A stretch of 34,367 bases of DNA. It comes from Gammaproteobacteria bacterium. Lineage in GTDB: Bacteria > Pseudomonadota > Gammaproteobacteria > GRL18. A model generated the notes under the pieces. That model had not been told where the DNA came from, ran no database searches, and saw nothing but the letters and a program-made list of their open reading frames with translations. Where the stretch lies: the NCBI GenBank assembly GCA_027071355.1, contig JALSUJ010000241.1, positions 1-34,367 of the forward strand. Direction: 5' to 3'. Made by a program: the position numbers and the translations under genes. Shown in pieces: positions 1 to 34,367 of the stretch (the first letter of the stretch is position 1; each line of letters starts with the position of its first letter).

Positions 1-2
1 AA

Positions 3-582
3 CCCTTTACCCCCGCCTACACGGGGAACACGACACACGCCCATAGTGATGATCCGCTCCCTCGCCTTTACCCCCGCCTACACGGGGAATACGTTCCAAG
101 GTTATATAACTCGTGTTTCACAACCCCTTTACCCCGCCTACACGGGGAACACTGTTACCGGTAACATTGTCGCCTGCCGTATTGCCCTTTACCCCCGCCT
201 ACACGGGGAACGCTGTCCCGCGATCAGCGATAATATTCGCGACCTACCTTTACCCCCGCCTACACGGGGAACACTTCACCTGTCACCTGTCTCAATTTCA
301 ACGGTGGTATCCCTTTACCCCGCCTACACGGGGAACACCATATTTCTGTTCCTGCCTATATCGCACACAACCCTTTACCCCGCCTACACGGGGAATACAC
401 GGGCGAATTCCCGCGAGATCAGGTTGATCACCCTTTACCCCCACCTACGCGGGGAACACGGAGATTTCAATTAACTCTGACATCGGTTTAGACCCTTTAC
501 CCCCACCTACGCGGGGAACACTCTATATGGTCCCCTGCCAGTTTGTGCCGTTTGCCTTTACCCCCGCCTACACGGGGAACAT
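3..582 (-). CRISPR. CRISPR array 1, type I-E-like, ten repeats
   Basis: Ten 28-29-base repeats begin near 3, 64, 125, 185, 246, 311, 371, 431, 493 and 554. Spacing is 60-62 bases, except 65 before the sixth repeat. Read on the minus strand the repeat starts GTGTTCCCCG and ends GGGGGTAAAGG, like type I-E repeats. Two variants occur, with loops GTGTAGGC or GCGTAGGT between the CCCC and GGGG arms. Both form a six-pair stem only as minus-strand RNA, through a G-U pair, so transcription runs right to left. Repeats starting near 125, 311 and 371 lack one C, and those near 64, 185 and 371 carry base changes, consistent with an old trailer end. The array reaches the left window edge and may continue. 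No cas gene is in the window. Confidence 0.95.
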
Positions 583-852
583 ATTTCCTGCTAATAAAGT
601 CGTAAAACCAAATGCCTACAAATCAACAATAACAGAGATTGTCAAATCATCGGTTGTAAAATAAAATCGTAAAATAAACGCACTGCCACAATATTACTTC
701 TACGGTTGTAGTCATATACCACAGTATAATCAGGCATTACTGAATATTTATTGTTTACGTGTGTCCAGATTTACGTCTTTATTATAAATTTTACGACTTT
801 ATTCGCAGCAAATAGAACACAAACACCGCTATTCCACTTCTAAACTCGACTG
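583..852. other. AT-rich block between the CRISPR arrays with four copies of a 15-bp motif
   Basis: No ORF of note lies here. The motif TTTTACGACTTTATT occurs at 593-607 (minus), 660-674 (minus, one change), 769-783 (plus, two changes) and 789-803 (plus, exact). The outer copies form a perfect 15-bp inverted repeat 181 bases apart, and the two right copies are spaced 20 bases. The block could be a leader for array 1, a small insertion with terminal inverted repeats, or a cluster of protein-binding sites. It differs from the sequence flanking array 2, which looks like a normal I-E leader. Confidence 0.6.
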
Positions 853-1064
853 CCCTTTACCCCCACCTACGCGGGGAACACATATAAACCATCATACTCG
901 AGTCCAATACCCTCCCTTTACCCCCACCTACGCGGGGAACACGCGAGTTTCTTTATGACCGAGCCATGTCATCACCCTTTACCCCCACCTACGCGGGGAA
1001 CACAGAATTGCATAGCTTCAACACGACTATAACGGCCCTTTACCCCCACCTACGCGGGGAACAC
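853..1064 (-). CRISPR. CRISPR array 2, type I-E-like, four repeats
   Basis: Four identical repeats start near 853, 914, 975 and 1036, exactly 61 bases apart (29-base repeat, 32-base spacer). All carry the second variant of the repeat (CCACCTACGCGGGG on the plus strand), also present near 431 and 493 in array 1. Uniform repeats and spacing suggest this is the young, leader-proximal end. Arrays 1 and 2 may once have been one array. Confidence 0.95.
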
Positions 1065-1135
1065 TCTTCCTATAAGTTGTTGATTAGCAGGTTGTTTTCA
1101 AGCGCCTGCCAATCTACCAAATAATATTACCATAT
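1065..1135 (-). promoter_or_regulatory. CRISPR leader of type I-E
   Basis: On the minus strand this AT-rich stretch contains GGTAGATTG followed by GCTTGAAAA and then TTATAGGAAGAGTGTTCCCC at the first repeat. From memory the E. coli I-E leader has GGTAGATTG, then GGCTTAAAAA, then TTAGAGTGTTCCCC. It begins at the stop codon of the ThiF gene, so PRTRC transcription would run into the array. Confidence 0.7.
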
Positions 1136-1930
1136 TTATTGATTGCCTGCCTTTCTCTCGTAGCCCATGAATCGCCATATATTCCTGTCTATTTTTAATG
1201 GTTTTATTTCTGATGTGGTCTGATCGATGAAAACGCCGTGATGGGTTATGCTGCCGGTGCGTAATAATTGCCAAAGGATATTTAAGGCGCTATCGGCTAC
1301 TGCACGATTAACAAATAAATCCTGACTTCTGATTGCTTCGGCCAGCGAACAGGAAGGCTCATTGCTTTCTTCCATTGTCGCAAGCTCCGGGTACAAATCA
1401 AAAACATTCGGCAACTTATCATCAGGGTTAAATGTATTATACAAATGACCCAAAACAACCTGGGCTGTTTTTGAAGCATTGCCAGTATCGAGCCATAGGA
1501 ATTGGTCATCATCTTCTATCTCAATACTAGAGGCAAATGTCCCTAGATTAGCACGGAATTTCGCTGTATCCACACAAGTAATTACCAGATCAGCGCCCTC
1601 TTCTGTTATTTGCTCGGCATCATAATACTGCGGGATCGCTTTCCAGTTCAAGCCGTAAGCAAGATTATAGCGATTCACCAATGTAACCGCCTTGTTCTGC
1701 CCAAGATCAGCCGATGTAAAGCGTTGACGACCAATATTAGGGGATTCAACGCTATCACCGTCATACGCTGTAACACGAAGCCCATAGTTATGTCCCACTG
1801 CGAGCAATCCGTGATGCAGTTGAACCAGTCCATCGTAGATATTTGAACCGGTTGCCCCACAACCAATCAGCAAAACATCAATATATTGATCCAACCATTG
1901 CGCGGGACACTGAAATATCTGCTTAGTCAT
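1136..1930 (-). CDS. PRTRC system ThiF family (E1-like) protein
   Basis: A 264-residue E1/ThiF-fold adenylyltransferase. It has the nucleotide-binding GCGATG loop (about residues 23-28), the YDGDSVESPNIGRQ stretch (about 56-69) and VITCVDTAKFR (about 116-126). A later conserved-looking PSCSLAEAI segment includes Cys194, a candidate catalytic cysteine (inference). In the family the expected job is to adenylate the C-terminus of a ubiquitin-like protein and pass it to an E2-like partner. It is last in the PRTRC operon and its start overlaps the end of protein B by eight bases, so the two are translationally coupled. No membrane segment is seen. The family assignment is strong; the chemistry is inferred. 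Confidence 0.9.
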   Translation of the reverse strand: MTKQIFQCPAQWLDQYIDVLLIGCGATGSNIYDGLVQLHHGLLAVGHNYGLRVTAYDGDSVESPNIGRQRFTSADLGQNKAVTLVNRYNLAYGLNWKAIPQYYDAEQITEEGADLVITCVDTAKFRANLGTFASSIEIEDDDQFLWLDTGNASKTAQVVLGHLYNTFNPDDKLPNVFDLYPELATMEESNEPSCSLAEAIRSQDLFVNRAVADSALNILWQLLRTGSITHHGVFIDQTTSEIKPLKIDRNIWRFMGYERKAGNQ

Positions 1931-2636
1931 AAATCCAGTCCTCCAGGGTTTTGTCCAATGGATTTAATTGCCTCACTGGAAAGGTCTTTTTATCGCGTAA
2001 CTCACGCCAGAATTGGTGAAGCGCGGGGGTTGTCGTTTCCTTATTGCCAGGTTGGCGTAAAGTATGATCGTGGTTGGTATGGGTAAAATTGCTGTCATAG
2101 ATAACTGTGTTCCATTGCGATAAACTCGCCGGGGTTGTTTCATCCGGGCAGATGGCAGACCCCGTACAAACACTTGTGTTTTGGTACACGTTCATCAAGG
2201 GGGCGTGGTAGATTTTTTCACTCAGTTTTGGTGGGCGTTTGAACCGGCTGGCAACAACAGAAATTGAGCGCCCTTTCGCCTTGAATATCAGAGTGGGCCA
2301 GGGTACGGTGAATTTCTGATTTTTTCTGCCTATGCGAAAATAGATTGGGCGTACCTGGGCGGATTCATACCATACCAGGGTATCATCTCCCGATGCTATT
2401 ACCCGTTTATCAATCACCTGTAAGGCTTCTTTGGGCTTCATGGATGCCATTCTCTCTAGTAAGTCCATGACATCCTGATGTGTCAGTAACCGCCCTTCTC
2501 TAACCTGCGGCCTGCCTGCGTAATAATCGACCGCATGCAAGGTGGCAAAATAGGCGTGATTTGATACAACTCCCCGTTCCTGTGACTCCATGCTTGCGCT
2601 ATGAAAAAAAAGAGCATTATCTGGATGAGGATTCAT
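1923..2636 (-). CDS. PRTRC system protein B (E2-like)
   Basis: A 237-residue protein matching PRTRC protein B, which sequence studies place in a prokaryotic E2/UBC-like superfamily. The central NVYQNTSVCTG motif carries the probable active cysteine. The start at 2636 (MNPHPDNALFF) is chosen because GGAG lies upstream and the family begins near there; an in-frame start exists further upstream at 2699, inside protein F. The gene overlaps the end of protein F by 20 bases and the start of thiF by eight, so the three are tightly coupled. The expected role is to accept an activated ubiquitin-like protein from ThiF; the target is unknown. Confidence 0.85.
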   Translation of the reverse strand: MNPHPDNALFFHSASMESQERGVVSNHAYFATLHAVDYYAGRPQVREGRLLTHQDVMDLLERMASMKPKEALQVIDKRVIASGDDTLVWYESAQVRPIYFRIGRKNQKFTVPWPTLIFKAKGRSISVVASRFKRPPKLSEKIYHAPLMNVYQNTSVCTGSAICPDETTPASLSQWNTVIYDSNFTHTNHDHTLRQPGNKETTTPALHQFWRELRDKKTFPVRQLNPLDKTLEDWIYD

Positions 2637-3756
2637 TAACTTTTTTCTCCGTTTCAAAGAGTTTTTGTTGTACAGTTTCGATGATAGCCAAACTGTCAAG
2701 AACCTGTTTATCCAGAGGAATCTGACAGGCTATGGGTTCACCAACATTCTGCATTTCATCGTAAATTTCATCCTCACAAAGAGTGATAATTGATTCATAA
2801 TAATCATCAATAACCATTACCCGCAAACACATTGAATAGGTATCCCTCTCATATTCTTCCTCTTCAAACGTTTCCAGGCGAAGAGGAACAGGTTTTTTTA
2901 ACAGCAGGGTAAGAACTTCCTGTAAGGTGTCAGCGAACGGATGCTCAATCATTTTCAGTCGTTGCAAATGGCGATCAATGCAACCTGGATCAGTTGGACG
3001 CAGTTTGTTTACTTCGCAAAAGTCACTATAGCGAGTCATATCATTAACCGCGCATTCGTATGCAATAAGCCGTTTTATGCACTCACAAAGATCGTTCTGG
3101 TTGTTGTCTAGCAACATACCGAAATAGCCATCATCATATTTATCACTTATCAATGTGCGTAGCGATTCAACGTCCGTAACGACCTGTGCTTCGTTCAAAA
3201 TTTCCTCAAACTCCCCTGATGAATGAATGGCACTCAAAATCGAAGGCTGTCCCATTATCCAATCACGCGGCAGCATCATGGGATACATATAATGCGAAAT
3301 TACTTCCAGTGATGAATAAATTACCCAACGATGTTCTTCAACCAGATTCGACGTATTGATACATAGTTCATTAATGTCATAACTTGTAAGCTGTATCGCT
3401 TGTGTTGTTATATTGACCGAAGCATAGTCCGGTGGCAAAACTGCCGTTACGACCTGCTCTGCGTGATTTTTCAGGCCATAGAATAATTTTTGTTCATTTC
3501 TATCGGCACGATATTGCGCTTCTTGTTGTTCAACGACCGATTTATCAATCAGTTGATGTTCCAGGGCGCTGAGAAGAATGCCCGAAAGTTCCTGTTTTTC
3601 ATCCGGTGTCAGACTGTTTAACACATAACTTACCGTTTGATAGGGCCGGTCAAAGATTCCCTTATCAAGGGAAGGTATTTGAAACAGGGCATACGGATGG
3701 TTTAAACCGGCGGTATTGCCAGCGGATTCATTCTCGATAGATGAGATTGTCTGCAT
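2617..3756 (-). CDS. PRTRC system protein F (probable)
   Basis: A 379-residue soluble, acidic protein. By position (after C, before B) and length it fits PRTRC protein F. There is no JAB/MPN metal motif, so it is not a deubiquitinase-like protein A. No known catalytic motif was recognised; the sequence is mainly helical, with an acidic stretch FEEEEYERD near residue 297. The start at 3756 has a strong GGGAGG Shine-Dalgarno nine bases or so upstream. Function in the cassette is unknown. Confidence 0.7.
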   Translation of the reverse strand: MQTISSIENESAGNTAGLNHPYALFQIPSLDKGIFDRPYQTVSYVLNSLTPDEKQELSGILLSALEHQLIDKSVVEQQEAQYRADRNEQKLFYGLKNHAEQVVTAVLPPDYASVNITTQAIQLTSYDINELCINTSNLVEEHRWVIYSSLEVISHYMYPMMLPRDWIMGQPSILSAIHSSGEFEEILNEAQVVTDVESLRTLISDKYDDGYFGMLLDNNQNDLCECIKRLIAYECAVNDMTRYSDFCEVNKLRPTDPGCIDRHLQRLKMIEHPFADTLQEVLTLLLKKPVPLRLETFEEEEYERDTYSMCLRVMVIDDYYESIITLCEDEIYDEMQNVGEPIACQIPLDKQVLDSLAIIETVQQKLFETEKKVNESSSR

Positions 3757-3935
3757 TGTATTTTCCTCCCGTTTATCGGATGAGTGCGATAGAGCTTTAT
3801 GTTCGAACGATGGCTGACCGGTTGGCCGGTTAGCAACTCTATCGCACTATAATCCAGTTGTTTACCCTTAGCCCAGTCGTGCATCACACTGACCAGATCA
3901 ACCTTTTGTTTTAACGGCTTTTTTTTCAATTTCAT
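3702..3935 (-). CDS. Possible small protein between PRTRC C and F
   Basis: A 77-residue ORF beginning MKLKKKPLKQKVDLVSVM. Its ATG follows GGAG with a nine-base gap inside the last codons of protein C, and its end overlaps the start of protein F by about 55 bases. Its middle codes through a strong nested hairpin at 3783-3848. It may be a coupled small gene, or an accidental frame opened by the hairpin. No homologue was recognised. Confidence 0.3.
   Translation of the reverse strand: MKLKKKPLKQKVDLVSVMHDWAKGKQLDYSAIELLTGQPVSHRSNIKLYRTHPINGRKIQCRQSHLSRMNPLAIPPV
3783..3848. promoter_or_regulatory. Nested hairpin in the C-F intergenic region
   Basis: AGTGCGATAGAG at 3783-3794 is the exact reverse complement of 3837-3848. 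Inside it a second hairpin pairs GCT-ACCGG with CCGGT-AGC around TTGG, next to the palindrome GTTCGAAC. It lies just upstream of the protein F Shine-Dalgarno site. It could be an RNA structure controlling F, an RNA processing site or a small palindromic insertion. Confidence 0.6.
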
Positions 3936-4104
3936 AAATAAGTTCTCCGTCAACAATCGTCGGTTCACCAATATCCGCGACCGCTAATTCCGGGTAGCTT
4001 GCGGTATATAATGCCAGGGCTTCTTTGGGTGGTAAATCCGGAGCCGGGTCACTTAGTTCAAGCGACGAATACTTAAATTTACGGGGTAGCGTTGTAATGC
4101 TCAT
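3898..4104 (-). CDS. PRTRC system protein C (ubiquitin-like)
   Basis: A 68-residue protein beginning MSITTLPRKFKYSSLELSDP and containing YPELAVADI, close to the family pattern of PRTRC protein C, described in sequence surveys as a prokaryotic ubiquitin-like fold. It ends in KTKG, so the final residue is glycine, as expected if ThiF adenylates it without trimming (inference). It lies between protein E (upstream, 25-base gap) and protein F. The Shine-Dalgarno site is weak. Confidence 0.9.
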   Translation of the reverse strand: MSITTLPRKFKYSSLELSDPAPDLPPKEALALYTASYPELAVADIGEPTIVDGELIYEIEKKAVKTKG

Positions 4105-4129
4105 GTTGTTTTCTGCTGGTTATTGATGG

Positions 4130-4582
4130 TTAAAGAGTAAATTCACCCGACGTGCTTTGTGAGGCGACCGGCTTCTGTGCGTCGGTTTTCGATGAATCAT
4201 TGGTTTGGGCCGGTGTTTTCTTGCTGGCTGTTTTTTTTGCGCTCGTTCCATTTTTCTGCTTCTCCTTGACCGATTGCTTGGCATTTTTGACCGATTGTGC
4301 CAGTTCTTTAGTAATTATGGTCAAATTAGAGGTGGCCTGTTTACGTTGCTCAATATAACCAGACAGTTCTGATAAGACCGCCTGGCCTGCTGTTTCATCA
4401 CAGGGAACAGTAATACGCAAAGGCGTTGCCAGCGCAGCATGAATCGGTGCCAGTTCGTTGCTCACCTTCGCAGGAATGGTATGTTGAGGAATAACCGTAA
4501 ATATCAAATTAGCATCGGCCTGCTCTAGCTGAAAAGTTAATGAATGTTTCGCGGTAATCGTCAGTAATTGGGTTAAAAACAT
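4130..4582 (-). CDS. PRTRC system protein E
   Basis: A 150-residue protein. The N-terminal 95 or so residues are folded-looking and begin MFLTQLLTITAKHSLTF, with the PLRITVP segment typical of protein E near residues 54-60. The C-terminal third is lysine-, serine- and threonine-rich low-complexity sequence, probably disordered. It directly follows parB (16-base gap) and has a GAGG Shine-Dalgarno site. Molecular function is unknown; it occurs as part of the PRTRC set. Confidence 0.85.
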   Translation of the reverse strand: MFLTQLLTITAKHSLTFQLEQADANLIFTVIPQHTIPAKVSNELAPIHAALATPLRITVPCDETAGQAVLSELSGYIEQRKQATSNLTIITKELAQSVKNAKQSVKEKQKNGTSAKKTASKKTPAQTNDSSKTDAQKPVASQSTSGEFTL

Positions 4583-4598
4583 AATGGTTCCTCAGTTA

Positions 4599-6332
4599 TT
4601 ATTGGTTGATGTTATCTTGCGTGTTATCACTATTAGCCGGGCTGTAGCCTTTGTACTGCAAAACCTTTGGAACAAACCCTTTGACCGGATAGTTACTGCT
4701 GTTGAACGCGGCTAAAATACCCTTGATTGTCCCTTTAGCCAGTTTTGAGAAAGTGCCTTTTTCTTTCTGCTTGTCCAGCCAGGAATCAAACCCGGCTTCT
4801 TTGAGCAAGCCAATCATCCCTGTCTTGGTCTGACATTGAAGAAATTCATCATTAAGGGCGAAGTGGTTGATGTATTCAGGCTTTAATATCTCAACAAGAA
4901 AATCGACGCTTTTATCCGTTTGGGTCAGGTCAACATCATTCTGGCCGGTTGCCGCTATCACGCTCAGGCAGTAGGCACGAACCTCAGCACGTTGCGCCGG
5001 GGTGAGTTCGAGTAGTTTTTTCAGTGTTTTATCGCGTGATCCGACACTATGCCCAGTCACTTTAAACGGTAAATCAAAGTCAGCTTGTAACTGCTTAACG
5101 ATCTCTGTGCCGTAGTTCATGTGGGGTAATGACTCCAGTAATACCGCAATGTTAAGCGCCTCCAGTACCTTTTTATTTGTAACCAGATCATGCCCAACCA
5201 ATGCCTTAATTAACCGGGTCTTATACTCAATAACTTTCTTTGGTGGGGTATTATCGGCTTTAGCTGGTCGAGGTGTTTTTGCCGCCCCTGGCTGCTTTGT
5301 GTCTGCAACCGGCGATTTTCTTTCCTTTTTTGATGCAGGAGGCATTGTTTTTTTCTTATAACAATCACTGTCAAAGCAAACACCTTCATCAACCTGGCCG
5401 ATGGTTTCGCGGCGAGTGCTAATCAATGCGCCAAGATTCGCACACTGTTGACATTGTTTATATTGGGTTTTGCCAACCTTGCTTTCCAGTAAATAATTAT
5501 AACTGTCCGATGTTTTTTCAATATCAAGAAAACAAACATTGTAATCTTCCTGTTTGGTATGCTTGATGTACTCTAATGCGGTCTTTTCTTTTTCTTCATA
5601 ACAGACTGGATTAGTACAACAACCTGCCCCGATATTTTCTTCAAATAGACTCGACTGTTGTGACGTATTATGCTGACATCCATTGCATTTATTTGTATCA
5701 AATATTGCTGTATCCAGTCGGTAGGCAAATTGACTCAGCTTTTCTTTTAGTTCTGCCACCGTGACATTTTTGTTCTTGATTGAAGTTACCGCGTTCTTTT
5801 GATTGATTTCAGTCAGGCTGGAAATTAACTCTGCATGGCCAATATTAATGTCCCCCTGCATTAATGCCTGACGCGCCTCATCACACAGGTTTAACAACAA
5901 CAGACGCTTATTCAGCTTTGATTGCGTCCAGGACAACACGGACGCTGCTGCCTGGCGATCCCCGTCGGAAACTGTTAGTGCATTTTGCGCCGCAAAGGAT
6001 TCCTCAATCGGTGACATATCTTCCCGATTTAAGTTTTCTTCTGCCGAGATTCGGATTGCAGCCTTATCATCCATTGTCTTTATACTACAAGGAATACTTT
6101 CCAAACCGGCAATCTGTGATGCCCGCCAACGCCGCTCCCCCGCCACAATCTCATAGGCATCATTATCAAGAGGTCTGACAACAATCGGCTGGATCAAATC
6201 ATCTTGTTGAATACTTTGTGCTAATTCGTTCAAAGCCTGTTCATCGAAGTATTTGCGAGGATTGTACCGACTCGGTTTAATCGCATTGATACTCAGACGT
6301 TGCACATTTTCATGTTCGGTGTTTTGCTTCAT
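4599..6332 (-). CDS. parB: PRTRC system ParB family protein
   Basis: A 577-residue ParB-type protein, first in the PRTRC operon. The N-terminal ParB/sulfiredoxin-like domain (about residues 12-115) has the GERRWRA box (about 65-71) and ENLNREDM (about 99-106), followed by a helix-turn-helix region to about 200. Then comes a cysteine-rich segment (CNGCQ, CC, CYEE, CQQC, CFDSDC, about 215-330) probably binding zinc, a Pro/Lys/Ala-rich linker and a long helical C-terminus. It is much longer than chromosomal ParB, as usual in this family. AAGGAG lies five bases before the start. The likely role is centromere binding or partition of the element. Confidence 0.9.
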   Translation of the reverse strand: MKQNTEHENVQRLSINAIKPSRYNPRKYFDEQALNELAQSIQQDDLIQPIVVRPLDNDAYEIVAGERRWRASQIAGLESIPCSIKTMDDKAAIRISAEENLNREDMSPIEESFAAQNALTVSDGDRQAAASVLSWTQSKLNKRLLLLNLCDEARQALMQGDINIGHAELISSLTEINQKNAVTSIKNKNVTVAELKEKLSQFAYRLDTAIFDTNKCNGCQHNTSQQSSLFEENIGAGCCTNPVCYEEKEKTALEYIKHTKQEDYNVCFLDIEKTSDSYNYLLESKVGKTQYKQCQQCANLGALISTRRETIGQVDEGVCFDSDCYKKKTMPPASKKERKSPVADTKQPGAAKTPRPAKADNTPPKKVIEYKTRLIKALVGHDLVTNKKVLEALNIAVLLESLPHMNYGTEIVKQLQADFDLPFKVTGHSVGSRDKTLKKLLELTPAQRAEVRAYCLSVIAATGQNDVDLTQTDKSVDFLVEILKPEYINHFALNDEFLQCQTKTGMIGLLKEAGFDSWLDKQKEKGTFSKLAKGTIKGILAAFNSSNYPVKGFVPKVLQYKGYSPANSDNTQDNINQ

Positions 6333-6359
6333 GGTTACTCCTTTGCTATCTCTATTTAA

Positions 6360-6397
6360 TACTCTTATATAATAGTGTATTACATGTTAGATGTCAA
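6360..6397 (-). promoter_or_regulatory. Promoter and operator of the parB/PRTRC operon
   Basis: On the minus strand TTGACA (6392-6397), a 17-base spacer and TATTAT (6369-6374) form a near-consensus sigma70 promoter. An imperfect inverted repeat TACTCT-N8-AGTGTA (6360-6379, plus strand) overlaps the -10 box. It resembles exact TACTCT-N6-AGAGTA repeats at 27845 and 29461, suggesting a common repressor. Confidence 0.7.
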
Positions 6398-6473
6398 CTG
6401 AATATATCATATTATTCTATATATATAGTATTTATTATGTTTATATATTTTCTATTATTGCCTCAATATGTGC

Positions 6474-6501
6474 TTGTATAGTTTCCGGTAACGTGTATAA
6501 T
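6474..6501 (+). promoter_or_regulatory. Promoter facing the small ORFs on the plus strand
   Basis: TTGTAT (6474-6479), 16 bases, TATAAT (6496-6501), just ahead of the GTG start at 6533. The intervening region 6400-6470 between this and the divergent parB promoter is very AT-rich (many TATATA runs) with no gene. Confidence 0.65.
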
Positions 6502-6532
6502 ATACAGTATATTTCATTAACGGAGAACACGG

Positions 6533-6757
6533 GTGTCTATTGATTGCGAACTGGATGCACTCACATCTGAGGAGGCAAAAGCCTTCGGTTATCCTGTCTG
6601 TCCATGCGGGTGTAAAGATGTTGAATTTGTCAAAAGAAACACCCGCCAAAAGAAAATCACTCAAAGCATTAAAACCACAACGAGTGTTAGCACTTATTTC
6701 TGCTTTGATTGCGGGGATACGTTTGATGTTGAACAACAACCATCAACTTTGTATTAA
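6533..6757 (+). CDS. Small zinc-ribbon protein
   Basis: A 74-residue protein starting at GTG, with GGAG seven bases upstream. CPCGC (about residues 23-27) and CFDCG (about 57-61) make a four-cysteine zinc ribbon separated by a basic KRNTRQKK stretch. It is divergently transcribed from parB behind its own promoter. A regulatory or nucleic-acid-binding role is plausible but not shown. Confidence 0.7.
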   Translation: MSIDCELDALTSEEAKAFGYPVCPCGCKDVEFVKRNTRQKKITQSIKTTTSVSTYFCFDCGDTFDVEQQPSTLY

Positions 6758-6780
6758 ACCAGAGGAATCAAAAGACTGTC

Positions 6781-6944
6781 ATGCGTAACAATCAGTCTCA
6801 ACAAAACCAAATGCCGATAGAGCTTGAAGAAATCGAAGCAGAAAAGCGATGTTGGTAGAGAAGAATGGCAGAGAGCTTGCCCTTAATCTTTACACACAAA
6901 CAGCAGCAATTGACTACATACAACAAACAGGACAATACAAATAA
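6781..6944 (+). pseudogene. Short ORF split by a frameshift
   Basis: A 25-codon frame from ATG 6781 (MRNNQSQQNQ...) stops at 6856. A second frame from ATG 6849 (MLVEKNGRELALNLYTQTAA...) runs to a stop at 6944 that overlaps the next start (TAATG). Joined, they would make one protein of about 54 residues, so a one- or two-base indel near 6850 is likely. Two real overlapping mini-genes are the alternative. Confidence 0.4.
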
Positions 6945-7207
6945 TGGTCTATTGGGGCAAATCAAAAGATGGGCATATTGAGTCTAAATGTGGTGAGTAC
7001 ACTATATCCCCTTTGTACTGGGGGTGCTGTACGGCTCAAGGGTATGAGCTAACTGTTGTTAATTCGGTAAACAGTAGAGGAGTTAAAGTTAGGACAACTT
7101 TTAACTTTGACACTCAATCAGAAGCTAAAATTAAAGCCGGACAATATGATTATGAAAAGAATGAAACCATCAGAAAAATGCAAAGCAGTAGGGTTAAAAA
7201 GCCTTGA
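6944..7207 (+). CDS. Small unknown protein
   Basis: An 87-residue soluble protein with Cys16 and paired CC (about residues 28-29) and a basic C-terminus. The ATG overlaps the stop of the preceding frame. No family was recognised. Confidence 0.55.
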   Translation: MVYWGKSKDGHIESKCGEYTISPLYWGCCTAQGYELTVVNSVNSRGVKVRTTFNFDTQSEAKIKAGQYDYEKNETIRKMQSSRVKKP

Positions 7208-7340
7208 TGAACTTTCGTAGATAACAGGCAAGCCAGTACAGACGCTAATCCGCTGATCAGCGCAGACGTTAAATAACTGGTTAAAAAACAAACCAATCGT
7301 TTTTTTCTCAGTAATCGAAAAATCAGGAAGGGAATACAAA
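7208..7340 (+). other. Non-coding gap with a possible decayed attC
   Basis: ATAACAGG near 7218 and CTGGTTA near 7281 could be outer boxes of a degenerate attC site. Between them lie CCAGT/ACTGG and the perfect palindrome CGCTGATCAGCG. The match to attC structure is weak; it could mark the first cassette boundary. Confidence 0.3.
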
Positions 7341-7592
7341 ATGAACAAATTAAAAAAAGTTTTAGAATTTATCTTAACTGAAATCAAAAAAGAGAATAAT
7401 TCTCGCGATGATGGAACAACCATTTCACAAGATGTGGATAACGAGATTTTAGTAGGCATCTTTCATAACGCAGGCAATAAATTCACTGATATTGATTTTG
7501 TTATTATTGATGAGGAAGAAAGGCTTGTAGATTTGTTTGGACAAGAAGGTTTCGATGCTATTAGAGATGCAGAACAAGGATTATATACATAA
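7341..7592 (+). CDS. Cassette protein, unknown
   Basis: An 83-residue acidic protein (many Asp and Glu; FVIIDEEERLVDLFGQ near residues 54-70). A GGAAGGG Shine-Dalgarno site lies upstream. Its stop codon falls inside the R'' box of the first clear attC, the usual layout of integron cassettes. No known family was recognised. Confidence 0.65.
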   Translation: MNKLKKVLEFILTEIKKENNSRDDGTTISQDVDNEILVGIFHNAGNKFTDIDFVIIDEEERLVDLFGQEGFDAIRDAEQGLYT

Positions 7593-7672
7593 CGACAAAG
7601 CTAACTTGAGAGGAACGAAGCAGTGAGTGAAACGAACAGCGTAGAGACGAATCAAGTTGAGCGTATTGTTAT
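7589..7672 (+). other. attC site 1 (84 bp)
   Basis: ATAACGAC with GCTAACTTGA on the left pair with TCAAGTTGAGC and ATTGTTAT on the right, leaving the one-base bulge typical of the L box. The centre holds GAGAGGAACGAAGCAGTG, a ribosome-binding site plus GTG that opens into the next cassette. Confidence 0.8.
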
Positions 7673-7817
7673 GTTGCCTTGCCCATTTTGTGGCAGCACT
7701 AACTTAACGCCCGGCTATTGGTCATTAGACGATGGCGAGGTTGATTCAGTTGAATGTGACGATTGCTATGCAGGAGCACCAGTTGATGCCTGGAACAAAC
7801 GAAACGAAGACACCTGA
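7623..7817 (+). CDS. Lar-like zinc-ribbon cassette protein
   Basis: The core MLPCPFCGSTNLTPGYW followed by CDDC and AWNKR is the pattern of the Lar restriction-alleviation-like zinc-ribbon family (Lar is known to modulate type I restriction). Two starts are possible. GTG 7623, preceded by GAGAGG, reads through the attC site. ATG 7671 lies inside its R' box and gives a 48-residue protein that begins right at the zinc ribbon. Its end overlaps the next ORF. Confidence 0.65.
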   Translation: MSETNSVETNQVERIVMLPCPFCGSTNLTPGYWSLDDGEVDSVECDDCYAGAPVDAWNKRNEDT

Positions 7818-8043
7818 TCTTATTGACCAGATTAAGTGGTTAGAAAATATTGATCATCGCGAGCAAATACGCGCCGCGCTGAGAACTGTTTTTAACAAAG
7901 CAGATGATGATATTAAATTACAGGTTTGCAGAGATTTGATGATTGACCAGATATATAAAACTATCGATAAATTTCCTCTGCAAACCCAAAAAGAAATGCT
8001 GGCAATTATTACTGATAAGTACTTAAGCCAGTGGGCAACATAA
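7786..8043 (+). CDS. Cassette protein, unknown, helical
   Basis: An 85-residue protein starting at ATG 7786 within the end of the Lar-like gene (32-base overlap), so probably coupled to it in the same cassette. It is mostly helical and charged (DQIKWLENIDHREQIRAALR). The stop lies in the next attC. No family recognised. Confidence 0.6.
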   Translation: MPGTNETKTPDLIDQIKWLENIDHREQIRAALRTVFNKADDDIKLQVCRDLMIDQIYKTIDKFPLQTQKEMLAIITDKYLSQWAT

Positions 8044-8097
8044 CGCTTGCATAACCTGGGCGCGTCTTTTTGCGCCTCAGCGTTGATGCACTTGGTA
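8040..8097 (+). other. attC site 2 with altered right end
   Basis: ATAACGCTTGCATAAC on the left pairs imperfectly with GTTGATGCACTTGGTA on the right around a GC-rich core (GGGCGCG/GCGCC). The right outer box is GGTA rather than GTTAT, so recombination here may be impaired. It closely resembles attC 7. Confidence 0.65.
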
Positions 8098-8115
8098 GCA
8101 CTTTTTGGAGATGAA

Positions 8116-8466
8116 ATGAAAGAACAAATTATAGACTGGATGTGCAATAGCACAAATAAAGGCATTAGCTCAGAAGCTATGGCGGCAGCCTTTTTAGGCA
8201 GAAAACCAAATGAGAATTTTGGTTTTGACAACCACCCATCTGACCCAGCAGATTTTAACCGCTGTTTACTGTTACTTGAAGCTTCACCAGAGGCAAGAAA
8301 ACACATGGATAAAATTGCAGCATTAAGCAAAACATGGAAAAAACTTGTAGATAATTGGGACGATGTTGAGAAGTGTTTTATTGATGAGGTTGGATTAAAT
8401 TGGAGTAAAGGAAGAGATTTGAGCGCTTCAAAAACATTCGAAACGATGAAGTCTCTTGGGTGCTAA
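8116..8466 (+). CDS. Cassette protein, unknown
   Basis: A 116-residue protein beginning MKEQIIDWMCNSTNKGISSE, with GGAG five bases before the ATG. The segment HPSDPADFNRCLLLLEASPE resembles small proteins often seen in phages and cassettes. The longer frame from 8047 would read through the attC and is not preferred. The stop codon falls in attC 3. Confidence 0.7.
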   Translation: MKEQIIDWMCNSTNKGISSEAMAAAFLGRKPNENFGFDNHPSDPADFNRCLLLLEASPEARKHMDKIAALSKTWKKLVDNWDDVEKCFIDEVGLNWSKGRDLSASKTFETMKSLGC

Positions 8467-8515
8467 TGCCCGCATAATCGGTGCGTGTTTTGCATCCGAT
8501 TGATGTGCTTGTTAT
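8463..8515 (+). other. attC site 3 (53 bp)
   Basis: CTAATGC with CATAATCGG on the left pairs with CCGATTGATG and CTTGTTAT on the right around a TGCGTGTTTTGCA hairpin. The left outer box has TAAT instead of TAAC. Confidence 0.75.
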
Positions 8516-8544
8516 ATGGCGCGTTTTGACACGAGGAAAATATT

Positions 8545-8772
8545 ATGTTTGGAAAATTATTAGACAAAGTGACTGACACTGTTTCTGATTTTGTTGATGA
8601 CCCTATCGGTACAACAGTCGATATTGCAACCCAGCCTATCCGTGATGGAATTACCGTCATTGACGGATTGACAGAAGGCGAGTTGCGTGAAAAAGCCGCG
8701 TTAAGGCTTGGTGCTGATATTGCCAGCAGCATGGCATTGAGCGAGCTGATTGATTGGTACAGCGACCTTTAG
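8545..8772 (+). CDS. Cassette protein, unknown, acidic
   Basis: A 75-residue acidic protein with a repetitive helical N-terminus (LLDKVTDTVSDFVDDPIGTT). A GAGG Shine-Dalgarno site precedes the ATG. It ends 4 bases before attC 4. Similar short proteins occur in other genomes, but no function is known to me. Confidence 0.7.
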   Translation: MFGKLLDKVTDTVSDFVDDPIGTTVDIATQPIRDGITVIDGLTEGELREKAALRLGADIASSMALSELIDWYSDL

Positions 8773-8776
8773 CCTT

Positions 8777-8852
8777 ATAACGCCTGTATTCAGTTGACCG
8801 GCGACACAGAGCGAAGCGGCGTGTTGACTGGTCAACTGCAATAACTTGTTAT
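8777..8852 (+). other. attC site 4 (76 bp)
   Basis: ATAACGCCTG and CAGTTGACC on the left pair with GGTCAACTGC and ACTTGTTAT on the right; the inner arms GCCGC-like sequences form a second stem. Confidence 0.8.
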
Positions 8853-8862
8853 ATTTTTTATT

Positions 8863-9135
8863 ATGATTAAACGAAAAAAATACAAAGCAAAATGGGTAAA
8901 ACATCTGCCCGCTGATGCCGATTACAACGATGGAAAAAACTACTGTGTTGTTGAACATGACAGTTACGATTTGGCTGATTTTCACGCATCACATTGCGCT
9001 CAAAGTGGTCCGGAACCTGATTATTGGGAAGTTGTTGAGTTAATAATGAAAGGCAGGTATAGGCTCGGGACACCTGCAAACTGGGTAGTAACGCGACGGT
9101 GGGTGTCTGGACAAGAGCAGTGTTTAGAAATATAA
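8863..9135 (+). CDS. Cassette protein, unknown
   Basis: A 90-residue protein beginning MIKRKKYKAKWVKHLP and rich in Trp and Tyr, with YWEVVELIMKGRYRLG near the centre. No Shine-Dalgarno site is visible; the ATG is 10 bases after attC 4, so translation may be leaderless or start elsewhere. The stop lies in attC 5. Confidence 0.6.
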   Translation: MIKRKKYKAKWVKHLPADADYNDGKNYCVVEHDSYDLADFHASHCAQSGPEPDYWEVVELIMKGRYRLGTPANWVVTRRWVSGQEQCLEI

Positions 9136-9247
9136 CGACATAGCTAACCGGCGCTTGCACTGACTTGGAGAGAACAATGAACGATGAAAAGAACACAGAA
9201 ACAAGCCTCCGCACGGACGCGCAGCGTCCGGTTGAGCGGCTTGTTAT
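9132..9247 (+). other. attC site 5, long (116 bp) with embedded start signal
   Basis: ATAACGACATAGCTAACCGG on the left pairs with CCGGTTGAGCGGCTTGTTAT on the right with one bulged base. An inner stem pairs GGACGC with GCGTCC. The interior carries GGAG, six bases, ATG 9177, and this frame runs through the right end into the next cassette, as in attC 1. Confidence 0.8.
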
Positions 9248-9497
9248 GCCTTTGCCGCGCTATGGGTTGCAATGGAATGGGCCTACAGAGTTTATAGCGG
9301 CTGAAATGGAGGACGGCTACTGGACTCCTTGGCATATCGCAAAAGAAGTTATTGATGCTCTACACCGCGAAATAGAGGTGCAATCGTACTGGGGGCCAAA
9401 ATGGGAAGCTGAGCATAAAGAGGTGCTACGGCTTCGATCTCTGCTGGATGAAGCAGAAGACCATATTTCTGCGATGACAGAATGCCACGCTAATTAA
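9177..9497 (+). CDS. Cassette protein reading out of attC 5
   Basis: Two starts are possible. ATG 9177 has GGAG six bases upstream but lies inside the attC of the previous cassette. ATG 9246 lies in the attC R' box and gives 83 residues (MPLPRYGLQWNG...). The core has WHIAKEVIDALHREIE and a C-terminal coiled coil (LRLRSLLDEAEDHISA). The family is not recognised. Confidence 0.6.
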   Translation: MNDEKNTETSLRTDAQRPVERLVMPLPRYGLQWNGPTEFIAAEMEDGYWTPWHIAKEVIDALHREIEVQSYWGPKWEAEHKEVLRLRSLLDEAEDHISAMTECHAN

Positions 9498-9501
9498 AGG
9501 C

Positions 9502-9562
9502 ATAACGCCGGAAATAACGCGACCGGCGTTTTTTGCCGGGTCGCTGTTGATTGGATTGTTAT
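9502..9562 (+). other. attC site 6 (61 bp)
   Basis: ATAACGCC and AATAACGCGACC on the left pair with GGTCGCTGTTGATT and ATTGTTAT on the right; the core CGGCG-TTTTTTG-CCG closes the hairpin. Confidence 0.8.
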
Positions 9563-9590
9563 GTTTTTATTTTACTACTGAGTAATAATT

Positions 9591-9752
9591 ATGGCCATGT
9601 ATAGTTTATATGAAGATTTACCAGACTGCTGCAAACCATGTAAATACCGTGAGTGGGACGCCAAGGATGAATACTCACCAAATTATAACTATTGCATTAA
9701 AAGTTTAATTTTACCAACAAAGAAAAAAACATGTAAGAAGCAAGAAATATAA
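9591..9752 (+). CDS. Tiny cysteine-rich cassette protein
   Basis: A 53-residue ORF beginning MAMYSLYEDLPDCCKPCKYR, with cysteines at CCKPC, YC and TCKK that could bind zinc. The stop codon lies in the R'' box of attC 7, as for its neighbours, and this is the only ORF in the cassette, which supports it. No Shine-Dalgarno site is clear. Confidence 0.6.
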   Translation: MAMYSLYEDLPDCCKPCKYREWDAKDEYSPNYNYCIKSLILPTKKKTCKKQEI

Positions 9753-9810
9753 CGCTTGCATAACTTGACGGCGCGTTTTATGCGCCGGTCAATGTTGATG
9801 CACTTGTTAT
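9749..9810 (+). other. attC site 7 (62 bp)
   Basis: ATAACGCTTGCATAAC pairs with GTTGATGCACTTGTTAT, with inner TTGAC/GTCAA and GGCGCG/TGCGCC arms. It is the best-preserved site in the array. Confidence 0.85.
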
Positions 9811-9838
9811 ATTGATAATTTTAACAGGGGAAAAATTA

Positions 9839-10123
9839 ATGAATATTAATGACAGATTTGAAGCGGTAAACGATGACTACATTAAGTTTGATAAAGTGAA
9901 AAATAAAAGAAGTATGCGGCCTGATTTACATGCATACATTCTGCTAGATGAATTATTTCCTAATCCGGGGGCAGATATTGTATGCGCTGCATCTCATGAT
10001 AAAATTTGGCTTGATTTTGAAAGTGAAAAGATAAACGAATTAACTGATAGTCAAATATTAGAACTGACGCGATGCGGAGTTAGATACGACAAAGAATATG
10101 ATTCGTTGGCTATGTTTGTTTAG
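9839..10123 (+). CDS. Cassette protein, unknown
   Basis: A 94-residue protein beginning MNINDRFEAVNDDYIKFDKV. AGGGG lies eight bases before ATG 9839. LHAYILLDELFPNPGADIV and WLDFESEKINELTDSQILEL look like a small alpha/beta fold. It starts just after attC 7, but no clear attC follows. Confidence 0.65.
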   Translation: MNINDRFEAVNDDYIKFDKVKNKRSMRPDLHAYILLDELFPNPGADIVCAASHDKIWLDFESEKINELTDSQILELTRCGVRYDKEYDSLAMFV

Positions 10124-10246
10124 CAATATAACAGAGATATAGGCAGAATCATGAATATTGAGTTATATAGAATATGGCTATATTGGAATAGCCAGAAATA
10201 AAAAATGCCCCTGGTAAGATAGCTGGGTTTACTAAACAAACCAACG
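10124..10246 (+). other. Gap with sequence shared with 12303-12360
   Basis: No attC is visible after the 9839 gene. CAATATAACAGAGAT and AGAATATGGCTATATTG recur at 12304 onwards, but here they are interrupted by two short extra stretches. The shared block precedes the two related RHH-like ORFs. Confidence 0.5.
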
Positions 10247-10396
10247 ATGGCACAATCAAGTAAACAAAAAACATTACAATACAGACGAAGGCAAACTGCG
10301 TTAGGTCGAAGACGGGTTGAATATTATCTAACAAAAGAAGAGAAATCGACAGTTAATACGTACATAAAACAATTGCGAAAAGAAAAAGAAAGGTAA
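10247..10396 (+). CDS. RHH-like small protein, copy 1
   Basis: A 49-residue basic protein, MAQSSKQKTLQYRRRQTA then LGRRRVEYYLTKEEKSTVN and a KQLRKEKER tail. A basic arm, a short YYL strand and a helix resemble small ribbon-helix-helix DNA-binding proteins. The first 27 codons are nearly identical to the ORF at 12360, after which the two diverge. It is followed six bases later by the next start. Function is inferred from shape only. Confidence 0.55.
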   Translation: MAQSSKQKTLQYRRRQTALGRRRVEYYLTKEEKSTVNTYIKQLRKEKER

Positions 10397-10401
10397 ATCG
10401 G

Positions 10402-10635
10402 ATGAAGCAAGAAGCAAAGATTTTTATTAAAAGCGTTAGTACAGATAAAAATGTTAGTGAATCATCATTAAATAACTTGTTATGCTCTGATCCGCGTGAT
10501 GAATTTAAACGTCTACTTCTAGCTTTAGAAGGAGTAGAAAATTGGACAGCTGCAGAACGGGCTACATACTTTGCGTTTTTTACACATGGTTGGTATGGCA
10601 GAGCAGGTGAAGCGGCATACCAAGATGAAACATAA
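10402..10635 (+). CDS. Cassette protein, unknown
   Basis: A 77-residue protein starting six bases after the RHH-like ORF, so probably coupled. NWTAAERATYFAFFTHGWYG is its most distinctive segment. The frame stays open after the TAA at 10633 for another 50 codons. Confidence 0.6.
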   Translation: MKQEAKIFIKSVSTDKNVSESSLNNLLCSDPRDEFKRLLLALEGVENWTAAERATYFAFFTHGWYGRAGEAAYQDET

Positions 10636-10788
10636 CGACCTTTATGGTCAATACTTGACGACCAACAGTATCGGTTAAAGCGTATTTTGATTGGCACATC
10701 AAATGATTCTCCTCGTTATGATGAGCTGAAAAAAGAGATTGCAGAATTGGAAGCAGCCATTGAAATTGCAAAAAAAGAAGGTATATAA
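10636..10788 (+). pseudogene. In-frame extension beyond a TAA stop, lacking an ATG
   Basis: In the same frame as the preceding gene, 50 further codons give LDDQQYRLKRILIGTSNDSP then DELKKEIAELEAAIEIAKKEG, a clear helical coiled-coil tail. No ATG or convincing Shine-Dalgarno site precedes it. CATAACGACC at the junction resembles the left end of attC 1 and 5, so this may be a cassette fusion scar or the tail of a gene interrupted by a stop. Confidence 0.4.
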
Positions 10789-10790
10789 AA

Positions 10791-11009
10791 ATGGATATTA
10801 TAGATAACGCGATCAGAATACATGGTGCAAAAAAAGTTTATGAGGCCGCATATAAGCGCATGGAGGGAGATAAAAACCCGTTACGCGCCGTTGAGTTAGG
10901 CGCAAACGATATGGGAGATGCGTGGGAAATAATGATCAAGGCTTTTAACTCATTAACCCCTGCCGAACGAGCCTCTGACTACTGGCCTGCGCTGCTACAT
11001 GACAAATAA
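10791..11009 (+). CDS. Cassette protein, unknown, helical
   Basis: A 72-residue protein beginning MDIIDNAIRIHGAKKVYEAA, with GAAGG upstream. It is helical, with an LTPAERASDYWPALLHD tail. It overlaps the next gene by 11 bases, so the two are probably co-translated. Confidence 0.65.
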   Translation: MDIIDNAIRIHGAKKVYEAAYKRMEGDKNPLRAVELGANDMGDAWEIMIKAFNSLTPAERASDYWPALLHDK

Positions 11010-11262
11010 AGCGAAGCAAGTGCGTGAGGCATTGAGCCTCACGCCAACAGAGGCCGGTAAATTATTGTTTGGTTACGAGGGTAAAAAATCATATGACCAG
11101 TGGACGCAATGGGAAAAAGCGAAAACACTGAGCAAGCCAACAGAGCAATATTTTGACCTGATTTTATTTTTAGCAATGGCGCGGGATTTTAAAACGCCAG
11201 GCGCAGGACAGGCACTAGATAGATATTTAGCCGCGCTCAGAGATGGGCACGAAGGCAACTAA
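10999..11262 (+). CDS. Helix-turn-helix-like cassette protein
   Basis: An 87-residue protein. The segment VREALSLTPTEAGKLLFGYE followed by WTQWEKAKTLSKPTEQYFDL resembles XRE-type helix-turn-helix domains found in small phage and plasmid regulators. It overlaps the previous gene and ends inside the following attC. Partner and target are unknown. Confidence 0.65.
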   Translation: MTNKAKQVREALSLTPTEAGKLLFGYEGKKSYDQWTQWEKAKTLSKPTEQYFDLILFLAMARDFKTPGAGQALDRYLAALRDGHEGN

Positions 11263-11320
11263 CGCTTGAGTTGAGGGGGCGGCGCGTTGTCTGCGCCGTC
11301 ACTCTCGAACGACTTGTTAT
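11259..11320 (+). other. attC site 8 (62 bp)
   Basis: CTAACGCTTGAGTTGAG pairs with CTCGAACGACTTGTTAT, with a GGCGCG/TGCGCC inner stem. Confidence 0.75.
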
Positions 11321-11344
11321 AAACCGAACTTTTAGAGGAATACG

Positions 11345-11527
11345 ATGAGCATGAAAGACCACGATATTGAAGAACTTAAAAAACGACTAGCTAGATCAGA
11401 AGCACAAAACAAATGTCTAATCGAAGAAATTGAAGTTAAAAACAGAACAATACAACTGCTTGTTGTTGCCGAACACTTAGACAAAGAAAAACTTGCACAA
11501 GCAACAGAATTAGCAGGTGGATTTTAG
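11345..11527 (+). CDS. Small coiled-coil cassette protein
   Basis: A 60-residue protein with heptad-like Leu/Ile spacing (IEELKKRLARSEAQNKCLIE), almost certainly a coiled coil. AGAGG lies five bases before the ATG. It is the only ORF in its cassette. Confidence 0.65.
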   Translation: MSMKDHDIEELKKRLARSEAQNKCLIEEIEVKNRTIQLLVVAEHLDKEKLAQATELAGGF

Positions 11528-11531
11528 GTTT

Positions 11532-11587
11532 ATAACGGCCATGCTCACGGGCGGCGTATTTTGCCGTCCGGTGCAGCGATTTGTTAG
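11532..11587 (+). other. attC site 9 (56 bp)
   Basis: ATAACGGCC and ATGCTCACGGG on the left pair with CCGGTGCAGC and ATTTGTTAG on the right; inner stem GCGGC/GCCGT. Related to the next site. Confidence 0.75.
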
Positions 11588-11608
11588 CTGATTTATTTAG
11601 AGATTATT

Positions 11609-11860
11609 ATGACTGAATATTATGACAAGAACGGTAAAGTGATACGAGAATTTGACGTGTTAAAAGTATTTCATTTCATCGGCGCAAGGCGTAAAAAACA
11701 CTATATTTACAAGTGGATAACAGGAGACGGACTTCGATTTTTACACTTAGATAACACAAATATTAGTGTGCCGCTGTCTACAGTAACAGAGAATATTAAT
11801 GGTAAACGAGTATGGACAGATGCTGAGATTGTGCAAACTATTTATGAGTACAATATATAA
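11609..11860 (+). CDS. Cassette protein, unknown, basic beta-rich
   Basis: An 83-residue protein, MTEYYDKNGKVIREFDVLKV then HFIGARRKKHYIYKWITGDG, with a predicted SH3-like beta fold by appearance. The stop is inside the following attC. No family recognised. Confidence 0.65.
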   Translation: MTEYYDKNGKVIREFDVLKVFHFIGARRKKHYIYKWITGDGLRFLHLDNTNISVPLSTVTENINGKRVWTDAEIVQTIYEYNI

Positions 11861-11954
11861 CGCCATGCTCACGGGCGAATAAACGCCACCAATGAGCATG
11901 AATTTTACAACGAAAGTCCGGCGCGTTTATTTGTCCGGTGGAGCTACTTGTTAG
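11857..11954 (+). other. attC site 10 (98 bp)
   Basis: ATAACGCCATGCTCACGGG pairs with CCGGTGGAGCTACTTGTTAG. The inner arms GGCGAATAAACG and CGCGTTTATTTG also pair, with an extra loop between. Confidence 0.75.
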
Positions 11955-11966
11955 GGTGTTTTTTTT

Positions 11967-12245
11967 ATGGCAGAATTGATACTGACAGAGGAAGAAAAAG
12001 CAGCGCCTACATACCTTGAATGGGATGATGACGCTTTAGGTAAGCTGGTTAAGAAAACAGCCGCAAAACTGCATGACGAATACGGGCGAGAGTCAGCGTT
12101 TGCCATGACAGGTGTGCATTTACTTTTAGGCACAGCAATAACCGCTAATGCTACAGAAAGCACATACACTATTGACGGTCTCACTATCGCAGGGGAACCT
12201 AAAGGCGACTGGATTGTTACATTAAAGAGGGTGAATGCACCCTAA
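11967..12245 (+). CDS. Cassette protein, unknown
   Basis: A 92-residue protein beginning MAELILTEEEKAAPTYLEWD; helical first half, then STYTIDGLTIAGEPKGDWIV. No Shine-Dalgarno site is visible between the attC end and the ATG, only a T-rich run. Confidence 0.65.
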   Translation: MAELILTEEEKAAPTYLEWDDDALGKLVKKTAAKLHDEYGRESAFAMTGVHLLLGTAITANATESTYTIDGLTIAGEPKGDWIVTLKRVNAP

Positions 12246-12359
12246 CAGTATACTCTACAGTGGCTGCATAGTAAGTTATTATGCAGGTTCACTGCGATCT
12301 ATTCAATATAACAGAGATTTATTAGAATATGGCTATATTGAAATAGCAAGAAATAAACG
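12246..12359 (+). other. Gap with a hairpin, possible decayed attC
   Basis: CAGTGGCTGCATA and TATGCAGGTTCACTG (12258-12294) form a good hairpin. CTAACAG precedes it, but no GTTAT-type right box follows, so this may be a dead attC. The block from 12304 is shared with 10126 onwards. Confidence 0.4.
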
Positions 12360-12512
12360 ATGGCACAATCTAGTAAGCAAAAAACATTACAATACAGACG
12401 AAGGCAAACTGCGTTAGGTCGAAGACGGGTTGAATATTATTTGATGGAAGCTGAGAAAATAAAAATGGATGGCTATCTGAAGTGGTTAAGAAGGGTAGAG
12501 AAAAAAAAGTAA
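12360..12512 (+). CDS. RHH-like small protein, copy 2
   Basis: A 50-residue basic protein whose first 27 residues (MAQSSKQKTLQYRRRQTA then LGRRRVEYY) match the copy at 10247 almost base for base, while the C-terminal helix differs. It is the last ORF of the plus-strand array and runs straight into a terminator. A DNA-binding role is inferred only from shape. Confidence 0.55.
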   Translation: MAQSSKQKTLQYRRRQTALGRRRVEYYLMEAEKIKMDGYLKWLRRVEKKK

Positions 12513-12513
12513 A

Positions 12514-12545
12514 AAACTCTTCTCGCACAAGCGAGAAGAGTTTTT
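12514..12545. terminator. Bidirectional intrinsic terminator
   Basis: AAACTCTTCTCGC and GCGAGAAGAGTTT form a perfect 13-bp stem with an ACAA loop, followed by TT (plus) and preceded by an A-run (T-run on minus). It separates the plus-strand array from the minus-strand methyltransferase. Confidence 0.9.
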
Positions 12546-12567
12546 AGTTGTTGTCCGATCGGGACAG

Positions 12568-14115
12568 TTAGTGAACTGGTTGTAATGATAGGATACCGAC
12601 ATTGACACCGGTTCCTGATTCAAGAAACTGACCAGGAGGAACGTCCTCCCAAACATGCTTCCAGCCATCAACAACCGTTTTCCCTTTAAATGAACCAGGA
12701 ACAATGGCAACGATCTTGCCTTTACTGCTAAGCATGGCCGCTGCTTTTTTTAAATGTTCCATACATCTGCCATTTGAAAAAGGTGGATTTAGAACAATCT
12801 TATCGAACTTTTCCGTTTCATCCATCTTAATGAAGTCCTCCAGTCTCACCGTAAACCCTTTGCTCTTTAAGACACGGGCATGCAGGCGCGCAATGTCCAC
12901 ACACAAGGTTTGCTCTTTCGGTAAGAAATCAGCGATTCGACCCAGACCGGCACTGGGTTCAAGCACCCGGTCTTCGTCCTGGATTTCAGCCATATCCACC
13001 ACCTGTTTCGCCAGTCCCTCCGGGGTTTGGTAAAACTGATGGCTTTTAACTTCCGGCACCTGTCCCGAACGGATAATTTCATCAATTACCTCACGTATCG
13101 GATAATCAAAGCTCCATATTCCTTTTGTTATCTGCCGACCGTTAAGTCGTTCAAATAACGCAATGGTTTGTGGCTCTGCTTTCACTGGTTCATAAAAACA
13201 GGTTTCAGTGCCCCGTTCAAAACGGATATCTGACAGAATCTCAATAACATTCGCTGGCAACAATTCCATTTCAATCGGATGCTGCTTATAACGCACCGGT
13301 TTTTGTCGGAATGTCGCAGGAATAGCCATCGGGTATAACTGGGCCAGCACCTGGTTTAATCGATAAGCCATCATCGGATGACATTCTATATGAGCGGTAC
13401 CGCACTTAAAGACCTTCACCTTCCAGGCACCACCATCCATAATCTGCCATTTACCCTGTAAGCCTAAGTCAAACAGCCGCTCTAGTGAACGGCGCGTTAT
13501 ATAATGACCAGGAACCTCCCTGCCCATGAATTTTCCAATGACAACGCGAAAATCATGGATAACATCAGCCATATTAACATTTAGACTATGCCTGTCATCG
13601 AACACATAATTAATAATCATGCGCTTGCTAAAGCCTTCCGGGCGATTGGTAACATGCTCTCGCGATAGATTTTGAAAAATGCCATCAATTCTTTTTGCAA
13701 AGAATTCTGCTCTTTTCATAAGCAAATCATTTATCGTTGCATGAACCGTTTCGCGCTCAAACGCGGGGGTTTTGTGATTACTGATTTGTTCGCGCCATTC
13801 ACCACGCTCTTTGGCCGGCATGGCTTCAAGCACGTCGGTTAATGAAATGGCTTTGGACCAAAAATCGGCATCCAACGCTGCTTTGGCATTCTCAAAATTA
13901 AAAAATGTCGAAACCGTATAACAGCCAGTCCGGTGATTGATATATGCACCATCAAAAAAATACTGCATCACACTTGTTTTGGCTGCATTAACGTAATCCG
14001 TGATTTCGGTGATTTGTTCTAACGCTTGCTGGTATTGACCAAACAACGCCTCAAGCGGCGATGAAATAGCAATATCGGTACTCCCTTCAAAAGGGTGTTT
14101 TATTTCTTTTTTCAT
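12568..14115 (-). CDS. DUF4942 DNA methyltransferase
   Basis: A 515-residue protein. The N-terminal half matches DUF4942 proteins of plasmids and conjugative elements. The C-terminal half is a class I SAM methyltransferase with LEPSAGLGR (about 385-393) as motif I and LNPPF (about 442-446) as the NPPF catalytic motif, typical of N6-adenine or N4-cytosine methylases. Start 14115 is chosen for GGAGATAACAT just upstream; an in-frame ATG at 14151 lies inside the leader RNA. It follows leader L1. The likely role is to methylate element DNA against host restriction (inference). Confidence 0.85.
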   Translation of the reverse strand: MKKEIKHPFEGSTDIAISSPLEALFGQYQQALEQITEITDYVNAAKTSVMQYFFDGAYINHRTGCYTVSTFFNFENAKAALDADFWSKAISLTDVLEAMPAKERGEWREQISNHKTPAFERETVHATINDLLMKRAEFFAKRIDGIFQNLSREHVTNRPEGFSKRMIINYVFDDRHSLNVNMADVIHDFRVVIGKFMGREVPGHYITRRSLERLFDLGLQGKWQIMDGGAWKVKVFKCGTAHIECHPMMAYRLNQVLAQLYPMAIPATFRQKPVRYKQHPIEMELLPANVIEILSDIRFERGTETCFYEPVKAEPQTIALFERLNGRQITKGIWSFDYPIREVIDEIIRSGQVPEVKSHQFYQTPEGLAKQVVDMAEIQDEDRVLEPSAGLGRIADFLPKEQTLCVDIARLHARVLKSKGFTVRLEDFIKMDETEKFDKIVLNPPFSNGRCMEHLKKAAAMLSSKGKIVAIVPGSFKGKTVVDGWKHVWEDVPPGQFLESGTGVNVGILSLQPVH

Positions 14116-14232
14116 TATGTTATCTCCACATAAACGGAGACAATACCCCACCGGGAAGTTGTCCCCGATGGGTTTAAAAATACCTGGTTATCAGGTGATT
14201 AATGCTGTTTGTTTAACGTGGACAGTGACCAC
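14116..14232 (-). promoter_or_regulatory. Structured leader L1 (radC-type) of the DUF4942 gene
   Basis: 5' to 3' on the minus strand: hairpin GTGG/CCAC, ACAGCATTAA, hairpin CACCTG/CAGGT, then the switch core. S1 pairs CCCATCGGG with CCCGGTGGG. S2 pairs CGGGGACAA with TTGTCTCCG. S3 pairs TTGTCTCC with the Shine-Dalgarno region GGAGATAA. S2 competes with S1 and S3. Confidence 0.75.
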
Positions 14233-14267
14233 TTTCTGATCTGTTAAATTAAGTATGATTCAGAGTT

Positions 14268-14492
14268 TTAACTCTTCTTCGTTAAAATATAGCCTGGAGG
14301 ATAAAATTGAACTTTAAAAGTATCAAAATCCTCCCTTGTCGCCGGGCGAATGTCTTCCTCCTTAAAATAACATACCGGGGATTGCATCATTGATTTTCCA
14401 TCTCTTGTTCCCAGTCCGTTTAAGACGGTTAGACTATTGTTTTCAAGGACACACAGCGTGTTCTCTTTATAGACAACGGTTTTGTCTTCCAT
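14268..14492 (-). CDS. Small unknown protein in the radC operon
   Basis: A 74-residue protein beginning MEDKTVVYKENTLCVLENNS with an AGGAGG Shine-Dalgarno site. It starts 9 bases after the radC stop and so is co-transcribed. Beta-rich; no family recognised. Confidence 0.65.
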   Translation of the reverse strand: MEDKTVVYKENTLCVLENNSLTVLNGLGTRDGKSMMQSPVCYFKEEDIRPATREDFDTFKVQFYPPGYILTKKS

Positions 14493-14501
14493 TGCTACCT
14501 C

Positions 14502-14954
14502 CTATATTAATCCGTTTTCTACAAATGAGTAGATTTCATCACCCACAATCATGTGGTCCATGACGCGTACATCAATAAGATCCATCGCATCGACTAGACG
14601 TTTTGTAATGGCCTTATCGGCCCGACTTGGCTCACAATCACCCGATGGGTGGTTATGCGCACATATGATAGCGGCTGCATTATGCTTTAATGCCGCTCTC
14701 ACTACCTCCCTGGAATAAATGGCTGCACCGTTGATGCTGCCGTAGAATAATTCATCATAGCAAATAATCTTATGATGATTATCCATAAAAATGCATGAAA
14801 AAACTTCCTTTTTTTCATTTCTTAGTTTTAATTTCAGATACTTCTTTGTATCATCGCTTGATTTTAATGGATCTTCTTTTATACCTACTTCAAGAAGGCC
14901 TATTGCATAGGTTATTATTTCTTCTTTGGTTGCGTATTCTATTAAATCACTCAT
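14502..14954 (-). CDS. radC: RadC-family JAB domain protein
   Basis: A 150-residue RadC/MPN(+) domain. The metal-binding motif AHNHPSGDCEPSRAD gives His100, His102 and Asp113, with an upstream REVVRAAL helix. It lacks the N-terminal HhH region of chromosomal RadC, as is common for mobile-element copies often annotated YeeS/RadC. Start 14954 follows TTGGAGATAAAA; the longer frame to 15035 reads through the leader. Leader L2 precedes it. The biochemical role of RadC is unresolved; element-borne copies sit with anti-restriction genes. Confidence 0.9.
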   Translation of the reverse strand: MSDLIEYATKEEIITYAIGLLEVGIKEDPLKSSDDTKKYLKLKLRNEKKEVFSCIFMDNHHKIICYDELFYGSINGAAIYSREVVRAALKHNAAAIICAHNHPSGDCEPSRADKAITKRLVDAMDLIDVRVMDHMIVGDEIYSFVENGLI

Positions 14955-15100
14955 TTTTATCTCCAAAAATAAAGCGGAGATGAACCCAACAGGGTTCGAT
15001 CCCCGCCGGGTTGGTTTAGTAATACCGTGTATCAAACACGGTGGTTAATGCTGCTTGTTTTGCGTAGCCAGTTACTACGTTTAAAAGTCTCAATGAGACT
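14955..15100 (-). promoter_or_regulatory. Structured leader L2 of radC
   Basis: Minus strand order: hairpin GTCTCATTGAGAC, hairpin CGTAG-TAACTGG-CTACG, GCAGCATTAA, hairpin CACCGTG/CACGGT, then the core. S1 pairs AACCCGGCGGGG with CCCTGTTGGGTT. S2 pairs GCGGGGAT with ATCTCCGC. S3 pairs ATCTCC with the Shine-Dalgarno GGAGAT. The gene association fits the published radC RNA motif. Confidence 0.8.
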
Positions 15101-15110
15101 AGAAATCTAC

Positions 15111-15176
15111 TTTATCCAATGCAGACTGATTACAATCTGTATTGGATAAAGAACAGTGCGCGAAGCACTGTTCTTT
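15111..15176 (-). terminator. Two adjoining hairpins ending the upstream operon
   Basis: TTTATCCAAT/ATTGGATAAA with CAGA/TCTG (15111-15150) and AAAGAACAGTGC/GCACTGTTCTTT (15148-15176) are strong stems that share three bases, so they exclude each other partly. They lie between the zinc-ribbon pseudogene and leader L2 and probably terminate or attenuate transcription. Confidence 0.65.
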
Positions 15177-15193
15177 ATGTTCTCAAAATGAGA

Positions 15194-15493
15194 TTATGGT
15201 TTATCGTATTCTGCGTAAGGTGTTGTTTTATGAACAGGCTTACCGCATCCCCGGCAACGAAAAATTCCCCATAAGGAGTCTTTATTATCATCCGGATAGA
15301 AAATACGTTTTCGATCTGCTCTGCATGACGATGCCGCATTATATTCAACTAACATGGCTTCACCGCACGAACATGCCGTTTTGCGTACTCTTCGTTTGGC
15401 ACCACTATTTCAATCGGTTTCCACGAAAAGATTATCCGATAAAATAGCCGTAATTTGCCAATCACGTCCCACTGACTGCGTTTGTTTACTCAT
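15194..15493 (-). pseudogene. Zinc-ribbon protein gene with in-frame TGA
   Basis: From ATG 15493 the frame runs MSKQTQSVGRDWQITAILSD to a TGA at codon 28 (15410-15412). It then continues in the same frame for 71 codons to TAA 15194. The downstream part carries a treble-clef-like set: CSCG, then CRGCG near the end, and SLWGIFRCRGCGKPV. The start overlaps the stop of the preceding gene (ATGAGTAA). A single nonsense change from a TGG or CGA codon would explain it. Confidence 0.65.
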
Positions 15494-15812
15494 CGTTAAT
15501 CACCTTCGTTATGATTAATGTTTGACGGGCAAAGTTAATGAGTGAGTCATGCATATCCTCAACCAGGCCCTGAACACCGCATAGCGCCCAGTTCTCAAAC
15601 GGTTGCCAGACGATAAAACCTTCTGGCCATCCATCACTTTCATTCGCCTCCATAAATTCGTTACAAGGCGATGCGTAACTTCCTGGTTTGTCAGTGCCAT
15701 ACTGGTCTGCAGATGGAATGTCAGACATTGCCATCAATAAAGCCTGATGCCAGGCGGCTTGATCTAGCCTGGCATAAATCGACTGATCTAGTTGCTCCAA
15801 CGATTTAGTCAT
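15486..15812 (-). CDS. Unknown protein of the 16257 operon
   Basis: A 108-residue protein beginning MTKSLEQLDQSIYARLDQAA. Start 15812 follows GGAGGGATC. It overlaps the gene before it by eight bases and the following pseudogene start by eight. Many acidic and aromatic residues; no family recognised. Confidence 0.65.
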   Translation of the reverse strand: MTKSLEQLDQSIYARLDQAAWHQALLMAMSDIPSADQYGTDKPGSYASPCNEFMEANESDGWPEGFIVWQPFENWALCGVQGLVEDMHDSLINFARQTLIITKVINDE

Positions 15813-16257
15813 TTTGGATCCCTCCAGAATGAATATCACGATTCAAAGATTGAACAGCCGTAATAATAAAATCATTACAAACTGATTCCTTGCCTATAGA
15901 TAAACGAGCTTCTTCAAATCCCATACCATAATAAAATACATCATCATCGTTATAAGGTGAATTATCAGGTAAATCATTAAATGAACAGAATATTAATCCA
16001 CTATTTTCAGTTTGATCATCTATATACCGAATATCAACCTTATAAAAGATCGTATTAATTACTGATTCAATCAATTGAATATCCTCGCCGTTAAAAGGAC
16101 TGGATACCGGGTCATCCTCACTCAACGTCAGAATGTAGGAGGTATCTACCCCGAACATCCCGCCAGAGGCCATGTCTTTATATATAGTCACCGCAACAGG
16201 CGCATTACTTTGCGGGTCTGTCACGGTGACTTCTTGTATGAATATTGCATTATTCAT
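15805..16257 (-). CDS. Unknown acidic protein of the 16257 operon
   Basis: A 150-residue protein beginning MNNAIFIQEVTVTDPQSNAP with a beta-rich N-terminus and MASGGMFGVDTSYIL. Similar proteins occur in the anti-restriction region of plasmids and ICEs, but I know no function. AAGGAGATAAAA precedes the start. Leader L3 sits directly upstream. Confidence 0.65.
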   Translation of the reverse strand: MNNAIFIQEVTVTDPQSNAPVAVTIYKDMASGGMFGVDTSYILTLSEDDPVSSPFNGEDIQLIESVINTIFYKVDIRYIDDQTENSGLIFCSFNDLPDNSPYNDDDVFYYGMGFEEARLSIGKESVCNDFIITAVQSLNRDIHSGGIQND

Positions 16258-16330
16258 TTTTATCTCCTTCAAAAAGGTTAAATTTAAGGGAGATCAACCC
16301 TTTCGAGTTTCTCTCCCGATTGGGTTAAGC
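16258..16330 (-). promoter_or_regulatory. Structured leader L3, short form
   Basis: Only the core is present, right after the stop of the upstream gene. S1 pairs AACCC with GGGTT, S2 pairs GGGAGA with TCTCCC, S3 pairs ATCTCC with the Shine-Dalgarno GGAGAT. Confidence 0.7.
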
Positions 16331-16332
16331 GA

Positions 16333-16989
16333 TTACTCGCCGGTTTTTAGAAATGACTTACCAACCATAAAGGCCAGCCAGTGATAAGCCGCATCGATGC
16401 TTTTGAACCGCGCGTGGGTTTCATTATCAACACGGACTTCAGCTTCGTATTCATTCTCAAAAAATTCATGAAGGGTGAATACGCCATGGTGGTAATTATG
16501 GTGGCGAAAAAGCTCGACACCGGTTTTGGCATTGACAATTCGGACAATGCAATGATCCAGGATCGCCGGACCGCCAATGTCATCATCAATTAGAAGGGGC
16601 ACTTTTAAAGCCCCCGTTGATAGTCCTACTTTCCCGAGTACGTCAAACTCCTCAAGCCAGTCATTACCTGTCATGGTGTCGCCGTAGAAAAGGCGAACCG
16701 GCCATTGTTCGTCATACGCTTTTTTCAGTACACGACGCACGGCCAACGGTGTCTCAGCATGAAACCAGATCCCAAGGTCCCGGTTCTTTGCCAAAGCAAT
16801 CAGGGCCTGGTGATTGTTCCATACCCGTTTCGTGCCATACTCTTTATCTGTAACGGCATACGCTGGCTTTTTTAATCGCTTTGCCAACGCATTCGTTTCT
16901 TTGAAAAGGCTCTCAAAGCCTCGGGTTGTAACACAATCCCCATTGTTAAAAACATACAGGGATCGTGCCTGGTTTATCGTAATTTCCAT
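16333..16989 (-). CDS. Unknown protein of the conjugative-element type
   Basis: A 218-residue soluble protein beginning MEITINQARSLYVFNNGDCV. TPLAVRRVLKKAYDEQWPVR and DTMTGNDWLEE are typical of uncharacterised proteins found next to DUF6573 and radC in plasmids and ICEs. GGAGAACCATA precedes the start. It sits between leaders L4 and L3, so it can be controlled separately from its neighbours. Confidence 0.7.
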   Translation of the reverse strand: MEITINQARSLYVFNNGDCVTTRGFESLFKETNALAKRLKKPAYAVTDKEYGTKRVWNNHQALIALAKNRDLGIWFHAETPLAVRRVLKKAYDEQWPVRLFYGDTMTGNDWLEEFDVLGKVGLSTGALKVPLLIDDDIGGPAILDHCIVRIVNAKTGVELFRHHNYHHGVFTLHEFFENEYEAEVRVDNETHARFKSIDAAYHWLAFMVGKSFLKTGE

Positions 16990-17056
16990 TATGGTTCTCC
17001 ATAAAAAAAGCGGGAACCATCCCAGCGGGAAGATTCCCGCAAGGGTTAGTAAATGG
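16990..17056 (-). promoter_or_regulatory. Structured leader L4, short form
   Basis: S1 pairs CCC and GCGGG with CCCGC and GGG. S2 pairs GCGGGAA with TTCCCGC and is followed by a seven-T run, so this state resembles an intrinsic terminator. S3 pairs GGTTC with GAACC around the Shine-Dalgarno GGAG, a covarying change relative to ATCTCC/GGAGAT in other copies. Confidence 0.7.
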
Positions 17057-17058
17057 TG

Positions 17059-17595
17059 TTAGAAAAAGCCCTGCCGGGGACAAGATTTTGACGGCTGCAA
17101 GGAGGCATAATCGGCCTTTTCATCAAAACTGAATTTAAGCGGGTTTTTTATCCCACCAACCAGTTCAGAAAAGGGTTTTGATACCCATCGCTCCAACGCC
17201 AGTAACTCATTAGGCGTTTTGCCATCGATAACTTTCGCGTCATAGTGTCTGAAGGTTAAGACATCAATCTGATCCGTTATCAGTTCGCAATGCATCAGAC
17301 AGCCCCAGGTTTTTCCTGTTTGCTGATCCACGCACAGGTGCCCAACATCCAGCAAAATCCCATACTGGCGTAACTGCTCCTCCGTCATGGCGGCTACTTT
17401 ATCCGCCGGCAGGTTGTGCCTGGCCAGCCAGATGTTGGCATCCATGCCACCAAAGTTGCCATAACCTTCATAGGCCGGCTCATAAATAGGCGGTTCTCCG
17501 CCTGGTTGTAATAAATACACCGGGCGACATTCGTCCGTGTATTGGTTCATCACTGATTCTTCAGTGTCGGCAGTAAGCCATGAAAAAAATCCCAT
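17059..17595 (-). CDS. Unknown protein of the conjugative-element type (GFFSWLTADT family)
   Basis: A 178-residue protein with the N-terminal motif MGFFSWLTADTEESVMNQYT and YLLQPGGEPPIYEPAYEGYG, which I recognise as a common family of unknown function in plasmid and ICE anti-restriction regions. GGAGATCATCC precedes the start. It lies between leaders L5 and L4. The C-terminus is probably flexible. Confidence 0.75.
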   Translation of the reverse strand: MGFFSWLTADTEESVMNQYTDECRPVYLLQPGGEPPIYEPAYEGYGNFGGMDANIWLARHNLPADKVAAMTEEQLRQYGILLDVGHLCVDQQTGKTWGCLMHCELITDQIDVLTFRHYDAKVIDGKTPNELLALERWVSKPFSELVGGIKNPLKFSFDEKADYASLQPSKSCPRQGFF

Positions 17596-17663
17596 AGGAT
17601 GATCTCCTCTATTAGTTAATGAAGCAGGACATCCTGACAGATATACCCGCTTCGGTTTAAATA
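17596..17663 (-). promoter_or_regulatory. Structured leader L5, divergent
   Basis: S2 pairs GAAGCGGG with CCTGCTTC. S3 pairs AGGATG with CATCCT around the Shine-Dalgarno GAGGAGAT. S1 is weak in this copy. It starts right after the DUF6573 stop codon. Confidence 0.5.
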
Positions 17664-18077
17664 TTAATCCTCGTTCAGTAACAAGATTGTGATAACCGGT
17701 TCGCCGGCATCACCCGGTCCGATGATGAGTTTCAGTGTGACCAGTTCCGATTTCGTCGAGTGCCCGTCACGAGCGACCCGATACAACCGGAACATCAACC
17801 GGTCACCTGAATCCTGGCTGGTGCGAACAGCCAGGGAGGCCATATAAAGGACATCCCATAGCCTGCCCGCCTGATCATTGGCAACCTGCTGATCACTGTC
17901 CTACTCAGACCAGTCTACACAGTCATCCCATGCTGCGCGGGTAAGCGCCACGGGAAACTTGAAACCAGCCTCTTTAGCCATGTCAGGCACATCAACTAAA
18001 TAACCATCCTCGATGGCCATTTTTCTCGTGTAACGGGAAACAACATCACCGAACAGTGAATGAACTTCATTGTGCAT
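17664..18077 (-). pseudogene. DUF6573-type gene with an in-frame TAG
   Basis: From ATG 18077, with a strong AGGAGG Shine-Dalgarno site, the frame gives LFGDVVSRYTRKMAIEDGYL then VDVPDMAKEAGFKFPVALTR and AAWDDCV, the DUF6573 pattern. Codon 59 (17901-17903) is TAG within DWSE*DSDQ, where the family normally continues. The same frame then runs on to RLWDVLYMA, LKLIIGPGDAGEPVITI and TAA 17664. All 137 positions are otherwise in frame, so a recent single-base nonsense mutation or suppression is likely. Confidence 0.8.
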
Positions 18078-18150
18078 TACTGCACCTCCTGTAATAATGA
18101 AGGTGCACCACCCACAGGGTTATGCACCCTCTGGGTTAAATGCTTTTGTT
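18078..18150 (-). promoter_or_regulatory. Structured leader L6 of the DUF6573 gene
   Basis: AAAAGCATTTAACCC leads into the core. S1 pairs CCCAGAGGG with CCCTGTGGG (one mismatch), S2 pairs AGGGTGCA with TGCACCTT, S3 pairs TGCACCT with AGGTGCA in the Shine-Dalgarno AGGAGGTGCA. The unusual sequence keeps all three pairings. Confidence 0.75.
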
Positions 18151-18285
18151 CATGCTACAATCACAACATGAAATTAACATCAATTAATGGAAATCGTGCC
18201 AGGCTGGAAAAGGAAATCGTCAAAGCCCTCTTCGAGGGTAATCTTGACGATGATTCACTCAAGCGGCTTCGTCCAAAGGGAAATC

Positions 18286-18489
18286 TCACGCTTTGTAAAT
18301 CTCATTCAACTCCAGTCGGGCAACCAGTTCCTGATCAATCAAACGAAGACCCAGCTTAATATCCGCTTTCGATTCGTCTGTCGATACTTCCAGTTCCGCT
18401 TTGAGAAAGCGGTTTTTCTTTAACAGGATTTCATCTTCTGATGCCTGTTCGAGCCACTTTATAAAAGCTCTTATTGTTGTTTTATCCAT
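18286..18489 (-). CDS. Small helical protein under leader L7
   Basis: A 67-residue protein beginning MDKTTIRAFIKWLEQASEDE with GGGAG ahead of the start. It is strongly helical and charged; EILLKKNRFLKAELEVSTDE suggests a coiled coil. The stretch 18151-18285 after it holds no minus-strand gene. It is preceded by the longest leader of the set. Confidence 0.65.
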   Translation of the reverse strand: MDKTTIRAFIKWLEQASEDEILLKKNRFLKAELEVSTDESKADIKLGLRLIDQELVARLELNEIYKA

Positions 18490-18883
18490 CGTGATCTCCC
18501 GCCCAGATGGGCAAAAATTCAAAGGAGATCATCCCTGGGGATGGATCCCCTGGGGGTTAAGAAAGGTGCAGGTAGTACCTGCACAGTTAATGCTGATTAT
18601 TTTAAGTGGCCAGTTACCACCTTTATGTCTCAGATGAGACAGAAATTCACTTTGGTCGAGCGCCCGCAAGCCATCGGCCAAAATAAACTGGGTTTGTTGT
18701 AGTAATACTGGGAAATGAAAGTGATACGTCATCGACGGTAGAGGCACGGCCTACCGGGTGGTATCGGATTGTGTTGGTCACCGGTTACCCTGTGACCAGG
18801 AAGATACTTTTTGTTTTGCGTGGCGAGCTACCACGGTCTTGGTCAGACAGGGTAATTATTGAGTATTATTAGCGTGCTGTCAA
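18490..18883 (-). promoter_or_regulatory. Long structured leader L7 with its promoter
   Basis: Promoter TTGACA (18878-18883), 17 bases, AATAAT (18855-18860). The leader of about 365 bases then carries hairpins GTGG/CCAC, GGTCAC/GTGACC and CGGTAG/CTACCG. After these come GTCTCATCTGAGAC, GTGG-TAACTGG-CCAC, TCAGCATTAA, GTGCAGG/CCTGCAC and the core: S1 CCC/GGG plus GGGG/CCCC, S2 AGGGGATC with GATCTCCT, S3 TGATCTCC with the Shine-Dalgarno GGAGATCA. About 225 bases (18630-18860) are nearly identical to 24475-24705. Confidence 0.8.
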
Positions 18884-18887
18884 GTTG

Positions 18888-19209
18888 TTAGATAACATCT
18901 TGTCGATGATATTCAGCACAACTAACGACTGCCCATGCTGTGTTACGCTGCTTATCGTGTTGAGTTCCCTCTTGACCTGGAATGGCCTGGCATGCAGGCG
19001 ACGCAAGCATAATTTCATGTTTGGGCACCAGGCTTCAGTCCTCCTGGTGAAGATCCTGACATAGATGATCAGTAGAAGTATGGTTGGCTAAGTAAAACTG
19101 AACGGCTAACGGCCAATGGTTCGCTGCCCATACAACATCAATATTAGCCAAGTTTGCACCTTCAGTAAATCCGCCTGCCTGCAAATAAAATCGTTAATAT
19201 CTTTAACAT
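18888..19209 (-). pseudogene. Cytosine-5 DNA methyltransferase remnant
   Basis: From ATG 19209: MLKILTILFAG, then after a two-base loss AGGFTEGANLANIDVVWAAN and HWPLAVQFYLANH, a TGA at 19035-19037 where the family has Trp, then SLVPKHEIMLASPACQ with the PC-type catalytic region. A further frame slip follows and then NTAWAVVSCAEYHRQDV. These are the first motifs of DNA cytosine-5 methyltransferases. Only about the first third remains; the 3' end is cut where the L7 promoter begins. The start overlaps the stop of the preceding gene (TAATG). Confidence 0.85.
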
Positions 19210-19655
19210 TATTTCCATTTTATAAAGTCTCTTCCATCTGTTATTTTAATAATGATCAAGGACAACATCTTTATGTCTTTATCTATTAGATATCTATCAG
19301 TTCCGCAAATTACTCGGATATCGGCAAGTGTTAATTTCCAGACTAATTCCCAGTCACCGGGATAAAAATACGATTCAATTTTCCAGCAATAGTACATCTC
19401 ATTATTTAACCCATGGCCATAATCAAGATATTTGGCAATATTTCTCGCTAATTCAATATTTGCACGAAACAAAACATATGGTGACCTTTCCAGTGTTTTT
19501 CCTTTAAATAATAATTTAGGCTTAAAATGACCATGGCATGAAGCAATGGTTTTACATACATTATCTTTATTTAGTGCATCAACCAAAGGTCTTATCCTTG
19601 CTTCAATAGCACCGCTTTCCCTGGCTTTATCGTAAGATTGTAATTTTTTATTCAC
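19209..19655 (-). CDS. Unknown protein upstream of the methylase remnant
   Basis: A 148-residue protein with GTG start and no clear Shine-Dalgarno site. RIRPLVDALNKDNVCKTIAS then CHGHFKP resembles a small family with an S-C-x-G-H motif, reminiscent of Tyw3-like proteins; the similarity is only by eye. YVLFRANIELARNIAKYLDY follows. It overlaps the methyltransferase start and is probably its operon partner. Confidence 0.65.
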   Translation of the reverse strand: MNKKLQSYDKARESGAIEARIRPLVDALNKDNVCKTIASCHGHFKPKLLFKGKTLERSPYVLFRANIELARNIAKYLDYGHGLNNEMYYCWKIESYFYPGDWELVWKLTLADIRVICGTDRYLIDKDIKMLSLIIIKITDGRDFIKWK

Positions 19656-19696
19656 TAATTTATTATGTCGCTGTTGTATTTTTACAGTGATTTATC

Positions 19697-19722
19697 ATAC
19701 TCTTTGTTTGGAGTATATTATA
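19697..19722 (-). promoter_or_regulatory. Promoter -10 and operator of the 19655 gene
   Basis: TATAAT on the minus strand (19717-19722) is directly followed by the inverted repeat ATACTC-N8-GAGTAT (19697-19716), a near match to the 18-bp repeats at 27845 and 29461. The -35 box is poor. Confidence 0.6.
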
Positions 19723-19742
19723 ACAGAATCGTAATAAAACAG

Positions 19743-19774
19743 CGACATACCAACCCATATGGGTCGGTATGTCG
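19743..19774. terminator. Strong terminator hairpin after the 20257 gene
   Basis: CGACATACC-ACCC and GGGT-GGTATGTCG pair across an ATAT loop with one mismatch; T-rich sequence follows on both strands (GTTTTGTCT on plus, CTGTTTTATT on minus). Confidence 0.8.
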
Positions 19775-19783
19775 TTTTGTCTG

Positions 19784-20257
19784 TTAAAGTTTCTGATAAA
19801 GATCATCAAGTAGTATTTCGGTACCGGTGACCGTCAGATGACTAATGTAGGCCTTGTCAGCCTCATCACCCCTGCGTTTCACCGTAACCGGTTCTGGTGC
19901 ATCAACATCATCAAGAATATCAAAATCAATGAGGATGCACTGCAGCCCTTCCAGTGACGGGTCATTAGTCACAACACCGTGAGGCATTCCATCGCTCATT
20001 AGCACTGAAAGTAGAGGTTGAGGCTGATTTGTAACCAGGTATTTCTCAACATCCGACCATTCCCAATCATCTTCCATTTCTAAAACTTGCTCCTTGACTA
20101 CTGTTTGATGATAAGTCGCTAACGAATTTGCTGTGTCACGAACAGACTCTTCCGATGTGCTATTGTCTGAACCTTCATCAAATGATGTGATATAGCTATC
20201 ATTTAGATAAAGCCCAATAGAGGAACCAATAACGACCAAATTAACAATCGGTTTCAT
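19784..20257 (-). CDS. Unknown acidic protein coupled to ATPase 1
   Basis: A 157-residue protein beginning MKPIVNLVVIGSSIGLYLND, overlapping the ATPase gene by 17 bases and so translationally coupled. It is very acidic (MEDDWEWSDVEKYL, DFDILDDVDAPE). It may work with the ATPase; no family recognised. Confidence 0.65.
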   Translation of the reverse strand: MKPIVNLVVIGSSIGLYLNDSYITSFDEGSDNSTSEESVRDTANSLATYHQTVVKEQVLEMEDDWEWSDVEKYLVTNQPQPLLSVLMSDGMPHGVVTNDPSLEGLQCILIDFDILDDVDAPEPVTVKRRGDEADKAYISHLTVTGTEILLDDLYQKL

Positions 20258-21914
20258 TGTGATCCTCCTGATTCTCTTCGACCATCAGTTTGCCTTCGTG
20301 AATCGTTATGATATAACGCCCATCCAGGTCATTTAGCAGAATATCTTTTTTCTCTAACTGCTGTTCTAGCACGGTTGCCGAACTCACCCCTCGATGTAAC
20401 TGAATAAAGTTTGCAAAAGCGCTCTCCTCTTGATCTTTAAGATAGAGATTGACATCGCCTTCTTCATCATCATAAAAATCACACAACTGGCTCACTACCC
20501 CGCCATCATTCACATCGCGAGGAATATAGATGACATGGTTCGTTTCAGATAGATCTTTCAACGCCACGCCAGTATTATTGATTATTTTTACATAATTACC
20601 CAGTGTCAGTTTTACATTTTCGCAAAAGACAACAGTTGCCTCAACAACCTGTCCCTGAAAGAACGCCGATTGCGTCACACCAACGGGTATGGCTGAAGAA
20701 GGCAATTCACTGATGGTTTGCACATAAGGCAGCGCCCAATGCTCTCTATCCAGGAAGTGATCCTCAATAAAACGCCAGTTCGGATTCCCGTACATCATCA
20801 ACCAGCCTATCGCTGTCTCTTCCGTGAAGTTTTCCTGCTTAAACAGTTGGACGGTACCCTCTTTTAACTCCTGATGGGTAATTAACCGTCCTATTCCCTT
20901 GCCAGTTGATAAGAAAGGTTGTGCGGGGCATTCGTCCACATCCCGGTAAGGCTGTGAGGCAACCCACCGCATTGCAATCAGGGGTAGATACGTTAACCGG
21001 TTATAAATATGATACAAATGCATATCAATAATCGTACTTCTTATCTGATGATCATTGATATCCTCACCTGCAGCCAGGCGGGCATTGATATCATTCTCCC
21101 AAAGCATCGATAAAACGCTCTTGATCTCGTTGATCACATGATCCTGATCGACCAGTTTATCCCGATCCGGAAGCCGGGCTTGATACCGCGATGCATCCAG
21201 GTGGATGATAATCGGGGTATCTGCAGCTGTATTTTTATACACCAGTAATCCCTGCAAATAGACACGCATTTGTATGCCATATGTGAATGGTCCTTCATCA
21301 CTTAGCCCAGGAATCAACATTTGACCCATGGTTGTCTCTTCGTAAGAAGACAGCTGATCCAAAGCGTGATCCCGGTTAAATATCTCTCCATTGAGTGAGA
21401 CCGTTAATGGAAAGCCTCGGGCGTAATGTCTTAATGCCCGCTGAATACCAACCGTAAAGGTTGGATCCTGATCGGGAATCGAGACATTATTCATCCGAAT
21501 CAATGTCCCGGTACGACGCTCAGTTCGCGTGACCGTCACCTCTTTAAAAGCCAGAACATCCTGACAATTAAAGGTAAGACAACGACCACCGCTTTCAATG
21601 ACCATTGACTCACAATTAAATAACAAGGATAAGAAACCCAGCCCAAACGGGGTTTCTTTCTCGATGATATCCGCCGGCCAACCACTGCTGGCCACCTTTA
21701 ACAGGTCTTCCATATCCCCAATACCGTTGCCGTTATCCTCAATTTGAAGATACCGATTGTCTTCGGAAGGATGGGTGCTAAAACGTACCTCGGTTGCGCC
21801 AGAACGTCTGGCGTTTTGCATGGCTTCCGCCAAAAAGCCGGTTGTCTCGGTAAAGGCAAACGGCAATGATTGGACCAACTGCTTTCCGTTGATCGAAAGT
21901 TTGATTTTATTCAT
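20241..21914 (-). CDS. GHKL ATPase 1
   Basis: A 557-residue protein with an N-terminal GHKL (Hsp90/MutL/histidine kinase type) ATP-binding domain. The N box is EAMQNARRSGATEV (about residues 29-42), the G1 box IEDNGNGIGDMED (about 63-75), and ETPFGLGFLS (about 92-101) forms the ATP lid. A second MutL-like region follows (YLQGLLVYKN, LPDRDKLV) and the rest is unknown. Start 21914 follows GGAGATATTCC under leader L8. It is a paralogue of the gene at 23814. Such stand-alone ATPases occur on plasmids; the role is unknown. Confidence 0.8.
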   Translation of the reverse strand: MNKIKLSINGKQLVQSLPFAFTETTGFLAEAMQNARRSGATEVRFSTHPSEDNRYLQIEDNGNGIGDMEDLLKVASSGWPADIIEKETPFGLGFLSLLFNCESMVIESGGRCLTFNCQDVLAFKEVTVTRTERRTGTLIRMNNVSIPDQDPTFTVGIQRALRHYARGFPLTVSLNGEIFNRDHALDQLSSYEETTMGQMLIPGLSDEGPFTYGIQMRVYLQGLLVYKNTAADTPIIIHLDASRYQARLPDRDKLVDQDHVINEIKSVLSMLWENDINARLAAGEDINDHQIRSTIIDMHLYHIYNRLTYLPLIAMRWVASQPYRDVDECPAQPFLSTGKGIGRLITHQELKEGTVQLFKQENFTEETAIGWLMMYGNPNWRFIEDHFLDREHWALPYVQTISELPSSAIPVGVTQSAFFQGQVVEATVVFCENVKLTLGNYVKIINNTGVALKDLSETNHVIYIPRDVNDGGVVSQLCDFYDDEEGDVNLYLKDQEESAFANFIQLHRGVSSATVLEQQLEKKDILLNDLDGRYIITIHEGKLMVEENQEDHNETDC

Positions 21915-22053
21915 GGAATATCTCCAAAAAAATGGGGACATTCTCCCCGATGGGAAGTGTCCCCATCGGGTTTAAGTTACCTGGTTTTTACCAGGTGATT
22001 AATGCTGCTTGTTTAGCGTAGCCAGTAACTACGTTTTAAAGTCTCAATGAGAC
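21915..22053 (-). promoter_or_regulatory. Structured leader L8 of ATPase 1
   Basis: Hairpins GTCTCATTGAGAC and CGTAG/CTACG, GCAGCATTAA, hairpin CACCTGGT/ACCAGGT, then the core: S1 CCCGATGGG with CCCATCGGG, S2 TGGGGACA with TGTCCCCA followed by seven T, S3 AATGTCCCC with the Shine-Dalgarno GGAGATATT (one mismatch). Confidence 0.8.
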
Positions 22054-22120
22054 AGTAATTTGTTTTTCCTATAAAGACGCGCAGGCATCCTTATGGGGAA
22101 AGCAAATAACGTTTAATAAT

Positions 22121-22157
22121 AATGATACTCTCCCACATTATGTGGGTGAGTATCATT
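22121..22157 (-). terminator. Terminator after ATPase 2
   Basis: AATGATACTC-CCCACA and TGTGGG-GAGTATCATT form a long stem just after the ATPase 2 stop. ATTATTATT follows on the minus strand. It separates the two ATPase genes. Confidence 0.8.
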
Positions 22158-22161
22158 GCGC

Positions 22162-23814
22162 TTAAAGTGCCTTAACGGTAATTTTATCGCCGTTGATCGA
22201 CACAGTGTAATCACCGGTAAGCTTTTCAAACCTGCCTGGTGACAAGTTGTTTAACATCGCCAATAAAATATTAGCTGGATCCTTGCCGCGTTCAATAGCC
22301 GCAAACTGGTTAAATAAGATTTCTTCACGATCCCTTGCATCCTCATTAACCTCTTCGTTGTTAGTGAAGTAGTTTAACTGCCTGACAACTTCCCCTGGCG
22401 ATTGATCCTTTACGGGAAGATAGATTGTATTATCATCATCCCATCTAGTACCACAATCAAAACCCATGGCTTCATCATCAATAATGGCAACCAGGTCTCC
22501 GTATTGAATTTGATAGCTATCACAGAAAATAACCTCCGCATTCACCCAGTCACCACAATACATTGACTTGACTGCTTTCACCGCCGTTATCGTTGGTGTC
22601 ACTGCAGCAAAGTCCTTGATGTAAGCTTGGGCCCAGTGATTTCTATCGAGTTGAGTCCGATCGATAATGTAGTCACCGCGTGCTTTCATCAACATATAAA
22701 GCGGGATGTTTGATGCTTGAATAGGCTCTTCGTTAACAAGAACCGTCCGTCCCTGTTCAACTTCTTCCTGATAAACAGGTATCGTTGCTTGTAGGAGATA
22801 ATTAAAATTATCGTAATAATCCAGAACGGGGTATTCATTCTCATCAACATAGCTTAAACAAGCCGGCGGCAGTGCGGGGATATCATTCAACATGGCTTCT
22901 AAGTCGAAATATTTAACCGTATCGAACCATTCGTCTATCAGTTTATATCCCTGGTCGGTCTTTTTCAGTTCCATGAAATAACGACGCCAGTGATTAACCA
23001 CTGCCTGGTAGACCGGCTTAATGACCTCTCCTTCATTAATCAATTTATCCCTGTCCGGCAAGCGGGCAGTAAATAAGGTCGAATCCAGGTGGATAATGTT
23101 CCGATTGGCAAGATTCCCGCGTTCGGATTGATAGACAGGTAAGCCTTGCAAATACACCTTCAGGTTTTGTGAGCGGTGCCCGTCAGTGTTCATCCCGGGC
23201 ATGCCCGAAACGCAAAGAGACCCAATCCCCGGTTCCTTCTCAAAATGCAAAGTCCCATTTAGCGCATGCGGTCTGTCCATCTCCTTACCGTTATAAAAAA
23301 TGCTGACCGGAAAACCTTCTACCATCCTGTTAATATTGTATTCAACATAATGGCTTTTCCCCTGGCGTGTTTCCGGCACTTTAAAGCCAACCAGTTCAAT
23401 GATCGTGCCCGGTTGGCTATTTCTTGCCGGAACAACCTTCTCACGACTACCCGCAAGAAGGGCTTTCGTGTTGAAGTCAAGATATTTGCCGTTTGACTCA
23501 ACGCAGATCACATCACTGCTGTAAATAGCGGATAACCAACCTAAGCCAAACGGGTTTTCCTGCAGGGTTGTCTCATCATCCCACCCCGATTCTGCCAGGG
23601 TGAGTAACTTCTGCATATCATCAATCCCGCAACCATCATCAATGATCGTTAAACGGTCCTTTTCTTCTTCATACCACAGTTCAATATGTGTGGCTTTTGC
23701 CCGTCGGGCATTTTGCAGCGCTTCAGATATTACTGTTGTGCTGTTTGAGAAGGCGTGTCGCATATTTTGTAGCATACCTTCTTTGTTTATTTTAATAGCA
23801 ACTGATGTTGTCAT
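22162..23814 (-). CDS. GHKL ATPase 2
   Basis: A 550-residue paralogue of the gene at 21914. N box EALQNARRAKATHIEL (about residues 31-46), G1 box IIDDGCGIDDMQK (about 56-68), lid ENPFGLGWLSAIY (about 86-98), then KVYLQGLPVYQS and RLPDRDKLI shared with ATPase 1. Start 23814 is chosen for AGAGGAAAAAGTG upstream; a 44-codon in-frame extension overlaps the leader and the previous gene and is not preferred. It carries no S1/S2/S3 leader, so the two ATPases may be differently regulated. Confidence 0.8.
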   Translation of the reverse strand: MTTSVAIKINKEGMLQNMRHAFSNSTTVISEALQNARRAKATHIELWYEEEKDRLTIIDDGCGIDDMQKLLTLAESGWDDETTLQENPFGLGWLSAIYSSDVICVESNGKYLDFNTKALLAGSREKVVPARNSQPGTIIELVGFKVPETRQGKSHYVEYNINRMVEGFPVSIFYNGKEMDRPHALNGTLHFEKEPGIGSLCVSGMPGMNTDGHRSQNLKVYLQGLPVYQSERGNLANRNIIHLDSTLFTARLPDRDKLINEGEVIKPVYQAVVNHWRRYFMELKKTDQGYKLIDEWFDTVKYFDLEAMLNDIPALPPACLSYVDENEYPVLDYYDNFNYLLQATIPVYQEEVEQGRTVLVNEEPIQASNIPLYMLMKARGDYIIDRTQLDRNHWAQAYIKDFAAVTPTITAVKAVKSMYCGDWVNAEVIFCDSYQIQYGDLVAIIDDEAMGFDCGTRWDDDNTIYLPVKDQSPGEVVRQLNYFTNNEEVNEDARDREEILFNQFAAIERGKDPANILLAMLNNLSPGRFEKLTGDYTVSINGDKITVKAL

Positions 23815-23885
23815 CACTTTTTCCTCTAGTAAGTAAGGCAACCTTTGGGTTGCCTTACGTTGAATAAATATGAAACCACTAATAA
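23815..23885 (-). promoter_or_regulatory. Simple hairpin before ATPase 2
   Basis: GTAAGGCAACC and GGTTGCCTTAC (23833-23858) form a perfect 11-bp stem with a four-base loop, ending 9 bases or so before the Shine-Dalgarno site. It may be an attenuator, RNA stabiliser or weak terminator of the upstream pair. Confidence 0.6.
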
Positions 23886-24197
23886 TCAGCAATTTCGTTT
23901 GACAGGACGATCTTCGCCTGTTGGTTGAAAAAATGAGGCTAACCACTTCCAGTTATAGGCTGGGAAAACAGTTAGCTCACTTTCTTTTTTTACAAAACAA
24001 GGTGGTTCGCCATCAATGATGGCGATGGCTGATGCAAATTTCTTTGTATCTTCTTTATCGAGATAGGCTACAAATCTGTATTTATCCAGATAGGCCACAT
24101 CCATTTTGCTGTGGTTTGTTATCTTTTTTAAAATCCCTATATCGACTAGAAGATGTACAGGGACTTCTGTTTTTTCTTGAACGACGTTATATCTCAT
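23886..24197 (-). CDS. Unknown protein under leader L9
   Basis: A 103-residue protein beginning MRYNVVQEKTEVPVHLLVDI with GGAG upstream. The duplicated-looking YLDKYRFVAYLDKEDTKKF is notable. It overlaps the stop of the small membrane protein by 11 bases. No family recognised. Confidence 0.65.
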   Translation of the reverse strand: MRYNVVQEKTEVPVHLLVDIGILKKITNHSKMDVAYLDKYRFVAYLDKEDTKKFASAIAIIDGEPPCFVKKESELTVFPAYNWKWLASFFQPTGEDRPVKRNC

Positions 24198-24345
24198 AAC
24201 GTTCTCCGGAAAAAAAAACAAACAGACCTGAACAAAAAACCAGATCTGAAAATAACAAAGCCAGGAGGCTATTCAGGCTTGAGCTTGCACTCAGACCCAT
24301 CATCGCCGCCATAGCAACAAGAATAAAAAGAATAATTAATTTCAT
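24187..24345 (-). CDS. Small membrane protein under leader L9
   Basis: A 52-residue hydrophobic protein, MKLIILFILVAMAAMMGLSA then SLLALLFSDLVFCSGLFVFF, with one or two membrane segments. It has GGAGATAAC before its ATG, is directly preceded by leader L9 and is coupled to the next gene. It could be a toxin-like peptide or a leader peptide for its partner; that is inference. Confidence 0.6.
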   Translation of the reverse strand: MKLIILFILVAMAAMMGLSASSSLNSLLALLFSDLVFCSGLFVFFSGERYEI

Positions 24346-24728
24346 TGTTATCTCCTTCGAGAAAGGAGATCAATCCCCGCAGGGAATGATCCCCTTGGGG
24401 TTAAGAAAGATGCAGACAGGTGCCTGCACGTTTAATGCTGATTGTTTTGCGTAGCCAGTTACTACGTTTTATGTCTCAGATGAGACAGAAATTCACTTTG
24501 GTCGAGCGCCCGCAAGCCATCGGCCAAAATAAACGGGGTTGTCATAGTAATACTGGGGAATGAAAGTGATACGTCATCGACGGTAGAGGCACTGCCTACC
24601 GGGTGGTATCGGATTGTGTTGGTCACCGGTTACCCTGTGACCAGGAAGATACTTTTTGTTTTGCGTGGCGAGCTACCACGGTCTTGGTCAGACAGGGTAA
24701 TTATTGGTGATTTAAGATGGGTTGTCAA
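24346..24728 (-). promoter_or_regulatory. Long structured leader L9 with its promoter
   Basis: TTGACA (24723-24728), 17 bases, AATAAT (24700-24705), then about 355 bases of leader, of which the first 225 nearly match L7. After these come GTCTCATCTGAGAC, CGTAG-TAACTGG-CTACG, TCAGCATTAA, GTGCAGG/CCTG, and the core: S1 CCCC/GGGG, S2 AGGGGATCA with TGATCTCCT, S3 ATCTCCTT with AAGGAGAT at the Shine-Dalgarno site. Confidence 0.8.
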
Positions 24729-24766
24729 GTGAATCATTACTCCTTTATAACGACTCGTGCGGGTGT

Positions 24767-24828
24767 GAACTACTCCCCCTAAACCGCAGAAGCGGCAGAG
24801 GGAGTAGTTCATTACATATAATGTAATG
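24767..24828 (-). terminator. Paired hairpins after the VPxPA-CTERM gene
   Basis: GAACTACTCCC and GGGAGTAGTTC enclose CCGC/GCGG; next to it CATTACAT/ATGTAATG is a second stem nearer the gene. Together they probably end the transcript. Confidence 0.7.
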
Positions 24829-24832
24829 TCTT

Positions 24833-25765
24833 TTATCTACGTTGACGACGTGCTACCCCGACAAGCCCCAGTAAACCGCTTCCAAATAGCCATACAGCTG
24901 CGGGAACAGGTACAGCACTAACAGACGCAGCGGTGACGGATGTAGCTGAATATGGCTTGACTATGCGATAGCCTAAGCTGGATCCAGTGATTGTAAAATC
25001 GCCTAATACAGCATATTCGCCACGGTTAGTTGGGTTATCACCACAAGTTTTGGACGCTATTAGGTATGGCGTTAGTTTACTGTAGTCGCAAGTGGCCCAG
25101 TAACCTGTGCCTAGCATGCTTACTGGTTTACCTATAAGTTCATCTACATATGCTTTTATATCTGCCATTGTTTTAACCACCCCAAATTTGTAACTGCTAG
25201 TGGTTACTGATCTTGTCTTTGGAAAGGCACTGGTGGTAGTAAAATCTATTGGTATTCGAACTGATATTATTGGCATTCCATAAAAAGCACCCGTAGTGTT
25301 TTCATAGCCGCTTTCATAGGCAAAGTTTTTATAATGATAAAAACTTTGCTGTACAATATGATCTACCGAAATATCAACATTCGGTTTACCAGTAGCAGGA
25401 TCCAGTTTTTTATCAATTGAAAATTCATTGTATGGTAAAAATTCACTAGTTGAACCTGTCAAGGCAAAGCCTGCCGTATTAGGAGGACTTGGCACAGCAT
25501 AAGGATTTGGATCATATGGAATATAATTTATAAGATCCAGAGTCATCGTTCTTTGAACATGCACAGGTTTCGCAAAAGTGTATTGTTGCAAGGGACCTCT
25601 ATTATAGCTGTAATGAATAGTATTAAATGATTGGTCATAATTTATGTTAATGACGGGCGTGGCATTCATGGGTACATCAGCTATGCTAGTGACAGTTGCT
25701 GCTTGACACTGGAAGGCTGACGCTACCAAAAAAAGGCCAGATATTAGTTCTATTTTTTTTCTCAT
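24833..25765 (-). CDS. VPxPA-CTERM sorted exported protein
   Basis: A 310-residue protein with a signal peptide (MRKKIELISGLFLVASAFQC then QAA) and a C-terminal sorting signal: VPVPAAVWLFGSGLLGLVG then VARRQRR. This is the VPxxxP/PEP-CTERM type pattern that an exosortase would process at the envelope. The middle is beta-rich and Ser/Thr/Tyr-rich with no catalytic motif seen. Start 25765 is chosen because CAGGAGAAAATA lies directly upstream; that Shine-Dalgarno unit is duplicated. No exosortase is in the window, so it would rely on a host enzyme. Confidence 0.8.
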   Translation of the reverse strand: MRKKIELISGLFLVASAFQCQAATVTSIADVPMNATPVININYDQSFNTIHYSYNRGPLQQYTFAKPVHVQRTMTLDLINYIPYDPNPYAVPSPPNTAGFALTGSTSEFLPYNEFSIDKKLDPATGKPNVDISVDHIVQQSFYHYKNFAYESGYENTTGAFYGMPIISVRIPIDFTTTSAFPKTRSVTTSSYKFGVVKTMADIKAYVDELIGKPVSMLGTGYWATCDYSKLTPYLIASKTCGDNPTNRGEYAVLGDFTITGSSLGYRIVKPYSATSVTAASVSAVPVPAAVWLFGSGLLGLVGVARRQRR

Positions 25766-25896
25766 TATTTTCTCCTGATTTTCTCCTGTTGATATCAATT
25801 GTATTTTATCGTTTGTTAAAATTTATATTTGGCCTGAAGGTGGGTGTTTTTTATCACTTTCAAAGAAAGTTGATAGAGATATGGTAGATCGCTCGA

Positions 25897-26586
25897 TCAT
25901 TTATCCTGTTTACGCGATGTTAGGTTGTTACGACTATCCAAGAAAAGGATCTGTTTTTTTCGGTAGGAGTCTCCTGCCTTGTCAACCGATTCAGGTACTG
26001 GCAGATTAAGCAGTTTTGCGTAGTGCTTCTGATAGAAGCAGAATGCCGAGATCAGCAAGTCATCCTGCGCAATCAATCGATTTTCCCGCTGAGTCATTTC
26101 ATCGATAGCCCTGCCCATAACAAAAGCATCGAATTCACAATAACGCATCGTATTATTTAGAGAGTCAATAATCTCTGACATGGGTTCCTCATCGTAATAA
26201 AAAGCAGGAAAAGCGAGGGGGGCCAGTTGTTCGATATGTGCTGAAAAACCGGAAATCTTATAACGGGTTAACGGCTTATCGCCAATTAATGCTATTTTTA
26301 TTGAGGAAACCAAATCAATTCTGGATAAAAAATACTCCCGCGCCGTGGCATGGCGTTCTCCGGAATGTTTAATCCTCATAAGGCTATCAATATATTGAAC
26401 CATTGCGTCAAAATGTGTTTTTTTCATCTCAAGGCTGCTTGTAGTTCCCCGTAAAAAAAACTCGTTTTGAGCGGCTTTGTCATCTAAAATCAACCGATGT
26501 ACAGCATTACGTAATGCGGTTAATGACGGGTCTTTCGGGCGAAAAAGGGATGCCTGAGACGTTTTTAAATTACTTAATAAATTCAT
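25897..26586 (-). CDS. Unknown protein in the Ala-rich membrane protein operon
   Basis: A 229-residue soluble helical protein beginning MNLLSNLKTSQASLFRPKDP. It overlaps the upstream membrane protein by 17 bases. HFDAMVQYIDSLMRIKHSGE and LLISAFCFYQKHYAKLLNLP are typical helices. A short inverted repeat (ATCACTTTC/GAAAGTTGAT, 25847-25869) follows the gene. No family recognised. Confidence 0.65.
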   Translation of the reverse strand: MNLLSNLKTSQASLFRPKDPSLTALRNAVHRLILDDKAAQNEFFLRGTTSSLEMKKTHFDAMVQYIDSLMRIKHSGERHATAREYFLSRIDLVSSIKIALIGDKPLTRYKISGFSAHIEQLAPLAFPAFYYDEEPMSEIIDSLNNTMRYCEFDAFVMGRAIDEMTQRENRLIAQDDLLISAFCFYQKHYAKLLNLPVPESVDKAGDSYRKKQILFLDSRNNLTSRKQDK

Positions 26587-27094
26587 TTGTAACCTTTTTT
26601 ATCCACTCACAGATGGTAGGTCTGCTTTTATCTTTAACTTCCGATTGAGCGTCAAAAATCTGAAAGTGTTTCATTGCCTGATCAAGTTGTTTTTGTAAGT
26701 AGTTGTCGTATAGAAAGGAAAAACACACCACCACAGCCAACATCACAGCAAACATAAGAGTTCCGATCAAATCCACTGGCGATCCAATACCACCGAGAAC
26801 CATTCTCAAGATCGAAACTATTGCTAACCCACCCCCGATCACAATCATAACTTTAGCCCCCGTCCTAACCCAGATTATAATGGCAAGAACTGCCGTCGGT
26901 GCAACCAGAGATCCAGTTGTGACCCAAATTCCTGCCAAGGTGAGTATTTCTACAAAAAATGTCGTCCAGATAGTAAATACCCTTCGACGAGCAATCGCTG
27001 TTTTTTTCGCTGTCGCTTCCCGGCGTTTGTTAGCCAGATATTCCGGGGTTGGGGGTTTAGTAGTTATATCAATCATAATCGGTTCCAGGTTCAT
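26570..27094 (-). CDS. Membrane protein, paralogue A
   Basis: A 174-residue protein. Its N-terminus (IDITTKPPTPEYLANKRREA then TAKKTAIARRR) is almost the same as in paralogue B, followed by two hydrophobic segments (about 45-85 and 110-145) and a charged C-terminus. GGAGG lies just before the start inside the end of paralogue B. Its membrane segments are not Ala-repeat sequence, so it marks the likely ancestral form. Confidence 0.7.
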   Translation of the reverse strand: MNLEPIMIDITTKPPTPEYLANKRREATAKKTAIARRRVFTIWTTFFVEILTLAGIWVTTGSLVAPTAVLAIIIWVRTGAKVMIVIGGGLAIVSILRMVLGGIGSPVDLIGTLMFAVMLAVVVCFSFLYDNYLQKQLDQAMKHFQIFDAQSEVKDKSRPTICEWIKKVTNEFIK

Positions 27095-27095
27095 A

Positions 27096-27809
27096 TCATG
27101 CCTCCATCATTCGCTCACAGGCTTGATGCGCCTTATTGGTTTTATCACGCTGGTCAGCAGAATTAATCCATGCTTTTGCTGCGTCGAGTTCAGCTATCGC
27201 CGGTTTACGTCCCAGTGCGACAATGGCTGTATGATACTGCTCAATGATCTGATCCGTACTACGCAGGCTGTCGTATTCAATGCAATCATCCGGGTATTCG
27301 TCTGCGTTGAGTTCGGTTAAATCGGAGAGTGTTTTGTCTGCCTGGTCTAGCTGGTCTTGCAGATGATGGGTATTGTATATAACGAATAATGTTATTACCA
27401 AAACTCCGACCTCAGCCACAGCTATAGCCCCAGGAATAGCAACCCCAGTAGCAGCCCCAGCCCCAGCTATAGCCAAAGCTACAGCTACAGCTCCAGCCAC
27501 AACTATAGCCAAAACACCAGCTACAACCAAAGCCAAAGCTACAGCCCCAGCCCCAGCTACAGCCAAAACTCCAGCCACAGCTATAGCCAAAGCCCCAGCG
27601 ATAAACTCAGAGATCGCAACCTCAGCCATAAATCCAGTTATAACCCAAATTCCGGTCAGTGTGAGTAATACGACGATAACGGTTGCCCAGATAGCAATAC
27701 GCCTTCGACGAGCAATCGCTGTTTTTTTCGCTGTCGCTTCTCGGCGTTTGTTAGCCAGATATTCCGGGGTTGGTGGGGTGGTAGTTATATCAATAATAGC
27801 CTGGTTCAT
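27096..27809 (-). CDS. Ala/Val-rich membrane protein, paralogue B
   Basis: A 237-residue protein. N-terminal IDITTTPPTPEYLANKRREA, then a first membrane segment, then about 75 residues of Ala, Val, Gly and Leu only (for example AVAGAGAVALALVVAGVLAI), then a charged C-terminus (LTELNADEYPDDCIEYDSLR, ACERMMEA) shared with the copy at 33952. The low-complexity stretch comes from a hexanucleotide repeat. Function unknown; the charged C-terminus could lie in the cytoplasm. Confidence 0.75.
   Translation of the reverse strand: MNQAIIDITTTPPTPEYLANKRREATAKKTAIARRRRIAIWATVIVVLLTLTGIWVITGFMAEVAISEFIAGALAIAVAGVLAVAGAGAVALALVVAGVLAIVVAGAVAVALAIAGAGAATGVAIPGAIAVAEVGVLVITLFVIYNTHHLQDQLDQADKTLSDLTELNADEYPDDCIEYDSLRSTDQIIEQYHTAIVALGRKPAIAELDAAKAWINSADQRDKTNKAHQACERMMEA
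27400..27610. repeat. Degenerate hexanucleotide repeat in paralogue B
   Basis: Tracts such as AGCCCCAGCCCCAGCTATAG and AGCCAAAGCTACAGC repeat with a six-base period (AGCNNN on plus). Copy number changes in steps of six would keep the reading frame and lengthen or shorten the Ala-rich membrane stretch. A shorter tract occurs at 34260-34350. Confidence 0.8.
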
Positions 27810-27840
27810 ATCATTTTTTTAAGTGATTTGTATTGTCGCT

Positions 27841-27869
27841 TTTTTACTCTTTTTTTAGAGTATTGTCAA
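27841..27869 (-). promoter_or_regulatory. Promoter and operator of the 27809 operon
   Basis: TTGACA on minus (27864-27869) with a 17-base spacer and a weak TAAAAA -10 (27841-27846). The inverted repeat TACTCT-TTTTTT-AGAGTA (27845-27862) fills the spacer. The same 18-bp repeat fills the spacer of the 29516 promoter. Confidence 0.7.
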
Positions 27870-27871
27870 CA

Positions 27872-28354
27872 TCAATGATATGCCTGATCAAAGTCCCCAA
27901 TAGTCGTTTTCATTTTCCCATTTAGAAATGTATATACCCAGTATTTTTGTCTCGACATGCAATGAATGCTTGCATTGTTTGCTAAATACGGGGCTATCGT
28001 TTGAAACATAAGCTCTTCCAATCCCCATTGGTTACCTAAATACCGGGTAATGACGAGCCCTTCGGGTAAAACTTTCCCTGTATAACGCCAGGCATGTAAT
28101 CCATCGCTTAGCGTTGCGAATTGTTCTTTCGTGTAACGTTGGTATAACAATGATATCTTTTCCATGGTGTTCCAGCTGGGGCATACATGGATCATGGATA
28201 AATAAGGCATTGGGTTTGTCATTATTGTTGGGATTCTACGATATAAAGCTTCTATTTCACGTAACGCCTTTGATTGTTGTTGTGAGGAAATGAAGACATG
28301 GTGGAAGGATATTTTTATACCAGGTGAGCGCGGTTGTATATTACTGTTTTTCAC
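27872..28354 (-). CDS. Unknown protein
   Basis: A 160-residue protein with GTG start, overlapping the preceding gene by 14 bases. FHHVFISSQQQSKALREIEA and HAWRYTGKVLPEGLVITRYL suggest an alpha/beta fold. No family recognised; probably the last gene of the csrA-like operon. Confidence 0.65.
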   Translation of the reverse strand: MKNSNIQPRSPGIKISFHHVFISSQQQSKALREIEALYRRIPTIMTNPMPYLSMIHVCPSWNTMEKISLLYQRYTKEQFATLSDGLHAWRYTGKVLPEGLVITRYLGNQWGLEELMFQTIAPYLANNASIHCMSRQKYWVYTFLNGKMKTTIGDFDQAYH

Positions 28355-28820
28355 TGTCTTTTTTATTATTTAGCATCTTTTTTAGTGTTTTCACTAAGTA
28401 ATCCAACTGAGCGTGATTCATGTTTCTATCATTTAACGATGCACTCATTATCAAATCATTAACAGAAACAATTTTTCCCTGTCTTATCTTAGTCAGAAGT
28501 TTCTGGGCTGTTTTGTCGAGAATAATCCGGGTTTTTCGTCCTGTACTTATTATTATATCCTGATCGGAGTTTTCAGGTTGCTGTTGGCCGGCCAATAATC
28601 GCTTACAGCCATCACTTAGGAAAATACTGTATGCCATTTGTGATAAATTAATATTCCATTGCTTTAACTGATTATCAGACACATATCTTGTTTTTGGCTG
28701 TGCGGCGACGTGTTGGCTCTCGATAAAGGCATCATTGACTACCATCCCCGTTAGGAAACTGGCAAAAACTAATAACAACACCGTATCAAGTCCTACCCCT
28801 TTTTGTTTTTTTTCTGTCAC
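28341..28820 (-). CDS. Single-pass membrane protein, unknown
   Basis: A 159-residue protein with GTG start and AAGG upstream. After a short charged N-terminus, DTVLLLVFASFLTGMVV (about 12-28) is a membrane segment, leaving a periplasmic-looking domain with TGRKTRIILDKTAQKLL. Layout resembles small conjugation-pore proteins, but there is no clear match. Confidence 0.65.
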   Translation of the reverse strand: MTEKKQKGVGLDTVLLLVFASFLTGMVVNDAFIESQHVAAQPKTRYVSDNQLKQWNINLSQMAYSIFLSDGCKRLLAGQQQPENSDQDIIISTGRKTRIILDKTAQKLLTKIRQGKIVSVNDLIMSASLNDRNMNHAQLDYLVKTLKKMLNNKKDSEKQ

Positions 28821-28833
28821 AAGAATACCTTGA

Positions 28834-29070
28834 TTATTCGTTGGTCTGTTTTTTCCTTGTCAAGGGGTGTTTGATGGTGGCCGGTTGGTATCTACCATAC
28901 GGGTTACCTTGTTTCTTCTTTTTTGTTTTGTGCTGAACCAGTTTTCCTTTACGAACCATGCTGTTATGGATTTCCAATGTGATTCTGTCGCGCCCAACAG
29001 CATCAACGGATATTTTTACTCCGTTGCCAAAATCGATAGATTGTCCTTTTTTTCTTGTTAGCGTTAACAT
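28834..29070 (-). CDS. CsrA-like RNA-binding protein, copy 2
   Basis: A 78-residue protein whose first 40 residues, MLTLTRKKGQSIDFGNGVKI then SVDAVGRDRITLEIHNS, follow the CsrA pattern (MLxLTRxxGxxxxIG...). A lysine-rich tail (KTKKKKQGNPYGRYQPATIK) replaces the usual C-terminus. It overlaps the first copy by seven bases. CsrA proteins bind GGA in hairpin loops near ribosome-binding sites. Key C-terminal residues of CsrA are missing here, so activity may need the partner. Confidence 0.7.
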   Translation of the reverse strand: MLTLTRKKGQSIDFGNGVKISVDAVGRDRITLEIHNSMVRKGKLVQHKTKKKKQGNPYGRYQPATIKHPLTRKKQTNE

Positions 29071-29246
29071 TTTAATGTATTGGCAAAAGCAGGTAATTCG
29101 CTGCGACGTATATGGATAGAAATCGGTGCATTTAGTTTTAGGCGGGCAGCTTTTCCACGAATACAGGATAAAGAAAGGCTTATGCCGTCTTTTAAAAATA
29201 GTTGTTCACCATGGTTTAGTATTATTTTAGTTTTATGGGTGCTCAT
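29064..29246 (-). CDS. CsrA-like RNA-binding protein, copy 1
   Basis: A 60-residue protein: IILNHGEQLFLKDGISLSLS, then GKAARLKLNAPISIHIRRSE. The second half fits CsrA strands 4-5 (VRIGINAP..V.VHREE), including an Arg-rich RNA-binding end. The LTR motif near the N-terminus is absent. The two copies are complementary: copy 2 keeps the N-terminal motif, copy 1 the C-terminal one. No Shine-Dalgarno site is clear. Confidence 0.65.
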   Translation of the reverse strand: MSTHKTKIILNHGEQLFLKDGISLSLSCIRGKAARLKLNAPISIHIRRSELPAFANTLKC

Positions 29247-29453
29247 CAGTAAAAACAGTGGTCTAATAGCTAAATAAGTGCATATCCTATATTAAAAAGA
29301 AAATATATGTTCACATGAAAGTGCGTATTTTGGGGCACTTTCAAAGATTTTTCAGGTAAATAATAAAGAACTATTGGATGATTATTTCGATGTTGGAGTA
29401 ATTGACGCGTCGTAGAAGCCCTTCGTCTTTAGGCGAGTGATGATGTCAATATA
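29247..29453. other. Intergenic region with a hairpin
   Basis: GAAAGTGC and GCACTTTC (29317-29342) form an eight-base stem. GAAGGGCTTC and GACGCGTC lie near 29405-29425 as small palindromes. No confident promoter for the csrA-like pair was seen, although TTGACA occurs on minus at about 29444-29449. Confidence 0.4.
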
Positions 29454-29482
29454 TTGCAACTACTCTTTTAATAGAGTATAGT
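29454..29482 (+). promoter_or_regulatory. Promoter and operator of the 29516 regulator
   Basis: TTGCAA (29454-29459), 17 bases, TATAGT (29477-29482). The perfect inverted repeat TACTCTTTTAATAGAGTA (29461-29478) occupies the spacer. This geometry suits repression, and because the gene downstream looks DNA-binding, autoregulation is the simplest reading. Confidence 0.7.
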
Positions 29483-29515
29483 TCCATTGTCCCGTTAATA
29501 AAATATGGATTCAAT

Positions 29516-29845
29516 ATGTCTAACGTAACAGTGAAAAAACTTGAAAAGGCTTTTAGCCATGAAACAGCTGTGAAGTTTGACAACGTGATGAATCTATCAC
29601 TTATTCAGGTCTATCTGGACATTATATATCCGGGTTTTCCTTTCGTTAGCCAAAAGAAGTTTCTGATCGAAGACATTAATAACGACCTTAATACAAAATA
29701 TAATATTAATCACATCAATAACTGGGTTTCTGGTCGAGTACATCTACCTAAAACCGTAAAAGAAATTATGCAGCCTGTTGTCCTGAAATATTTATTCGGA
29801 CAATATACCTCAAAACGTTTCTATAAATTCATTAATCATTATTGA
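29516..29845 (+). CDS. Candidate DNA-binding regulator
   Basis: A 109-residue basic protein beginning MSNVTVKKLEKAFSHETAVK. The segment FLIEDINNDLNTKYNINHIN followed by NWVSGRVHLPKTVKEIM resembles a helix-turn-helix. It is transcribed alone from an operator-bearing promoter, and its operator sequence recurs at other promoters of the window. Function and target are inferred from this context. Confidence 0.6.
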   Translation: MSNVTVKKLEKAFSHETAVKFDNVMNLSLIQVYLDIIYPGFPFVSQKKFLIEDINNDLNTKYNINHINNWVSGRVHLPKTVKEIMQPVVLKYLFGQYTSKRFYKFINHY

Positions 29846-29999
29846 TCAGCCTGATAGCCAGCATGGCCCATTTTAGATACGCTTCCAGCCTTTGCTGATA
29901 ATCACGACCTGGTGGACGTTGATTGGTTTTTTGCGCTATTGATCTTTCGAGGCCGATTATCTTTTTTCTTAGCTCCAGGTTCCTTCTGATCACGACCAT
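29832..29999 (-). CDS. Possible small basic helical protein
   Basis: A 55-residue ORF: MVVIRRNLELRKKIIGLERS then IAQKTNQRPPGRDYQQRLEA and YLKWAMLAIRLIN. It looks like a charged amphipathic helix pair. It overlaps the tail of the plus-strand regulator by 14 bases. The Shine-Dalgarno site is weak. Confidence 0.35.
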   Translation of the reverse strand: MVVIRRNLELRKKIIGLERSIAQKTNQRPPGRDYQQRLEAYLKWAMLAIRLINND

Positions 30000-30030
30000 T
30001 TTCTTTTTTGCTTCACCAGACTATAATTGA

Positions 30031-31419
30031 GACAGGCCAAACAGGGGTAGATCGCTGTATGGCATTCGATTTCTGTATCGACAAGTGCTTCACTGGCGGC
30101 GATTTGATGTACCCATTCAGTATCCAAAACGCGCACAGAAGATTCCAGAACTGCTAACAAGACAGGAGGTAAAACGAATTATTGATGCCTGTGATAATCA
30201 AAAATATCGAACCATGTTGCTCACCTGCTATGGGTGTGGATTACGCGTCAGTGAGTTAGTCGCCTTAAAAGTTCATCATATCGATGGTGAACGCAAACTG
30301 CTACGTGTTGAGCAGGGTAAAGGCGCCAAAGATAGAGCCGTTGTTTTACCGTTGACCTTATTGACGGCATTACGTCAGTACTGGCAGCGATACCACCCCA
30401 AATACTGGCTGTTTCCTAATAGCAACACGCCTAAATGCCACTTGAGTATTACCAGCGTACAGAAAATATTCAAACAGGCAAAAACGAAAACCGGGATACA
30501 GAAAGTCGGCGGTATCCACAGCCTGCGCCATGCCTATGCCACCCACCAGCTGGAAAATGGCCTGGCGATTCATAAACTACAGCAACAACTGGGTCATACC
30601 AACCTGCAATCGACCTTATGTTACGTCCATTGGGTTCCGGGTTATCTACAGGGTAATACTATTTTTAGTGATCTGCTGCAGCAACTGGGCATGAGCGCCA
30701 TCCTGCATACCTGGGGACAGACGCTTGACCAGCATGTCCATCTACACTGCCTGATCCCTGGCGGGGTCATCAATACCCAGCAAGGCTACACCCGCACACA
30801 ACGCGCCTATTTATATCCCGAACGTGTCTTATCACGGCTGTTTCGGGGAAAAATGGTCAGCGCCCTGCGTCAGGCAGCCAAAGACGGCAAACTATCACGC
30901 ATTACCCGTCCCGGCGACATAGACGATACCCTCAATGCCGTGATGAAAAAAGACTGGGTTATCCATACCAAAGCACACATTAAAAAACCGGATACCGTCA
31001 TTGCCTATCTGGGACGATACACTTGTCGCACCGCCATCAGCCTGTCACGTATTATGGATGTGGATGATAAAAGTATCTGGTTTAAGTATAAAGACTATCG
31101 CGATGATAAGAAAAAAGTCATGCAACTGGCAGGCACCGAGTTCCTGCGCCGCTTTTTGTTACACATCCTGCCCAAAGGCTTTATGCGAGTTCGCCATTAT
31201 GGCTACCTGGCCAACCGGGTGCGGGTAGAGAAAATCAAACAGATACGTCAGAGCCTTGAGGTAGAACAAGTGGAAAAGCCGGAAGCTAAAAACTCAGCGG
31301 GTGAATACAGCCGCCACAATGAAACGGAAAAACCCTGCCCCGGCTGCAAAGCGGGTTACCTGCATCTGATTGGACTGATCCCGTCAGAAAAAGAGCGACG
31401 ACAGATGCTGACTGTTTAG
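30031..31419 (+). mobile_element. IS91-type remnant: tyrosine recombinase fused to IS91 transposase
   Basis: A single 444-residue frame from ATG 30085, open back to 30031 without a start. Residues 1-185 are the catalytic part of an IS91-associated tyrosine recombinase, with R54 (GLRVSEL), H145-R148 (HSLRHA), H171 (LGHTN) and Y180 (CYVHW). From about 195 the IS91 transposase follows, with HUH motif HVHLH (217-221) and YLGRY (308-312) as the two-tyrosine motif, ending with CPGC and CKAG. The N-termini of both proteins are missing, so a deletion fused the two genes in frame. The upstream end is also truncated. 31420-31678 holds no gene. Confidence 0.8.
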
Positions 31420-31678
31420 AAACAAGACGACGGATACAGAAATCATCAGGCATTTACTGGTTGCCAAAAAGCCGGTAACGGGTTTATCATGTCCATATAA
31501 AAATAATCGGCCTGAAACAGTGAATAGCACTGGCCTGATGGCTAAAAAACAGGTAATAGATAGCATGGAAATAAGAAAAAACAACGGAAAATACCCGGCA
31601 ACCCACTTAAGCCCTATAGCCGATTAAAAACAATTTCCATATATAGAGTGTGCCTGACCGGCATAGTCCAACAGACAT

Positions 31679-32026
31679 TTATACGCCATACTTCGCACAG
31701 TGTATAAATGCTAAGATGTTATGACTTCCTGAGAAATAGCGTCCGTACTCACCTTTACTGGTATACTCACCTTTACTGGTAAAGGAATAAAGCTGATTTC
31801 CAATATCCCGTATACGTCTGTCCTGGTGATTTATCAACGTTTCGGAGATGATATCAATGGTCAATGCGTTTTTATGAATATCCCATTGCTCTTTTAAGGT
31901 CTTACGAAGCTGTTGCTCCTGTAGATCGGACAATGGCGTGTGTTGCGCGGCCATAGCTGAAATCAAGCCAACCAGAGCATCAGACACATCTTCTGGCAGT
32001 TCTTTGCTTCTATTGATATCAATCAT
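31679..32026 (-). pseudogene. VirB4/TraC fragment
   Basis: A 115-residue ORF containing LPEDVSDALVGLISAMAAQH and RRIRDIGNQLYSFTSKGEY then YGRYFSG, the pattern of a central part of TraC/VirB4 conjugation ATPases. The Walker motifs are absent, and the last residues (HNILAFIHCAKYGV) are probably junction-derived. It is a broken piece of a conjugation gene. Confidence 0.6.
31746..31781. repeat. 18-bp tandem duplication in the TraC fragment
   Basis: TACTCACCTTTACTGGTA occurs twice in a row, giving a duplicated TSKGEY hexapeptide. It keeps the frame. Confidence 0.95.
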
Positions 32027-32027
32027 A

Positions 32028-32261
32028 TTAATTCGTCTTTGTTGTTAACAAGCGATTGCCGATCACATCTTTCACCCTTACCTTGTCGCCTGATGTGATT
32101 GAATCCTCGCAAATAATATTCCAGTGAACTACTCCCGCTAAATCAAAGATTCTAACGTGAGCTTCCTGTGACCCATCATCGCGTTGAGCGATAACCTCTC
32201 GTACCACACCTGCGCTGACAGGTATTATGGCAGGGAACGACTTTACACAGACACAGGGCAT
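32028..32261 (-). CDS. OB-fold (NfeD-like) fragment
   Basis: A 77-residue ORF: SAGVVREVIAQRDDGSQEAH then VRIFDLAG and DSITSGDKVRVKDVIGNRLL. The G-D-K-V-R-V-K-D-V-x-G ending resembles the OB domain of NfeD-type proteins. The first 15 or so codons overlap the end of tnpB, so the true start was lost when IS605 inserted. It ends one base before the TraC fragment start (TAATATG). Confidence 0.45.
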   Translation of the reverse strand: MPCVCVKSFPAIIPVSAGVVREVIAQRDDGSQEAHVRIFDLAGVVHWNIICEDSITSGDKVRVKDVIGNRLLTTKTN

Positions 32262-33385
32262 TCGCCCATTTTTCCAGATGCCTCAGCTAACGCAAAGCGC
32301 TTGATATTATTCGCGGCCAGCACATCACGATCCCAGGTCTGATGACAAACCGGACAAGTCCAGATTCGATCATCCAGCGTAAGATCATGGTTGATATGAC
32401 CACATTCACATTGCTTACTACTGGGGGCAAATCGATCACAATAGATTGTATTTTTGCCTGACCATTGCGCTTTATACTTCACAAAAGTCAGAAATCGCCC
32501 CCAGGAAACATCCGAGATATGCCGTGACAACTTCCGGTTCCTGATCATCCCTTTCACATGCAAATCTTCAAAGGCTAATGTTACAGCTTGGTTATCGCGC
32601 ACTAGCCAGGATGAAGTTTGATGCAAAAAGTTGTTTCGATGACAGGATACTTTCAAATGTTGTCGGGCAACCCGGTTTTTTTGAATTTGGTAGTTTTGAC
32701 TGCCTTTCTGACAACGAGACAGTTTTTTCTGTTCAATGCGTAGTCGAGGCAGGGCTTGATTCAAAAAGCGAGGGTTGTCTGTCTTGTCACCATTATCTTG
32801 AATCATGAAATGTTTCAGCCCTAAATCTATACCAATAGTCTTATCAGCCTGTATCGGCGGTGGCACAGGTAATGTGTCAGGCGTTTCAACAAGCACAGAC
32901 AAAGTGTATTGACCGGCTGGATTTCGTTTTAGCGTGCAGGTTTTGATTTCACCGTCAAATGTACGGTGTAATTTGGCTTTTATCCATCCAATCTTGGGTA
33001 GTTGAATACATTCATTATCAAAATCCACTTTGACGTTCTGGGGCATTTGGTAGGACTGCCAACTATTTTTACGACTTTTGTATCGGGGGTATTGGGCATT
33101 GCCTCTGAAGAAATTCTGATAGGCGACGTGAACGTGTTCTAACGCTGATAGTATGGATTGACTGTAGATTGTATTAAGCCAGGCAAACTCCGGCGTTTTC
33201 TTCAAGGCGACAAACTGATCTTGTACTGCTCGTTTACTGATACCTTTGCCGTATTGCTCGTAATACCGGACGCGCATGGATAATGCAGTGTTGTAGATAA
33301 ACCGTACTGTTCCGAAGTGCTGAGCGATACGCTCTGACTGAATAACATCGGGGTAGATACGGTATTTATAGCCTTTTTGTATCAT
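32243..33385 (-). CDS. tnpB: IS605-family TnpB nuclease
   Basis: A 380-residue RNA-guided nuclease of the IS200/IS605 type. Helix-turn-helix start MIQKGYKYRIYPDVIQSERI; RuvC Asp in IGIDLGLKHF, Glu in LAFEDLHVKG, final Asp in TWDRDVLAANNI; four-Cys zinc finger CECG and CPVC. All catalytic residues are present, so it may be active. It is divergent to tnpA. The guide RNA would be expected from its 3' end past 32243 into the flank. Confidence 0.9.
   Translation of the reverse strand: MIQKGYKYRIYPDVIQSERIAQHFGTVRFIYNTALSMRVRYYEQYGKGISKRAVQDQFVALKKTPEFAWLNTIYSQSILSALEHVHVAYQNFFRGNAQYPRYKSRKNSWQSYQMPQNVKVDFDNECIQLPKIGWIKAKLHRTFDGEIKTCTLKRNPAGQYTLSVLVETPDTLPVPPPIQADKTIGIDLGLKHFMIQDNGDKTDNPRFLNQALPRLRIEQKKLSRCQKGSQNYQIQKNRVARQHLKVSCHRNNFLHQTSSWLVRDNQAVTLAFEDLHVKGMIRNRKLSRHISDVSWGRFLTFVKYKAQWSGKNTIYCDRFAPSSKQCECGHINHDLTLDDRIWTCPVCHQTWDRDVLAANNIKRFALAEASGKMGECPVSV
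32256..32267. repeat. Element-end hairpin near tnpB
   Basis: GGGCATTCGCCC is a four-base stem at the end of tnpB, a candidate right-end hairpin of the IS605-type element. Confidence 0.4.
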
Positions 33386-33427
33386 GTGTTATATAGTACC
33401 AATTCAGACTCAGTGTTACAATTATCT

Positions 33428-33832
33428 ATGAAACATAAGTCACACTATCATTGTTTATATAACCTGAAGTATCATTTAGTGTTAGTCACTAAATACCGAC
33501 GAAAATGCTTTACATCAGACATGCTTTCCCGTCTGGAAGAAATCTGTCATGAACTCTGCCTGAAATGGGAAATCGAACTTGATGAATTTGGTGGTGAGGC
33601 TGATCATGTTCATTTGTTGCTGAACATGCACCCCAACATCATGCCAAGCAAGTTCATCAATAACCTGAAAACGGTATCCAGCCGCCTCATGCGAAAAGAA
33701 TTTGCAGCCCATTTGAGTAAATTCTATTGGAAGCCTGTGTTGTGGACACGCGCCTATTGCTTGATCAGTGCAGGAGGCGCACCATTATCTATACTCAAAG
33801 AGTATATCGAAAAGCAGGAAAGTCCACAGTAA
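33428..33832 (+). CDS. tnpA: IS200/IS605-family TnpA transposase
   Basis: A 134-residue Y1 HUH transposase: MKHKSHYHCLYNLKYHLVLV, HUH in ADHVHLLLNM, catalytic tyrosine with following Gln in YIEKQ. Start 33428 gives the family's usual length; the in-frame ATG at 33377 overlaps tnpB. It cuts single-stranded DNA at the element ends. Confidence 0.9.
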   Translation: MKHKSHYHCLYNLKYHLVLVTKYRRKCFTSDMLSRLEEICHELCLKWEIELDEFGGEADHVHLLLNMHPNIMPSKFINNLKTVSSRLMRKEFAAHLSKFYWKPVLWTRAYCLISAGGAPLSILKEYIEKQESPQ

Positions 33833-33951
33833 TAGCCTAAAGACAATGCGCTATCCATCTCCATCCAAATCAAAGATTATGGATGGAGAATTTCGCGCTG
33901 TTTGTTAAATTCTGACACCGTTCCCACCTGCCCGATAATGCGCGGTTCATA
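33833..33951. other. IS605 end and junction
   Basis: TCTCCATCC and GGATGGAGA (33858-33889) form a hairpin after tnpA, the likely element end. From about 33900 to 33951 the sequence resumes as ATGAACCGCGC on minus, the 5' start of a gene that follows the paralogue C stop (TGATATG) and was cut by the element. Confidence 0.6.
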
Positions 33952-34367
33952 TCAAGCCTCCATCATTCGCTCACAGGCTTGATGCGCCTTATTGGTTTTA
34001 TCACGTTGATCGGCGGAATCAATCCATGCTTTTGCTGCGTCGAGTTCAGCTATCACTGGTTTACGTCCCAGTGAGACAATACCGGCATGGTATTGCTTAA
34101 CCGTGGGGTCATTGCTACGCAGGCTGTCGTATTCAATGCATTCATCCGGGTATTCATCTGCGTTGAGTTCGGTCAAAGCAGAGAGTTTTTTGTCTGCCTG
34201 ATCTAGCTGGTTGTGCAGATGGGTGTCGTAAATAACGAATAATATCATTGCCGAAGCTCCAACCACAACTACATACCCAGCTACAACCCCAGCTGCAACC
34301 ACAGCCCCAGCCCCAGCCATAGCCGTAGCCACAGCCCCAGCCATAGCCATAGCGATAACCTCAGAGA
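33952..34367 (-). CDS. Ala-rich membrane protein, paralogue C (partial)
   Basis: The frame is open to the right window edge; the first visible ATG is at 34350. It has the Ala/Val/Gly-rich stretch (AMAGAVATAMAGAGAVVAAG), a second membrane segment ending in VIYDTHLHNQLDQADKKLSA and the charged C-terminus ending ACERMMEA, closely matching paralogue B at 27096, also at DNA level. The hexanucleotide tract is shorter here. The N-terminus lies beyond the window. Confidence 0.75.
   Translation of the reverse strand, partial: SEVIAMAMAGAVATAMAGAGAVVAAGVVAGYVVVVGASAMILFVIYDTHLHNQLDQADKKLSALTELNADEYPDECIEYDSLRSNDPTVKQYHAGIVSLGRKPVIAELDAAKAWIDSADQRDKTNKAHQACERMMEA

Follow-up and report, generated by a model that had tools for sequence, protein, structure and literature searches.

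In attenuators of the erm and cat type, hairpins that exclude one another mask or release the ribosome site of one gene, in conjunction with a stalled leader peptide. A different RNA, put of phage HK022, is formed by two adjacent hairpins. Much of the multidrug resistance in enteric bacteria is carried by IncC and SXT/R391 elements, whose transcription activators (AcaCD and SetCD) have been mapped; for a translational layer of control on these elements, the literature that we found describes one gene only. SXT/R391 ICEs and IncA/C plasmids are reported to have a translational attenuator upstream of bet (Garriss et al. 2013, as related in PMC4542580). The STAXI motif is an RNA structure repeated in mobile elements near their ssb, topoisomerase, antirestriction and integrase genes (PMC2864571).

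The DNA analysed here (the window) is a single contig of 34,367 bases, termed C241, from a genome of 4.17 Mb in 696 contigs. It bears a PRTRC ThiF gene, a ParB gene, RadC, a DUF4942/methyltransferase and two GHKL-type ATPase genes, a set that points to plasmid or integrated-element origin, so that C241 is probably part of such an element. A preliminary description, made from the sequence, had placed nine minus-strand leaders (L1 to L9) in this window, one copy per gene, each forming three stems termed S1, S2 and S3. All nine are present at the claimed sites, the one-copy-per-gene arrangement is borne out, and the positions given for them lie one base upstream of the start codon (for L1, the start codon is 14115-14113). 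We recover all nine with R2, a covariance model whose structure is S1 plus S3 and whose training set comprised seven window leaders (excluding L7 and L5) together with 32 plasmid leaders. Eight leaders match at E<=1.7e-7, and L5 has a weak match (3.1e-4); the sole further match in the window is weak and antisense (14142-14204, E=0.006).

The predicted order of strands within a leader is C1 (AACCC), G1 (GGGG and a variable word X), C2 (CCC), G2 (GGG), B (X' and CUCC) and SD. All leaders are on the minus strand. L1 (14113..14177, R2 E=3.5e-17 and folds) precedes the DUF4942/methyltransferase gene 12568-14115, with S1 arms at 14172-14162 and 14157-14146, B at about 14143-14135 and SD at about 14127-14120. 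L2 (14952..15015, E=2e-16) precedes a radC-like gene, 14502-14954, with a RadC Pfam match of 7.2e-44, and L8 (21912..21975, E=7.5e-16) a GHKL-ATPase-like gene, 20241-21914. The others precede ORFs: L3 (16255..16329, E=1.6e-15) that at 15805-16257, L4 (16987..17050, E=1.4e-14) that at 16333-16989, L6 (18075..18140, E=4.6e-13) that at 17901-18077, L7 (18487..18561, E=1.7e-7), which has an additional hairpin between B and SD, that at 18286-18489, and L9 (24343..24405, E=1e-18) that at 24187-24345. All three stems are present in these eight leaders. L5 (17593..17660, R2 and fold), before the ORF 17059-17595, is degenerate: S1 had been called weak there, and we find neither an AACCC arm nor a well-formed S3, the minimum-energy fold being an S2-like hairpin only.

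Two states are predicted from these strands. In the first (S1 plus S3), C1-G1 would fold back onto C2-G2 and B would mask the ribosome site, closing the leader. In the second (S2), G1 would pair with B, enclosing a small C2:G2 hairpin and leaving the ribosome site exposed. The preliminary description had made B common to S2 and S3, with the SD region free in the one and closed in the other, and the predicted pairings agree, leaving 1.0 of 6 nt of the SD window unpaired in S1 plus S3 vs 3.5 in S2. The assignment of open and closed is inferred from pairing. Since the 3′ half of S1 refolds as the C2:G2 hairpin within S2, the entire leader would be a two-state device.

Raw stem energy proves little here, because all leaders contain G-rich and C-rich words. 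The test was instead to ask whether a leader's own strands form a duplex of lower energy than strands exchanged among leaders do, a comparison that keeps composition. For the window alone (eight leaders, L5 excluded) it gave z=-4.1 for S1 (0/5000 permutations as good), -4.7 for S2 (0/5000) and -3.5 for S3 (8/5000), with -1.0 for a control pairing of G-strand with SD. When swaps were confined to the window's own genome (window and contig C461), S1, S2 and S3 scored -6.1, -7.7 and -5.5; within an IncC plasmid the values were -5.7, -7.4 and -7.1, and within plasmid pVPH1 -6.7, -8.2 and -5.9. With 51 leaders S2 reached z=-14.0 and S3 -12.3 (control -0.2), and with 70 leaders selected only via an upstream element, M1 (among the matches listed), -14.5 and -14.2 (control -1.5). 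A set of 78 diverged leader clusters (R2 matches, about 70% identity) gave -20.1 for S2 and -15.4 for S3 (control 0.4), and the 46 of these outside R2 training gave -13.8 and -12.1 (control 0.3). Word X lies in the seven bases that follow the G-run, and these scored -10.9 against B. As the R2 structure holds the S1 and S3 core without S2, selection for structure does not bear on the S2 test, whereas the S3 test is free of it only in part.

Column-wise covariation in the model alignment was above all 500 shuffles both for S1 plus S3 (0.177 vs 0.135) and for S2 (0.319 vs 0.272). RNAalifold applied to the raw MAFFT alignment detected the CCC/GGG core alone, since that alignment does not keep the variable words in register. 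Own strands pair far better than swapped ones, and the three-way switch structure is therefore real. S2 and S3 exclude each other through their shared strand B, one of them covers the ribosome site, and both covary, which is the layout of a translational attenuator. The pairings had been claimed to covary, as all three do; a lack of covariation in S2 or S3 had been named as evidence against the switch, and covariation is significant for both.

The leader family is widespread and has no Rfam entry. On the IncC plasmid pPROV073-2 it precedes the majority of genes in one block, among them ssb, bet, exo, DUF3150, VWA and methylase genes, and R2 finds 25 copies there at 41.8-71.9 kb, on one strand throughout. 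Most genes in a block of the Vibrio plasmid pVPH1 have it too, with 32 copies at 66-97 kb. It also precedes several genes of a Shewanella ANA-3 plasmid and of a V. gigantis plasmid (10 and 3 copies). The window's genome has 36 matches at E<=0.1, nearly all of them on contigs C241, C461 and C337, which together carry about 30 copies. At E<=1e-7, R2 matches 18 of 143 gammaproteobacterial genomes, the window's own included, mostly with two or more copies each; 15 control genomes (chance pattern matches, mostly non-Proteobacteria) had none. An early scanner based on regular expressions and energy was too unspecific (519 matches vs 170 on shuffled sequence) and the covariance model was used in its place. 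Nine copies in 10 kb, which had seemed noteworthy, is a modest number for this family. The preliminary description missed both M1 and the occurrence of the leader on plasmids of IncC type and of Vibrio and Shewanella. The genes behind leaders include those for DUF3150, CbbQ/CobS-type AAA, SSB, RecT, YqaJ/DUF3799 nucleases, DNA methylases, RadC, toprim and YfbR proteins, and serve mostly the DNA metabolism of mobile elements. Neither Rfam 15 nor the open-access papers searched gave a description of such a family, with its S2, its M1 and its dozens of copies on one element, an absence that is not proof of novelty.

M1 is composed of a variable hairpin, a hairpin with the loop UARCUGG, and then AAACAARCAGCA, and it precedes five window leaders. 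The model used for M1 matches (R3) places it, on the minus strand, at 14199..14268 before L1 (E=1.9e-9; variant loop UCACUGU), 15045..15114 before L2 (E=3.8e-12), 18587..18655 before L7 (E=7.8e-12), 21999..22068 before L8 (E=1.1e-10) and 24432..24501 before L9 (E=1e-13). A pattern scan of GTDB genomes found at least 116 stretches; many of these lie in mobile elements of Proteobacteria, and some are chance matches. Among the matches listed, 76 of 146 have a leader <=190 nt downstream, and all 76 keep three or four of the four stem pairs, a check made without selection. The aligned set, for which intact stems had been required, has both-side changes at each of the four stem pairs, and the CUG of the loop is always complementary to the CAG of the tail, which is compatible with a putative H-type pseudoknot. 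A leader peptide or mini-ORF in M1, judged by eye, had no consistent support.

In the two annotated plasmids, 14 leaders lie more than 60 nt from the upstream stop codon, and M1 precedes 12 of these; it precedes none of the 26 with a shorter gap, and for several short-gap leaders the UAA of UAACCC doubles as the upstream stop codon. This placement suggests either a local upstream input to the leader, or protection by M1 of untranslated gaps in a long operon. The second option would make M1 a put-like element for processive antitermination or Rho protection, carrying RNA polymerase over the gaps and separate from the leader switch. Besides the gap rule, such a role would fit the recurrence of M1 within co-oriented gene blocks, not merely at block starts, and a resemblance of its paired adjacent hairpins to HK022 put RNA; the many leader-bearing elements that have no M1 speak against it. 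We hold it to be a real possibility, somewhat short of an even chance. M1 was not found in several leader-rich genomes, and since many leader-bearing genomes lack it, M1 cannot be a general input and is an optional module.

For the leaders themselves we favour as the likely reading that each is a bistable translational attenuator acting gene by gene, a mechanism that pairing and covariation support well at the level of structure. Single-sequence predictions for full-length leaders give S1 plus S3 the lower energy in 85 of 100, by a mean of 6.4 kcal/mol, S2 being the lower state even at full length in the other 15; for transcripts ending just after B, S2 is favoured in 75 of 100, by a mean of 3.1 kcal/mol. 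With nascent RNA favouring S2 and full-length RNA S1 plus S3, S2 should form first and give way once SD is made. The open state would thus prevail in nascent RNA as long as the SD strand has yet to be made, and the closed state thereafter, unless a ribosome or factor keeps the leader open. Each gene of a block would be gated separately by its own leader. The input may be a local event just upstream, although this is uncertain: a terminating ribosome where a stop codon lies no more than about 45 nt upstream of the leader, and M1 for leaders without such an upstream gene.

The same energies would suit another device, in which S1 plus S3 statically damps translation and S2, as an intermediate of folding or a by-product, regulates nothing. 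The closed state is, as said, the lower one in 85 of 100 leaders, and bet is reported to be highly transcribed yet hindered in translation (in the account given in PMC4542580). However, the pairing constraint on S2 is at least as strong as that on S3 (z of -20 vs -15) and extends to the word outside the G-run (z=-10.9), which makes static damping improbable in our judgement.

Transcription attenuation, with S2 and a U-run terminating transcription, had been hinted at from seven T after S2 in L4 and L8. These T-runs are real, and a U4+ run lies directly after S2 (<=3 nt from its end) in 25 of 107 leaders, but the U-run is missing in most, and T content after S2 is 0.44 vs 0.52 elsewhere in the loop. 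Termination as a general output of the leaders is ruled out by the small share that combine a terminator hairpin with a direct U-run, and S2 as a transcription attenuator is very unlikely. The preliminary interpretation is supported in part.

If the leaders act as bistable attenuators, as predicted, tens of genes per element would be gated individually by one RNA design that is not in Rfam, among them ssb, bet, exo, methylase, RadC-like and primase-like genes. Whole plasmid gene blocks would then seem to be gated gene by gene at translation, which could account for highly transcribed plasmid genes that yield little protein. The leaders would also provide dozens of natural variants on which bistable RNA folding could be tested. 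More speculatively, the DNA-metabolism/establishment block of IncC- and Vibrio-type conjugative elements might be under an element-wide layer of control, with a co-transcriptionally timed bistable leader at nearly every gene; the block would be open for translation only during its own transcription, or during translation of the upstream gene, and locked afterwards, M1 replacing the upstream ribosome at gaps; this we put forward tentatively, as less probable than not.

Membership in the radC RNA motif (RF01754), which had been proposed from the gene context, can be dismissed as extremely improbable: like these leaders it is a 5′ leader in Proteobacteria, named after radC genes, and L2 does precede a RadC-domain gene and L1 a methylase, a context that resembles that of the motif and is insufficient alone for membership, but its 149-position model matches nothing in the window (E<=1), at L1 and L2 (E<=10) or in the whole genome (E<=10). 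At gathering scores no Rfam family, RF01754 included, matches the leaders of the related plasmids or 18 related loci. Candidates from Rfam scans at relaxed thresholds were chance matches only.

STAXI shares with the leader family a repeated RNA structure near mobile-element genes such as ssb, but consists of tandem pseudoknots (PMC2864571), and it has no Rfam match in the window, related plasmids or loci. The erm and cat attenuators share the mutually exclusive hairpins that control access to the ribosome site. Theirs depends on a stalled leader peptide, whereas none was identified by eye in the leader family, and theirs stands before one gene, whereas this leader recurs at the majority of genes in a block. 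Closest is the bet attenuator, which is reported to hinder translation (PMC4542580). The leader before bet in the IncC plasmid is a clear member of the family by R2 and, from its position, is probably the attenuator reported for SXT and IncA/C elements. In what PMC4542580 relates of that attenuator we found no description of the alternative S2, of M1 or of copies at several genes. It is there reported for one gene only, whereas the family to which the bet leader belongs stands before some 25-32 genes per plasmid.

The two GHKL/HSP90-like ATPase-domain proteins of the window, encoded on the minus strand at 20241–21914 and 22162–23817, are diverged paralogues of one another, and a third paralogue is carried by contig C461 of the same genome. 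Within the window's pair, a leader (L8) is present only before the 20241–21914 gene.

Upstream of both L7 and L9 lies ∼330 bp of near-identical DNA (18529–18862 and 24374–24706, minus strand). These stretches include a decayed copy of the optional hairpin element M1, with the loop UAGCUCG in place of the usual UARCUGG; the copy at 18801–18870 is scored by the M1 covariance model R3 at E = 0.005. M1 also occurs apart from the leader with stems S1–S3. On contig C571 of the window's genome, M1 (locus L133, 2167–2236) immediately precedes a ribonucleotide-reductase-like gene (963 aa ORF; assigned by eye), and no proper leader accompanies it. At ten further loci, on mostly betaproteobacterial contigs (L016, L037, L039, L049, L052, L056, L093, L113, L121 and L123), M1 is followed by other hairpin-rich sequence that is not the S1–S3 leader.

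The leader-bearing contig itself carries a plasmid-type cassette, consisting of genes for PRTRC ThiF (1136–1930, minus strand; TIGR03736, E = 4e-75) and ParB (4599–6332, minus strand). An ORF at 24833–25798 (minus strand) ends in a PEP-CTERM-like sorting signal (VPLPAAVWLFGSGLLGLVGVARRQRR). Also present are an IS200/IS605-type TnpB gene (32243–33385, minus strand) and a single plus-strand ORF (30085–31419) in which a phage-integrase domain is followed by a Y2 transposase domain, a fusion that looks unusual.

Follow-up and report, generated by a model that had tools for sequence, protein, structure and literature searches.

A shared reading frame of tyrosine recombinase and IS91-family transposase remnants in a gammaproteobacterial genome

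Introduction

Does an open reading frame that holds the catalytic residues of both a tyrosine recombinase and an IS91-family HUH transposase encode an enzyme with two DNA-cutting chemistries, or does it preserve the remains of two genes? We addressed this question for a locus near the end of a 34,367-nucleotide stretch of DNA from a member of the Gammaproteobacteria (contig JALSUJ010000241.1 of assembly GCA_027071355.1), referred to here as the window. A sequence-only reading had described the frame as an in-frame gene fusion; we compared it with intact relatives, structure models and genome, plasmid and viral sequence collections.

The shared reading frame

The fused ORF spans 30085-31419 on the + strand, as do all features of the element given below; it has 444 codons with the stop at 31417-31419, and the frame is open from 30031. 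In the translation of the frame, GTG 30085 is the start of the longest ORF (444 aa). Alignment with intact integrases shows that this GTG corresponds to a conserved valine inside those proteins; the earliest in-frame ATG is residue 44. Judged by its sequence, the fused ORF is without a native start and begins in the middle of the integrase domain. Promoter-like sites at the ORF showed no excess over shuffled sequence. Neither stops nor frameshifts interrupt the 444-codon frame, and every named catalytic residue is preserved, which implies that either the deletion described below is recent or the frame is constrained.

The first half of the product is the C-terminal part of a tyrosine recombinase catalytic domain (30085-30687), recognised by Pfam (Phage_integrase, PF00589, aa 24-182, E 2.4e-34), by relatives and by structures. 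It carries the catalytic residues R54, KGAK, H145, R148, H171 and Y180 (R-K-H-R-H-Y), and is 56-60% identical to the intact integrases of Thiodictyon elements and of an element in a genome labelled G268. The nearest solved structures are XerA (4a8e, E 4e-29) and IntI4 (2a3v, E 9e-25). The second half (30682-31419) is an IS91-family Y2 (HUH) transposase that begins at residue ~135 and runs to a C-terminus which was natural and complete in alignment to intact transposases. The Pfam domain Y2_Tnp (PF04986) covers aa 202-379 (E 2.2e-57), and the NCBIfam IS91 transposase profile NF033538 was matched only at positions 133-355 of 356 (E 2.4e-72). The HUH motif HVHLH lies at 30733-30747 (aa 217-221; H217/H219/H221), and the paired tyrosines Y308/Y312 are encoded at 31006 and 31018. 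In IS91 itself the tyrosines are Y249/Y253 (PMC5714925). The Pfam and NCBIfam matches and the residues R54...Y180 and H217...Y312 bear out the sequence-only reading in that a recombinase and an IS91 transposase do share one frame, each with its catalytic set.

Truncation of both halves

Integrase homology begins upstream of any start codon, with bases encoding SLYGIRFLYRQ (30049-30084). Tblastn and alignment with intact integrases place the 5' truncation point near 30049, with about the first ~67 of the 282-299 residues lost; the N-terminal core-binding domain of the recombinase is therefore absent. When the missing N-termini of integrase and transposase were sought across the window, only chance matches were found. 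The non-coding stretch just 5' of the truncated integrase (29862-29984) is 75% identical to G000:C571:3-125.

On the transposase side, the deletion takes reference residues 1-~134, including C34, C46, C59, C64, C67, F93, T94 and P96. In the family alignment 22 columns are invariant; the window protein keeps 12 of them and has lost the other 10. The intact G268 transposase was modelled with AlphaFold2 (21 sequences; mean pLDDT 89), the alignments for structure models being built without rows from plasmid records. This model contains a strand at 88-94, helices at 97-127, a strand at 137-145 and a strand at 151-160 with HVHLH, followed by the tyrosine helix. The HUH relaxases TrwC and TraI topped its Foldseek list of PDB structures, with modest TM-scores of about 0.25-0.4. 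Since the junction falls at about residue 135, the deletion has taken the opening strand and helix of the HUH core as well as the zinc-binding region. On this model, the HUH nuclease fold is incomplete in the window protein, and the N-terminal zinc-binding cysteines are gone from its sequence. Both N-terminal domains are missing, as had been noticed from the sequence, but the loss reaches further, into the HUH core itself (strand 1 and helix 1). A model of the 444-aa protein itself had a mean pLDDT of 48, which is weak evidence because its alignment held transposase rows only and the integrase half was unaligned.

Two-gene relatives and the origin of the frame

A tblastn search of plasmid sequences gave at least 314 records with one place covering >=80% of the query among the 5000 best matches, and the top records are annotated as two genes, a site-specific integrase followed by an IS91 family transposase. 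Named elements among the plasmid matches listed include ISAzo26 (Aromatoleum) and ISMno24 (Methylobacterium). Plasmid copies from Candidatus Thiodictyon and Thiothrix have gene overlaps of 8-13 bases, and their two genes are about 49-57% identical to the halves in the window. The element in G268 also ranks among the nearest relatives of the window ORF (60% and 50%).

The deletion junction lies at 30676-30690, where integrase ...DLLQQL runs into transposase QLGM.... Against all intact relatives examined, integrase homology stops at query aa ~200 and transposase homology resumes at aa 200. The two homology blocks are separated in the relatives by ~420 bp of DNA that is absent from the window copy, namely the integrase tail, the stop and the first ~135 transposase residues. 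The loci fetched contained 32 integrase/transposase pairs: the genes were in different frames in 22, in the same frame with a stop between them in eight, and fused in two. Among the nearest relatives, the genes overlap briefly and are read in different frames; in G268 the overlap is ATGA. With this arrangement in the nearest relatives, the deletion probably created the shared frame and did not keep one, contrary to the earlier view that joining the genes had preserved the frame. Most likely, to go by the gene layout of the relatives, the two frames were brought together by the deletion and no common frame existed before it.

Two full-length single-frame fusions occur in other genomes. The first (G268:C6:49870-51867; L075/L137) is a single frame of 666 aa with all domains kept. 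Its G-run, which directly precedes the ATGA gene overlap, has four Gs against five in five unfused sister copies, and the stop before the overlap is thereby lost; either mutation or an error in reading the homopolymer could account for the difference. The second (G080:C35:21289-23418; L046) encodes 710 aa, again with all domains, and is without the stop found in relatives of the same-frame type. Neither fusion recurs, each being a singleton in its family, which indicates that fusion of these neighbouring genes is easy and sporadic and bears no sign of selection. The DNA to the left of the fused copy in G268 belongs to a ~140-bp repeat found in dozens of places, often in tandem (e.g. C2:573462-574150).

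Two copies of the element in G268 (C6:212447-213368 and C6:227936-228849) have internal deletions while retaining the right end. A nearly identical large internal deletion is present in both, and together they seem to represent a non-autonomous derivative spread by movement or duplication. In the genome of the window, contig C177 has an integrase N-terminus with a right end close behind it, and is thus an internal deletion derivative. Together, the derivatives in G268 and C177 make internal deletion a common fate in this IS91 group.

The right end of the element

Downstream of the ORF, the element continues in a 3' non-coding tail (31420-31658), recognised by similarity to contig C384 of the same genome, and a right end with a conserved stem-loop, the presumed origin end (31659-31721), recognised by near-identical ends in other genomes. 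Positions 31416-31721 are 86% identical to G000:C384:1-306 over 306 bp. Contig C384 begins at the transposase stop of another copy, and this start, with 86% identity through the right end, implies that a related copy lies partly off the assembly. Two further right ends are present in the genome, at G000:C384:225-306 and G000:C177:5915-5979. The left (termination) end is not intact: comparison with the upstream parts of relatives gave no DNA similarity.

Matches to the right end (31659-31721) came from multi-copy elements of G268 and of a further genome, G263, and from single-copy elements of several other genera, Pseudomonas saliphila being one host. Its stem has 12 pairs; 92% of cells were paired, against <45% in slid controls, and five pairs were changed on both sides. 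Among integrase-carrying IS91 elements of many genera the stem-loop is almost letter-identical, with compensatory changes, and it had no match in Rfam. GTT is present at this end of the window copy, as it is at almost every right end whose hairpin is intact. A GTT at the element end fits an IS91-like target, and the final bases of the right end, GTTA, are the probable target by sequence. An AACA within the right end could pair with the TGTT at its junction. A transposase acting in trans may still be able to use the right end that survives.

The right end also partly resembles an integron attC, with GTCCAAC as a left box and GTT at the right. The IS91-like element ISShvi3 is reported to adjoin an attC site (PMC9229058). 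We considered the right end as an attC and did not accept it: although GTCCAAC conforms to RYYYAAC, the right box past GTT is flank-derived and variable.

Genomic neighbourhood

An intact-looking IS605-type TnpB gene (OrfB, with a Cas12f1-like TNB domain) lies on the minus strand at 32243-33385, 0.5 kb from the IS91 right end. On the other side of the element, 28834-29070 (-) encodes a small CsrA-like protein that matches only the first 34 CsrA profile positions and has an extra basic tail. Two adjacent large genes (20241-21941 and 22162-23946, both -) gave weak matches to Hsp90-like ATPases, and the same region includes ParB (4599-6332), RadC (14502-15035) and a DUF4942 methyltransferase (12568-14151); it is possibly plasmid or island DNA. 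The window opens with a CRISPR-like array (4-1065) of ~28-nt repeats (CCTTTACCCCCGCCTACACGGGGAACAC) every ~61 bases, with a gap at ~585-849 and two repeat variants, ACACGGGG and ACGCGGGG.

Distribution of the fusion

Within its own genome the window itself was the only full match. An intact or second coding copy was not found in the assembly, the next protein matches being local, ~30-42% identical and to other recombinases or transposases. No close fusion was present in 96 relatives (best matches <=57%), where the G080 frame was the sole single-frame one, and the nearest relatives of the window ORF overall are only ~57-60% identical. A DNA search of 369 genomes of the class gave partial matches and no full copy, and plasmid DNA (72,556 plasmid records) held no copy of the window fusion. 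A search of viral contigs, phages, plasmid DNA and GTDB contigs likewise gave no copy; it returned one 45% relative of the transposase (Pseudomonas saliphila), other matches being distant or short. We found no description of a recombinase-IS91 transposase fusion in the literature searched. Across these relatives, class genomes, plasmids and viral contigs, the fusion was thus found in this genome only, which is largely the outcome that the sequence-only reading had named as speaking against its proposal.

Discussion

We conclude that the window frame is very probably a decayed two-gene IS91-family element, in which a deletion joined gene remnants in one frame by chance. Its ancestor would have had a tyrosine recombinase gene followed, as is often the case with overlap, by a Y2/HUH transposase gene. 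Relative to intact elements, an internal deletion of ~420 bp has fused what remains of the integrase frame, at codon ~200, with residue ~135 of the transposase, probably by a slip between short similar sequences encoding QLG/GLG, and a second truncation has removed the 5' part of the integrase. By chance, one in three such deletions should give an open frame. The fused product would presumably either not be made, or fold into neither enzyme. The suggestion made from the sequence that the frame may be only a relic of genes joined by deletion agrees with the unfused two-gene relatives, the restriction to one genome and the truncated HUH core.

We also considered whether the fusion is an assembly artefact, in which two copies of a repeated element were joined in a fragmented genome (696 contigs). 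The genome is broken at such elements, as where the 3' tail of another copy marks the start of C384, and a second coding copy is not assembled. On either side of the junction, however, the protein aligns collinearly with single elements; the tail of the known second copy shows just 86% identity, and comparable internal deletions are seen in G268, whose assembly consists of 7 contigs only. We therefore regard an artefact as very unlikely.

Another proposal starts from the G-run at the gene overlap in G268: this IS91 subgroup might sometimes make a recombinase-transposase fusion through frameshifting or readthrough at the overlap, and the window copy would be a deleted descendant. If so, the tyrosine recombinase and the HUH transposase would act as one complex. 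We consider this a very slim prospect.

That the fused protein is a working bifunctional enzyme, with recombinase and HUH nuclease acting on the same element, appears from the sequences to be extremely improbable. Both catalytic sets are intact, the frame is open, and the two genes travel together in many relatives; yet the protein has lost the N-terminal domain of the recombinase together with the zinc domain and strand 1/helix 1 of the HUH core, the native start is missing and the fusion is a singleton. An enzyme with two DNA-cutting chemistries, as raised by the sequence-only reading, is therefore unsupported, given the truncated HUH core, the missing start and the lack of a second copy. 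Finally, although full-length single frames of the G268 and G080 type exist with all domains and the G268 element is a close relative, descent of the window ORF from such a fusion by in-frame deletion has hardly any likelihood, since a single G separates the fused G268 copy from its five unfused sisters, each fusion occurs just once in its family and 30 of the 32 gene pairs are unfused.

A decayed two-gene element thus remains our preferred explanation. Intact catalytic residues and an open frame are insufficient to claim a new enzyme; here it was the comparison with relatives and the fold check that exposed a deletion cutting into the HUH core. In addition, the covarying right-end hairpin and the occasional one-base fusions make the unexplained role of the tyrosine recombinase easier to test.

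Compared with known systems, the window remnant most resembles IS91-family elements that have an upstream tyrosine-recombinase gene, with which it shares gene order, both domains, a natural transposase C-terminus and the right-end hairpin conserved in the nearest subgroup of two-gene elements. Those elements have two separate full-length genes, whereas the window copy is 5'-truncated and internally deleted, with its remnants in one frame. Like Xer/integron-type tyrosine recombinases such as XerA (4a8e) and IntI4 (2a3v), the window protein has the R-H-R-H-Y catalytic domain, but it is without their N-terminal core-binding domain and native C-terminal tail, and has a transposase fragment attached in place of that tail. 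Similarly, it has the HUH motif and two tyrosines four residues apart (Y308/Y312) of IS91/Y2 HUH transposases, but differs from them in having no zinc-binding domain and no strand 1 or helix 1 of the nuclease core.
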